DNA from: Siphonodentalium dalli | Lineage: Eukaryota > Mollusca > Scaphopoda > Gadilida > Siphonodentaliidae | Length of the DNA stretch: 64,000 nt | Reading direction: 5' to 3' | NCBI GenBank assembly: GCA_032622095.1 | Contig: CP136069.1 | Coordinates: forward strand, 203,654,690-203,718,689 | Shown: one piece after another, positions 1 through 64,000 of the stretch | How positions within the stretch are numbered: position 1 is the stretch's first letter | Layout: every line of letters begins with the position of its first letter | The notes under the pieces: generated by a model | The model's input: the letters and a program-made list of their open reading frames with translations, nothing else | Told to the model about the DNA's origin: nothing | Database searches by the model: none | Made by a program: the position numbers and the translations under genes

Positions 1-2
1 TC

Positions 3-260
3 TTGTCACCGATTCCAACCATTTTTACTGTCGTGTATCTATACGACGTACTGATGCTACTCGTGAAAGAATTTTGTAAATCGGTTGAGAAATTTCCAAG
101 TTATAACACATCGAAAAATGTACTAATAAAGTCCATGTGTAGAAAGTGCTTGTGTCCAGATCTTCTCCTAGACGAAGCGCAACAGCTGGATTTGCTCTAT
201 GTGAATAACCAACTGTTAACAAAGAAATTGTCTATTCAAAATGTAATACACGAACTATGA
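3..260 (+). other. Open frame at window edge, unassigned
   Basis: An open frame of about 85 codons runs from the left window edge to a stop at 258-260. It has a hydrophobic start (TIFTVVYLYDVLMLLV) and a CRKCLC motif, but I recognise no domain. It could be the end of an exon that begins outside the window or a chance frame. No splice site clearly decides it. Confidence 0.15.
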
Positions 261-1378
261 ACGAATGTTGTACATGCTCACATCTCATTCAACAAACTAG
301 CCGTATCAAAAATGCGGCTGTACCTTTCATCACGTCTAATTCAAATATTGATTCATAAATTTCCCGTTATGCTACACACAAAACGGAGTCGACTTTTGGG
401 GAAACCAGAGTCCAAACGGGTCCAAATCAACCTGTTCCAGAAAAGTCGTTTTTTACAAAAAAAATTCTCGACTTTGATATTTGAAAATTAACAGAACTGT
501 GGTGCCAGTCGTATAATGGTATAACACTTCTCCGTATGGACCACATTTTCATCAAGCACAATCCGTCTATGCGCGGACTTTCGCTTGCAGTTCTCAATTC
601 AATTGAAACTATTTTATGTCCGTTCACGTGCCCGTAAACCATTTTAATATATGATATTTTTATATTGAATGAATGGGTGTCAGCGCATACCATCCCATAC
701 ACCAACCTTCCACCCCTAAGTCGCTAATTTTGGTATCATAATTTCGGAACGTAACTAATCTAAGGTTTGGTATTAAATTAAAATTAAATTAAATTAAAAC
801 TGTCTCTTTATCATCTGTATGTGGCACGAGTGAAAATGTATGACTTTATTGCCCATTTGTTAAGATCGCTGATTGCATATTTCACATTAATTGGACGAGT
901 CGTAATGTAAAGTGTTATAACTCAGGAAGAGTCCGACAACGACGTCGTACGTTCGTCCGCTAATCGGAAAATATACCAAAAAAATGCCTTAATGCGCCGA
1001 CATTGTATATGGAATGTGTAGGTATAAGCTGCCATGTATATATCATTCCCAGAATGCTACCATATCTATTAGTAAAAATAAAACACCTTAAACTGTTGGG
1101 AACATCGCGATATAGACAAGCGAGCAAAGATAGTTTAATGTCATCATATGCTATTTCACTGTTGCGAAATGGGTGATCCTTCATCGTAGCATAATTACGT
1201 TGAACGACATATATAATTATGTTTGTGTGTGAATAACGATTGTTAACTTGGTATTATGAACTTATGCATGACTGTGAAGACTTGCAATAACATATTAAAT
1301 GGTAAAATACGCGCATTCATATCAGTATATTCACAAGAATATCCGTCTATTTTACAAGCTCGACATGCTATATTTGTT
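261..1378. other. Unassigned AT-rich intergenic DNA
   Basis: I see no gene, TIR pair or tandem array here, apart from a short AAATTA-type low-complexity run near 772-800. Confidence 0.5.
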
Positions 1379-2110
1379 ATGCCCCCGATCTCCGATGGAG
1401 ATTTGGGGGTATATAGTGGAGCCCTCCGTCCGTCCTTCCGTCCGTCCTTCCGTCCGTACGAACGTTTCAACTCATAACTTTGGTTTCACTAACTCAATTC
1501 AGTTGATCTTTGGTGTGCTAATAGACCAGCCGGGGGACAAGATTTCCCCATAACTGCGGTTTCGTCCGCCCATTTTTTCCAGAGTTACGCCCCTTTTGGA
1601 CTTAGAAAATTCAGTTTTCTGTGGCATACGAACGTTTCAACTCATAACTTTGGTTTCGCTAATTCAATTCAGTTGATCTTTGGTATGCCAATAGACCAGC
1701 CGGGGGGACAAGATTTCCCCATAGCCGTGGTTTCGTCCGCCCATTTTTTCCAGAGTTACGCCCCTTTTTGGACTTAGAAAATTCAGGTTTTCTGCTACTT
1801 TTTTTGGTTTCCAGATTTTGGATTGTTTATTTGCAAAACCCGTTTTTTTTGTGTATTACCAATATCGCAATACAGGTCAAGGTAAAATTTCGGTTCAATC
1901 GGATAATTTTTGTGAGAGTTATGACCCTTTTTCGACTTAAATAATTCATTTTTTTTTTTTAGAAAATTCAGTTTTCCTTCTATTTTTGTGGCACCAGACC
2001 AAATTTGAAGCTAATATAGAACAACATGTGGCATTTTTATAGCGCTTAACCAGAAAGTTTCTCTGATTGTACAGTCGGGGGCGTTACCTCCGCCCAGCGG
2101 TGCACTTGTT
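1379..2110 (+). mobile_element. HINE/pearl-type non-autonomous element
   Basis: The block starts with a short inverted repeat (GCCCCCGATCTCC ... GGAGATTTGGGGG), then a (TCCGTCCG)n run at about 1426-1458, then ~170-bp tandem units (the phrase AACGTTTCAACTCATAAC recurs at 1461 and 1631). It ends near 2110 with a small GGGCG/CGCCC hairpin followed by CTTGTT. This layout (5' inverted repeat, GTCY microsatellite, ~165-bp repeats, 3' hairpin) is that of pearl/DINE elements, regarded as non-autonomous Helentrons. The assignment is by structure; the terminal TT context agrees with the better-supported copy at 38998-40208. Confidence 0.6.
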
Positions 2111-3299
2111 TATGTTATACTACCGTTTCAACACATCGGCTATTTATCATTTTGCTGGTGAGAAGGCGTATGTTCACTTTTGTGCTATATATGTGCACAG
2201 AAAAGGCACCATTACTCGGGAAAGCAACATACTGAAATGCATATAGATGTACGCGAATCATGTTACGTTCTCACACAATGCAGTTATCCCAAATCCGCGC
2301 TCTTTAAAATAGAATTGGCTGCATGGCTGGCCTACTTCTGATGGCACAGTGTGTTACGCACCTGTCCGACTAAGTCACTTAGAACCCAAATTGTATACAA
2401 AATTCATACCAGCTGTGGAAAGTTTCGCGATCTTGGACAGTCAGTACAATCGGTATAAACGTGTCTTGACAGCTTTACCTGTTTATGCTATATTGATATG
2501 TTTCTGAATTATATTTAATGCTTGATTCCTGATACACATATATAGTGACATTTCAGGGATCTTTCTAGAACGTTCCCGAGCATGATAGAACTTCAAATAA
2601 AACATATTCGACTTTGTCCCATTCTGGTGATTTGTGCTTGTTTTTAGTATGTTACTAATTTTATAATAAGACGTAATCAAGACATGTGTTATCAGTTGTG
2701 TGAGTGATTGCCATTCATGCATAATTATTTCATAGATAAATATATCCGTTGCACGTAGAAATAACCGTCACTGATATTACTGGCCGTTGAAATCACTGAC
2801 CCGACAAACTGATAAACCAACACTTGGCAAATTACAGATCGGCATTGATTCAAAACTTCGCACTTCAGTGTTTGACAGACTATAACTATCCGTATCTTTC
2901 ACGAGAATATAACATTCAATTGCAGACATACTTTTTAACATCTCAAGTCTTTTATTTGGAATATAGGTACAAGAGATAGACACATGCGTGTACAGGGAAC
3001 CCGCGCATGTTCTTTATTTCCGTTGCCAATTAAATATATATATTGTACACATGTGTGTATTTATACTAATAAAACCCAATTGTGTGTGTTCATTTGTTTG
3101 TCGGTCTGACCTGCTATTGGCTACCAACCGGTTGGATCATGACAAACGAAAATTGGTACACATGGTAAATTGTCACGTGGAGTGTCATCGGACAGGTACA
3201 ACTGACGTTATGTGATTTAAATTGAAATTCATGAATTATTTAATAACATCTTTACATCTATAGCTATATTTGCGAATGTCTGTCTGTCTGCCTGTGTTT
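2111..3299. other. Unassigned intergenic DNA
   Basis: No recognisable coding sequence, RNA gene or repeat structure was found in this stretch. Confidence 0.5.
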
Positions 3300-4150
3300 T
3301 ATAAAAAATGACAGGGGGACCATCTAGTAGGGGTCTACTAGGGATATCTTTTTACGAGAAATATAATGCTGGGGGTTAGAATTTTCTAAAGTGACGCCGT
3401 TGTTGTCAGGGGCAGAAAATATGGAGGGGCAGATTTTTTGTCGCCGATTACCACGAAACTTACATATAATCACCCCCATAATATGAAGAATCTCATGGTG
3501 TGGTTTAAATATGTCAAAAGTGTCGTCGTTCGGGTCTGGGATGCATGGAAGGGGGAGGGGCACCAAAATTGATAAACTAATTGATATACATGTATATTCT
3601 TCTTCGTGAAATCTAGTTGTGCGATTTGAAGAGCCCAACTTGGTGTCGTTTGGATGAGAAATTGGGGGTGAGCACTAAATTTGAGAAGATTGGTCGTAGA
3701 TTGCCACCACACTTATACAAACTCATCCCCATAGTATGAGGAGTCTAATTGTGTGGCTTAATTTTTTTTTTCTTCAAAAATTGCCTCATTTGCGACACTG
3801 TACACTGAAAGGGAGAGGGGCACCAACATTGATACACAATATTTTCAGCCCCAATTTCTACCAAATTGATACACGTTCTTATCCATGATATGAGAAATCT
3901 AATTGTGTGCTTTAAAGACATCATATTGGTGAGAGATTGTGGGGAGGGGTCGAAACCAAATTTGATAATTTGTTTAGACGCCGATTTGCACCAAACTTAT
4001 AAATAATAGTCATCTTCATAATATCAGGAATGTAATTGTGCGGTTTAAGAATGTCACAAGTGGGTCATTCGACTCAGGGGTGTCTAGAGGTGAGAGGGAC
4101 ACACACAAATGGTGTGTATTATTTTATTCAAAAGTAGCCTCATTCGTGGT
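3300..4150. repeat. Degenerate ~140-250 bp tandem repeats
   Basis: Phrases such as GCCGATT-ACCACGAAACTTA, 'CATAATATGA(A/G)GAATCTAATTGTGTGG' and 'GGGGAGGGGCACCAA' recur at about 3440-3560, 3690-3830, 3850-3950 and 3980-4110, with heavy divergence. A further single copy lies at about 4780-4870. These resemble the internal units of the HINE-type repeats elsewhere in the window, but the ends cannot be set. Confidence 0.5.
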
Positions 4151-5092
4151 TTTTTTTATTTTTGCGAAATAATGTGTTTATGATGTTCATGTATCATAAT
4201 ATAAGGTCTGATGAATACATGGTTGTAACTTAATAAATACTTGTGGAACGGAACAATCGAGATAAACAAAATTACAATCGAAAAGGTGAGCAACTACTTA
4301 TATTCCATGAATTTTTAAAGTTATAGATAGAGTTAGAATTATGGTGGTTATGGTTACAGCTAGAGCAAGGTTATGCTTGTAGAAAACATTTAGCCTTGAA
4401 ACATGGTACGGGTTGCCGATAGGTATGGTTAAGGTTTGGTTTATGGGAAGAATAATGATTAAGGAGGGGTTTGGATTGGAATATATATGATAATTATATG
4501 GAAGTATCAAACTTCCAATTGGAAGTTTAAAATTTCTAGTTTTGTTTGAAGTTTTATTTTATTACAATGGTACAAAGCAATGTTATTTGAGTGTATAATA
4601 TACCTGTTTACATGCACATACGGTTATTTCCCGGTAGGTGTGTCAAAACAAAATTGTGTGCATGGATCCAAAATCAGGTGACTGGGTGGCATAGCGGTGG
4701 TATAATTTTTTTTGATAAAAAAGTTTGCATTTTAGTATGTCTATGAGTAACTGATAGTAATGAAATCAAATCATGTGGATCGTTTGGGTCAGAGATGGGG
4801 GCGGGGCACTAACATTGATAAGAATGTTTTAGTTGCCATTATCCACCAAATTTATATAATTCGTTCTGAGGATTTTTTGGTATTCGAATTCCACAACCGT
4901 GACAAATTGTGATCAAATTCAGTCACTTGAACATCATCTTAACTGTCATATTTATATATGGGAATCGGGGAATTCATATAGTGAGGTAGCAAAAACAGAT
5001 ACAAAGAAGAAAGGATTAACAGTAGATTTATCATTAATTTAAAGGGGTACTGAACACTAAATCTGGCCAGTTATGGGACCATCTCCTTTTAT
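4151..5092. other. Unassigned intergenic DNA
   Basis: Apart from one diverged copy of the 3300-4150 repeat at about 4780-4870, nothing recognisable is present. Confidence 0.45.
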
Positions 5093-5800
5093 TAGCTCAC
5101 CTGAGACAAAGTCTCGGGTGGAGCTATAGTCATCACTCCTCGTCCGTCGTCTGTCCATCCATCTAGCCATCCGTCCGTCCGTCTGTCCGTCCATCAACAA
5201 TTCTTTAAACATCTTCTCCGGATCCATAAGACCAAATGGGTTCATATTTGGAGTGGATGTTCCCTAGGTGACTCACATCCAGATTTGTTCAGATGAGGTC
5301 ACTGGGTCAAATAGTTGCAAAGCCAGCGCCATAACTCTTTCCCTCGGTAGTAATTCTTAAAATGACTTCTTCTCGTGTACCATTGGGTCGAATGGGTTCA
5401 TATTTGGTATGAAGGGTCCTTGGGTGACTGGGGTTCAGATTTGTTAAAATGAGGTTACTGGGTCAACGTGGGCGGAGCTAGGACATAACTAGATTCAACT
5501 CCTTTAAGCAAAAACACATATTAAATATATATTTAAAAAATATATATATATAATAAACAAATATAATTTTTTTTTTTTAAATATTTAAACCAAAAAAATA
5601 AAAAAAATAATATTCAGATGTAACTCCATGGTCAATTATTATTTTTTTTTAACATGTTAAACAAATTGAAAAACTAATGCCATTACCATTCTGAAGGTTG
5701 TGCCACCTTGCCCTTCACTCAAGTTCACTGCTTCTGCAACTATGCCTACACATATCAAGTGAAATCTGACATATCTAGAAACATTCCCTGGAGATCTGCT

Positions 5801-6965
5801 TAGTGATGTTCCGATAATGAAAAAAGCCCATCGGACCGATTTCCGATAACTGGAGGCACAATCGGCCGATTTCCGATTCCGATGTTTATTTTTTGTGTGC
5901 ATTTGTTCTCATAATGGACCCTATATACACACATTACACTCCATATCCCAGTATAGTTTCAAAGCCAAATACATAAAAATATATATATACACAATGTCGC
6001 GAAAGTATTTCCACTGATGTCAGTTGTGTGATCTCTTCGATGTATACCAGTAGTTGTTTTGACAAAGAGATCAAAGGTGCCGACTCCGAGTAACGTTATC
6101 ACCATATGTGGAACACTTGCACGTGGTATCAAAGTCTTGTTTGAATACATGTAAGTTGCGACAATGTATGGAATGGCGACTATTATTAACTAAATTTAGA
6201 TTGATGGATAATAATTGCTGTCATATTTGTCTGAGATTTCCCAATTTCCCATTGGTCACACCTTTTTGTCTTTTAATAACTGGGAAGCTTTTATAGTTCT
6301 GCCTACTCAAATTTTGTTTCGCTAGACCGCCTCCGAGTTCAACGTGGAGCTAAGCATATATCATTGCGTATGCCGTAACTTGTAATGACAGCATCACTAT
6401 AACAATGGCGACTTGCGGAGCGAAAAAAAAACAAGTGCAATTTGGGACAACTTCACCATATTGTCTCCTACAGACGAAAAAACTAATTATGCCCATCCTC
6501 ACATTGGTCGTTATTAAAGACAGTTCTGATCATGACTCTACTAATTCATTCAGTGCGTGCTTCAAATTATTGACATATCATGTGACATCACAACATGGCA
6601 CATGCTCAACAGGAAACTACCTGTACATTGTAATGAGGACAGCTGTTTAAAGCTTTCTTTGAATCTATTTCGTGTCCACGCGATTGAACCAATAACTTCA
6701 TATTACACATATTAATCATATCAGACTGTTTGGACGATGCCAATAACTTCTTTTTAGGTTGTTACAACTGCGTTTTACATTCTATACTAGGGTTGTATTG
6801 TGTACATTTATTAAAGCATGTATATAGTGCTTTGATACTGGAACGTTTTTTGTTTTTTTTTGACAATCGGTAAAAGCCTATGTTCAACTGCGAGGTACGA
6901 TTAATATCTGATGGGCTATTATCGGCCGATGACCGATTGCGATTTCGATTATCGGAACATCACTA
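5801..6965. mobile_element. Non-autonomous hAT-type element with 8-bp TSD
   Basis: Termini are TAGTGATGTTCCGATAAT on the left and its complement on the right, with about 18 bp matching exactly. Flanks are a perfect 8-bp duplication, GATCTGCT, at 5793-5800 and 6966-6973. TIRs starting TAG with an 8-bp TSD are diagnostic of hAT. CGG/CCGAT-rich subterminal motifs (CGGCCGAT) sit at both ends. No transposase frame is visible in the 1165 bp, so it depends on an element elsewhere. Confidence 0.85.
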
Positions 6966-7591
6966 GATCTGCTAGAGGTCATTAATTACTAATTACAACA
7001 ACAATCTATCATATGTATTTGTTCAAATCTCTCAACAGGATATTTAACATTCCCACACCCACCACCTCACAAGAGAACATATTTGACACTGCCAGCTACA
7101 CTATTGCAGTTTTGTTCACATAGGGTCACTAGATCAAATAGGAGAAAAGCCAGGTGCATACTTTCCCTCTATAGTAACCCTTGAAAAGTCTTCTTTGGAA
7201 GAATCACCAGGTCTATTTAGCTCACATTTAATATTTAGGCTCTTTGGTGATTGTGATTTAAATTTGTTCAATCAGGGTCACCAGGTCAAATAGGTGCAAG
7301 GCCAGGTACAATACTCTTTCTCTCCATAGTAATTCATGATATGTCTTCTTTGCAAGAACCAAATGGCCTATTTTGCTTATAGTTGGTATGAAATGACCTT
7401 GGGTGACAGGAATTCAGATTTGTGTAAATGGGATCACAAAATCAAATAAGGGCAGAGCCAGGGACATAACTATTTCACTCCATAATAATTCTTAAAACAT
7501 GTTTGCAATAACTAGTTTGCTTATTTAGCATGGAATGTTCTTGTTTGACTGGAATTCAGATTTGTTAAAATGGGGTCACCAGGTCTAATAG

Positions 7592-9044
7592 GGGAGCTTC
7601 ATGGTCCAGTGGATAGCATGTCGGACTTGTATTTGCTGTAAACACATTGATATGGTTCGCAGCACGTCACCGGTCATTGAGTCTCTACACAGCAGTGGCT
7701 TGGCCACTTTGAGCGATGAGGAATTGTCGGATTGCCCGCTATTTCAAAACCCACGCCAAGTTGTGACCCTTGAGCAAGGTCTCTCGTACTGTGTCGGCTT
7801 CATATCACTCATGCGTTAAACGAGTACCAGTCAGCAGGGGCGGCGGAGCCGGGGGCACAGGGGGCACTTGCCCCGCCCCCCCCCACTTTTTCACCCAATT
7901 ATGGGTACATAATCTTCCAATACTAAATACAATGGAGAAAATAATTTTTGGTTCCCAAGAAAACATTCCATTGGTAACACATGTGTTTAATCTGATCAGT
8001 TATGCCACTATGGCTATGGCTAGCAAGATAGCAAGTTAATCCCTTTGTCAACATTGACACACTGTCTGAGTAATTGCCCTCTGGGAATTAGACTACAGAC
8101 TCTGAGTTCTTTGTAGATCCCAGGTCTTCTGAGGATACCATCAGAGCCATGTCTTGGACACAACAACTTGTCTAATTAAAAGCACATTCATCATACCAAT
8201 GAAGGGTTTAAATTTTAGTGTCTTCAATAAAACTGCAAACCTGGGACTTGGCAGGTATACAATTTCATGCCAAGGTGGTCAAACTCCTGATATGGGATCA
8301 CATGCTATAGACAATATCAGTTGATGCTGAGTATTCATTGGAATAGCTTGACTAGGATTTTTTTCAATTCAGCTAATTCGTAATTACCTACAAATAAGAA
8401 AAGTTACAATAATTTTGTTCTAAACAAAGTTTACTGTGCACAAGCAAGATTAGTGCCTGTGTACATATATATTATAGTGTTATTTAATATTCAAAGTTAC
8501 TTGTGATTATTGTTTCTTCGATATCAACGTGTGTCATATGTGGAGTTAATTGGATTATACAGTATATTGTATACTAATTTCATTATAACACTTGTGACAA
8601 AGGATGCAGGTTGTTGAAGTTATATCAACGTTATCATGCAGTCATATTTCACACATTGGCTCCAAAGATAAGTGAGTAGCAGAGTAGCATCATATAAACT
8701 CTTTCTTGTTTCTACATTCATAACGGTAACCACGAATAACATATCATACTAAACAATCTTTGCGCTGGCGCACATTTGAAAACAGTTTTTAATTCATATA
8801 TGTAGTATATTTATGAAAAAAAATGGTACCCCCCCACTTTTTTGTAGCTTCCGCCGCCCCTGCCAGTCAGCTTGTCATACTGATGAGTATCAGAGTATGT
8901 TCTGATCAACTAGAGCAGCGCCTGCAATGGCTGCAGCCGGTTCATTGGTTGGCTTGTACACATGACTGGGGTAATATTGTACCAAGCGTGTTAGAGCAAG
9001 TAATTGGTTAATCGCTATATAAAACTGGTTATTATTATTATTAT
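7592..9044 (+). mobile_element. tRNA-derived SINE, interrupted by a hAT element
   Basis: A pol III A box (TGGTCCAGTGG, 7602-7612) and a diverged B box (GGTTCGCAGCA, from 7654) are followed by a ~300-bp body. The tail is CGCTATATAAAACTGG plus (ATT)n at about 9013-9044. Without the hAT insertion (7835-8862) and its duplicated 8 bp it is about 400 bp. This is the architecture of metazoan tRNA-SINEs with a conserved 3' domain, common in bivalves. It sits inside HINE-type repeat text on both sides. Confidence 0.7.
7835..8862. mobile_element. Non-autonomous hAT element inside the SINE
   Basis: The left terminus is CAGGGGCGGCGGAGCC and the right terminus is its near-complement (GCTTCCGCCGCCCCTG). 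The 8-bp target duplication CCAGTCAG flanks it at 7827-7834 and 8863-8870. The ends and TSD length are typical hAT. Its right portion, from 8463, is the left end of the 4.5-kb tandem array, so 5'-truncated copies recur at 13344-13742, 17867-18265 and 22379-22777. No transposase coding is seen. Confidence 0.88.
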
Positions 9045-9599
9045 AAGTGAAGGATTCTTTCCCTCCATAATAATTCTTAATATGCTTCCTTCACAAGAAC
9101 CATCAGGTCTATTTTACTGATATTTAGTATGAAGGGTTCTTTGGTGACTTGGATTCAAATTTATTGAGATGGGGTCACCAGGTCAAATAGGGCGGGACCA
9201 GGGACATAACTATTTGTCTCTATAGTAATTCTTAAAATATCTTCTCAAGAGTGGTTTGACTATTTAGCTTACATATAGTATGGAGGATCTTTTAGTGACT
9301 GAGAATCAGATTTGTTAACATGAGGTCAACTCATTAAGAAATGACGGGGCTATGGGGACTTAAGACTTTTGTGTCTAATAAAATCATTAAAATACAAAAT
9401 TCATTAAAACATCTACCTTGGAACTACCTGACTGATTAATCTGACATACATATAGTGTTTTTGGGTCCATGGATAATTGGGCTTTAAACATGTCTAAATG
9501 GTTTTTATAAAAAGGCACTTGTGGGATTGGAAAGTTTGAGATGTCGGTTGTGAAATTCCAACCTAATACTTGGGAGTCTGGAGCCCGGTCGGGAGGGGA

Positions 9600-9613
9600 C
9601 ATGTTGAGCTGGA

Positions 9614-9651
<38 letters not shown>

Positions 9652-10156
9652 GATCAGTAGTGTACAGTTGGTAATTTAAAGGTAGATATTCACTGATCTA
9701 CATACATGAAGCCTCTCTAGCCACATATCCTGTTTAGATCTAATTCTTTTAAAGTGATTATGAAAAGTTCTGACTGTTGTGGTCTCCAGAGTCCCAGTCT
9801 TATCAGTCTTTGCAGTCTGGTGAGCGACCCCACAGTCTTTGACTGTCTTGTTTAAAAAGGAGCTTGTGAGATTGGAAATTTCCAAAAATTGAGAGAGTTT
9901 GAGGTGTCGGTTGGGAAATTCGAACATAAGGGGGGTGCACAAAAGTATTTACGAACTTGGGAGTCCTGTCGGGAGGGGACTTGTTATGAGCTAAAATTGG
10001 GGGGGGTGATCAGCAGTGTACAGTTGGTAATTTCAAGGTGGACATTCACCGATCTACATGCATGAAGCCTCTCTAGCCACATGTCCTGTTTAGAACTACT
10101 TCTTTTAAAGTGATTATGACAAGTTTTGACTGTTGTGGTCTCCAGTGAATATTTTT
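9600..10156. repeat. Internal ~380-bp direct duplication, each half headed by a G tract
   Basis: In each array unit, sequence beginning TGATCAG(T/C)AGTGTACAGTTGG and ending TGTTGTGGTCTCCAG occurs twice about 360-380 bp apart, each copy preceded by a poly-G run. In unit 1 the runs are 34 G (9617-9650) and 8 G (from 9999). In unit 2 they are 12 and 18 G (near 14499 and 14858). In unit 3 they are 20 and 21 G (near 19022 and 19389). In unit 4 they are 7+6 G interrupted by T (near 23534) and 27 G (near 23895). I recognise no function. Confidence 0.85.
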
Positions 10157-10318
10157 AGCCACTTTTCATTTACTTGAGCCACATTTTTTCAACTCATATT
10201 TTTTGGAGCCACTTTGATTTAAACATATTCAAATAACAACACAAGCTAATTAACTCAAATATTTATTATAATATAATATAACAGGTTATGGTAGGTAACA
10301 CAACAACAATATTAATAA

Positions 10319-10546
10319 TCAAACATTGAAAATTCTGCGATATTTTACATCTGTCCATTTATTAAATGCTTTACCAAAATTAAAGTCTGACATTGGAGGG
10401 CCTTCAATTGCAATTTTCATTAATAAGTTTAAATGTGGAACAGAAAGTCTGTTTCGCTGTTTATCTTTGATTAAATGTTGGTACGAGAAGGCCCTCTCAC
10501 ATTCCACATTCAACACGGTACACAATATGGTGTTTATACAAAGTCT
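10319..10546 (-). pseudogene. hAT transposase C-terminal (dimerisation) remnant, unit 1
   Basis: The reverse strand encodes about 75 residues containing NVECERAFSYQHLIKDKQRN and HLNLLMKIAIEGP, followed by FNFGKAFNKW. This matches the hAT C-terminal dimerisation region (ExxFSxxxxIKxxxRNxLxxxxLxxLMxIxxxGP). Only this segment is recognisable; the DDE catalytic core is missing, so it is a fragment. In unit 1 one extra A changes the last residues (IFNV) compared with units 2-4 (ISMFDY). Just upstream it is interrupted by the TA-flanked MITE. Possible older exons further upstream (11124-11438, 11496-11690, reverse) remain open but I cannot assign them. Confidence 0.7.
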
Positions 10547-10552
10547 GATATA

Positions 10553-10895
10553 CCGCTATACTTAAAGTAATTGACCACCAATAACGTGGTGTCACCCCGT
10601 TAATATGGCGGTACTATACCGTGGTATCCTCCCATACCGCGGTACTGATACCGCTTGTTAACGCGAACAAGTATGTGTGAGTAAATACCTCCCCTAAAAG
10701 AGTTCCATGAAAATCACCGCGGTATTCAACAAAATTAATGCGGTGCCCGCTAAAAGACCACGGTATCATTATCGCCCAATACCGTAACTCCACGCCATGA
10801 CCGTCTCGATACCGCTACCATTTATTACCGGTATCACCGCGGTCATGACCGGGGTATCACCCCGTTTTTCTGATCAATTACTTTGAGAATAGCGG
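10553..10895. mobile_element. 343-bp TIR MITE with TA target duplication, unit 1 only
   Basis: The left end CCGCTATACTTAAAGTAATT and the right end (complement CCGCTATTCTCAAAGTAATT) form imperfect TIRs extending about 45 bp into GGGGTGAT/ACCCC motifs. The flanks are TA at 10551-10552 and 10896-10897. Units 2-4 read GATATAGGATATG at this place, an exact empty site with one TA. The interior is built of ACCGCGGTAT-like inverted words. TA duplication suggests Tc1/mariner or a related TA-targeting superfamily. There is no coding capacity. Confidence 0.85.
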
Positions 10896-11123
10896 TAGGA
10901 TATGTGTCCTTTCTTTGTTTCACTAATGTTTGGCGATGTGAAAGCAATACAATGAATGTGTGTTTTATTGAGTATAAGTAGGAATCCCATTCACTGTATG
11001 CGATACAATAACAACCAGCCTCTATGGCATAAGCCGAGAATCAATTATCGAGTGCTTTCATTCAGACTGTCTCGTGGCGGGATAGTGTTGCATGATTGTT
11101 AAACTTAATCCGTCCGATGGCAG

Positions 11124-11690
11124 TTAATTTAAGAGCCACACACCCAAATTCTTTGAGCCACTTTCTTTTATAGCCACTAGCACATATTGTTGAGTTATTT
11201 TTGTTTTTCTTTCGCTATTTGCGAAAAAGTTGCTCATGGCAGCATGAACACTTCTCATGTGCTCTATGAACAATCCAAACAACATGAGTTTATGACTCAG
11301 ATTTAGTGTACATTCTCCCTTTAAGTGATACCCATATTCTTGTAAAATGAGGGCCCTTGAACCGTTAGAGAATGGCATGTTTGCATGGCTCATGTAATGT
11401 AACACAATTGAGTCTGTCCCATTCAAGATAGTTTCCACTAAAAAGGTTTAATTTATCAAGAGAGATGGAAAAGTATAGAAGACATCAAAAAGTGGTCACA
11501 GTGTGCAATAATATATAGTTTCTTCTGCGATAAAGGAAAGCAATGTCAGTACACATGACTTTTCATGATCCTCCAATACTGGATTCTGACAAGGGTATAC
11601 ATCTTCCCGATACAGATGATTTCTTTCCTTTTTTAGAACAGACTCATAGCCTAACATAAACAACTTAAAATCTCGGTCTTTGTCAGGCAC
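11124..11690 (-). other. Two unassigned reverse frames conserved among units
   Basis: Reverse-strand frames 11124-11438 (104 aa, SKFF/SNFFANSERKTKITQQ) and 11496-11690 (64 aa, MPDKDRDFKLFMLGYESVLK) recur in the other units: the first is intact at 24693-25007, and the second at 16020-16214, 20556-20750 and 25065-25259. Units 2 and 3 carry a shorter reading in the first. They lie upstream of the hAT fragment on the same strand, so they may be old exons of that transposon, but I recognise no domain. Confidence 0.25.
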
Positions 11691-11736
11691 ATGTAGCTGA
11701 TATCTAGCATCATCACTTTTAAACTGAACATATTAA

Positions 11737-12128
11737 CCCTTTACCCAACAAACCGGCCAAAACCGGCCAAATAAAGCTTCAACAGCCTAAAATATCTTCG
11801 GTCTGTCTCAATAGAACCATACAAATATGGATATCATTGGAACCGGCTCCTTGACCACATTGTGATAGTTACAGTTATGTCCTGTGCCAATGCATTCTCT
11901 TATATATGCGAGTCGACCATAGGTCGCCTCACATATATAAGAGAATGCATTGGCCTAAAAAAAATCTTTTTTTAACACTTTTTACCATTTTTTCTTACAT
12001 TCTTTAACAATTTTATAATTTTTAATGTGTTAAGCCAATGCATTCTCTTATATATGCGAGGCGACCTATGGTCGACTCGCATATATAAGAGAATGCATTG
12101 GCACAGGGCCCTTCTGTTGGGTAAAGGG
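11737..12128 (+). mobile_element. TTAA-flanked double-hairpin MITE, unit 1
   Basis: The ends CCCTTTACCCAACA ... TGTTGGGTAAAGGG are perfect 14-bp TIRs flanked by TTAA (11733-11736, 12129-12132), the signature of piggyBac-like or Kolobok-like elements. Inside are two ~67-nt near-perfect palindromes (11888-11954 and 12034-12101) sharing the arm CCAATGCATTCTCTTATATA, separated by an AT-rich 80-bp spacer. No coding sequence is present. Predicted short peptides with 'RIYKRMHWHRA' are simply read off the palindrome. Confidence 0.85.
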
Positions 12129-12132
12129 TTAA

Positions 12133-12656
12133 GCCAGTATAGAAAGCATGAAGAGAAGAGCACCTGGACATTTCTTTAAAACATTTGTATATTCGTGGAG
12201 ATATGATAATCAGGTGTCCTCAAAATCTTTGTCTAAACCACTAGATTGATGTTAATGGCTAATTACCTATTATATCTCCACAGCACACTTGTGACTTCCT
12301 TCACTCCAATTCAAACTCTAACTGCATTTCTGTCCATGATGTCATTTTCAGGTCATGAGTTCACTTCCTGTTTCACTGATGTTAATGCTTGCTTGCTTGT
12401 TGTGGATTTCCCTCCTTTAAGTGAGGAGCACCCCATTATAATGGGTATAAAAATAATGGAAGTAAAAATAAGTCAAATAAGACCAGGTAAAACTACAGTA
12501 ATGATAAAATAGTTGGTAAAATTGTGGTACTAGTGAGTTAAAAGATTTGTGTGTGCGTAAGTTGCACTTAAAAACTTTTAAGTTGAGCTTTCATATGTAC
12601 AGATGACACTGTAGCTCTTCCTGTTTCACTGATGTTAATGACACTGTAGCTCAACA
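12133..12656 (-). mobile_element. Copia 3' LTR-like region and polypurine tract, unit 1
   Basis: Reading the reverse strand downstream of the Copia stop (12752), a purine run AAAAAGAGAAAAGAGGGAGA (about 12659-12682) is followed immediately by TGTTGAGCTACAGTG (LTR start at 12656). This is the usual order stop codon, polypurine tract, TG of the 3' LTR. The far LTR end cannot be set because no 5' LTR is present. A ~250-bp segment between two copies of CCTGTTTCACTGATGTTAAT (12370 and 12620) is absent from the long Copia copy at 31255-31290. Confidence 0.55.
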
Positions 12657-12749
12657 ATCTCCCTCTTTTCTCTTTTTGTTGTTGTTTTAGTTCTTTTGAT
12701 AAAACCACAGAAATATTTACAAATATACAGTCCGTATCATCCATTTCTC

Positions 12750-13328
12750 CTAAATGTCAATTGCTACTTTCCCTCTCTGGAATGTAGCAATCAGCTGCTC
12801 GCCGGAAGCACCTCGTTTTGTTAGGCAATTTGCAAGCTGACTCGAACCTGAGCACCATCGAATGCTTTCTACTTCACCTCGATCAAGACATTGTTTCATC
12901 GCACCAATATCGATTCGAAGGCGTTTATCATCAACCATTTTAGTTGTGTGCACAGCTTCCACCACACTCCTGTTATCCACATAGGCAACAATGGGGATCT
13001 TTGTCTCTTGGATACTGCACAATTCACATAACACTTTCCTGACATATATCGCCTCCTCGACACCTTCCTGCAAGCTCATTGCTTCGGCAGCCAATGTTGA
13101 ACGCACCACTCTTTTTATCTTATGGCAGTTCCAAGATAGAGGACAGCTCAATTTATCTGGATTTACGACAAATAGAACATATGCCATTGTACTGCTGATT
13201 CCATCAGGCAAATTTGCATAAGCAGCATCTGTAAAAACCACTAATTTCCACTTATCATCTGAAGGAAGTCCCATGAATGGAAATCGAATTGATGTTGTCT
13301 CAGATTTCACTCTTGATATTATCTTCAC
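12750..13328 (-). pseudogene. Copia RNase H fragment, uninterrupted frame (unit 1)
   Basis: An open frame of 192 codons encodes the C-terminal part of a Ty1/Copia polyprotein. RNase H acidic residues are recognisable: D34 in FTDAAYAN, E82 in STLAAEAMSL, D118 in AYVDNRSVVE and D140 in RIDIGAMKQ. A typical Copia terminus follows (LANCLTKRGAS). The frame ends at a TAG followed by the polypurine tract. Upstream it is cut at 13343 by the tandem-duplication junction, which removes the reverse transcriptase. The first Met is internal to the ancestral polyprotein and is not a true start. It is a fragment, not a functional pol, although its RNase H frame carries no stop. Confidence 0.85.
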
Positions 13329-15181
13329 TGCTCTAGCCAGCTCACATATATATTATAGTGTTATTTAATATTCAAAGTTACTTGTGATTATTGTTTCTTC
13401 GATATCAACGTGTGTCATATGTGGAGTTAATTGGATTATACAGTATATTGTATACTAATTTCATTATAACACTTGTGACAAAGGATGCAGGTTGTTGAAG
13501 TTATATCAACGTTATCATGCAGTCATATTTCACACATTGGCTCCAAAGATAAGTGAGTAGCAGAGTAGCATCATTTAAACTCTTTCTTGTTTCTACATTC
13601 ATAACGGTAACCACGAATAACATATCATACTAAACAATCTTTGCGCTGGCGCACATTTGAAAACAGTTTTTAATTCATATATGTAGTATATTTATGAAAA
13701 AAAATGGTACCCCCCACTTTTTTGTAGCTTCCGCCGCCCCTGCCAGTCAGCTTGTCATACTGATGAGTATCAGAGTATGTTCTGATCAACTAGAGCAGCG
13801 CCTGCAATGGCTGCAGCCGGTTCATTGGTTGGCTTGTACACATGACTGGGGTAATATTGTACCAAGCGTGTTAGAGCAAGTAATTGGTTAATCGCTATAT
13901 AAAACTGGTTGTTATTATTATTATTATAAGTGAAGGATTCTTTCCCTCCATAATAATTCTTAATATGCTTCCTTCACAAGAACCATCAGGTCTATTTTAC
14001 TGATATTTAGTATGAAGGGTTCTTTGGTGACTTGGATTCAAATTTATTGAGATGGGGTCACCAGGTCAAATAGGGCGGGACCAGGGACATAACTATTTGT
14101 CTCTATAGTAATTCTTAAAATATCTTCTCAAGAGTGGTTGGACTATTTAGCTTACATATAGTATGGAGGATCTTTTAGTGACTGAGAATCAGATTTGTTA
14201 ACATGAGGTCAACTCATTAAGAAATGACGGGGCTATGGGGACTTAAGACTTTTGTGTCTAATAAAATCATTAAAATACAAAATTCATTAAAACATCTACC
14301 TTGGAACTACCTGACTGATTAATCTGACATACATATAGTGTTTTTGGGTCCATGGATAATTGGGCTTTAAACATGTCTAAATGGTTTTATAAAAAGGCAC
14401 TTGTGGGATTGGAAAGTTTGAGATGTCGGTTGTGAAATTCCAACCTAATACTTGGGAGTCTGGAGCCCTGTCGGGAGGGGACATGTTGAGCTGGAGGAGG
14501 GGGGGGGGGGTGATCAGTAGTGTACAGTTGGTAATTTAAAGGTAGATATTCACTGATCTACATACATGAAGCCTCTCTAGCCACATATCCTGTTTAGATC
14601 TAATTCTTTTAAAGTGATTATGAAAAGTTCTGACTGTTGTGGTCTCCAGAGTCCCAGTCTTATCAGTCTTTGCAGTCTGGTGAGCGACCCCACAGTCTTT
14701 GACTGTCTTGTTTAAAAAGGAGCTTGTGAGATTGGAAATTTCCAAAAATTGAGAGAGTTTGAGGTGTCGGTTGGGAAATTCGAACATAAGGGGGTGCACA
14801 AAAGTATTTACGAACTTGGGAGTCCTGTCGGGAGGGGACTTGTTATGAGCTAAAATTGGGGGGGGGGGGGGGGGGTTGATCAGCAGTGTACAGTTGGTAA
14901 TTTCAAGGTGGACATTCACCGATCTACATGCATGAAGCCTCTCTAGCCACATGTCCTGTTTAGAACTACTTCTTTTAAAGTGATTATGACAAGTTTTGAC
15001 TGTTGTGGTCTCCAGTGAATATTTTTAGCCACTTTTCATTTACTTGAGCCACATTTTTTCAACTCATATTTTTTGGAGCCACTTTGATTTAAACATATTC
15101 AAATAACAACACAAGCTAATTAACTCAAATATTTATTATAATATAATATAACAGGTTTTGGTAGGTAAAACAACAACAATA

Positions 15182-15425
15182 TTAATAATCAAACATTGAA
15201 ATTCTGCGATATTTTACATCTGTCCATTTATTAAATGCTTTACCAAAATTAAAGTCTGACATTGGAGGGCCTTCAATTGCAATTTTCATTAATAAGTTTA
15301 AATGTGGAACAGAAAGTCTGTTTCGCTGTTTATCTTTGATTAAATGTTGGTACGAGAAGGCCCTCTCACATTCCACATTCAACACGGTACACAATATGGT
15401 GTTTATACAAAGTCTGATATAGGAT
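15182..15425 (-). pseudogene. hAT transposase C-terminal remnant, unit 2
   Basis: Same segment as in unit 1 with the motif ECERAFSYQHLIKDKQRN, ending SMFDY at 15182. The open frame extends upstream to 15514, but the residues beyond the motif (GFLLILNKTH...) look like non-coding read-through. No catalytic core is present. Confidence 0.7.
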
Positions 15426-16260
15426 ATGTGTCCTTTCTTTGTTTCACGAATGTTTGGCGATGTGAAAGCAATACAATGAATGTGTGTTTTATTGAGTATA
15501 AGTAGGAATCCCATTCACTGTATGCGATACAATAACAACCAGCCGCTATGGCATAAGCCGAGAATCAATTATCGAGTGCTTTCATTCAGACTGTCTCGTG
15601 GCGGGATAGTGTTGCATGATTGTTAAACTTAATCCGTCCGATGGCAGTTAATTTAAGAGCCACACACCCAAATTCTTTGAGCCACTTTCTTTTACAGCCA
15701 CTAGCACATATTGTTTAGCCACTTTTGTTTTTCTTTCGCTATTTGCGAAATTTGCCCACGGCAGCATGAACACTTCTCATGTACTCTACGAACAATCCAA
15801 ACAACATGAGTTTATGACTCAGATTTAGTGTACATTCCCCCTTTAAGTGATACCCATATTCTTGTCAAATGAGGGCCCTTGAACCATCAGAGAATGGCAT
15901 GTTTGCATGGCTCATGTAATGTAACACAATTGAGTCTGTCCCATTCAAGATAGTTTCCACTAAAAAGGTTTAATTTATCAAGAGAGATGGAAATGTATAG
16001 AAGACATCAAAAATAGTGGTCACAGTGTGCAATAATATGTAGTTTCTTCTGCGATAAAGGAAAGCAATGTCAGTACACATGACTTTTCATGATCCTCCAA
16101 TACTGGATTCTGACAAGGGTATACATCTTCCCGATACAGATGATTTCTTTCCTTTTTTAGAACAGACTCATAGCCTAACATAAACAACTTAAAATCTCGG
16201 TCTTTGTCAGGCACATGTAGCTGATATCTAGCATCATCACTTTTAAACTGAACATATTAA

Positions 16261-16652
16261 CCCTTTACCCAACAAACCGGCCAAAACCGGCCAAATAAAG
16301 CTTCAACAGCCTAAAATATCTTCGGTCTGTCTCAATAGAACCATACAAATATGGATATCATTGGAACCGGCTCCTTGACCACATTGTGATAGTTACAGTT
16401 ATGTCCTGTGCCAATGCATTCTCTTATATATGCGAGTCGACCATAGGTCGCCTCACATATATAAGAGAATGCATTGGCCTAAAAAAAATCTTTTTTTAAC
16501 ACTTTTTACCATTTTTTCTTACATTCTTTAACAATTTTATAATTTTTAATGTGTTAAGCCAATGCATTCTCTTATATATGCGAGGCGACCTATGGTCGAC
16601 TCGCATATATAAGAGAATGCATTGGCACAGGGCCCTTCTGTTGGGTAAAGGG
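16261..16652 (+). mobile_element. TTAA-flanked double-hairpin MITE, unit 2
   Basis: Passenger copy of the unit 1 MITE with TTAA at 16257-16260 and 16653-16656. It shares the right-end variant GGCCCTTCTGTTGGG with unit 1. Confidence 0.85.
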
Positions 16653-17272
16653 TTAAGCCAGTATAGAAGCATGAACAGAAGAGCACCTGGACATTTCTTT
16701 AAAACATTTGTATATTCGTGGAGATATGATAATCAGGTGTCCTCAAAATCTTTGTCTAAACCACTAGATTGATGTTAATGGCTAATTACCTATTATATCT
16801 CCACAGCACACTTGTGACTTCCTTCACTCCAATTCAAACTCTAACTGCATTTCTGTCCATGATGTCATTTTCAGGTCATGAGTTCACTTCCTGTTTCACT
16901 GATGTTAATGCTTGCTTGCTTGTTGTGGATTTCCCTCCTTTAAGTGAGGAGCACCCCATTATAATGGGTATAAAAATAATGGAAGTAAAAATAAGTCAAA
17001 TAAGACCAGGTAAAACTACAGTAATGATAAAATAGTTGGTAAAATTGTGGTACTAGTGAGTTAAAAGATTTGTGTGTGCGTAAGTTGCACTTAAAAACTT
17101 TTAAGTTGAGCTTTCATATGTACAGATGACACTGTAGCTCTTCCTGTTTCACTGATGTTAATGACACTGTAGCTCAACAATCTCCCTCTTTTCTCTTTTT
17201 GTTGTTGTTTTAGTTCTTTTGATAAAACCACAGAAATATTTACAAATATACAGTCCGTATCATCCATTTCTC

Positions 17273-17851
17273 CTAAATGTCAATTGCTACTTTCCCTCTC
17301 TGGAATGTAGCAATCAGCTGCTCGCCGGAAGCACCTCGTTTTGTTAGGCAATTTGCAAGCTGACTCGAACCTGAGCACCATCGAATGCTTTCTACTTCAC
17401 CTCGATCAAGACATTGTTTCATCGCACCAATATCGATTCGAAGGCGTTTATCATCAACCATTTTAGTTGTGTGCACAGCTTCCACCACACTCCTGTTATC
17501 CACATAGGCAACAATGGGGATCTTTGTCTCTTGGATACTGCACAATTCACATAACACTTTCCTGACATATATCGCCTCCTCGACACCTTCCTGCAAGCTC
17601 ATTGCTTCGGCAGCCAATGTTGAACGCACCACTCTTTTTATCTTATGGCAGTTCCAAGATAGAGGACAGCTCAATTTATCTGGATTTACGACAAATAGAA
17701 CATATGCCATTGTACTGCTGATTCCATCAGGCAAATTTGCATAAGCAGCATCTGTAAAAACCACTAATTTCCACTTATCATCTGAAGGAAGTCCCATGAA
17801 TGGAAATCGAATTGATGTTGTCTCAGATTTCACTCTTGATATTATCTTCAC
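17273..17851 (-). pseudogene. Copia RNase H fragment, uninterrupted frame (unit 2)
   Basis: Its 192-residue translation is identical to that of the unit 1 copy, with the four acidic RNase H residues retained. It is cut at 17866 by the array junction and is preserved through recent duplication. Confidence 0.85.
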
Positions 17852-19717
17852 TGCTCTAGCCAGCTCACATATATATTATAGTGTTATTTAATATTCAAAG
17901 TTACTTGTGATTATTGTTTCTTCGATATCAACGTGTGTCATATGTGGAGTTAATTGGATTATACAGTATATTGTATACTAATTTCATTATAACACTTGTG
18001 ACAAAGGATGCAGGTTGTTGAAGTTATATCAACGTTATCATGCAGTCATATTTCACACATTGGCTCCAAAGATAAGTGAGTAGCAGAGTAGCATCATTTA
18101 AACTCTTTCTTGTTTCTACATTCATAACGGTAACCACGAATAACATATCATACTAAACAATCTTTGCGCTGGCGCACATTTGAAAACAGTTTTTAATTCA
18201 TATATGTAGTATATTTATGAAAAAAAATGGTACCCCCCACTTTTTTGTAGCTTCCGCCGCCCCTGCCAGTCAGCTTGTCATACTGATGAGTATCAGAGTA
18301 TGTTCTGATCAACTAGAGCAGCGACTGCAATGGCTGCAGCCGGTTCATTGGTTGGCTTGTACACATGACTGGGGTAATATTGTACCAAGCGTGTTAGAGC
18401 AAGTAATTGGTTAATCGCTATATAAAACTGGTTGTTATTATTATTATTATAAGTGAAGGATTCTTTCCCTCCATAATAATTCTTAATATGCTTCCTTCAC
18501 AAGAACCATCAGGTCTATTTTACTGATATTTAGTATGAAGGGTTCTTTGGTGACTTGGATTCAAATTTATTGAGATGGGGTCACCAGGTCAAATAGGGCG
18601 GGACCAGGGACATAACTATTTGTCTCTATAGTAATTCTTAAAATATCTTCTCAAGAGTGGTTGGACTATTTAGCTTACATATAGTATGGAGGATCTTTTA
18701 GTGACTGAGAATCAGATTTGTTAACATGAGGTCAACTCATTAAGAAATGACGGGGCTATGGGGACTTAAGACTTTTGTGTCTAATAAAATCATTAAAATA
18801 CAAAATTCATTAAAACATCTACCTTGGAACTACCTGACTGATTAATCTGACATACATATAGTGTTTTTGGGTCCATGGATAATTGGGCTTTAAACATGTC
18901 TAAATGGTTTTATAAAAAGGCACTTGTGGGATTGGAAAGTTTGAGATGTCGGTTGTGAAATTCCAACCTAATACTTGGGAGTCTGGAGCCCTGTCGGGAG
19001 GGGACATGTTGAGCTGGAGGAGGGGGGGGGGGGGGGGGGGGTGATCAGTAGTGTACAGTTGGTAATTTAAAGGTAGATATTCACTGATCTACATACATGA
19101 AGCCTCTCTAGCCACATATCCTGTTTAGATCTAATTCTTTTAAAGTGATTATGAAAAGTTCTGACTGTTGTGGTCTCCAGAGTCCCAGTCTTATCAGTCT
19201 TTGCAGTCTGGTGAGCGACCCCACAGTCTTTGACTGTCTTGTTTAAAAAGGAGCTTGTGAGATTGGAAATTTCCAAAAATTGAGAGAGTTTGAGGTGTCG
19301 GTTGGGAAATTCGAACATAAGGGGGTGCACAAAAGTATTTACGAACTTGGGAGTCCTGTCGGGAGGGGACTTGTTATGAGCTAAAATTGGGGGGGGGGGG
19401 GGGGGGGGGTGGTGATCAGCAGTGTACAGTTGGTAATTTCAAGGTGGACATTCACCGATCTACATGCATGAAGCCTCTCTAGCCACATGTCCTGTTTAGA
19501 ACTACTTCTTTTAAAGTGATTATGACAAGTTTTGACTGTTGTGGTCTCCAGTGAATATTTTTAGCCACTTTTCATTTACTTGAGCCACATTTTTTCAACT
19601 CATATTTTTTGGAGCCACTTTGATTTAAACATATTCAAATAACAACACAAGCTAATTAACTCAAATATTTATTATAATATAATATAACAGGTTTTGGTAG
19701 GTAAAACAACAACAATA

Positions 19718-19961
19718 TTAATAATCAAACATTGAAATTCTGCGATATTTTACATCTGTCCATTTATTAAATGCTTTACCAAAATTAAAGTCTGACATTG
19801 GAGGGCCTTCAATTGCAATTTTCATTAATAAGTTTAAATGTGGAACAGAAAGTCTGTTTCGCTGTTTATCTTTGATTAAATGTTGGTACGAGAAGGCCCT
19901 CTCACATTCCACATTCAACACGGTACACAATATGGTGTTTATACAAAGTCTGATATAGGAT
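19718..19961 (-). pseudogene. hAT transposase C-terminal remnant, unit 3
   Basis: Identical in its motif region to unit 2. The frame is open from 20050 down to 19718. It survives as a passenger of the tandem duplication and has no catalytic domain. Confidence 0.7.
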
Positions 19962-20782
19962 ATGTGTCCTTTCTTTGTTTCACGAATGTTTGGCGATGTG
20001 AAAGCAATACAATGAATGTGTGTTTTATTGAGTATAAGTAGGAATCCCATTCACTGTATGCGATACAATAACAACCAGCCGCTATGGCATAAGCCGAGAA
20101 TCAATTATCGAGTGCTTTCATTCAGACTGTCTCGTGGCGGGATAGTGTTGCATGATTGTTAAACTTAATCCGTCCGATGGCAGTTAATTTAAGAGCCACA
20201 CACCCAAATTCTTTGAGCCACTTTCTTTTACAGCCACTAGCACATATTGTTGAGCCACTTTTGTTTTTCTTTCGCTATTTGCGAAATTTGCCCACGGCAG
20301 CATGAACACTTCTCATGTACTCTACGAACAATCCAAACAACATGAGTTTATGACTCAGATTTAGTGTACATTCCCCCTTTAAGTGATACCCATATTCTTG
20401 TCAAATGAGGGCCCTTGAACCATCAGAGAATGGCATGTTTGCATGGCTCATGTAATGTAACACAATTGAGTCTGTCCCATTCAAGATAGTTTCCACTAAA
20501 AAGGTTTAATTTATCAAGAGAGATGGAAATGTATAGAAGACATCAAAAATAGTGGTCACAGTGTGCAATAATATGTAGTTTCTTCTGCGATAAAGGAAAG
20601 CAATGTCAGTACACATGACTTTTCATGATCCTCCAATACTGGATTCTGACAAGGGTATACATCTTCCCGATACAGATGATTTCTTTCCTTTTTTAGAACA
20701 GACTCATAGCCTAACATAAACAACTTAAAATCTCGGTCTTTGTCAGGCACATGTAGCTGATATCTAGCATCATCACTTTTAA

Positions 20783-21164
20783 CCCTTTACCCAACAAACC
20801 GGCCAAATAAAGCTTCAACAGCCTAAAATATCTTCGGTCTGTCTCAATAGAACCATACAAATATGGATATCATTGGAACCGGCTCCTTGACCATATTGTG
20901 ATAGTTACAGTTATGTCCTGTGCCAATGCATTCTCTTATATATGCGAGTCGACCATAGGTCGCCTCGCATATATAAAAGAATGCATTGGCCTAAAAAAAA
21001 TCTTTTTTTAACACTTTTTACCATTTTTTCTTACATTCTTTAACAATTTTATAATTTTTAATGTGTTAAGCCAATGCATTCTCTTATATATGCGAGGCGA
21101 CCTATGGTCGACTCGCATATATAAGAGAATGCATTGGCACAGGGCCGTTCTGTTGGTTAAAGGG
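20783..21164 (+). mobile_element. TTAA-flanked double-hairpin MITE, unit 3
   Basis: Passenger copy with a small deletion at its left side (one ACCGGCCAA word is lost) and with the right-end variant GTTGGTTAAAGGG. TTAA lies at 20779-20782 and 21165-21168. Confidence 0.85.
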
Positions 21165-21784
21165 TTAAGCCAGTATAGAAGCATGAACAGAAGAGTACCT
21201 GGACATTTCTTTAAAACATTTGTATATTCGTGGAGATATGATAATCAGGTGTCCTCAAAATCTTTGTCTAAACCACTAGATTGATGTTAATGGCTAATTA
21301 CCTATTATATCTCCACAGCACACTTGTGACTTCCTTCACTCCAATTCAAACTCTAACTGCATTTCTGTCCATGATGTCATTTTCAGGTCATGAGTTCACT
21401 TCCTGTTTCACTGATGTTAATGCTTGCTTGCTTGTTGTGGATTTCCCTCCTTTAAGTGAGGAGCACCCCATTATAATGGGTATAAAAATAATGGAAGTAA
21501 AAATAAGTCAAATAAGACCAGGTAAAACTACAGTAATGATAAAATAGTTGGTAAAATTGTGGTACTAGTGAGTTAAAAGATTTGTGTGTGCGTAAGTTGC
21601 ACTTAAAAACTTTTAAGTTGAGCTTTCATATGTACAGATGACACTGTAGCTCTTCCTGTTTCACTGATGTTAATGACACTGTAGCTCAACAATCTCCCTC
21701 TTTTCTCTTTTTGTTGTTGTTTTAGTTCTTTTGATAAAACCACAGAAATATTTACAAATATACAGTCCGTATCATCCATTTCTC

Positions 21785-22363
21785 CTAAATGTCAATTGCT
21801 ACTTTCCCTCTCTGGAATGTAGCAATCAGCTGCTCGCCGGAAGCACCTCGTTTTGTTAGGCAATTTGCAAGCTGACTCGAACCTGAGCACCATCGAATGC
21901 TTTCTACTTCACCTCGATCAAGACATTGTTTCATCGCACCAATATCGATTCGAAGGCGTTTATCATCAACCATTTTAGTTGTGTGCACAGCTTCCACCAC
22001 ACTCCTGTTATCCACATAGGCAACAATGGGGATCTTTGTCTCTTGGATACTGCACAATTCACATAAAACTTTCCTGACATATATCGCCTCCTCGACACCT
22101 TCCTGCAAGCTCATTGCTTCGGCAGCCAATGTTGAACGCACCACTCTTTTTATCTTATGGCAGTTCCAAGATAGAGGACAGCTCAATTTATCTGGATTTA
22201 CGACAAATAGAACATATGCCATTGTACTGCTGATTCCATCAGGCAAATTTGCATAAGCAGCATCTGTAAAAACCACTAATTTCCACTTATCATCTGAAGG
22301 AAGTCCCATGAATGGAAATCGAATTGATGTTGTCTCAGATTTCACTCTTGATATTATCTTCAC
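21785..22363 (-). pseudogene. Copia RNase H fragment, uninterrupted frame (unit 3)
   Basis: Its translation is identical to that of units 1 and 2. One DNA difference (ACATAAAAC for ACATAACAC near 22066) is silent on this strand. It is cut at 22378 by the array junction. Confidence 0.85.
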
Positions 22364-24226
22364 TGCTCTAGCCAGCTCACATATATATTATAGTGTTATT
22401 TAATATTCAAAGTTACTTGTGATTATTGTTTCTTCGATATCAACGTGTGTCATATGTGGAGTTAATTGGATTATACAGTATATTGTATACTAATTTCATT
22501 ATAACACTTGTGACAAAGGATGCAGGTTGTTGAAGTTATATCAACGTTATCATGCAGTCATATTTCACACATTGGCTCCAAAGATAAGTGAGTAGCAGAG
22601 TAGCATCATTTAAACTCTTTCTTGTTTCTACATTCATAACGGTAACCACGAATAACATATCATACTAAACAATCTTTGCGCTGGCGCACATTTGAAAACA
22701 GTTTTTAATTCATATATGTAGTATATTTATGAAAAAAAATGGTACCCCCCACTTTTTTGTAGCTTCCGCCGCCCCTGCCAGTCAGCTTGTCATACTGATG
22801 AGTATCAGAGTATGTTCTGATCAACTAGAGCAGCGCCTGCAATGGCTGCAGCCGGTTCATTGGTTGGCTTGTACACATGACTGGGGTAATATTGTACCAA
22901 GCGTGTTAGAGCAAGTAATTGGTTAATCGCTATATAAAACTGGTTGTTATTATTATTATTATAAGTGAAGGATTCTTTCCCTCCATAATAATTCTTAATA
23001 TGCTTCCTTCACAAGAACCATCAGGTCTATTTTACTGATATTTAGTATGAAGGGTTCTTTGGTGACTTGGATTCAAATTTATTGAGATGGGGTCACCAGG
23101 TCAAATAGGGCGGGACCAGGGACATAACTATTTGTCTCTATAGTAATTCTTAAAATATCTTCTCAAGAGTGGTTGGACTATTTAGCTTACATATAGTATG
23201 GAGGATCTTTTAGTGACTGAGAATCAGATTTGTTAACATGAGGTCAACTCGTTAAGAAATGACGGGGCTATGGGGACTTAAGACTTTTGTGTCTAATAAA
23301 ATCATTAAAATACAAAATTCATTAAAACATCTACCTTGGAACTACCTGACTGATTAATCTGACATACATATAGTGTTTTTGGGTCCATGGATAATTGGGC
23401 TTTAAACATGTCTAAATGGTTTTATAAAAAGGCACTTGTGGGATTGGAAAGTTTGAGATGTCGGTTGTGAAATTCCAACCTAATACTTGGGAGTCTGGAG
23501 CCCGGTCGGGAGGGGACATGTTGAGCTGGAGGAGGGGGGGTGGGGGGTGATCAGTAGTGTACAGTTGGTAATTTAAAGGTAGATATTCACTGATCTACAT
23601 ACATGAAGCCTCTCTAGCCACATATCCTGTTTAGATCTAATTCTTTTAAAGTGATTATGAAAAGTTCTGACTGTTGTGGTCTCCAGAGTCCCAGTCTTAT
23701 CAGTCTTTGCAGTCTGGTGAGCGACCCCACAGTCTTTGACTGTCTTGTTTAAAAAGGAGCTTGTGAGATTGGAAATTTCCAAAAATTGAGAGAGTTTGAG
23801 GTGTCGGTTGGGAAATTCGAACATAAGGGGGTGCACAAAAGTATTTACGAACTTGGGAGTCCTGTCGGGAGGGGACTTGTTATGAGCTAAAATTGGGGGG
23901 GGGGGGGGGGGGGGGGGGGGGTGATCAGCAGTGTACAGTTGGTAATTTCAAGGTGGACATTCACCGATCTACATGCATGAAGCCTCTCTAGCCACATGTC
24001 CTGTTTAGAACTACTTCTTTTAAAGTGATTATGACAAGTTTTGACTGTTGTGGTCTCCAGTGAATATTTTTAGCCACTTTTCATTTACTTGAGCCACATT
24101 TTTTCAACTCATATTTTTTGGAGCCACTTTGATTTAAACATATTCAAATAACAACACAAGCTAATTAACTCAAATATTTATTATAATATAATATAACAGG
24201 TTTTGGTAGGTAAAACAACAACAATA

Positions 24227-24470
24227 TTAATAATCAAACATTGAAATTCTGCGATATTTTACATCTGTCCATTTATTAAATGCTTTACCAAAATTAAAGT
24301 CTGACATTGGAGGGCCTTCAATTGCAATTTTCATTAATAAGTTTAAATGTGGAACAGAAAGTCTGTTTCGCTGTTTATCTTTGATTAAATGTTGGTACGA
24401 GAAGGCCCTCTCACATTCCACATTCAACACGGTACACAATATGGTGTTTATACAAAGTCTGATATAGGAT
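24227..24470 (-). pseudogene. hAT transposase C-terminal remnant, unit 4
   Basis: Same dimerisation-domain fragment. Upstream sequence differs from units 2 and 3 by a few substitutions (for example SETKKG instead of RETKKG) and matches unit 1 at several diagnostic sites. Confidence 0.7.
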
Positions 24471-25305
24471 ATGTGTCCTTTCTTTGTTTCACTAATGTTT
24501 GGCGATGTGAAAGCAATACAATGAATGTGTGTTTTATTGAGTATAAGTAGGAATCCCATTCACTGTATGCGATACAATAACAACCAGCCTCTATGGCATA
24601 AGCCGAGAATCAATTATCGAATGCTTTCATTCAGACTGTCTCGTGGCGGGATAGTGTTGCATGATTGTTAAACTTAATCCGTCCGATGGCAGTTAATTTA
24701 AGAGCCACACACCCAAATTCTTTGAGCCACTTTCTTTTACAGCCACTAGCACATATTGTTGAGTTATTTTTGTTTTTCTTTCGCTATTTGCGAAAAATTT
24801 GCTCATGGCAGCATGAACACTTCTCATGTGCTCTATGAACAATCCAAACAACATGAGTTTATGACTCAGATTTAGTGTACATCCCCCCTTTAAGTGATAC
24901 CCATATTCTTGTAAAATGAGGGCCCTTGAACCGTTAGAGAATGGCATGTTTGCATGGCTCATGTAATGTAACACAATTGAGTCTGTCCCATTCAAGATAG
25001 TTTCCACTAAAAAGGTTTAATTTATCAAGAGAGATGGAAATGTATAGAAGACATCAAAAAGTGGTCACAGTGTGCAATAATATATAGTTTCTTCTGCGAT
25101 AAAGGAAAGCAATGTCAGTACACATGACTTTTCATGATCCTCCAATACTGGATTCTGACAAGGGTATACATCTTCCCGATACAGATGATTTCTTTCCTTT
25201 TTTAGAACAGACTCATAGCCTAACATAAACAACTTAAAATCTCGGTCTTTGTCAGGCACATGTAGCTGATATCTAGCATCATCACTTTTAAACTGAACAT
25301 ATTAA

Positions 25306-25697
25306 CCCTTTACCCAACAAACCGGCCAAAACCGGCCAAATAAAGCTTCAACAGCCTAAAATATCTTCGGTCTGTCTCAATAGAACCATACAAATATGGA
25401 TATCATTGGAACCGGCTCCTTGACCACATTGTGATAGTTACAGTTATGTCCTGTGCCAATGCATTCTCTTATATATGCGAGTCGACCATAGGTCGCCTCG
25501 CATATATAAGAGAATGCATTGGCCTAAAAAAAATATTTTTTTAACACTTTTTACCATTTTTTCTTACATTCTTTAACAATTTTATAATTTTTAATGTGTT
25601 AAGCCAATGCATTCTCTTATATATGCGAGGCGACCTATGGTCGACTCGCATATATAAGAGAATGCATTGGCACAGGGCCGTTCTGTTGGTTAAAGGG
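25306..25697 (+). mobile_element. TTAA-flanked double-hairpin MITE, unit 4
   Basis: Passenger copy with TTAA at 25302-25305 and 25698-25701. It shares the right-end variant GTTGGTTAAAGGG with unit 3, while its left side resembles units 1 and 2. Confidence 0.85.
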
Positions 25698-26292
25698 TTA
25701 AGCCAGTATAGAAGCATGAACAGAAGAGTACCTGGACATTTCTTTAAAACATTTGTATATTCGTGGAGATATGATAATCAGGTGTCCTCAAAATCTTTGT
25801 CTAAACCACTAGATTGATGTTAATGGCTAATTACCTATTATATCTCTACAGCACACTTGTGACTTCCTTCACTCCAATAAGCCATGTAAACATTCCGCAG
25901 CGAATTGGAGGTCAGAGGTCAAGTGAGATAATATCCGCTGAACTTGTGTGTCGTCAGTGTAAATAATCGGCTGTCAAAACGATTTAGCTGTCACTATTTT
26001 ACGCAATATCGTAACTTTTTAGCCTTGGATACAAAAATGAATAGAAGATGTGTCCTGTGGTTGCATCTTGCCGGCTTCTAGTCATGCAGTAAAAGCAAAA
26101 ATTGTGTTTTTATTAGGTAAATCTCGGCAAAAATCGAATGATTTCTACGATGCCACCGGGCCCGATGGTTGACAGTCAAAATTCAATGGCTGTCGCATTC
26201 TCTATCTTTTTGCAAAGAAGCTTGGAACTTGATATATAACTGCCCAAAGTAATTAACAATTATTTGGCTGGGCAAACTGATTATTAATAATC

Positions 26293-26673
26293 ATGGCTGA
26301 TAAAGAATTCTTTAAAACATGGCGAATTGATATCTTAAAAGATTATCTCAGAAAAAGGAGACTTAACAAACTGGTGAATCTGTGCTATGTAGCTAATGTA
26401 GCTTGCTCGTTAGGTCTGCCAGAGGTAGTGGACATAGATCCTGATGAGAAAAAAAACTCCAAAATAATGACATTCTAGCTTACAATTCATGAAAAAAGAT
26501 TGCCAGACCCTTTATCAGATCTGACCACAGGATGGAAAGGCGAGTCGGAAGGAATTACCAAATCGCCACCCACAATGTACCATGATATTGTTAATTTCTT
26601 GAACTCAAAAGCGGGAATAAACCAAGAACACCAGCAAGATTTGAAAATCTTGCTCACCATCTATGAAATGTAG
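26293..26673 (+). pseudogene. N-terminal fragment resembling YqaJ/SWIM-type transposon protein
   Basis: The frame starts MADKEFFKTWRIDILKDYL with a short basic stretch (RKRRLNKLVNLC), resembling the SAP-like N-terminus of large YqaJ/SWIM proteins common in mollusc and cnidarian transposons. It hits an in-frame TAG at codon 62 (26476-26478). The same frame then stays open for 64 codons with RLPDPLSDLTTGW and PTMYHDIVNFLNSKAG, text I associate with the same family, before the next stop at 26671. The SWIM zinc finger and the YqaJ nuclease are absent. I infer a decayed accessory gene of the 5.3-kb element; family recognition is from memory. Confidence 0.45.
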
Positions 26674-27122
26674 AGAACACAATCTGCTGGAACTAACAGG
26701 CCTCCAAATATCACCTTTGTACTGTTAGACTTTCTATTGACTTTGTGAAGTTTGTCAACCTCAACCTGCTACTTGGATCTTTTCTTTCCGTGGGGAATAC
26801 AAGCAACACAAAACATCTACTTGGTACTCCATCGCCCCCAACGTGCTGAGGATTATGTGGAGGTGACATACATGTACATGTATATTTGTCGAAAACCATT
26901 CTTGCATTTATGAATTTCACAGATTTTCTCCTTCCATTTATCCAAATGGTATGCGCCACACCCTTTAATTGCACATATTCTCATAGTGATACTAGTACTG
27001 CCATGAAAAGAGAAAGAAGGGGTATGCATAACTGCCATAAGAACAGAGAAAACGAGACTGGTAGTGGAATATAATAACAGTGAATAAATATGGGGCGCCG
27101 TTCCTCTATTTATCCCCTATTT

Positions 27123-27625
27123 AGAGATATCTCCAATTCATTTGGAGATATCTCCAATTCATTAGGAGATATCTCCAATTCATTAAGAGATATCTCCAAT
27201 TGTTATGGAGATATCTCCAATTGCCAAGGAGATATCTCTTAATTCGCGAGGAGATATCTCTAAATCACAAGCAGATATCTCTTAATTCACGAGGAGATAT
27301 CTCTTAGCCACGAGGAGATATCTCCTAGGCTGCTGAATTAAGAGATATCTCCTCGATCACTAAGAGATATCTCCAAATGACTAAGAAATATCTCCTCGCG
27401 AATTAAGAGATATCTCCAATTGCCAAGGAGATATCTCTTAATTCGCGAGGAGATATCTCTTAGTGGCATGATTTAGAGATATCTCTTAATTCGCGAGGAG
27501 ATATCTCTAAATCGCTAGGAGATATCTCTTAATTCACGAGGAGATATCTCTTAGCCAGGAGGAGATATCTCTTAGTAGTGCTGAATTGGAGATATCTCTT
27601 CGTGACCGAGGAGATATCTCTTATT
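27123..27625. repeat. Left array of GAGATATCTC palindromes (~23 copies)
   Basis: About 23 copies of RGATATCTCY or one-base variants, spaced roughly 18-30 bp apart. Linkers alternate among CAATTCATT, TTAATTCGCGAG, TAAATC and TTAGCCACGAG. Spacers are not unique in the CRISPR sense and several are inverted forms of one another. Subterminal arrays of this kind are transposase-binding regions in several DNA transposons; that role here is inference. Confidence 0.9.
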
Positions 27626-27854
27626 CAGTTTTGGGTCAGAGAACATTAAGAATTTCTCCCCCAGCAAGTGTTTTTTTTGCCAGCCATTGTGAATATTTTA
27701 TGGGTTCATTTCGTTATGGCAGAAGGGCGAGCACACACGATATATTTATGCATGTGCAACAAAACCTATTAAATGGACAGAGTATAATAATTTGGACTGT
27801 AGCAGAGTATATATTTTATTTACCACTTGGATTTGGGGAGAATATCATTCCGTC

Positions 27855-27862
27855 TATATAAG
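27855..27862 (+). promoter_or_regulatory. TATA-like box inside the nested unit
   Basis: TATATAAG followed by GCGGCCGG stands out in otherwise AT-rich text, about 230 bp inside the left palindrome array. It looks like a pol II core promoter directed rightward. No clear downstream coding frame on the + strand is seen, so what it would drive is unknown. Confidence 0.35.
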
Positions 27863-28554
27863 GCGGCCGGATGCTGTGTTCGTAGTATCATCGTTGGGCT
27901 CCACGGTCAATTTGGCTTCCCATATGCATGCAGGTGTTTGATGATCCAAATCAATTATATCATATTGTCAAATCACTTTTTCACCAGATCCATGATTATA
28001 TAACGAAAGCATTATATTTATGGCAATGTTGCCTTACAGCTTTGCCATCAACACCAGTTCTCAGTTCACAAAATTCATGTTTATTCTTCACAAATCAGTA
28101 GTGCATCGACGGCTTCTTTCGTCCCTGAATTATTCTCCTCGTACGGTAATTGACATAGCTAAAATAACCAAGGGACATCTGGCGACATAAGAGTTTCTGT
28201 GGCATCACGTTCCTTACAGGGCCTGTATACATGTTCTCGTGTTTTTTGCATGCACCTATACATTGTACCTATATATATATAGTACTATATCACTTGACAC
28301 TATAGTAACACTGTTCGAATTTTGTGAATCCAGTCGTATTTTTCGATTTGATAACACATCATTTGACAGTCATTTTCATTCTGTCTGACGTCTATACAAA
28401 TATGTCACAATGTGACAGGAATTGGGTCCGGGAACTCCTTAGTGGGGCTAAGGACACGCACAAAATACTTGCTGCATATATATGTCCAATTTTAACGGTA
28501 TCCACAGTTAATTTCTCGTTTCAGCAACAACTAATTAATCCATAAATACCTATT

Positions 28555-28854
28555 TTATCTGTTTGATTTTAGCGTAGGAAAGGGCGTCAAAGTTACATTT
28601 TGCAAGTGATTTTCTCCACATTTCTTACTGCCATTGTTGCATAAGCCATACCAACAATTGCGGTGGCCCCTTTTTTTCAAAGTTATTATAAGACCCACCA
28701 TCACTGTTTTATGGGATGACATGTTTACATTGCGCAAGGAAGGGCAACGTATTGTAATACCCGGAGAATGTCCGATCCTCTGTTTATAAACAACGCCAGG
28801 TGCTCTCGCTGTTCTATAAATAGCATCATTGAGTGCTATTGAGGGATCCTTCAT
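28555..28854 (-). pseudogene. THAP-like domain exon (N-terminal part)
   Basis: The 99-codon reverse frame contains KKRGHRNCWYGLCNNGSKK and LTPFPTLKSNR. The Cys-x4-Cys pair (C67, C72) followed by a short loop and a PFP element is the start of a THAP zinc finger as found in transposases (C-x2-4-C ... C-x2-H). The second Cys/His pair is missing before the stop at 28555, so the domain is incomplete or continues in another exon. The likely true start is near M45 or later; residues before K60 look non-coding. It lies between the palindrome arrays and points left, opposite to the YqaJ-like frame. No DDE domain is found in the window. Confidence 0.45.
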
Positions 28855-28884
28855 TTTAAGCCTGTTTCAGTCAACACTGCCGAA

Positions 28885-29305
28885 TTGGAGATATCTCTTA
28901 GCGGCCGAGGAGATATCTCTTAATTCAGCAGTACTAAGAGATATCTGCTCGTGGCTAAGAGATATCTGCTCGCGAATTAAGAGATATCTCTAAATCACTA
29001 AGAGATATCTCCTCGCGAATTAAGAGATATCTCTAAATCATGCCACTAAGAGATATCTCCTCGCGAATTAAGAGATATCTGCTAATGAATTGGAGATATC
29101 TCTTAATTCGCGAGCAGATATCTCTTAGTGATTTAGAGATATCTCTTAATTCGCGAGGAGATATCTCCTCGATCATGTCGATTAAGAGATATCTCTAAAT
29201 TGCTAGCAGATATCTCTTAATTCGCGAGGAGATATCTCTAAATCGCTAGGAGATATCTCTTAATTCACGAGGAGATATCTCTTAGCCACGAGGAGATATC
29301 TGCAA
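28885..29305. repeat. Right array of GAGATATCTC palindromes (~19 copies)
   Basis: Mirror of the left array: about 19 copies of the palindrome with the same family of linkers (TTAATTCGCGAG, TAAATC, CTCGCGAATTAA). It ends in GATATCTGCAAATAGGGG at the right TIR. Variants with a G in the last arm (GATATCTGC) are more frequent here than in the left array. Confidence 0.9.
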
Positions 29306-29341
29306 ATAGGGGATAAATAAAGGAACGGCGCCCCATAAATA

Positions 29342-31090
29342 AATTCTGGGGCAACTGCCAAACAGGTGATTTGATAGAAGTACAATGAATATCTCTGGCA
29401 TTAACTGGAAAACAGGCAAAAGCAAATAGAAGACCAATGAAGAAACTCACAAGTAACTGAACAAAATGCATAAAAGTGAATAGAAAAGAATGAAAAATTC
29501 TGTCCTGCTCCTGAAAAGTGAAGCAACCTTGGGAGCATATATACATTGCATAAGGATGAAGTATAAAATTTATTATTTATGATTAAAAATTATTTTATAT
29601 GGTATCATCCATATGCATGAAATTTGTTGGTGTCAATTTATCAAGCTTTATATGATATATATTTTAAAAGTACAATAATGGCTAAAATTAGCCAAGTGTC
29701 AAGATTTCAAATCGATCATGTCGAGAAAACATTGATATTTTCATGGTATATTCAAATGAGAGGCAGTATAAAGGGTTACCTCACCTTTTAATGCACATTG
29801 AGCTCAAGATTCCCTTCCCTGTAGTGCTCCAACAACTTGAGCATGTATTAAATCATGTCACGAATCTCTACTCTGGATGACGCCCGTAGAGTAGAGATTC
29901 ATGGCATGATCTAGAGCATGTATATACATTACCTAATCTCCGGTATATTTGATATGGGTTTATACTATACAATAAGAAAAATATATCCACTTTCTGGCAT
30001 GCCCAACATTTATACATATGTTCACTGTGTTAGTTGGATTCTCGGTAGGCAGAACTTCCTTCTCGGTGAGCTGGCCATATGTACCACAGCAGTAATTATG
30101 GCAGAAATCCCACCCGCAATCCAAATTAAATTGAAAGTTTGGGTAGATAATTCACCCCCATTTTCAATTTAGGATAAACGTCCCCTGTATGCACCCAAAT
30201 ACTTGATTAGACCTCTGCAATTTTAAATTTTAATTCTATGTTATGTTCCATCAAGATGGCTATAACAAATTCAGCTATTTTAATGGTCATTGGACGTGAG
30301 AAGCATATATCAATGTTTTTTGTTTGACCCAATGCATATATGATATATATATTATTACCCCATTATTGTAAACAGAAAGTAGATATTTTGAAAATACTGT
30401 GCACCAAAATTGGTGACAATAACAAACCACTATTACAGGGAGATGAAGATAAATATGAGCAAATGGAGTATAAGAATACTTAAAATAGTAATTAGAATAA
30501 TAGTTGCTAGTAAAAAGTATTGTGAAAAAGGCAACGATTAATAGAATACATTGTGTTGTTAGCTGTGAAAAGTCTCCGAATTAGCACATGTCCACATTCA
30601 TATGAGGATCGGAAACGAGAACGAGGAAGTGAGGTTGCTAATGGTAGGCTAGACTAAAGCATTATTTTAATTAATGCTTAAATTTCCAGTTATGAAACTA
30701 CTTTTTAAATATTTATGAAAATAATCACACGTTTGCTTCTTCAAGATTATGGACCATATGGCACATATTGTATCTTATTTTAATTAACAGCTAAATAATA
30801 GTGCAATTCACCAAAGTGATCACCTATCATTATTAATTACAGGATGATCTCAGGTTTATATCCGTTGTCAGTGTTGACATCGCTTGAATCACTGACGAAG
30901 CCAAAATCACCAGATCACGGCTGACGAAGCAAAATAAAAAAGGTTATTTTCTACAATTTAAATATTAAAAGATTCATAAAACTGGCTGAGTCATGACAAA
31001 TAGTTTATGTTTATATAACATTGCTTATTTCTTTAATTTGAAGCTAACCTCGTTAAAACACAGGGTAATGATCGTTAATCGTATTAGTTT
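29342..31090. other. Right interior of the 5.3-kb element, no gene recognised
   Basis: AT-rich, with an imperfect hairpin at 29851-29911 (arms AATCTCTACTCT / AGAGTAGAGATT extending to ~23 bp with two mismatches). Around 30868-30935 short words TCACTGACGAAGC and GGCTGACGAAGC repeat. The expected C-terminal YqaJ or DDE coding regions are not visible. Confidence 0.5.
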
Positions 31091-31199
31091 TCTTTTCATT
31101 TCAGTTTTGGACATGCGGTAGTTACAGTTTGTTTATCTCACTTGACCCCTGACCTGAAAATTTCCGCGCATGCGTACTTGAAACATCTACTTGGCTTAT

Positions 31200-31310
31200 T
31201 CAAACTCTAACTGCATTTCTGTCCATGATGTCATTTTCAGGTCATGAGTTCACTTCCTGTTTCACTGATGTTAATGACACTGTAGCTCAACAATCTCCCT
31301 CTTTTCTCTT
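31200..31310 (-). mobile_element. Copia 3' LTR-like region, unit 4, right part
   Basis: Continuation of the LTR-like text interrupted at 25878 by the 5.3-kb element. The junction GCTCAACA/ATCTCCCTC marks LTR start and polypurine tract on the reverse strand. It is shorter than in units 1-3 by a deletion between 20-bp direct repeats. Confidence 0.55.
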
Positions 31311-31384
31311 TTTTAGTTGTTTTAGTTCTTTTGATAAAACCACAGAAATATTTACAAATATACAGTCCGTATCATCCATTTCTC

Positions 31385-34300
31385 CTAAATGTCAATTGCT
31401 ACTTTCCCTCTCTGGAATGTAGCAATCAGCTGCTCGCCGGAAGCACCTCGTTTTGTTAGTCAATTTGCAAGCTGACTCGAACCTGAGCACCATCGAATGC
31501 TTTCTACTTCACCTCGATCAAGACATTGTTTCATCGCACCAATATCGATTCGAAGGCATTTATCATCAACCATTTTAGTTGTGTGCACAGCTTCCACCAC
31601 ACTCCTGTTATCCACATAGGCAACAATGGGGATCTTTGTCTCTTGGATACTGCACAATTCACATAACACTTTCCTGACATATATCTACTCCTCGACACCT
31701 TCCTGCAAGCTCATTGCTTCGGCAGCCAATGTTGAACACACCACTCTTTTCATCTTATGGCAGTTCCAAGAGAGGACAGCTCAATTTATCTGGATTTACG
31801 ACAAATAGAACATATGCCATTGTACTGCTGATTCCATCAGGCAAATTTGCATAAGCAGCATCAGTAAAAACCACTAATTTCCACTTATCATCTGAAGGAA
31901 GTCCCATGAATGGAAATCGAATTGATGTTGTCTCAGATTTCACTCTTGATATGATCTTCACTTCTCTAGCCAGATCACAAACTTGACCTTTTCTGAATTT
32001 AGTGCTCAGTTCTATTAACTCAAAAGCCAAATCAGGTCTTGTCCCTTGCACAATCCAATTTAGACTTCCAACAATAGAACGCAGATCAGTGTATTCATTC
32101 ATACTTAATTCATCATTTTTGAAGGCAACTCTTTCCGCACGTAACTCAATGTCTCTTACTCCATGAATATAGTTATTCTGGTGCAGAATTATTTCATCAA
32201 CTTTCTGTTCAATGTGGAACCCAACGTAAGTGAATTTTACCTCCTCTACTTTTCCAGCTAGGAAACGCTGTCGCAAGCCACGCATTACATGTTCGTTAAA
32301 ATCCTTATCACCAGCATGAAGAAAGTCATCCACATGGCTGAGAAGTATTCCTTGTAGTTCACCATCTTTTCCTCGTTTGTAGAACAGAGAAGGATCTAAT
32401 GTAGATAACTCACAACCAAGATGATTTAGTTCATGTACAACACTTGTGTAGAATTGCTGAGCTGTGCTGCATCTTTTAAACCATACAAGCATGTTTTCAA
32501 CTTCCAAACTTTTCCTTCTGTCTGAGCTTCTTTAGGAGGTCTGATGAAGACTTCCCTTTCTAATTTTTTTCCTTGGAGGAACGCTGACTTAATATCAGTT
32601 GTTTTAACATTCCATTTTTTATTTACTGCCAATGTCAAGGATAGTCTTATGGCTACTTTGCTTACAGTAGGTGAATCATTTTGTGTCAAACCTTCCTCCT
32701 CAAATCCACGGGCGACTAAACGGGCCCGGACATCAGCTCCCCGTTGTGTCAGTACCCAGCGTGTAGAAATGCATTGTTGTCCATTTTCATTTACCTCTTC
32801 ATAAGTATCAAAGTCCTTTAACTTCTGAAGCTCTTGAATTATTGCATTCCCACACGAAGGATCATGAAGTCTGTCCTTTGGCACAAATGTCATCAACACT
32901 TCTTCGGTTTGACTGGTCCTTTTCCACTGAACACTATTCAAATCAATACTCATTTTGTTTCCATCTTTCATCTGTAGATTGAACCAGGATTTATTTGTTC
33001 CAGTCGCTTTCCCAGCTCTACCAATAACAGTACCAGGAATCCATTCATCTCCATCTTCCAGATGATACTCAATTTCATCACCTGTTTTCAGCATGATCTT
33101 CTCGTCTGACGCAGCTTTGGGTGTCACAATGTTCTGAACAGAATCTTTTTCACCGACGTTTTCTGTGAATACTTCAATTTTCGACTCAACTGCTTGTTCG
33201 ACACACGTATCTTCTTTAAGATCACCTGGATCTGGGTTCATATTGTAAGAGTTGGCTTTAATAAGTCGGTTTGGAGAAACTCTCACAAATGTTCCTCCAT
33301 GTCTCAGAAACACAACTTTGCCATCTTGGAAAACCACTTTTGCAGGTCCAAGCCATTTGTCTTTTCCTTCCCTTTTATAAAACACTCTATCTCCATTAGA
33401 ATAGCACTGTTCTGCTGCCCTGACCTTGCCTCGTAGAGCCCGTCGGATTCTCTCATCAGCTTCTGTCTGAATAAATGCCCTACGAGCAGAATGTAGAGTA
33501 TTCATGTGTTCTGCAAAGACTTCACTCATTGTTTTACCATCCATTGCTGCAATATTATCTGTCATGATGTTGGGTATTTTCGGATTGAAGCCGAACACAA
33601 GTTGATAACTACTGAACCCATTCCACATTTGTAATGAATTACGAGCCATATTGGCCCAACATAACAGAATATCATCAGGAGTGTCCTTGTTATCATCTTG
33701 AAGTTTTAGCAGCATAGAATCTGTTATTGAATGTACTCGTTCACAAAGCCCATTCTGAAATGGAGTGTATGCAGCTGTTGTGCACAACTGCACATTGAGA
33801 ATCAACGAAACTTCTCTCAATTCATCATTATTAAACTCGCCGCCATTATCATGCAACACTGATCCAAATACGCCAAATATTCCTATCCAGTGTTTGATAA
33901 TCTTGTCGATAATTTCTCTTGGAGTTTTTCTCTCTATAAACACAGATAATGTTAGTCTTGACCACATGTCAATAATATGAAGAATCCATCGGTTACCCCA
34001 TTTTTTCAAGTCAATGGCAACCTTTTCATTGAAGCTTTTCGCCATGGGAAATGAGACAACAGGCCGTGGCAGTGTTGGAGCATGCATTTTGCAAATATCA
34101 CAGTTGTCTCGAATGTTCTCCAAAACATTACTAAACTTTTCTTGCCACACACCTGCATCCTTTAGTAATGCTATCAATCGATTGGTTGGTGGATGAGCGA
34201 ATTGTCTATGTAATTTATAAAGTACTTTGGACAATTCATTGTCGCCTAAATCACTCAAATTAACACTGAACACTTCTTGAACATCCATTCCACCATCTAG

Positions 34301-34543
34301 TGCAATGCAATAGTGACCAGAAGTAGTTAGGTTAAAACACACATCTTTGCCCAGAATATTTGCTGAATCATTTTCGATATCAAGCCTCACTTGTGCACGC
34401 TTCATCGCATCCTTTGAAAGGAGAAGAGGAATGTCAGATACAACAACATCTGTTTTTATGATAACTTTCTTTCCAACAATCTTTGCGGGAATACTATATT
34501 CTCCCATTGATCGAATCTGTGTCCCACCTCCGAATTTGAACAT
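31385..34543 (-). pseudogene. Copia-type pol, 5'-truncated and frameshifted
   Basis: Read on the reverse strand from 34543. The first frame (705 codons, to 32426) begins inside the protease region (FKFGGG), with no gag. Integrase follows with the zinc finger H112, H117, C148, C151 and the catalytic triad D178, D232, E268 (DD35E), then the first half of Copia reverse transcriptase (KTTDIKSAFLQGKKL). A frameshift near 32465-32480 moves the reading to a second frame (32507-31755) with SHVDDFLHAG in place of YVDD and the start of RNase H. Compared with the array copies, a 2-nt deletion near 31770 shifts the frame again, and two nonsense changes (near 31686 and 31460) break RNase H. Upstream sequence ends at 34545 against a MITE. 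The element cannot encode a working polyprotein. Confidence 0.9.
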
Positions 34544-34544
34544 C

Positions 34545-34731
34545 CTATGGTCGACTCACATATATAAGAGAATGCATTGGCACAGGGCATAACTGTAACC
34601 ATCACAATGTGGTCAATGGACCGGTTCCAATGATATCCATATTTGTATGGTGTTATTGAGACAGACCGAAGATATTTTAGGCTGTTGAAGCTTTATTTGG
34701 GCATTTTTGGCCGTTTTGTTGGGTAAATGGT
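34545..34731 (-). mobile_element. Truncated TTAA-type hairpin MITE fused to Copia
   Basis: Half of one palindrome arm (CCTATGGTCGACTCACATA) abuts the Copia protease region directly; the rest of the MITE (GGCACAGGGCATAACTGTAA ... GTTGGGTAAATGG) follows in reverse orientation. The second hairpin and the left end are missing and the right TIR is mutated. Confidence 0.75.
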
Positions 34732-34900
34732 ACTTGTCTGATAAGGATAATGAATATGAATATGAATTTGAATTTTTTAATTTGTTTATTAGCTCATAAT
34801 AATAATCATTATATTTAGCTATATATAGTTGATTAGATGAGAATGAAAAACAAACACAAGTGACAGTGAAGAATGAGTATAGATGGGTGAAAGACTTTTT

Positions 34901-34980
34901 ATGTTTACCAATACCATAGTATGGTAAACATAGTGTCGTTGTCCGGATTGACCACTCGTCGTTAGTCCGTCCGTCCGTCC

Positions 34981-35014
<34 letters not shown>

Positions 35015-35475
35015 AGACACTTTACGCATGGTGCGTTAACTCGAACATTTTATATCTGATCGGAACCAAATTTTGTATATGAATTTCTCAGCACCAAATA
35101 CAGATCGAGTTCGAATATGGGTTTGATCCGAGTTTTTTTTACGGAGTTATGGCCCTTTTTCGACTTAGAATTCATGCATGCTACCATAACTCAAAAAAAT
35201 TTTATCTGATCAGAATCTAATTTGGTATGCAAGTTTCTCGGACCAAAATACAGATCGAGTTTGAATATGGGATTGATCCGATATTTTTTAAAGGAGTTAT
35301 GGCCCTTTGATATAGAATTTCTGCATATTTTGATAAATCAACCATTTTTCAACTGATAAGAACCAAATTTGGTATGCGAGTTTATCAACTCAAAATACAG
35401 ATCGAGTTTGAATATGGGTCAGATCCTGTTTTTTATACCAGAATTATGGCCCCTTTTAACTAAGAATTGAACAGA
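34901..35475 (+). mobile_element. HINE/pearl-type element
   Basis: It starts with a palindrome (ATGTTTACCA ... TGGTAAACAT, 34901-34931), then GTCCGTCCGTCCGTCTGTCTG repeats (about 34971-35014), then three ~175-bp units with AAATACAGATCGAGTT and GAGTTATGGCCCTTT. The 3' hairpin end is not clear, so the right limit is approximate. Confidence 0.6.
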
Positions 35476-36403
35476 TTTGAGATTTGCTTACACTATATAA
35501 CTGTAGCAGCTTACAATTGTTGTATTAGTAAGAGAGACTAGAGATAATCTCTATTATTGATACCTGGTAATGAAATCTGATACTCACTGCTGCACTTTAA
35601 TAGCTATATGTTGTTTATTGCATTTCCATAGTGTGTGGACAGTGACTTCTCAGGATTTATCAACTCCAACATAGCTCTCTGGTCTTGCATGGATTTTGGG
35701 ATTAATATTAACCCATTCCATAGACACATGATATCTGATAGGCAGATATTAAATTATATCTTTCACTTTGAGCCAGGTTCAGTAAGGATTTCTAAAAACA
35801 TTAGAGGAAATGTCTTATTTTGAAATTCCTCTATTGCATTTGGGGTGCAGGATAATAATTATGTTGCTTGTATTCTTGAGACTGACTTATTGTGTGGGCT
35901 TCTAAATCCATATACATGCATTTATATATAGACTATTTTTATCAGTTCATTAGTGTGATTAAGATCAACCCCTTGCTATCTCATTTAATAACTCAAATAT
36001 TTGTCATTGATTATATTATATTTCAAGTCATAGTTTATGATAACACACCCCTATTCCTGTACAGAGAGGTTCATTTGGTTTAATTGCTTTAAAATATTAA
36101 CAAAATTAACCCACCCATTCCATAAACACACAGTATGCTATCTTCAATCTCATATCCCTGGTGACCTCTAGTTATCTCATAATTATGCATTAAAGTATGT
36201 TATATCCAATCATTATCAATCATTTTTACGAAATTTTTTAAATAGTTTATCTTTAACTGTTATGTATGGTTCTTCTGCCTGACTATGGACTGAGCTCTAT
36301 AAGACTATATATCTATTTTAAACTGACTAAATAGGTTGGAATCAAATGCCATATCCATGTTCATATGGAAGGTGCCCAATAAGTCTTAGTCCACTTGTGA
36401 ACT
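35476..36403. other. Unassigned AT-rich DNA
   Basis: No coding, RNA gene or clear repeat structure seen. Confidence 0.45.
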
Positions 36404-36840
36404 TAAAGGTACTCAATCCGATTTGATGGTCCCCATATCATCAGATTCCAACAACAACAGTTTTTTTTAAATTCCGCTTCTGTTATCAGAATCAATTAAT
36501 TGCCCAAAAATAATGCTAACCACAGTCCACTATAGTATAAAATTGCCCAAAATCTGTTGTTTATCAACATTTTGTACAATGAAATTTTGCTACTTTGTCA
36601 TTTATCTGACACAAAAAAAACACTTGATTTTAGAGTTATCCATCTTCATCAACTTTCATACGGCCACTAAATATTCCAGGTGGTTAAAGATAATAGATTT
36701 AAAAAATTGATATCTGCTTACTCTGAGCTTTGAGGAATGGGTTCCTCGATTTGAATAAAATATTTTTTACCCCCGAAGCCAAATAAAAAGTAACTGAGGG
36801 GTGCTTAATCGGATCGAGTAGCTTTAATAGTAAGGTGTGA
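36404..36840. mobile_element. Foldback MITE, family B (TACTCAATCCGAT ends)
   Basis: Left end TTAAAGGTACTCAATCCGAT, right end complement TTAAAGCTACTCGATCCGAT. Internal arms carry GATTTTAGAGTTATCCATC. Relatives with the same ends lie at 56856-57354 and, reversed, at 59345-59616. No coding. Confidence 0.55.
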
Positions 36841-37074
36841 ATTGTTGAAAAGGTTGGTGTAAGGATTTATGAAAATAGCTAATCGTTATCGCCAAGGTAT
36901 GGGTTAAACATCTGCCGATCGTGATCGGCCTCTCGTTTATAAAAGGTTGGAAAGGATAAGTATTAGCAGCCTACTAATATAGTATTGTGTGCACCAATAA
37001 TTAGTATTATATGACTTATATAAGGTATGGTCAGAAGAAGATATCAAATATTTGTTACATATGAAGTACATGTA

Positions 37075-37297
37075 AATGGCTAAATCAACTTAAATAATTA
37101 AATAGCAAAAAGCAGGTTCATAGAACTGCATTAATGATTGAATATTTTTACACTGGATTTCAGTTAAATAGTTATTGAAAGGAAATGGCTAAATTAAATT
37201 CAATAATTGAATAGCAAAAAGCAGGTGCATAGAAATGCATTAATGAATGAATATTATTTTGCACTAAATTTCAGTTCAATAGTCATTAAAAGGAAAG
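37075..37297. repeat. Two-copy tandem repeat of ~112 bp
   Basis: AAATGGCTAAAT, ATAGCAAAAAGCAGGT and CATAGAA(A/C)TGCATTAATGA occur in the same order twice, from about 37075 and from 37187. Confidence 0.75.
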
Positions 37298-37364
37298 TGA
37301 GAGGGGAAATGTTCTTACCTCAAAATGATGATGCTAATGAAGTTGGTGTATGGTCTGGTTTTAA

Positions 37365-37746
37365 CCCTTTACCCAACAAACCGGCCAAAACCGGCCAAAT
37401 AAAGCTTCAACAGCCTAAAATATCTTCGGTCTGTCTCAATAGAACCATACACATATGGATATCATTGGAACCGGCTCCTTGACCACATTGTGATAGTTAC
37501 AGTTATGCCCTGTGCCAATGCATTCTCTTATATATGCGAGTCGACCATAGGTCGCCTCGCATATATAAGAGATTGCATTGGCCTAAAAAAAATCTTTTTT
37601 TACCATTTTTTCTTACATTCTTTAACAATTTTATAATTTTTAATGTGTTAAGCCAATGCATTCTCTTATATATGCGAGGCGACCTATGGTCGACTCGCAT
37701 ATATAAGAGAATGCATTGGCACAGGGCCGTTCTGTTGGGTAAAGGG
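37365..37746 (+). mobile_element. TTAA-flanked double-hairpin MITE
   Basis: Independent copy outside the array with intact CCCTTTACCCAACA ends, TTAA at 37361-37364 and 37747-37750, and both palindromes (37514-37583, 37653-37721). The spacer between palindromes lacks about 10 bp compared with the array copies. Confidence 0.88.
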
Positions 37747-38206
37747 TTAATGGTAGTGATGGGTCAAATGGAACGATGCAATTTGATGAATGAATCATGT
37801 CAGCAGCACCTGGAAAAACTTTCAAAGTTTCAAACTTTTTTCAAAGCGGCATGAGGTTTAAAGGTTGCAAGTCCGGTTACTAGGCAATGTTGTGGTAAAT
37901 AATGTCCTGACATTTTTTAGTCGATACCGGGCGCCAGAAAGTAGAGCAATTGCTTAAACGCGGAAGAATGAATTAATAGGTGGCACCAATAAACGAGGAA
38001 GAATGAATTAATAGGTGGCACCAATAAAACTAGTTGTTTTCCAAACCCACCAGCAACTATTTTTTTTACCAAAAATTGCAACAAAAACCGAAAAAAATTC
38101 AAAGATTTTATTTATATTCTCCCACCCCCTTCCTCCATCTAGAGAATTTGTTCCTTGATTTCCATAACCAAATAATAACATTGCTGTGGCCTTATTGCTA
38201 ATAATC

Positions 38207-38597
38207 AAGCCTTGAAATAGTGTGTCTGTTATTTCCAGAATGAGGTCTCCAGAGGGTGAATTCAGTTATGCTATCCTGCACAGCAGACTAGTATCACCAA
38301 ACTCAACCTCTTAGAACCTCATTCTGCTGAGCCTTAACTGCTCTGGGAGACCTAGAGTCAGATTGAAGTTCCCCAATTGAAGTTGGTGATGTTCACCCAT
38401 TAGTCACCTCGATTATGCAAATTAGGGGATATAGAAACTGAACAGAATGGGAAAAGTAACTGAAAACAATGTTAATTTGAGACAACAGAAGATCAGGCCT
38501 AAGCAGAATGAGGTCACCAGAGGGTGAAATTAGGGATGCTAGTCTGCTGTGCATGATAGTGTCACTAAATTCACCCTCTATTTCAAGGCTTGCTATT
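38207..38597. mobile_element. Foldback MITE, family A, ending 28 bp before an exon
   Basis: Ends CAAGCCTTGAAATAG ... CTATTTCAAGGCTTG are complementary. Just inside are inverted modules with CAGAATGAGGT(C/T)(C/T)CCAGAG and CACCCTCT. The middle has TGGTGATGTTCACCCATTAG and TCACCTCGATTAT. The right end lies just upstream of the splice acceptor at 38624, so the element forms part of the polypyrimidine/branch-point neighbourhood. Other family A copies: 42003-42365, 44370-44895, 56035-56526 and the modules in 61798-62380. Confidence 0.65.
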
Positions 38598-38624
38598 AAT
38601 AATAACTATTTTATATCTTTGCAG

Positions 38625-38874
38625 AGAAAAGTGTTATATGAATGCTCAAAACAGTTCGGCAACAATTGGAAGCAGTGTTTTAAAGCTCATACACTCGAGG
38701 TGACGCTGGAATATAAAGCTAACAGTCCTTCATATCATGCCTCATTGTTTAAAAACAAGACATTCTCCTTTATGCTTGCCGTGGCTTCATCAAGAAGTAG
38801 ATCTTATGGGACGACAACTGTGAAATATGAAAGTTGGAGTAGTTGGACGAGTTCATCTAGTGACGATGATCAGC
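38625..38874 (+). CDS. Single-pass membrane protein, ectodomain exon
   Basis: The exon is bounded by TTATATCTTTGCAG (acceptor ending 38624) and the donor AGC/GTAAGT (38875). It is 250 nt, starting in phase 0 with RKVLYECSKQFG and ending with one base of a codon after SSSSDDDQ. It encodes about 83 residues: two Cys (ECSKQF, KQCFKA), NKT as a possible N-glycosylation site, and a Ser/Asp-rich stalk (WSSWTSSSSDDD). It joins in frame to the TM exon at 41841. Upstream exons, with the start codon and signal peptide, were not found. The open frame from 38508 is intron read-through. The domain is not one I can name. Confidence 0.75.
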
Positions 38875-40370
38875 GTAAGTGTTATAGGTGCAGTTTTCTT
38901 TTAACCCCTTGTACCCTACTTTATTTATCTAGTGACGATGATCAGCGTAAGTGCTATAGGTGCAGTTTTCTTTTAACCCCTTGTACCCTACTTTATTATA
39001 CCCCCTTTAAAAAAAAAAAGGGGGGTATACTGTTTTGCACCTGTCCGTCCGTGAGTCCGTCCGTCCGTCCGTCCGATGTCTGTTCGTGTCATAACTTGAA
39101 CAGTAGTGCTCGGATCTCAATGAAATTAGGTATGGATGTTCACTATTATGAGGACATTAAATAGAGGGTTCCATCGTTTTGTTTGGATTTTCCATTCTAG
39201 AGTTATTTATCTTAGTTTATCTGGAAATAGTGGCTTTTTGGTCCGTCTGGTGTCGGTTCATGTCGTAACTTCAACAGTTGTGCTGGGATCTCAACCAAAT
39301 TTGGTGTGGATGTTCACAACTATGAGGACATTAAATAGAGGGTTCCATCGTTTTGTTTGGATTTTCCATTCTAGAGTTATTCATCTTTGTTTATCTTGAA
39401 ATGTTGGATTTTTGGTCCATCTGGTGTCTGTTCATGTCATAACCTGAACAGTAGTGCTCGGATCTTATTGAAATTTTGTATGGATGTTCACTACTATGAG
39501 GGCATTCAATAGAGGGTTCCATCGTTTTGTTCGGATTTTCCATTCTAGAGTTATACATCTTTGTTCATCTGGAAATGTTGGCTATTTGGTTCGTCTGGTG
39601 TCTGTTCATGTCGTAACTTCGACAGTTGTACTGGGATCTCAATGGGATTTGGTATGGATGTTCACTACTATGAGGACATTAAAAAGAGGGTCCATCGTTT
39701 TGTTCCGCTTTTCCATTCTAGAGTTATTCATCTTTGTTCATCTGGAAATGTTGGCTTTTTGGGCCGTCTGGTGTCTGTTCATGTCGTAACTTCAACAGTT
39801 GTGCTGGGATCTCAATGGAATTTGGTATAGATGTTCACTGCTATGAGGACATTCAATAGGGGGTTCCATTGTTCTGTTCTGCCTTTCCATTCTAGAGTAA
39901 TTCATCTTGGTTTATCTGGAAATGTTGGCTGTTTGATCCATCCGATGTTTGTTCAGCTCATAACTTGAACAGTAATGCTCGGATCTCAATGAAATTTTGT
40001 ATGGATGTTCACCACTATGAGGACATTTAATGGCACATTAAAATGTTTGTTTTGGTTTTTTGTTCTATATTTATTCATCTTTGTTTATATGAAAATGCTG
40101 ATTTCTGGGTCCATATGTCTGAGTATAGCCATCATAAGTTATAGATGTGCCCACACTAGGCGGTATGCCACGAGGGGGTATGCATCGGACGACAGTCCAT
40201 CTCTTGTTTATCTAGTGACGATGATCAGCGTAAGTGTTATAGGTGCAGTCTTCTTTTAACTCCTTGTTCCCTACTTTATTTATCTAGTGACGATGATCAC
40301 CGTAAGTGTTATAGGTGCAGTTTTCTATTAACCTCTTGTACCCTACTTTATGTAAAGCCACATGGCGATT
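38855..40370 (+). repeat. 72-bp repeats duplicating the exon end and splice donor (4 copies)
   Basis: The segment TCTAGTGACGATGATCAGCG plus GTAAGTG and about 45 bp of intron (ending CCTTGTACCCTACTTTAT) occurs at 38855, 38927, 40211 and 40283. Donor GT positions are 38875, 38947, 40230 and 40302, exactly 72 apart within each pair. The pairs are separated by the 1.2-kb HINE element 38998-40208. Copy 4 has CAC in place of CAG before the donor. Confidence 0.92.
38998..40208 (+). mobile_element. HINE/pearl-type element with readable empty site
   Basis: It starts ATACCCCC with a 5' inverted repeat (TACCCCCTTT ... AAAGGGGGGTA), a GTCCGTCC run at 39045-39075, then about six 170-175 bp units (ATGGATGTTCACTACTATGAGG, TTCCATTCTAGAGTTAT). 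It ends in a G/C-rich hairpin region plus CTCTTGTT. The host repeat reads CTTTATTTATCTAG when uninterrupted (38921-38934) and CTTTATT / TATCTAG around the element. Insertion was therefore between two Ts without duplication, as expected for Helentron-type elements. Confidence 0.8.
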
Positions 40371-40487
40371 TGCGCTCCAAAATATGCCACCAACGTAAAT
40401 TTAGGGTGTTATCTGGTGTTATTATTGTACAATCCAGTGTTAAAACTACAAGTAGGTTAATTCCAGGTCCATTCCTTGTGTATTGTA

Positions 40488-40893
40488 TGCGTGTATTATG
40501 TGGCAATGTGGTGACTGATCAGAGGTCCAGAGCTAGTGTCAGCATGCTAGAAACTATGGTTTGGTGTCTGGAAGTGAAATGCCATAAATAATCAACCCCT
40601 TAACCACAGCAAAATTATGACAGCAGCCTGAGAATTATGGGTAAATTTTCAGGATTTAGTCGGAAATATGGCTTGTTGCCATTCATCGGAAAACTCTCAG
40701 TGAGAGCTTTCCGATGAATGGCAACAAGCCATATTTCCAACTAAATCCTGAAAAAAATTACCCATAGTTCTGCTGTGGTTAAGGAGTCGATTATTTAGGG
40801 CATTACTGTAGGTGTGTATTGTGTGGCAATGTGGTGACTGATCGGAGGTCCAGAGATAGTCAGCATGCTAGAAAGTATGGTTTGATGTCTGGA
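40488..40893. repeat. Direct ~85-bp duplication flanking a palindrome
   Basis: The phrase ATGTGGCAATGTGGTGACTG through GGTGTCTGGAAG occurs at 40488-40573 and again, slightly diverged, at 40812-40893. A family C palindromic element (40575-40810) lies between the copies. Confidence 0.75.
40575..40810. mobile_element. Palindromic MITE, family C
   Basis: Arms share ATAATCGACTCCTTAACCAC, CAGGATTTAGT and GAAATATGGCTTG in inverted order around TTCATCGGAAA. Copies: 40575-40810, 41126-41314, half-copy 56602-56688 and 63037-63258. Ends read TACAGTAATGCC(C/T)TAAATAA. Confidence 0.75.
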
Positions 40894-41125
40894 AGGATGA
40901 GGTGGCACTACGGTACATGGGTTTAGCCCTGTGTTTACATTTAGCTTTACTATATTTGCGTAGTATGCCTGTCACTCACACAGGACTAATCATTTACACG
41001 GCTGAAGCCATATTACACTGATGACATGACAATGATAACTGAGTCAGGCCATGCCTTTAATATTAATTTAAAAAAAAAAAAATTCTATTCCCACTTAAAA
41101 CTATAAAAGAACAAGTTAGGACACC

Positions 41126-41314
41126 TACAGTAATGCCCTAAATAATCGACTCCTTAACCACAGCAGAATTACAGGTAATTTTTCAGGATTTAGTCGGAAA
41201 TATGGCTTGCTGCCATTCGTCGGAAAGCTCTAAGCCATATTTCCAACTAAATCCTGATAAATTACCCATAATTTTGCTGTGGTTAAGGAGTCGATTATTT
41301 AAGGCATTACTGTA
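41126..41314. mobile_element. Palindromic MITE, family C (second copy)
   Basis: Starts TACAGTAATGCCCTAAATAA and ends with the complement. The central loop is shortened to TCGTCGGAAAGCTCTAAG compared with the first copy. It lies 530 bp upstream of the TM exon. Confidence 0.75.
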
Positions 41315-41840
41315 TCTATTGTACAGGTTTTGCCACCAAATATATAACTTATTCAATAAAACCTTCGCTGATACTGGCTCATATTTTAATTTTCAATCTG
41401 CCCGACAATCTTCACATAATGCTGACCATGATATCGAGTTTAATGAGGTAAATTGTCCAATTTAACCCTGAAACAGGTTTAACATGTTGTGAGCACTGTG
41501 CATAAGGTAGATTACCTAACTGTAATCTTATTATTATAAGTGTGGTACATAATATAATTTTTTTTTAATTTGTAATTATGCATGCATCAAGTCCAACGAC
41601 TGATAACAATTAACATACCTAGACAAGATAATGCCAACATAATATTGCTTTAGTCCCATACAACAATTAGCCCTGTGTTCTTAACAGATGTAGTGCACAA
41701 ACAGAACAAAGCAAAAATGTTAATTTATTTTTGTTTCTGGAGTTTTTTTTGGTTTTATAAGCAAACGCACTCAAGTAGTTTAGCAACTTCGAGTTATTGT
41801 CAACCTTTAATAACCTAATTAATTCATTATTATTTTGTAG

Positions 41841-41972
41841 CTGAATCCAGTATCTCGTTAACAGATGTGCTAACCGTTTTTGGAATAATCTTCGCCGTAT
41901 GTATCCCCATAGGCATATGCTGCGGCTGTTGCTGCTACAAACAGCTCAAGGGAGGTAATTCAACAAATCAAG
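41841..41972 (+). CDS. Single-pass membrane protein, transmembrane exon
   Basis: Acceptor TATTTTGTAG (ending 41840), donor CAAG/GTAAGG (41973); 132 nt, phase 1 to phase 1. After a short ESSISLTD stalk it encodes a ~20-residue hydrophobic helix (LTVFGIIFAVCIPIGI), then a Cys cluster (CCGCCCYKQLKGG) at the cytosolic face, a likely palmitoylation site. The helix-plus-Cys-cluster layout recalls Shisa and CYYR-type proteins, but the similarity is structural only. The frame joins both neighbouring exons without a stop, which strongly supports the gene model. Confidence 0.82.
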
Positions 41973-42002
41973 GTAAGGCTGTTTATTTTATCTGCTAGAC
42001 TG

Positions 42003-42365
42003 AAAATAGTGTGTCTGTCATTTACAGAATGAGGTCCCCAGAGGGTGAATTTAGTGATGCTATCCCATACAGCAGGCTAGCTTCACCAAATTCACTCTAT
42101 GGGAACCTCATTCTGCTTAGGCCTCATCTTCTGGGAAGTATCTATAGTGTCAAATTAACATTGTTTTTACTTACTTTTTTCCTTCTGGGAAGTTTCTAAC
42201 TTGCCTTAACTTGCAGAAGATAAAATTCATAATCGAGGTGACTAATGGGTGAACATCACCAACTGGGGAAAACTGGGGAATTCAATCTGATCCTAGGTCT
42301 CCCACAGCAGTTGAGGCCGAAGCAGAGTGAAGTTCCCAGAGGTTGAATCTTGTGATGCTAGCGTG
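42003..42365. mobile_element. Foldback MITE, family A
   Basis: It begins about 30 bp after the TM-exon donor with GTGTGTCTGTCATTTACAG, carries the AATGAGGTCCCCAGAGGGTG module and its inverse, and then ATAATCGAGGTGACTAATGG. It sits inside the last intron. Confidence 0.6.
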
Positions 42366-42369
42366 CCGT

Positions 42370-43440
42370 CAGGGTTGGGGTGATTACACGCCAATGTAAT
42401 CGATTACAATTACTTTTGATTTACATGATTACGATTACTGATTACATTTTTATACGCCCTTTTTGAAAAAAGGTCGTATTATGTTATCAGTCTGTCCGTC
42501 CGTCTGTCAGTCAGTCCGTCCGTCCGTCCGTCTGTCTGTCCGTCCGTCCGTTAACATTTTTGGTTTCCGATCGATAACTCCAGTTTGGATTATTTGATCT
42601 GAACCAAAGTTGGTATGTGTATTTCCCAGCTAAAGATACAGGCCAAGTTCGAATATAGGTTCCGTCCAAATATTTTTTACATGAGTTACGGCCCTTTTTC
42701 GACTTAGAATTTGACCGTCATTTAACATTTTTGGTTTCCGACCGATAACTCCAGTTTGGATTATTTGATCTGAACCAAAGTTGGTATGTGTATTTCCCAG
42801 CTAAAGATACAGGCCATGTTCGAATATGGGTTCCGTCCAATTATTTTTACATGAGTTACGGCCCTTTTTCGACTTAGAATTTGACCGTCTGTTAACATTT
42901 TTGGTTTCCGACCGATAACTCCAGTTTGGATTATTTGATCTGAACCAAAGTTGGTATGTGTATTTCCCAGGTAAAGATACAGGCCAAGTTCGAATATGGG
43001 TTCCGTTCAGTTATTTTTACATGAGTTACATTTTTTTTTTTCAACTTGGAATTTGACCAATTTCATAACATTTTGGTTTCCGACCGATAACTCCAGTTTT
43101 TATTATTTGATCTGAACCAAAGCTGGTATGTGTATTTCCCAGCTAAAACTACAGTCCAAGTTTGAATATAGGTTCTGCCTAATTATTTTTACATGAGTTA
43201 TGGCCATTTTTTCGACTTAGAATTTGACCACATTTTGGCATTGAAATTAGGGGTATATCAGATTTTCTTCAAATGTAAGCTCAAAGTATTATCTTATTTT
43301 GTGATAGTACAATTCGAAATGGTTAAAGGGCGTATTTTGCCACGCCCTAGCGATGCTCTTGTTTCCAATGTAATCGATTACGATTACAATTACTTTAGTA
43401 AATGTAATCGATTACTTTTCGATTACATCTGATTACAAGT
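42370..43440. mobile_element. hAT-like terminus (CAGGGTTGGGG) split by a HINE insertion
   Basis: CAGGGTTGGGGTGATTACA at 42370 followed by TAATCGATTACAATTAC repeats looks like a hAT-type end with subterminal repeats. The same TAATCGATTAC text resumes after 43364. No matching right terminus or 8-bp duplication was found, so this is a partial element. Confidence 0.4.
42451..43363 (+). mobile_element. HINE/pearl-type element
   Basis: 5' inverted repeat ACGCCCTTTTTGAAAAAAGG..CGT, GTCCGTCC run at 42485-42550, then four ~175-bp units (GATAACTCCAGTTTGGATTA, GAGTTACGGCCCTTTTTC). The 3' hairpin GGGCGTATTTTGCCACGCCC is followed by TAGCGATGCTCTTGTT. The flanks ATTTT/TCCAATG fit insertion at a T-T step. 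Confidence 0.75.
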
Positions 43441-44240
43441 GTTAGTTTCCAACCATTTTGATCGCATAGGAATAAATAATGAAATAATTCAAATTAACAC
43501 ATCAAATTTGATTGAATAAAGACATCACTGCATAACATGGAAACAAGAAACGACTGAAACAATAGAAAGAAGCAAGCATAAAAATAAACATAAACATATA
43601 AACTTTTTACATTTACGTGTATTGCAAAGGTTTCAACATGAAGTTATGCACCAACTTATTGGGAATACATTCTGTTTTATGTGTATTTATTTACTAGTAT
43701 GTAGATATATTTTAATATATATTTAATTTTCTTACATGGATTCAAACTAGCACATAATATTTATGAAAATATCACCAGAAACATTTATAAATTATTTTCA
43801 TGTTCTGTTAGATTCAATACCCAACACAATGAAGATAACACTAAGATTTATTTGATGATCATCCGTTGTTAATCCTGATGAGGTGCCGTGCAAGATAACG
43901 ATCCTAAATTCAACTCTGTTTATTTGTTGGTTTCCAGATCCTCCATAAATTATCAAAGTAGAAACAAAATAACACTTGAAATCAGTAATTAATTTCATGT
44001 ATTGTTTTATTTCCTGTGAGTTTAATGGGACCTTTCCTGAGAACATGTAGTCCAAGTCTTCTCGGTCCATAACATCTTGGGATATCGGTTTGGTTAAAGC
44101 TATTTTGGACTGAGTCCCATCACATTACTCTTCTATAACAGACTTTATACCTGGAATCGTGGGCAGGAGTTATCTTGGTTGTTTGTCTTCAGATTAGTTC
44201 AAATATAAGCTTTGCGTATATGAACATAAAGGGCAGCCTT
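43440..44240. other. Unassigned intronic DNA
   Basis: The reverse frame 43798-44070 (90 aa) is not recognisable and has no splice context that I can support. Nothing else is seen. Confidence 0.4.
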
Positions 44241-44242
44241 AC

Positions 44243-44243
<1 letters not shown>

Positions 44244-44273
<30 letters not shown>
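44244..44273. repeat. (AATC)n microsatellite
   Basis: About seven uninterrupted AATC repeats. Confidence 0.95.
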
Positions 44274-44369
44274 GATGTCTGTTAAATATCATGGCGACTA
44301 GATTTATTTCTGCCAATATGGATATCAAAATTATTAAAATAACTTATTTGGGCAAAATCAAGACTGGAT

Positions 44370-44895
44370 ATAGTGTGTCTGACATTTGCAGAATGACAGT
44401 GGGCTAGCATCACCAAATTCACCCTCTGGGGACCTCATTCTGCAAAGACCTCATCTTCTGGGAAGTATCGTTAGTCTCAAATTAACATTGTTTTAGTTAC
44501 TTTTTCCATTCTGTTCAGTTTCTATATCCCCTAATTTGCAGAAGATAAAATGCATAATCGAGGTGACTAACGGGTGAACATAATCGAGGTGACTAACGGG
44601 TGAACATAATCAAGGTGACTAATGGGGGAACATAATCGAGGTGACTAATGGGTGAACATAATCGAGGTGACTAATGGGTGAACATTCAACTAGGTCTCCC
44701 ACAGCATTTGAGGCCTTAGCAGAATGAAGTTAACAGAGGGTGAATTTGGTGATACTAGCCCGCTGTGCGTGATCGCGTCACTAAATACACCCTCTGGGGA
44801 CCTCATTCTGCAAATGTCACATAAGCTGTTCGGGATAATGTCACTAAATAGTAAATACATCCTCTGGGACCTCATTCTGCTAATATCGGACACAC
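44370..44895. mobile_element. Foldback MITE, family A, with internal 26-bp minisatellite
   Basis: Ends GTGTGTCTGACATTTGCAG ... AATATCGGACACAC and inverted AATGAGGTC modules. In its middle the 26-bp word ATAATCGAGGTGACTAATGG + GTGAAC is repeated five times (about 44552-44685). Other copies of this family have that word only once, so the expansion is local. Confidence 0.75.
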
Positions 44896-45309
44896 TATAT
44901 CCAGACATGTGCAGGATTATTTAGTACACCGGTCTGGATATCCCAGCGGAGTGTTTCTTGCATCGCTTTAATTATTTTCTAATTGATGCTAATTCATCTA
45001 CTCTATTTCATAAGTGAATTCTTCTTCACATATCGCCATCCAATGTCGATTAATCATTTCTATACTAAATACTCATTGATGGGTAGTTCCCTTAGGTAGC
45101 AATACACGATTTCCAGCAATTTTGCCAACCTGGGAGGGGGTACTGTATCTCAAATCAATGCTAAGCCATTATCGTTGGCATATATCCCATCAAGCATGTT
45201 TTAATTTCGACAGAAATTTTAGGTGTAATCATTTAAATGTACTTTTGGTTCTTCGTACAATTTGTCATTGAGTTATGCCCCTTGGTTTGCACACACGAAA
45301 CGCTCAATT

Positions 45310-47955
45310 TTACCCATTTTTAGCTCAACTTTACTTTGTAAAGTTTGAGCTATTGCCATGGCTTTGTCGTCCGTCGTCTGTGTGTGCGTGTGTACGTGTG
45401 TACGTAAGGCGTCAACAATGCAGTCTACAGGTCGTACCTTTGGTCGGATCATTATGAAATTTGTCATAGCTGTTGACATCAACATTTAGACCAGAATGAT
45501 TAATTTTGGGGTCATTCGGTAAAAAAACATGGCCGCCAGTGGCCATCTTGCATTTCAAAATTCAATCCATTAGCACGGGCTACAGGGCGTACTGTTTGTC
45601 TGATCGTCATGAAATTTGTCATGGATGTTAATATTGACATGTAGATGGGAACGAGTAATTTTGGGGTCATTTGGCCCAAAAACATGGCCGCCAGCAGCCA
45701 TCTTGGATTTTACTCTTTGTATGACTAAATTCTTTAGCACGGGCTACAGCTCGTACTTTTAGTCTGATCATCATAAAATTTGTCAAGAATGTTAATAATG
45801 ACATGTAGATGGGAACGAGTCATTTTGGGGTCATTCGGCCAAAAAACATGGCCGCCAGCAGGCATCTTTGATTTCACTCTTTGTATGACTAAATCCTTTA
45901 GCACGGGCTACAGGTCGTACCTTTAGTCCGATCATCATAAAATTTGTCATGGCTGTTGAAATTGGAATGTAGATGGGAACGAGTTATTTTGGGGTCATTC
46001 GGACAAAAAACATGGCCACCAGCGACCATCTTGGATTTCAAAATTCAATCCATTAGCACGGGCCACAGGTCGTACTGTTCGTCTGATCATCATGAAATTT
46101 GTCATGGATGTTAATATTGACATGTAGATGGGAACGAGTAATTTTGGGGTCATTCGGCCAAAAAACATGGCGGCCAGCAGCCATCTTGGATTTTACTCTT
46201 TGTATGACTAAATTCTTTAGCACGGGCTACAGGTCGTACCTTTAGTCTGATCATCATCAAATTTGTCATGGATGTTAATATTGACATGTAGATGGGAACG
46301 AGTAATTTTGGGGTCATTTGGCCCAAAAACATGACCGCCAGCAGCCATCTTGGATTTTACTCTTTCTATTACTAAATCCTTTAGCACGGGCTGCAGGTCG
46401 TACCTTTAGTCTGATCATCATAAAATTTGTCATGAATGTTAATAATGACATGTAGATGGGAACGAGTCATTTTGGGGTCATTCGGCCAAAAAACATGGCC
46501 GCCAGCAGGCATCTTTGATTTTACTCTTTGTATGACTAAATCCTTTAGCACGGGCTACAGGTCGTACCTTTAGTCTGATCATCATAAAATTTGTCATGGC
46601 TGTTGAAATTGGCATGTAGATGGGAACGAGTCATTTTGGGGTCATTCGGCCAAAAAACATGGCTGCCAGTGGCCATCTTGGATTTCAAAATTTAATCCAT
46701 TCGCACGGGCCACAGGTCGTACTGTTTGTCTGATCATCATGAAATTTGTCATGGATGATAATATTGACATGTAGATGGGAACGAGTAATTTTGGGGTCAT
46801 TCGGCCAAGAAACATGTCCGCCAGCAGCCATCTTGGATTTTACTCTTTGTATGACTAAATCCTTTAGCACGGGCTACAGGTTGTACCTTTAGTCTGATCA
46901 TCATAAAATTTGTCTTAAATGTTAATAATGACATGTAGATGGGAACGAGTCATTTTGGGGTCATTCGGCCAAAAAACATGGCCGCCAGCAGCCATCTTGG
47001 ATTTTACTCTTTGTATGACTAAATCCTTTAGCACGGGCTACAGGTCGTACCTTTAGTCTGATCATCATAAAATTTGTCGTGGCTGTTGAAATTGGAATCT
47101 AAATGGGAACGAGTCATTTTGGGGTCATTCGGACAAAAAACATGGCCGCCAGTGGCCATTTTGGATTTCAAAATTTAATCCATTAGCATGGGCCACAGGT
47201 CGTACTGTTCGTCTGATCTTCATGAAATTTGTCATGGATGTTAATATTGACATGTAGATGGGAACGAGTAATTTTGGGGTCATTCGGCCAAAAAACATGG
47301 CCGCCAGCGGCCATCTTGGATTTTACTCTTTGTATGACTAAATTCTTTAGCATGGGCTACAGGTCGTACCTTTAGTCTGATTGTCATAAAATTTGTCATG
47401 GTTGTTAACGATGACATGTAGATGGGAACGACTCATTTTGGGGTCATTCGACCGAAAACATTGCCGCCAGCAGCCATCTTGGATTTTACTCTTTGTATGA
47501 CTAAATCCTTTAGCACGGGCTACATGTCGTACCTTTAGTCTGATCATCATAAAATTTGTCATGAATGTTAATAATGACATGTAGATGGGAACGAGTCATT
47601 TTGGGGTCATTCGGCCAAAAAACATGGCCGCCAGCAGCCATCTTGGATTTTACTCTTTGTATGACTAAATTCTTTAGCATGGGCTACAGGTCGTACCTTT
47701 AGTCTGATCGTCATAAACATTTTCATGGATGTTAACGATGACATGTAGATGGGAACGACTCATTTTGGGGTCATTTGGCCGAAAACATGGCCACCAGCAG
47801 CCATCTTGGATTTTACTTTTCTCTTCATGTACATGTATAGTATTAGACATTCAACTTTCCACATTCCTAATCGCTCCATTGACTGTAATACATTAAATTA
47901 TTCCCTTTCCAAGTTGAGCTACAGTGTCATTGACACTTTCGTTTTACTCAAATTG
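45310..47955 (+). mobile_element. HINE-type element expanded into a 164-bp satellite (~15 units)
   Basis: The 5' inverted repeat TAGCTCAACTTTACTTTG ... TTTGAGCTAT is followed by GTCGTCCGTCGTCTGTG. Units start AGCACGGGCTACAGGTCGTAC, continue with GATGGGAACGAGT and end in CATGGCCGCCAGCAGCCATC. Successive unit starts (45572, 45736, 45900, 46054, 46219, 46383, 46547, 46702, 46866, 47030, 47185, 47349, 47512, 47676) alternate between ~164 and ~154 bp. The 3' end carries the hairpin AGTGTCATTGACACT followed by TTCGTTTTA at about 47922-47945. Confidence 0.8.
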
Positions 47956-48660
47956 GCCATTTTCAACCCAAAAACAGACCATGATAGGGCGAATGTCAGT
48001 AAATAAGATTCTTCCACCTGATAGAGCGATGTTACAGCTGAGAAATATTTGAAATAGAATAAAAAGTTATCGTATCAATTTGAAAAAAAAGTCTTGCGAG
48101 CCCAGATGACAGAATTCAGGGGAGATAAATCGGGCTATTTTCCTGTAATCAATAACACAGAGTTGGCCTTCACTGAATACGAAAACCCTGTTGCGTATCC
48201 AAATTTTTCATTTTTTTGAGAACTTTCCCAGTTTTTTAAAATAAATAATCCATCAAACCAGTAATAACACATTTAACGCAGGCTACACTGGCTGTTATGC
48301 CCCCCAGATACTTATATTTCTATTTTTCAGACCCCCTACAACCCGTGAAATCGTGTACTGCTACCTTAGGAAATGTTCAAATAACAAGTTCAACAAACGA
48401 CCATGAACATTTCCATCCAATCATGTATTATCTGTCATTGGCTTATATTTCCTTAACAATTAAGTTAACATCCCTCCAAATGAATAATAGACCCTTCCAA
48501 TATATACTTTTATAACTGACTGGAAGAATCCATTTAGTATAGAAAGGGGTAAGAGGACACAAATCCCTTGAAGAAGATTCACGAGAAATAACAAGTTTTA
48601 TCAAAGTCTGTATAACACTATCATCAACAAGTTCATGTCAATATTAATTGATTTTGTTGT
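47956..48660. other. Unassigned intronic DNA
   Basis: No recognisable feature. The + frame 48297-48515 has no support. Confidence 0.4.
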
Positions 48661-48693
48661 TCTTATTTTCATTATTAATAACTCTCCATTACA

Positions 48694-49075
48694 GGGGGGG
48701 GGGGGGTATTTCCAGGCACGTATGTTGGGGTGGGTGGTTGGTTGATGCGACCAACAAACAATTTTTTCCGCAACTCAAAATTTATTTTCCTGCAATCCTT
48801 TAGACTGTTTCTGCAATGAGTTTGGCTTAAAAACACCTTATAATGTCAATATTAACATAAATGAAAAATTTCATGATGATCAGACAAACAGTATAGCCTG
48901 TAGCCCATGTTAATGGATTGAATTTTGAAATCCAAGATGGCCGCTGGCAGCCATTTATTTTTTTGGCCAAATAACCCCAAAATCACAGAAATTCATATAC
49001 AGCTGTTTACAGTGAATTTCCCCCTGCAAATCTCTGTTTTAGTGTTAAAAGGGGATGGGTGTCCAAAAATTAGCA
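48694..49075. other. Poly-G tract and possible small TIR pair
   Basis: A 13-G run (48694-48706) precedes CCAGGCACGTATG (about 48713). The inverse CATACGTGCCTG occurs at about 49074-49085. Between them, 48863-48990 is a reversed single copy of the 164-bp satellite unit (CATGATGATCAGACAAAC, AATCCAAGATGGCCGC). No clear target duplication was found, so element status is uncertain. Confidence 0.4.
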
Positions 49076-49132
49076 TACGTGCCTGAAAATGTTTTCCGAC
49101 GTCCAGTAGCGAAATAACATAAAAGTCTGTAA

Positions 49133-49620
49133 AACAACTACCATCAACAACTACATAAACAAATTAGATCAACGTTGTTATTATTTTCATTATTAATAAA
49201 AGTACTCTCCAATAATGAGATTTTGCATGTCAAAAGCATTGTTATGTAAACATTACTGTTACAGTGGAATTACTGATAAAGTCCAATTAGTCGAATAAGA
49301 TACCAAAGTTTAATCAAAACTTGATGGTAAACATTGGAAAAGATGAAAGCACTGAAAAATATTCTGAAAATCAAATTTAAAAATATTTGATCTTACTACA
49401 CAATTGGCGATGTTTGTTGACAAATCATTGAAACAGTTTCGTTTACATAACAATGGTTTCAACAAGCAAAATTTGATTGGAGTTTATTGGATTATTAGAG
49501 TTATTGGAGAACTCTAATAATAAATATAAAAACAAAGTTGATCTATTTCTCCATGTTCTTGTTAGTGGTGTTGTTATACAGAATTATATATTTATTACAC
49601 ATTTACCCACTGTGAGTGCC
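49133..49620. repeat. Segmental duplication, copy 1 (pairs with 56690-57605)
   Basis: CTCTCCAATAATGAGATTT, TGTTATGTAAACATTACTGT, ACTTGATGGTAAACATTGGAA and TTTACATAACAATGGTTTCAA occur in the same order in both places. Copy 2 is interrupted by a family B foldback element (56856-57354). Copy 1 runs straight into the 71-bp array, whereas copy 2 has a single related unit. Confidence 0.85.
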
Positions 49621-52600
49621 TTGGGTCCCTTTAGGGGTGGTGTTTTTAGACTTTATATATTTATTACACATTTACCCACTGTGAGTGCCATGGGTCCCTT
49701 TAATAGTGGTGATGTTTATACAGAATTAGATATTTATTACACATTTACCCACTGTGAGTGCCATGGGTCCCTTTAATAGTGGTGATGTTTATACAGAATT
49801 AGATATTTATTACACATTTACCCACTGTGAGTGCCATGGGTCCCTTTAATAGTGGTGATGTTTATACAGAATTAGATATTTATTACACATTTACCCACTG
49901 TGAGTGCCATGGGTCCCTTTAATAGTCATGATGTTTATACAGAATTATATATTTATAACACATTTATCCACTGTGAGTGCCTTGGGTCCCTTTAATAGTG
50001 GTGATGTTTATACAGAATTATATATTTATTACACATTTACCCACTGTGAGTGCCTTGGGTACCTATAGGGGTGATGTTTATACAGAATTATATATTTATA
50101 ACACATTTATCCACTGTGAGTGCCTTGGGTCCCTTTAATAGTGGTGATGTTTATACAGAATTATATATTTATTACACATTTACCCACTGTGAGTGCCTTG
50201 GGTACCTATAGGGGTGATGTTTATACAGAATTATATATTTATAACACATTTATCCACTGTGAGTGCCTTGGGTCCCTTTAATAGTGGTGATGTTTATACA
50301 GAATTATATATTTATTACACATTTACCCACTGTGAGTGCCTTGGGTCCCTTTAGGGGTGGTGTTTTTAGACTTTATATATTTTTTGCACATTTACCCACT
50401 GTGAGTGCCATGGGTCCCTTTAATAGTGGTGATGTTTATACAGAATTATATATTTATAACACATTTACCCACTGTGAGTGCCTTGGGTCTCTTTAATAGT
50501 GGTGATGTTTATACAGAATTATATATTTATAACACATTTACCCACTGTGAGTGCCTTGGGTCCCTTTAATAGTGGTGATGTTTATACAGAATTATATATT
50601 TTTTACACATTTACCCACTGCGAGTGCCATGGGTCCCTTTAGGGGTGGTGTTTTTAGACTTTATATATATTTTTCACATTTACCCACTGTGAGTGCCATG
50701 GGTCAATTTAATAGTGGTGATGTTTATACAGAATTATATATTTATTACACATTTACCCACTGTGAGTGCCATGGGTCCCTTTAGGGGTGATGTTTGTACA
50801 GACTTTATATATTTTTTTGCACATTTACCCACTGTGAGTGCCTTGGGTCCCTTTAGGGGTGGTGTTTTTAGACTTTATATATTTATTACACATTTACCCA
50901 CTGTGAGTGCCATGGGTCCCTTTAATAGTGGTGATGTTTATACAGAATTATATATTTATAACACATTTACCCACTGTGAGTGCCTTGGGTCTCTTTAATA
51001 GTGGTGATGTTTATACAGAATTATATATTTATAACACATTTACCCACTGTGAGTGCCTTGGGTCCCTTTAATAGTGGTGATGTTTATACAGAATTATATA
51101 TTTTTTACACATTTACCCACTGCGAGTGCCATGGGTCCCTTTAGGGGTGGTGTTTTTAGACTTTATATATTTATTACACATTTACCCACTGTGAGTGCCT
51201 TGGGTCTCTTTAATAGTGGTGATGTTTATACAGAATTATATATTTATAACACATTTACCCACTGAGTGCCTTGGGTCTCTTTAATAGTGGTGATGTTTAT
51301 ACAGAATTATATATTTATAACACATTTACCCACTGTGAGTGCCTTGGGTCCCTTTAATAGTGGTGATGTTTATACAGAATTATATATTTTTTACACATTT
51401 ACCCACTGTGAGTGCCTTGGGTCCCTTTAGGGGTGGTGTTTTTAGACTTTATATATTTATTACACATTTACCCACTGTGAGTGCCTTGGGTCTCTTTAAT
51501 AGTGGTGATGTTTATACAGAATTATATATTTATAACACATTTACCCACTGTGAGTGCCTTGGGTCCCTTTAATAGTGGTGATGTTTATACAGAATTATAT
51601 ATTTATTACACATTTACCCACTGTGAGTGCCTTGGGTCCCTTTAGGGGTGGTGTTTTTAGACTTTATATATTTATTACACATTTACCCACTGTGAGTGCC
51701 TTGGGTCTCTTTAATAGTGGTGATGTTTATACAGAATTATATATTTATAACACATTTACCCACTGAGTGCCTTGGGTCTCTTTAATAGTGGTGATGTTTA
51801 TACAGAATTATATATTTATAACACATTTACCCACTGTGAGTGCCTTGGGTCCCTTTAGGGGTGGTGTTTTTAGACTTTATATATTTATTACACATTTACC
51901 CACTGTGAGTGCCTTGGGTCTCTTTAATAGTGGTGATGTTTATACAGAATTATATATTTATAACACATTTACCCACTGAGTGCCTTGGGTCTCTTTAATA
52001 GTGGTGATGTTTATACAGAATTATATATTTATAACACATTTACCCACTGTGAGTGCCTTGGGTCCCTTTAGGGGTGGTGTTTTTAGACTTTATATATTTT
52101 TTGCACATTTACCCACTGTGAGTACCATGGGTCCCTTTAATAGTGGTGATGTTTATACAGAATTATATATTTATTACACATTTACTCACTGTGAGTGCCT
52201 TGGGTCCCTTTAGGGGTGGTGTTTTTAGACTTTATATATTTTTTGCACATTTACCCACTGTGAGTACCATGGGTCCCTTTAATAGTGGTGATGTTTATAC
52301 AGAATTATATATTTATTACACATTTACTCACTGTGAGTGCCTTGGGTCCCTTTAGGGGTGGTGTTTTTAGACTTTATATATTTTTTGCACATTTACCCAC
52401 TGTGAGTACCATGGGTCCCTTTAATAGTGGTGATGTTTATACAGAATTATATATTTATTACACATTTACTCACTGTGAGTGCCTTGGGTCCCTTTAGGGG
52501 TGGTGTTTTTAGACTTTATATATTTTTTGCACATTTACCCACTGTGAGTGCCATGGGTCCCTTTAATAGTGGTGATGTTTATACAGAATTATATATTTAT

Positions 52601-52848
52601 AACACATTTACCCACTGTGAGTGCCTTGGGTCCCTTTAGGGGTGATGTTTGTACAGACTTATATATTTTTTGCACATTTACCGGGGCGCATATATGTCCC
52701 TATAATAGTGGTGATGTTTATACAGAATTATATATTTATTACACATTTACTCACTGTGAGTGCCTTGGGTCCCTTTAGGGGTGATGTTTGTACAGACTTA
52801 TATATTTTTTGCACATTTACACACTGTGAGTGCCTTGGGTCCCTTTAA
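49571..52848. repeat. 71-bp tandem array, about 46 copies, with higher-order repeats
   Basis: Unit: ACACATTTACCCACTGTGAG, TGCC(T/A)TGGGTCCCTTTA, then either ATAGTGGTGATGTTTATACA or GGGGTGGTGTTTTTAGACTT, then TATATATTTAT. The two unit types alternate in higher-order blocks: 213-bp trimers at about 51340-52060 (with a 2-bp-deleted ACCCACTGAG variant at 51262, 51763 and 51976) and 142-bp dimers at about 52070-52560. Short repeated peptides predicted here come from the repeat and are not genes. It lies wholly inside the last intron of the membrane-protein gene. Confidence 0.95.
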
Positions 52849-53040
52849 CTATTTCGTATTTGATCCTAATTCACATACTCTTTTTTGAAGTAATGCCTGG
52901 TTTTGAAGTAACTGACGACTTTTGAAGGAAACATCGTCAGGTTTTGAAGTAAATCTTATAATGTACGGATGGGTGATATATAGAATGTACTTTCGACTAA
53001 ATAACGGGGATGTCTGAAAGATTTTACAATACCACAAATG

Positions 53041-53395
53041 ATGAATTTTGGCCGCATATATGTCTAATTAACCTATTGTGTGGGTGAGCTTTGGGCGCAT
53101 ATATATCTAATTAACCTATTGTGTGGGTGAGCTTGGGTGCATTTTTGTTTAATTCACCTATTGTGTGGGTGAGCTTGGGGGCACATATATGTCTAATTAA
53201 CCTATTGTGTGGGTGAGCTTGGGGGCGCATATATGTCTAATTAACCTATTGTGTGGGTGAGCTTGGGGCGCATATATGTCTAATTCACCTATTGTGTGGG
53301 TGAGCTTGGGGGCGCTAATTCACCTATTGTGTGGGTGAGCTTGGGGGCGCATATATGTCTATTAAATTCACCTATTGGGTGGGTGAGCTTGGGGG
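53041..53395. repeat. ~45-bp minisatellite, about 8 copies
   Basis: Unit GCATATATGTCTAATTAACC followed by TATTGTGTGGGTGAGCTTGGGG. Some units are shortened (53303-53340) or diverged (53121-53165). Confidence 0.92.
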
Positions 53396-53994
53396 ATATT
53401 TCTTTAAAATCACTTCTTGAAAAAAATGCTCATTAAAGGCTCACTTAATTTTCGAACCCCCAGATCACATTTATATAAAATATATGGCATATTATAAATA
53501 TTTAAATGATTTCAGCTGTTTTCTATTTCTCTATGGGCATCTTCTGAGACAAGGTGTTTCAACTGGTGACGAACCCTTTGGCGAGTAGAACGACATATAT
53601 ATCGTTTATCGTTGAGGAGTAGAACGACATATGTCGTTTCAGGAAGTGTTATTTTATGTAAACATAACTTCAATAAATCATCTGATTTATAAATGATTTG
53701 TATAGGAGTTATTTTGATTAATATAATGTCCCAAATGTATAAGTACAATCGATTATGATAACGCACGTTAACAAAAAATGCACATAAATTAAAATTATTG
53801 GACCCTTTTGACCCAAACTTGTTAATAATTATTGCTATGACGTAGAAGTTAAATTTACTCATGACATCATGTATATGACGTTACAGATACTCTCCAAAGG
53901 GTTAAAGTATTTTAATCATATCTTATGGCATAGATTGTTATTAGAACCGTATATCAAGTCACTATAAAAAAATAATCGGTGAATTGAAAATTAA

Positions 53995-54401
53995 CCCTTT
54001 ACCCAACAGAATGTTTTTTTTTACCCTGTGCCAATGCATTCTCTTATATATACGAGTCGACCATAGGTCGCCTCGCATATATAAGAGAATGCATTGGCTT
54101 AACATATTAAAAATTATAAAATTATAAACTATTATAAAAATTGTTAAAAAATGTAAGAAAAAATTATAAAATTGTTTTTTTAGGCCAATGCATTCTCTTA
54201 TATATGCGAGGCGACCTATGGTCGACTCGCATATATAAGAGAATGCATTGGCACAGGGCATAACTGTAACCATCACAATGTGGTCAATGAACCGGTTCCA
54301 ATGATATCCATATTTGTATGGTTCTATTGAGACAGACCGAAGATATTTTAGGCTGTTGAAGCTTTATTTGGGCGTTTTTGGCCGGTTTGTTGGGTAAAGG
54401 G
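53995..54401 (-). mobile_element. TTAA-flanked double-hairpin MITE, reverse orientation
   Basis: Ends CCCTTTACCCAACA and TGTTGGGTAAAGGG with TTAA at 53991-53994 and 54402-54405. Both palindromes are present (54031-54097, 54184-54252). It lies 300 bp upstream of the tail exon. Confidence 0.88.
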
Positions 54402-54700
54402 TTAATTAAGAGATTTATCCCACAGGGAGCCTCACACAGATGGAAGCATGCACTGCAGAGTGTCGTCTGCTCCAGTCTATGTGGGGCTCTATAAAGGTAA
54501 AGGGTTAAGTGGGCCTTTAAAAGAACGCTCTTCAAATGTTTATATCATTTGTTTTTCATTTCTGAATATCTCTGTTATTTAGTCAATATAGATTTCTTTG
54601 AAAAAAAACTCCTTTGTCAAAACTCGTCAGTTACTTCAAAAACTTGCCGTTACACATTTGATGCTAATTCACATATATACTCTGTGTTATTCTATTTCAG

Positions 54701-55122
54701 GGGTAAATTCATCTCCACAGATTCGCTATACTCCACAGTCACAAACTAATGAAAACAGATCTGGTGTTGTAATACATCCAACTGTCAGCAACATGGGGCC
54801 AGAGAATAATACATTGCTACCACAACAGAGAAATCGCTCACCGATGCCACAGCGAAATCACTCACCGATGCCGCAGCGAAATCACTCACCGATGCCGCAG
54901 CGGAATGCTTCACCAATGTCATCGCGTGATGGTTCGCCGATGCCACATAGAAATAGTTCCATGTTGCCGCCACGTGATGCCTCGCCAATGCCATGTAGTG
55001 ATGATGCAAATCTTCCCCCATCATATGATGAGGCAATGAGGACTATTACACAGCCATCAGCTCCTCCACTCCCTCCCATAGAGGACAGAGCATTAGGCCC
55101 ACCCCCCTCTTACCCCACATGA
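54701..55122 (+). CDS. Single-pass membrane protein, cytoplasmic tail exon with PPxY and PSAP motifs
   Basis: The acceptor is TTCTATTTCAG (ending 54700). The phase-1 join gives GVNSSPQIRY and the frame ends at TGA 55120-55122. The tail has about seven octapeptide repeats of the form (R)(N/D)xSPMPx (RNHSPMPQ is perfect twice), encoded by 24-bp DNA repeats at about 54832-55002. At the C-terminus are LPPSYDEAM, QPSAPPLPP and PPPSYPT. PPxY binds WW domains of NEDD4-family ligases, and P(S/T)AP binds the TSG101 UEV domain. Both together suggest an adaptor in endosomal sorting or vesicle budding, which is inference. A candidate AATAAA lies near 55496. The gene's 5' end is not identified. Confidence 0.82.
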
Positions 55123-55508
55123 TACAATACCTCCATCCCCTTTCATAGAGGACACACCATTAGGCCCCCCCCCCCTTACCCCACATGATACACATCTCCT
55201 CAACCCCCTCCCATGGAGGACCGACCATTAGTCATATGGGACTCCCGAATGTCATATTGGACTCCCAAGTGTGCAATATGACATTTTTATTGGGACTCTG
55301 TGACGTCACGAATTAACTCTATAGCGAAATGAACCAGTGAAATTGTGATGCACGCGCAACACTGGTGGATTTAGCAGACGTTTCACTTCCGCATTGAGTT
55401 TGTTTTCACTTTCGTGTTTACTGTTCCAAATCATGTTTTCTGGTGATCAAAATACAGGTTTTATTCCAAAAATTTGGATAAACATACAGATGGATAATAA
55501 AAATGTCA
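55123..55508 (+). other. Probable 3' UTR of the membrane-protein gene
   Basis: After the stop, C/A-rich near-repeats of the coding end (CATTAGGCCC(A)CCCCCC, TACCCCACATGATAC) occur at about 55150-55190, a partial duplication of the last codons. A candidate AATAAA lies at about 55494-55499. The extent is inferred. Confidence 0.4.
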
Positions 55509-55667
55509 TTATACAATGTTGCGTACAGTATGAGTTTTTATTGTACTCGTCCAGGTTGTGGTGAAAAGTTATATTGGACTCGACACTGCATGTCTCGTCC
55601 AATATGACTTTTCACCACAAACTGGACTCGTACAAGAAAAACACATACTGTACGCAACATTGTATAA
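55509..55667. repeat. Long hairpin (about 70-bp arms) just after the gene
   Basis: The left arm starts TTATACAATGTTGCGTACAG and the right arm ends with its complement. The arms pair with few mismatches through GGTGAAAAGT(T/C)ATATTGGAC around a short loop near CATGTCTC. If transcribed, it forms a strong double-stranded stem. Confidence 0.85.
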
Positions 55668-56034
55668 TAACTTTATAATATTTACACTCAGGTTGTGGAA
55701 CATTAATGCAGGATTTTCGTTAATTTTAAAGGCCCACTTAATTTTCGAATGTATCATTTATATTGTGTGGTTTATAAATACTCATTTAATCTGTTAAATG
55801 TAAATATAAGAAAAGGTTGTTTATTATGTTCCATTGCATATATAGTGTATGGATGCAGGTTGGTCTGACATTTTTATGTAATAATTTGGACTCATTTTCA
55901 TCATTCTGTAATTCAAGGTGGAGTGTTATTATACTGTCCATTTTGTGAAGTTAAAACGAGAATTCCATGCAGATTACAACAATTATATATTCATCTCCAG
56001 CGAGGCTATTATATATAGAAACCAGGTTCAGTGT

Positions 56035-56526
56035 GATTGAGGCTCAAGCAGAATGAGGTTCCCAGAGGGTGAATTTGGTACCGATTGTACACATGCTGGA
56101 TAGCGTCAATAAATGCACCCTCTGGGACCTCTGCAAATGACAGACATACTATTTAAGGCTTGCACTGTGGATGAATGGAAGTTATAACTTATACAGGTTT
56201 TCATGGTACTGTAGTTCAAAGCCTCAACTAGCTAGACCGAGGACCGGATTGAAGTTCCCCAGTTGAAGTTGATGTTCTCCCATTAGTCACATGATTATAC
56301 ATTTTATCTTCTGCAAATTAGGAGATATCAAAACTGAACAAAACAGGGAAAAGTAACAATGTTAATTTGAGACTACAGATACTTCCCAGAAGATGAGGCC
56401 AAAGCAGAATGAGGTCCCCAGAGGGTGAATTTAGTGATGCTAACCTGCTGTGATGGGTAGCGTTACTAAATTCACCCTCTGGAGACCTCATTCGGCATAT
56501 GACGGACACCCTATTTCATGGCTTGC
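56035..56526. mobile_element. Foldback MITE, family A
   Basis: Contains two inverted AATGAGGT-CCAGAGGGTG modules (56050-56150 and 56400-56515) joined by the family A middle (AATTAGGAGATATCAAAACT, CTTCCCAGAAGATGAGGCC). Ends near CTATTTCATGGCTTGC. Confidence 0.65.
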
Positions 56527-56601
56527 ATCCCCGGTGGAAATTGCACACATAAAAATGTCAGACCAACTTTCTTAGACAAGGTTGTAGTCTTAAAGGTACT
56601 C

Positions 56602-56688
56602 CACAAGCCATATTTCCGACTAAATCCTGAAAAGTTACCCATAATTCTGCTGTGTTTAAGGAGTCAATTAATTAGAGCATTACTGTAC
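56602..56688. mobile_element. Half copy of palindromic MITE family C
   Basis: Only one arm is present: AAGCCATATTTCCGACTAAA to GAGCATTACTGTA. Confidence 0.65.
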
Positions 56689-56689
56689 A

Positions 56690-57605
56690 TCAACAAGTAC
56701 ATGAACAAATTAGATTGACTTTGTTATTATTTTCATTTTTAATAAAACTACTCTCCAATAATGAGATTTCGCATGTCAAAACCACTGTTATGTAAACATT
56801 ACTGTTACAGTAGAATTAACATAAATGTCCAATTAGTCCAATAAGATACTAAAGTTACTCAATCCGATCAGACGCTCCTAAATTACTATTTCTTTGGCTT
56901 CGGGGGTAAAAAATATTTGATTCGAGTCGAGGAACCTACCCATCAAAGCTCTGAGTGATCAGATATTGATTTTTGAAGTTTGTTATTTCTATAGTTTATG
57001 GCCCAGAAACACGCCATCAAAAGGATGGTCTCGCTCGGTCAAAATTGCGGATGAAGAAGGATAACTCTAAATTCAAGTGGTTATTATTGCGGATGAAGAA
57101 GGATAACTCTAAATTCAAGTGGTTATTATTACCACTTGATTTTACAGTTATCCATCTTCATCTGCAATTTGTCCGTTTGACCACGTGTTTCTAGGCCAAT
57201 TATTAGTACACATCTCGAGAAATGATTAACTTCAAAAATCAATATCTGATCACTCGGAGCTTTGATGGTTGGGTTCCTCGACTAAAATCAAATATTTTTT
57301 ACCCCCCCGAAGCCAAAGAAATAGTAATTTAGGAGCGTCTGATCGGATTGAGTATCTTTAAAGTTTAATTAAAACTTGATGGTAAACATTGGAAATGGTC
57401 AAAGCATTGAAAAATATTCTGAAAATCATATTCAGTCTAAAACATTTTAACTTAATACAAGATTAGCAATGTTTGTTGTTGTAAATCACTGTAACAGTTT
57501 TGTTTACATAACAATGGTTTCAACATTCAGAGTGTTTATCTATTTATCCATGTTCTTTTATAATTTGTGCACATTACCAATTGTGAGTGCCTTTGGTCCA
57601 TTTAA
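56690..57605. repeat. Segmental duplication, copy 2, with one 71-bp-like unit
   Basis: Matches 49133-49620 in two pieces (56690-56855 and 57358-57605) around a family B element. At 57567-57600 the text GCACATTACCAATTGTGAG and TGCCTTTGGTCCATTTAAG is a single diverged counterpart of the 71-bp satellite unit. Confidence 0.8.
56856..57354. mobile_element. Foldback MITE, family B, ~125-bp inverted arms
   Basis: The arms start TACTCAATCCGATCAGACGC and continue through TTTGGCTTCGGGGG and GATCAGATATTGATTTTTGA in near-perfect inverted order. The centre has a further inverted pair around GGATAACTCTAAATTCAAGT, itself duplicated in tandem (57038-57125). Copy 1 of the surrounding segmental duplication lacks it (empty site near 49305). 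Confidence 0.8.
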
Positions 57606-57754
57606 GTCATCATTATCATCATCATCATTTATGGACATTTTAAGTCTTACGACGTTGTCTGTTGATATAGATTATTTTCACAATAATTGTGCATGTGTAT
57701 AGAGTGTGTATAATGGTACGCAAGTCACTCATCGTAATCAGATCTTATATCTTA

Positions 57755-58130
57755 GGCAACACCAAGTTTTAAGTCTGGTTTACGAACACCTCCTACAACT
57801 TTTTTTCCATTTCATGAAAAAAAATAAAACTTTTTTCTCCCAAAATATTTTACATGCGTACTGATTTCCATGTGCTGTCGCATCCGGTTCTGCTTATGAT
57901 CATTTACAGATCCATATTTTCATGTATTTCATGACAAGAAATGTCTTGTTTGGTTCAGAATTTCATTCAAAAATTTTTTTTCACAATTTTTGTTAAATTT
58001 ATGTCAAATTCCACGATTTACTTGATATAAATTGGGGGGACAATTTTTTTTATTTTTATTTTTTTCCCTCCTGCATCTACTTTTTTTCTCCCCACATGTT
58101 CGTAAACCAGACTTAAAAATTGGTGTCGCC
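57755..58130. mobile_element. Harbinger-like MITE with TTA target duplication
   Basis: Ends GGCAACACCAAGTTTTAAGT and complement GGCGACACCAATTTTTAAGT, with about 37 bp of TIR including CTGGTTTACGAACA. TTA flanks at 57752-57754 and 58131-58133 match the TWA duplication of PIF/Harbinger. It is inserted at the 3' part of a LINE remnant. Confidence 0.78.
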
Positions 58131-58560
58131 TTATACAATAAAAACTTGCATCAAGTCTCTCATCGAAGTGCTCCAACATTTCAGCTTCCACAATAAAGTC
58201 CAATGACGAATTCATCGCATTTACTACTCTGTTGCTGAAATAGTTTTTCCTCAATTCTGTGTGGCAGAACTTCACCCGACATTTGTACCCGACCCTTGTT
58301 CTCTGGTTGTGAACCTGCTCAAAGAGTTCATCATATTCGATGGCATAAAGGTGATGAAAGAGTTTATATTTCAATCATGTCACCCATGAATCATCGATAT
58401 TTAAGGGACTGCACACATTCGTGTCATGTATTCTGCATGTTTTAGTTCGGGTACAACTTTTGTTGCCCTTCTCGGAAATTTCAAGATTGCGATAGAATGT
58501 TTTTTGTACAGAGGATACCAGATTGTATCCATCTGTACAATCTATTAATTCTACTTCAAA
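58131..58560 (-). pseudogene. LINE reverse-transcriptase C-terminal remnant
   Basis: The reverse strand reads RRATKVVPELKHAEYM, then GDMIEIY, then RTRVGYKCRVKFCHTELRKN and YFSNRVVNAMNSS. This is the conserved C-terminal region of many non-LTR retrotransposon RT proteins (RRATKLVPEL ... RGDMIEVYKI ... LRKNFFSNRVVNxWNSLP). Frameshifts near 58440 and 58374 and stops separate the pieces. The catalytic YADD region is not in this fragment. The precise clade (CR1, L2 or other) cannot be decided. Confidence 0.75.
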
Positions 58561-59030
58561 TCCATATTCACCATATTTGTTTGGGCAACTAAGTGTATAT
58601 AATATTTACATGTCGCTGTTGTTTAATTAGTAATTCATTATATATATGGTATCCTCCAGTTCCATAAGTAATGGACAGAATAATAAACTTTTGTGTATTA
58701 TGTATTCATTCCAACTGCAAGAAGGATCGTTTTATTATCTGCATTACTCTTGTGGCTTTTAGCACCATTCCACTTATGTGTTGATCGAAAGATAGCTTGT
58801 TGTTGTTGTTGTTATCCTGAGGTCTTTCCCACATGCAGAAGAAGAGGTTTTTGTTGAGTTACCAATGTGATTTTGTCATCTGGATTGTAGTAAAAAGTGT
58901 ATTTTTGTCAATGGAGGGGGAATAACACTATATCTTAAAGAGAGGTTATTCCCCTTCCATTGAAAATTCATCTTTAGTTTGAATTCTGTTGCATTCTGTG
59001 AGGCAAAACGGGGGTAATCAATCATGCTAT
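58561..59030. other. Unassigned DNA
   Basis: Contains (GTT)n near 58799-58812 and a short inverted pair of GGGGAATAACACTATA / AGAGGTTATTCCCCTTCCAT at about 58917-58962. No gene is seen. Confidence 0.4.
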
Positions 59031-59205
59031 GATTTCAGCTGTTTTCTATTTCTCTATGGGCATCTTCTGAGACACAGATGTTTCAAATGGTGAAGAATTA
59101 CAGTATTTTAATCATATTTTATGTCATAGATTGTTATTAAAACTGTATATCAAGTCACTATAAAAAAAATAATCGGTGACTCAAAGATTAAGTGAGCTTT
59201 TAACC
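59031..59205. repeat. Segmental duplication, pairs with 53508-53995
   Basis: ATTTCAGCTGTTTTCTATTT, ATAGATTGTTATTA and TATATCAAGTCACTATAAAA occur in the same order as at 53508-53560 and 53908-53970. Both copies are followed by TTAACCCTTT. Confidence 0.8.
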
Positions 59206-59290
59206 CTTTGAGTGCCAGGTCGATTTTTGTATCAACCCATATACCTTGTGCCAATGCATTCTCTTATATATGCGAGTCGACCATAGGTTA
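59198..59290 (+). mobile_element. Truncated TTAA-type hairpin MITE
   Basis: TTAACCCTTTGAGTGCCAGG, then CCTTGTGCCAATGCATTCTC and half a palindrome ending CGACCATAGGTTAAAG. The left end differs from the main family (GAGTGCC), so this may be a related family joined to a half hairpin. Confidence 0.55.
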
Positions 59291-59344
59291 AAGTTTTGAC
59301 ATCGATTATTTTTCACATCAAGAATTATTAGTGGCCCAGTAAAC

Positions 59345-59620
59345 GGTCGACGAGCCTACGGTCTCGGACCAAATTGCGGATGAAAATGGATAACTCTAAA
59401 ATCAAGAGGCATTCTGTTGGTAATAAAACCAAATTTCGCAGAACCTGTTGATAAATAAAATGTTTCGGGCAATTTTATACTATAGTTGACAGTGGTCAAC
59501 ATTATTTTTGGGCAATTAATCGATTCTGATAACTGAAGCGGCATTTAAAAAAAAAAATTGTAATCTGTTGTAATCTGATTATATGGGGAACATCGAATCG
59601 GATTGAGTACCTTTAATATC
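59345..59620 (-). mobile_element. Foldback MITE, family B, partial
   Basis: AATTGCGGATGAAAATGGAT, GGGCAATTAATCGATTCTGA and the end CGGATTGAGTACCTTTAA match the 36404 copy in reverse order. Confidence 0.6.
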
Positions 59621-60144
59621 AATTTTATTCAGAATTAGAATTCTCCCCCCCCTTATACTGTAAATGTACAAAATGGCAATATCAATATTTAGAATGATAC
59701 CACATTCCTTCCATTGACCATGTGTACATGTAGATTGACAACTAGGAAATCTGTATGTTATGGGATGAGGAAAGAGGGGGGGTTGGGAATGTCTCCCCCC
59801 TCCCCCACATTTGACCAATATATTCAACAGTTAGAAATTAGAGTAGCAAATAGAAATGTATGCCTCTGAATTTTCAGTTAGGTGTGTAGATGGAAATTCT
59901 AAGGTGGATGCCCAACCCCACAAATTTCCAACACCACTCCCCTCTATCCACAACCCTGGTTAAGTTTCTAAGTTCACTCAAACATCAGGTAAAGCTCAAT
60001 ACTTTTTTATATTTGTTCACAAACATTTTAGTTTGTTATCCATAACTAAGCCTGGTGCTGCTCCATGTTTGATGTATGTTTTATATATGGATTATTAAAT
60101 ATTTTAATATTTATAATATTACCTTATTTTTTTACGAAGTTTGC
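59621..60144. other. Unassigned DNA
   Basis: C-rich stretches (TCTCCCCCC near 59642, 59791) but no recognised element or gene. Confidence 0.4.
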
Positions 60145-60147
60145 TTA

Positions 60148-60565
60148 GACGACACCAATTTTTATGACTGGTTTACGAACATGGCTTACAACTTTTTTCA
60201 TAAAGTTGCAAAAAAACATTTAATAGTATGATTAAATATGAAAAAAAAAAACTCATAGACATTCTAACTATTTAGCACGAACTCTAGCAATAAATGTAAA
60301 GCAGCCATTCACACTATGATATTTTTATGTGAAGATATATTTATCTGTAACTTGGAACAAAAACAGACGTAATACAAAATTAAATATCCAAGAAATTGTC
60401 AGATAACTGAAATAAGATCATTTCACAAATCATGTAAAATTTCACACGATTTGCTATTTTCTGATTAATCGTTGCTTAGAAACCTTTATTTTTTTTTATT
60501 CCCTCCTGCATCTCCTTTTTTTCTGACCAGATGTTCGTAAACCAGAATTTAAAATTGGTGTCGCC
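60148..60565. mobile_element. Harbinger-like MITE, second copy
   Basis: Ends GACGACACCAATTTTTATGA and complement GGCGACACCAATTTTAAATT, with CTGGTTTACGAACAT inside. TTA at 60145-60147 and 60566-60568. Same family as 57755-58130; the interiors differ considerably. Confidence 0.75.
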
Positions 60566-60568
60566 TTA

Positions 60569-61185
60569 GATTATATTGATGTAATTTGTTTTATTTGCTC
60601 AGCTTTCGCGCTTTGACAAATAACTTTAAAATAAAAGTTTCTCTATTTTATATATAGTTTTATCTTCATTGTTACTGGGGTGGTTAAACTGACACCGTGT
60701 TGGTCAAGTTCGCATGTTTCCATTTATTAGAGTACCCAGGATCTCAAAACATTGATTTGATTACCCTTGGGAAGTTCACGAAAATTTCAGAGTAATAGTG
60801 TCCTCTGACAATGCACTATAAACTGGCCCTAGTTGAGTCTTCATAATATTTCTACAGAGCATGAATCCCGGAAACACTTTCGTTGGTCTCAATATCATGA
60901 TTTTGTCATTCTTCTCCCTTGAACCTTCGTATATATATATCTCTGCCATATATATTCCCAAATTTTGTGAAATGATCTTCGCCATTGTCCAACCTTCATG
61001 AAATGTGACCCAACAGCAACATGGCCATTAATCCCAATGTCAGTCTAACTCCCGATGTTAGAAATTGATTACACTATCAACCAATCATGCCGCAGCAGAC
61101 AGTCGTGGATACACACACAATGGCTCAATGCACAAGCAATACTTTGAGTGTACATTGCTTGAGTATATACACGTGTGAGGATAAT
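60569..61185. other. Unassigned DNA
   Basis: The reverse frame 60776-60985 (69 aa) has no recognisable domain. Nothing else is seen. Confidence 0.4.
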
Positions 61186-61189
61186 ACAC

Positions 61190-61390
61190 AAGCTTCGGAC
61201 ATCTCGTCGATGGTTTTCCAATATTACTAGGGAGTCTCGCATATATGAGAGAATACCTTGACCTTGTAAAACAGTGCATTCTCTTATATATGCGAGCTTT
61301 CCTATGGGATACTCGCATATATAAGATAATGCACTGATACAGGATCTTTAATTGCTGCACCAGCGCAGCTCCCGTTATGAAAGTGTTAAC
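61190..61390. mobile_element. Diverged hairpin MITE related to the TTAA family
   Basis: A palindrome of GTGCATTCTCTTATATATGC and its inverse (61273-61336), preceded by the partial arm CTCGCATATATGAGAGAATA. GATACAGGATC and GCTCCCGTTATGAAAGTGTTAA follow. It shares the palindrome design but not the CCCTTTACCC ends. Similar to 63395-63620. Confidence 0.55.
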
Positions 61391-61420
61391 TGTGGATGGA
61401 GATAAATAATTTTTTTTTTA

Positions 61421-61480
61421 CAAATAAACCCACCAAATTATAAATAAACCCACCAAATTATAAATAAACCCACCAAATTG
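61421..61480. repeat. 20-bp tandem repeat, 3 copies
   Basis: TAAATAAACCCACCAAATTA repeated three times. Confidence 0.95.
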
Positions 61481-61666
61481 GAAAGAGAAAATTCTAGAAA
61501 ATTGAAATAAGCAATTTATTCATAACATCTATCTACAAAAAGCGTCCGAACAACTAAATGAAAGATCTATGGCTTTATCAACAAACATGTCTCAATCTTA
61601 CAGATGTTTAGAACCATGGTGATGTATTAACATAATTATTTCGTCTCACTTATGGATCCCAGAGTT

Positions 61667-62500
61667 ATCTTACCGGACATTTCCCCGCCCGCTCTAAATA
61701 ATAAAATAGACAAAACGGATATTTCCCCACCCAGAAGTCTCCCCACTTTCTCAATATCAGACCCGGACATTTCCCCACCTTGTTGCATGACTAATATAAC
61801 CAAGCCTTGAAATAGGGTGTCTGTCATTTGCAGAATGAGGTCCCCAGAGGGTGAATTTAGTGATGCTACCCCGCATAGCGGGCTAGCATCACCAAATTCA
61901 CCCTCTGGGAACCTCATTCTGCTTACACCTCAGCAGAATGAGGTTCCCAAAGAGTGAATTTGGTGATGCTAGCCCGCACTAAATTTAACCTCTGGGGACC
62001 TCATTCTGCAAATGACAGACACCCTATCTCAAGGCTTGAATATAACAGTCTATAATTAATATGGGTATGTGTGGTTGGTCTTTTTTAGTATAGACATGGC
62101 CACCAATACAGTTTATCACCACCACGATTATTTCTTACGACTTCCATTATTTAAGAAATGATCGACCTGAAGATAGATTGTGAGTCATTGGATTTTGACC
62201 GGCAGAGCAATGAAATAAACAAAACAGATATTTCTGCTGAGGTGTAAGCAGAATGAGGTCCCCAGAGGGTGAATTTGGTGATGCTAGCCCGCTATGCGGG
62301 GTAGCATCATTAAATTCACCCTCTGGGGACCTCATTCTGCAAATGACAGACACCCTATTTTAAGGCTTGGTTATATTAGTCATGCAAGGTGGGGAAATGT
62401 CCGGGTCTGATATTGAGAAAGTGGGGAGACTTCTGGGTGGGGAAATATCCGTTTTGTCTATTTTATTATTTAGAGCGGGCGGGGAAATGTCCTGTAAGAT
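61667..62500. mobile_element. Large foldback element, ~270-bp near-perfect arms
   Basis: The left arm 61667-61938 and right arm 62232-62500 are inverted and almost identical by eye. They include CATTTCCCCGCCCGCTCTAA, GGGTGTCTGTCATTTGCAG and the family A module. The 293-bp loop (61939-62231) holds another family A module. Each arm is itself partly palindromic (GTGATGCTACCCCGC / GCGGGCTAGCATCAC). Confidence 0.88.
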
Positions 62501-62902
62501 TTGCACTGACTCTTTCTGGCTTTAATTGTGTGTAATTACTACATGAATGATTCCAGGATATAATAAATATAATAAATTCATCATTGGATTTTGACTGGCA
62601 GAGCAATGAAATAAATATTCGGGATTCACACGAACTTTGTTTAATTACTCTGATGGATCAAACCAACACCATATTGTTCGAATTCCAACACAGTCTCCCA
62701 ATAACAACACGCAGCGAGCGCATGGACATGATCGACTTGAAGTGACGAAGGTGGTTCACAGCTTTTTATGAAGTGTAAACTTCGATCAGTTATTGGTTTA
62801 TGAATCTCGGAAATGTTTGTGTAAACCTTATGACGATTTGCACTGACTCTTACAGGCGTTAATTGTGTGTGATTACTACATGAATGATTCCAGGATATAA
62901 TA
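62499..62902. repeat. Direct duplication flanking point of the foldback element
   Basis: GATTTGCACTGACTCTT, TTAATTGTGTGT and ACTACATGAATGATTCCAGG occur at 62499-62562 and 62834-62902. TTGGATTTTGAC(C/T)GGCAGAGCAATG also occurs at 62188 and 62584. This suggests partial duplication accompanied formation of the inverted structure. Confidence 0.75.
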
Positions 62903-63036
62903 ATTTCATCACAAAAATTATACCAAATTAGTGCAACACTGATTTGGATCATTTTTGTAAAATTTGATTTTTAATGATGCACCTTTTATCAAATTCACAA
63001 AACAACAACATCCATATATTCAAGTATAATTTAATA

Positions 63037-63258
63037 TACAGTAATGTCTTAAATAATCGACCCCTAAAACACAGCAGAATTATGGGAAATTTTTCAGGAT
63101 TTAGTCGGAAATAAATATGGCTTGCTGCCATTCATCGGAAAGTTCTTGATGAGAGCTTTCCGACGAATGACAACAAGCCATATTTCTGACAAAATCCTGA
63201 AAAATTTCCCATAAATCTGCTGTGGTTAAAGGGTCATATACTTCGGACAATAGTGTAC
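63037..63258. mobile_element. Palindromic MITE, family C
   Basis: TACAGTAATGTCTTAAATAA start, arms with CAGGATTTAGTCGGAAATA and GCCATTCATCGGAAAG inverted. The right end is diverged (TCGGACAATAGTGTA). Confidence 0.72.
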
Positions 63259-63394
63259 CGGTAACTATAATAGCTGAATTGAGGAGGTGCCTGACCTGGT
63301 TAATGCGTTCCTTAGTGATATTCCAGGGGTAACAATAGGTGGAGATTGCAATTCAAATGAGCCATGTCTCTTTCGTGACGGGAGCTGTACTGTA

Positions 63395-63620
63395 CACATA
63401 AAGATCCTGTGCCAGTGCATTCTCTTATATAGGCGAGTTTCCCTATAAAGCCTCGCATATATAAGATAATGCACTGGTTTACAAGGTCAAGGTAAATATT
63501 GGTCGGCTAATGTATTCTCTTATATAATACAAGGTCCCTAAGGGAGACTCTCATTTATAAGAGAATGCATTGACACAGGGTTTTCAAAAAAATTCAGGAA
63601 GCTCCAGTCATGGAAGGGTT
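63395..63620. mobile_element. Diverged double-hairpin MITE related to the TTAA family
   Basis: Two palindromes (63414-63476 and 63508-63572) built on GTGCATTCTCTTATATAGGC and its inverse, and on AATGTATTCTCTTATATAA. It ends CAGTCATGGAAGGGTTAA. Design and spacing match the TTAA family, but the sequence has drifted. Confidence 0.6.
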
Positions 63621-63764
63621 AAATTCAATAATATCTTATATTCATAAATGGCTTCATTGGAAGACTTGACATAAAAACATGATATTTTCATCACATATCT
63701 GGGAGTCATACTTAACTTAACATATATTATTAAATTCCAGGAGAGCTACCTCCTTAGTCCTTTA

Positions 63765-63818
63765 AATATCCGTGATTAATATCCGTGATTAATATCTGTG
63801 ATTAATATCCATGATTTG
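63765..63818. repeat. 13-bp tandem repeat, 4 copies
   Basis: AATATCCGTGATT with one-base variants. Confidence 0.92.
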
Positions 63819-64000
63819 TGTAAATTATTTTTAATATGTATTCAGGGTTCCAGCATGTGATTTTAAATATGAAACAAAGACCGATTACACAGTTGAATCT
63901 TAATTTTTTTTTACAGTTTATGCCTAAAGTCTGTCAAATTTCATGCGCATATACATGTATATATATTTCCATGCCTCAGGCCTGCCCACATGTAGATGGT

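Follow-up and report, generated by a model that had tools for sequence, protein, structure and literature searches.

Introduction

Elements of the P superfamily such as Galileo duplicate 8 bp of their target, Polintons end in AG..CT, and the Pfam family PF24764 may mark integrases of the IS3EU type. It has been described for Galileo that the THAP domain binds several sites in the long repetitive ends of the element, and the authors of that work suggested that such multiple binding sites supply specificity (PMC3688188). For IS3EU, TA..TA termini and, as a rule, 6-bp target duplications have been reported, and for GingerRoot 6-bp duplications and mostly TA..TA ends, the latter group not being cleanly separate from IS3EU in the published tree and both having an integrase-like DDE transposase without the HHCC motif (PMC10045372). 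ISL2EU elements encode THAP and YqaJ proteins and duplicate AT in an A-AT-T target (PMC4482050), and Dada is reported to be without terminal inverted repeats and to insert in small-RNA genes (PMC3706591).

In this work we analysed a stretch of 64,000 nucleotides from the scaphopod Siphonodentalium dalli, the whole of which is referred to as the window. It contains an element whose two ends are dense arrays of the palindrome GAGATATCTC. Galileo offers the closest tested comparison. The element is like Galileo in its internally repetitive ends, the arrays here being putative counterparts of the several transposase-binding sites; Galileo differs in its THAP transposase and in having, as described, three sites, of which two lie within long direct repeats, versus dozens of phased palindromes here (PMC3688188). 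With IS3EU and GingerRoot it has in common the TA..TA termini and the 6-bp target duplications; it differs in that the window copy is non-coding and in its palindrome arrays, which do not appear in the part of the IS3EU description consulted (PMC10045372). Foldback-type elements and MITEs, compared by structure only, are also non-coding, with inverted repetitive ends and variable cores. No description of palindrome arrays in IS3EU was found in the open-access literature, and no transposon paper was recognised by title among the open-access matches listed for GAGATATCTC itself. Our reading is that the element is probably a non-autonomous, IS3EU-like DNA transposon of the integrase type, with arrays that serve as recognition sites for its transposase.

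Structure of the element in the window

The element occupies positions 27089-29337 and is flanked on both sides by AATAAA, a 6-bp target duplication (Table 1). Terminal inverted repeats of about 43 bp had been proposed to surround the arrays in an earlier note on this DNA; such repeats are present and begin TATGGGGCGCC, their length being 34 bp with one mismatch between the ends, and the element extends 3 bp further on each side than had been thought. Exact matches to the palindrome GAGATATCTC number 34 across the window and lie without exception within 27124-29281, compared with a mean of 0.07 and a maximum of 1 in 100 shuffles. When up to two mismatches are allowed there are 42 sites (34 exact and 8 with one mismatch), 23 on the left and 19 on the right, which reproduces the approximate count in the earlier note. 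The 40 steps between neighbouring sites measure 21 bp (18 steps), 22 bp (16) or 26-28 bp (6); with 34 of 40 steps at 21 or 22 bp the arrays thus keep close to two helical turns, and a phase that had been called irregular is in fact regular. It had also been suggested that the mirror arrays could pair, and they are indeed inverted copies of each other over 246 nt at 90% complementarity; they also self-fold strongly (DNA folding z = -20). The linkers which had been noticed to recur, i.e., TTAATTCGCGAG, its inverse CTCGCGAATTAA and TAAATC..., are present. Nothing matched the element in an Rfam scan, and a scan for bacterial promoters and terminators, designed for bacteria and not for this genome, gave results at shuffle level.

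Table 1. Features of the element in the window, and perfect-palindrome arrays at PF24764 integrase loci.
Feature	Position or locus	Strand	Remark
Left target-site duplication AATAAA	27083..27088	.	identical to 29338-29343
Left terminal inverted repeat TATGGGGCGCCGTTCCTCTATTTATCCCCTATTT, 34 bp	27089..27122	+	one mismatch versus right end
Left array, 23 sites (GAGATATCTC, two with one mismatch)	27124..27620	.	steps 21/22 bp, few 26-27
Left remainder of older core	27621..27923	.	pieces in common with L013, L017, L021
Captured piece of unrelated dispersed ~1.8-kb repeat	27924..~28841	.	87-89% identity to four array-free loci
Right array, 19 sites (13 exact, six with one mismatch)	28888..29302	.	mirror of left array
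Right terminal inverted repeat	29304..29337	-	pairs with left end, one mismatch
Right target-site duplication AATAAA	29338..29343	.	identical to left duplication
GGCGTTTAAACGCC, 30 copies	R5, L073
CCTGATATATCAGG, 36 copies	R6, L074		35 in L078
TCGTGGCCACGA, 41 copies	R7, L075
TCGAGATCTCGA, 17 copies	L117
AAGTTAGCTAACTT, 13 copies	L118
TCCTAATTAGGA, 36 copies	L121

The core between the arrays, which had been taken for a single unit of 1.25 kb, is chimeric, the stretch from 27924 to about 28841 belonging to an unrelated dispersed repeat (Table 1). The captured piece includes the right terminus of that 1.8-kb repeat (last 11 bp by eye), and a TATA-like TATATAAGG lies at about 27855-27863 inside the remainder of the older core. 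The core differs in other copies of the element. The dispersed repeat itself (L060-L063) has the ends CAATAGC...GCTATTG and a weak THAP-like trace on the minus strand. No coding gene was found in the cores of this element family by tblastn with ISL2EU proteins or with a profile of five integrases. A candidate integrase N-terminus near 27815-27890 was rejected, the profile of R4-R8 having matched nothing there. The tblastn search did give one THAP-like match, 22 residues long and located where the captured core is decayed, which Pfam did not recognise as THAP, and a motif scan of the window yielded no THAP gene and no other convincing candidate. This short stretch may be the source of the THAP protein to which the palindrome had been linked in the earlier note, a link that is not supported here; the 6-bp duplication does not suit ISL2EU, the THAP-transposase group tested, either.

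Several other repeats were seen in the window. Three near-identical tandem copies (98-99% identity, about 4.5 kb apart) lie at 10896-25878, their RNase H frames (12750, 17273 and 21785) being of the copia type, and a copia-type element lies on the minus strand at 31755-34543 (RVT_2, E 1.6e-18; rve weak and below cut-off). Long tandem arrays at 49562-52848, 45425-47822, 39067-40109 and 42544-43235 have self-match steps of about 70, 160, 174 and 171 bp, respectively.

Copies, target duplications and sister families

The terminal repeat of the window element, searched as a 23-bp part with up to three mismatches, is found at 391 + 395 places in the genome, of which 100 were listed, against 9 + 9 for a reversed-pattern control, and pairs of GAGATATCTC spaced 11-12 bp apart are found at 3051 places (control 0). 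The expectation of genome-wide clusters with common terminal repeats is thus borne out and uniqueness of the array is excluded. At 48 different ends the three positions outside GGGG are T, A and T in 46, 46 and 47 cases, position by position, so that the termini follow the pattern TATGGGG..CCCCATA and have the TA..TA ends of IS3EU. Outside TAT..ATA, the adjacent six bases agree fully (6/6) in 17 of 23 end pairs and at five or more positions in 20 of 23, compared with 2 and 16, respectively, of 506 mismatched pairs. These 23 pairs comprise 21 from the window family (F1) and two from a sister family (F2), L009 and L023 having identical flanks; the six pairs without a perfect duplication include L003 (1/6), L023 (4/6) and one in which an inner end was used as the right end (2/6). 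The duplicated 6 bp vary from copy to copy. The view in the earlier note of a mobile element, bounded by terminal repeats and with relatives elsewhere in the genome, is supported, the relatives being many.

Copy L013 is nested in the array of another copy, at the exact centre of a palindrome, with GATATC duplicated. The sequence obtained by joining its two flanks exists without an insert in L006, L020 and L030 (34 bp each) and in the window (30 bp), and this paralogous empty site shows one insertion. The span concerned, L013:1264-5833, is an insertion of one copy into the centre of another copy's palindrome. A further observation is that L001 and L002, 2.3 Mb apart on C1, are identical in the left 15-bp outer flank and in array positions and may therefore be a segmental duplication.

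Array length differs among copies and nested inserts are present in some. The longer copies L009 and L010 hold LINE-type reverse transcriptase or endonuclease, the longest interior frame of the 6.7-kb core of L011 had no Pfam match, and no Pfam family was above cut-off in pieces of L026, L068 and L027. An end pair at C9:105077332-105108943 has four of six duplicated bases (by eye). A giant parent element at C4:131104840-131137510 (32.7 kb, perfect ACAGGG duplication) was considered and rejected; in the three interior pieces read, one of which includes 2500 N, there are array fragments at scattered positions and a compact core of the family, and this end pair is therefore taken to bound an old copy into which other elements have inserted. 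Within L068:1153-3410, inside this interval, there are frames 129-152 residues long for which no Pfam family passed its cut-off.

Other linkers were already visible among the first 100 listed of the 3051 palindrome pairs, and the reading of nine loci revealed two sister families with the same palindrome. The terminal repeat of F2 (TATGGGGCGCCATCCCTG...) occurs at 347 + 364 places and that of F3 (TATGGGCAGC...) at 372 + 339, both with a control of 0. In F3 the duplications, scored by eye, are 6/6 in four of eight pairs (two of the four with common flanks) and 5/6 in one; the remaining three have none, two of them showing a shifted repeat. F1, F2 and F3 have an identical palindrome but different linkers and inner terminal repeats. 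Steps of 21-22 bp make up 392 of 493 in F1 (14 loci) and 41 of 84 in F2, where a further 20 are of 43 bp, and 39 of 41 steps in F3 are of 20-21 bp.

Palindrome and linker bases were compared in aligned ends at non-CpG sites, where variation was 0.156 for palindrome vs 0.245 for linker bases in the A (left-type) ends and 0.087 vs 0.140 in the B (right-type) ends. Within the arrays only, with G/C and A/T taken apart and CpG excluded, the excess conservation of the palindrome holds at A ends (1 and 0 of 5000 permutations); at B ends, with G/C and A/T likewise apart, it is marginal (351 and 240 of 5000), the permutation test ignoring the relatedness of copies.

Palindrome arrays at integrase loci

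A genome search for PF24764 (rva_4, integrase core) gave at least 126 matches, 150 of 241 candidates having been scored. Twenty-one loci were read, eight over 6.5 kb and thirteen over 0.9 kb on the 5' side, together with a second copy for each of three families. In a scan for perfect palindromic 8-mers that recur, arrays were detected at six of the 21 loci (3/8 and 3/13, respectively) and at none of 26 controls. The six palindromes all differ from one another (Table 1), and with few exceptions their steps are 20-22 bp or twice that. Tandem Repeats Finder (TRF; period 17-26 or 38-46) reported arrays, some not palindromic, at 11 of the 21 loci against one of 27 controls, where the period was 41 bp; that control, at L058:1-440, is a 41-bp tandem array of 10.8 copies near a PF13359 gene and the only control locus with an array. 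The other 10 loci have no array in the span read, which was 0.9 kb for 13 of the 21. None of the 21 loci as read has an array of GAGATATCTC, so that no transposase gene was found with it, nor was a transposase remnant found in F1 cores. The start of the array lies some 0.45 kb from the PF24764 match, on its 5' side, in R5-R7; the one array seen in R8 is short, a 20-bp unit present five times. Arrays of 20-23-bp units that are not perfect palindromes were also observed near PF24764 genes at L072:1684-2251, L070:4631-5573, L116:314-547 and L127:296-561, those of L116 and L127 having a common imperfect inverted unit GGAGA...TCTCC. Occurrences of TATGGGG near PF24764 genes were tried as element ends and rejected; their contexts failed to pair.

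Families R6 and R7 have TA ends and 6-bp duplications and carry PF24764. The R6 terminal repeat (TACGGCGGCCTGG...) is found at 239 + 280 places and that of R7 (TATGGAGCCCC...) at 427 + 393, each with a control of 0. An R6 element of 28.2 kb known from its ends, C4:26576442-26604659, is bounded on each side by the R6 terminal repeat and, outside it, by GTTTTA; its left end holds 37 palindromes, and 1.7 kb inward from its right end lies a PF24764 gene (last 100 bp read). A non-coding R6-type copy, L097, has 7 + 12 palindromes at its two ends and CATACC on both sides. The duplication is 6/6 in six of eight further R6-type end pairs, leaving two of ten without a perfect one. Among 100 listed R7 places, 11 of 17 neighbouring pairs are 6/6 and six are not perfect; mismatched pairs gave 0 of 272.

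The exons of R5-R8 have a helix-turn-helix-like N-terminal region followed by an integrase core of the form D-58-D-38 to 40-E. The helix-turn-helix matches are weak, both being below cut-off (HTH_Tnp_Tc3_2, E 4e-4, in R6; HTH_33, E 0.008, in R7), and a PDB sequence search with the R6 exon gave no matches at E up to 1. In a tree of nine sequences R5-R8 group at 94/98 and are joined by R4 at 82/85.

Discussion

The transposase-carrying relatives have other palindromes at the same spacing, and on this ground the palindromes of the window element are probably the places where the mobilising enzyme of such elements lands. The proposal in the earlier note that dense subterminal arrays are transposase sites remains the best explanation, arrays of the same pitch being found at six of 21 PF24764 loci and binding at them being the predicted function. 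The element would move by cut and paste with its transposase supplied in trans. A dimer of the transposase's N-terminal helix-turn-helix would sit on every perfect palindrome, the two-turn spacing would align neighbouring dimers along the same side of the double helix, and the large number of sites at either end could then lead to a cooperative, family-specific assembly of the paired ends. Since the array adjoins the 5' side of the transposase gene in the transposase-bearing relatives, binding there could also regulate that gene.

As to classification, the window family fits IS3EU, and we infer that it is a member. Its placement in some other group with 6-bp duplications, i.e., GingerRoot, Dada or relatives of Polinton, is less likely; of these GingerRoot is a candidate, being close in both its duplications and its ends and itself poorly separated from IS3EU (PMC10045372). 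Dada was rejected on the ground that the window element has 34-bp terminal inverted repeats and duplications which vary by copy, against the reported lack of such repeats and insertion inside small-RNA genes (PMC3706591). The 6-bp duplication of the window family also separates it from Galileo and other P elements. Polintons are set apart by their termini.

A less likely account still is that the ends are mobile and the arrays a neutral by-product, in which the palindromic units would multiply through slippage driven by hairpins, or through gap repair, with no need of binding. Strong self-folding, variable array length with nested inserts, units at some PF24764 relatives that are not perfect palindromes, and weak conservation of palindrome over linker at B ends are all in its favour. 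Slippage alone, however, fails to predict a pitch of 20-22 bp at six unrelated palindromes, one per gene, or the retention of one palindrome in three families despite different linkers and inner terminal repeats.

ISL2EU, a group of the PHIS superfamily with a THAP-HTH-DDE transposase and a YqaJ protein, was considered first for the element because its flanks, AT-GGGG..CCCC-AT, resemble AT duplications beside G-rich ends with GG and because ISL2EU is very abundant in this genome (PF13359, 150 scored of 910 candidates; PF09588, 150 of 328); two ISL2EU copies moreover begin ATGGGCAG. That placement was rejected on the 6-bp duplication outside TAT..ATA and on the empty site, which exclude classical ISL2EU, the duplication of the latter being AT (PMC4482050). 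Regions upstream of 20 PF13359 genes contain no array (at most one near-match each), and ISL2EU proteins have no match in F1 cores beyond the 22-residue trace. Membership is very improbable. An ISL2EU copy at L057:492-800, whose transposase has a THAP-like start, has its own unrelated subterminal direct repeats (TTAAAGKGACA...). Equally improbable is that the ends are incidental and the element serves the host in regulation or replication or as a satellite, as the TATA-like sequence and CpG-containing linkers might suggest. Against this stand the dispersed copies, which number in the hundreds and have their ends and target duplications in common, the lack of an Rfam match and a core captured from elsewhere; none of the observations made here requires a regulatory or replication role.

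Returning to recognition by a transposase, the palindromes at the integrase loci differ and their pitch is kept. It is conceivable, though we advance it tentatively and as somewhat less than probable, that this integrase-type lineage marks its ends with a family-specific palindromic "barcode" for transposase dimers, that element and enzyme recognition co-diverge, that each barcode insulates its family from its neighbours in the genome, and that the window element bears one without an enzyme of its own. If the arrays are transposase sites, they constitute a natural experiment in protein-DNA recognition, with at least six integrase genes each having its own palindrome at one pitch and non-autonomous families using a seventh. 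It would then become testable how transposases shift their recognition sequence and how co-resident families avoid moving one another, and "satellite-like" subterminal arrays, which annotation may file as minisatellites, would have a function.
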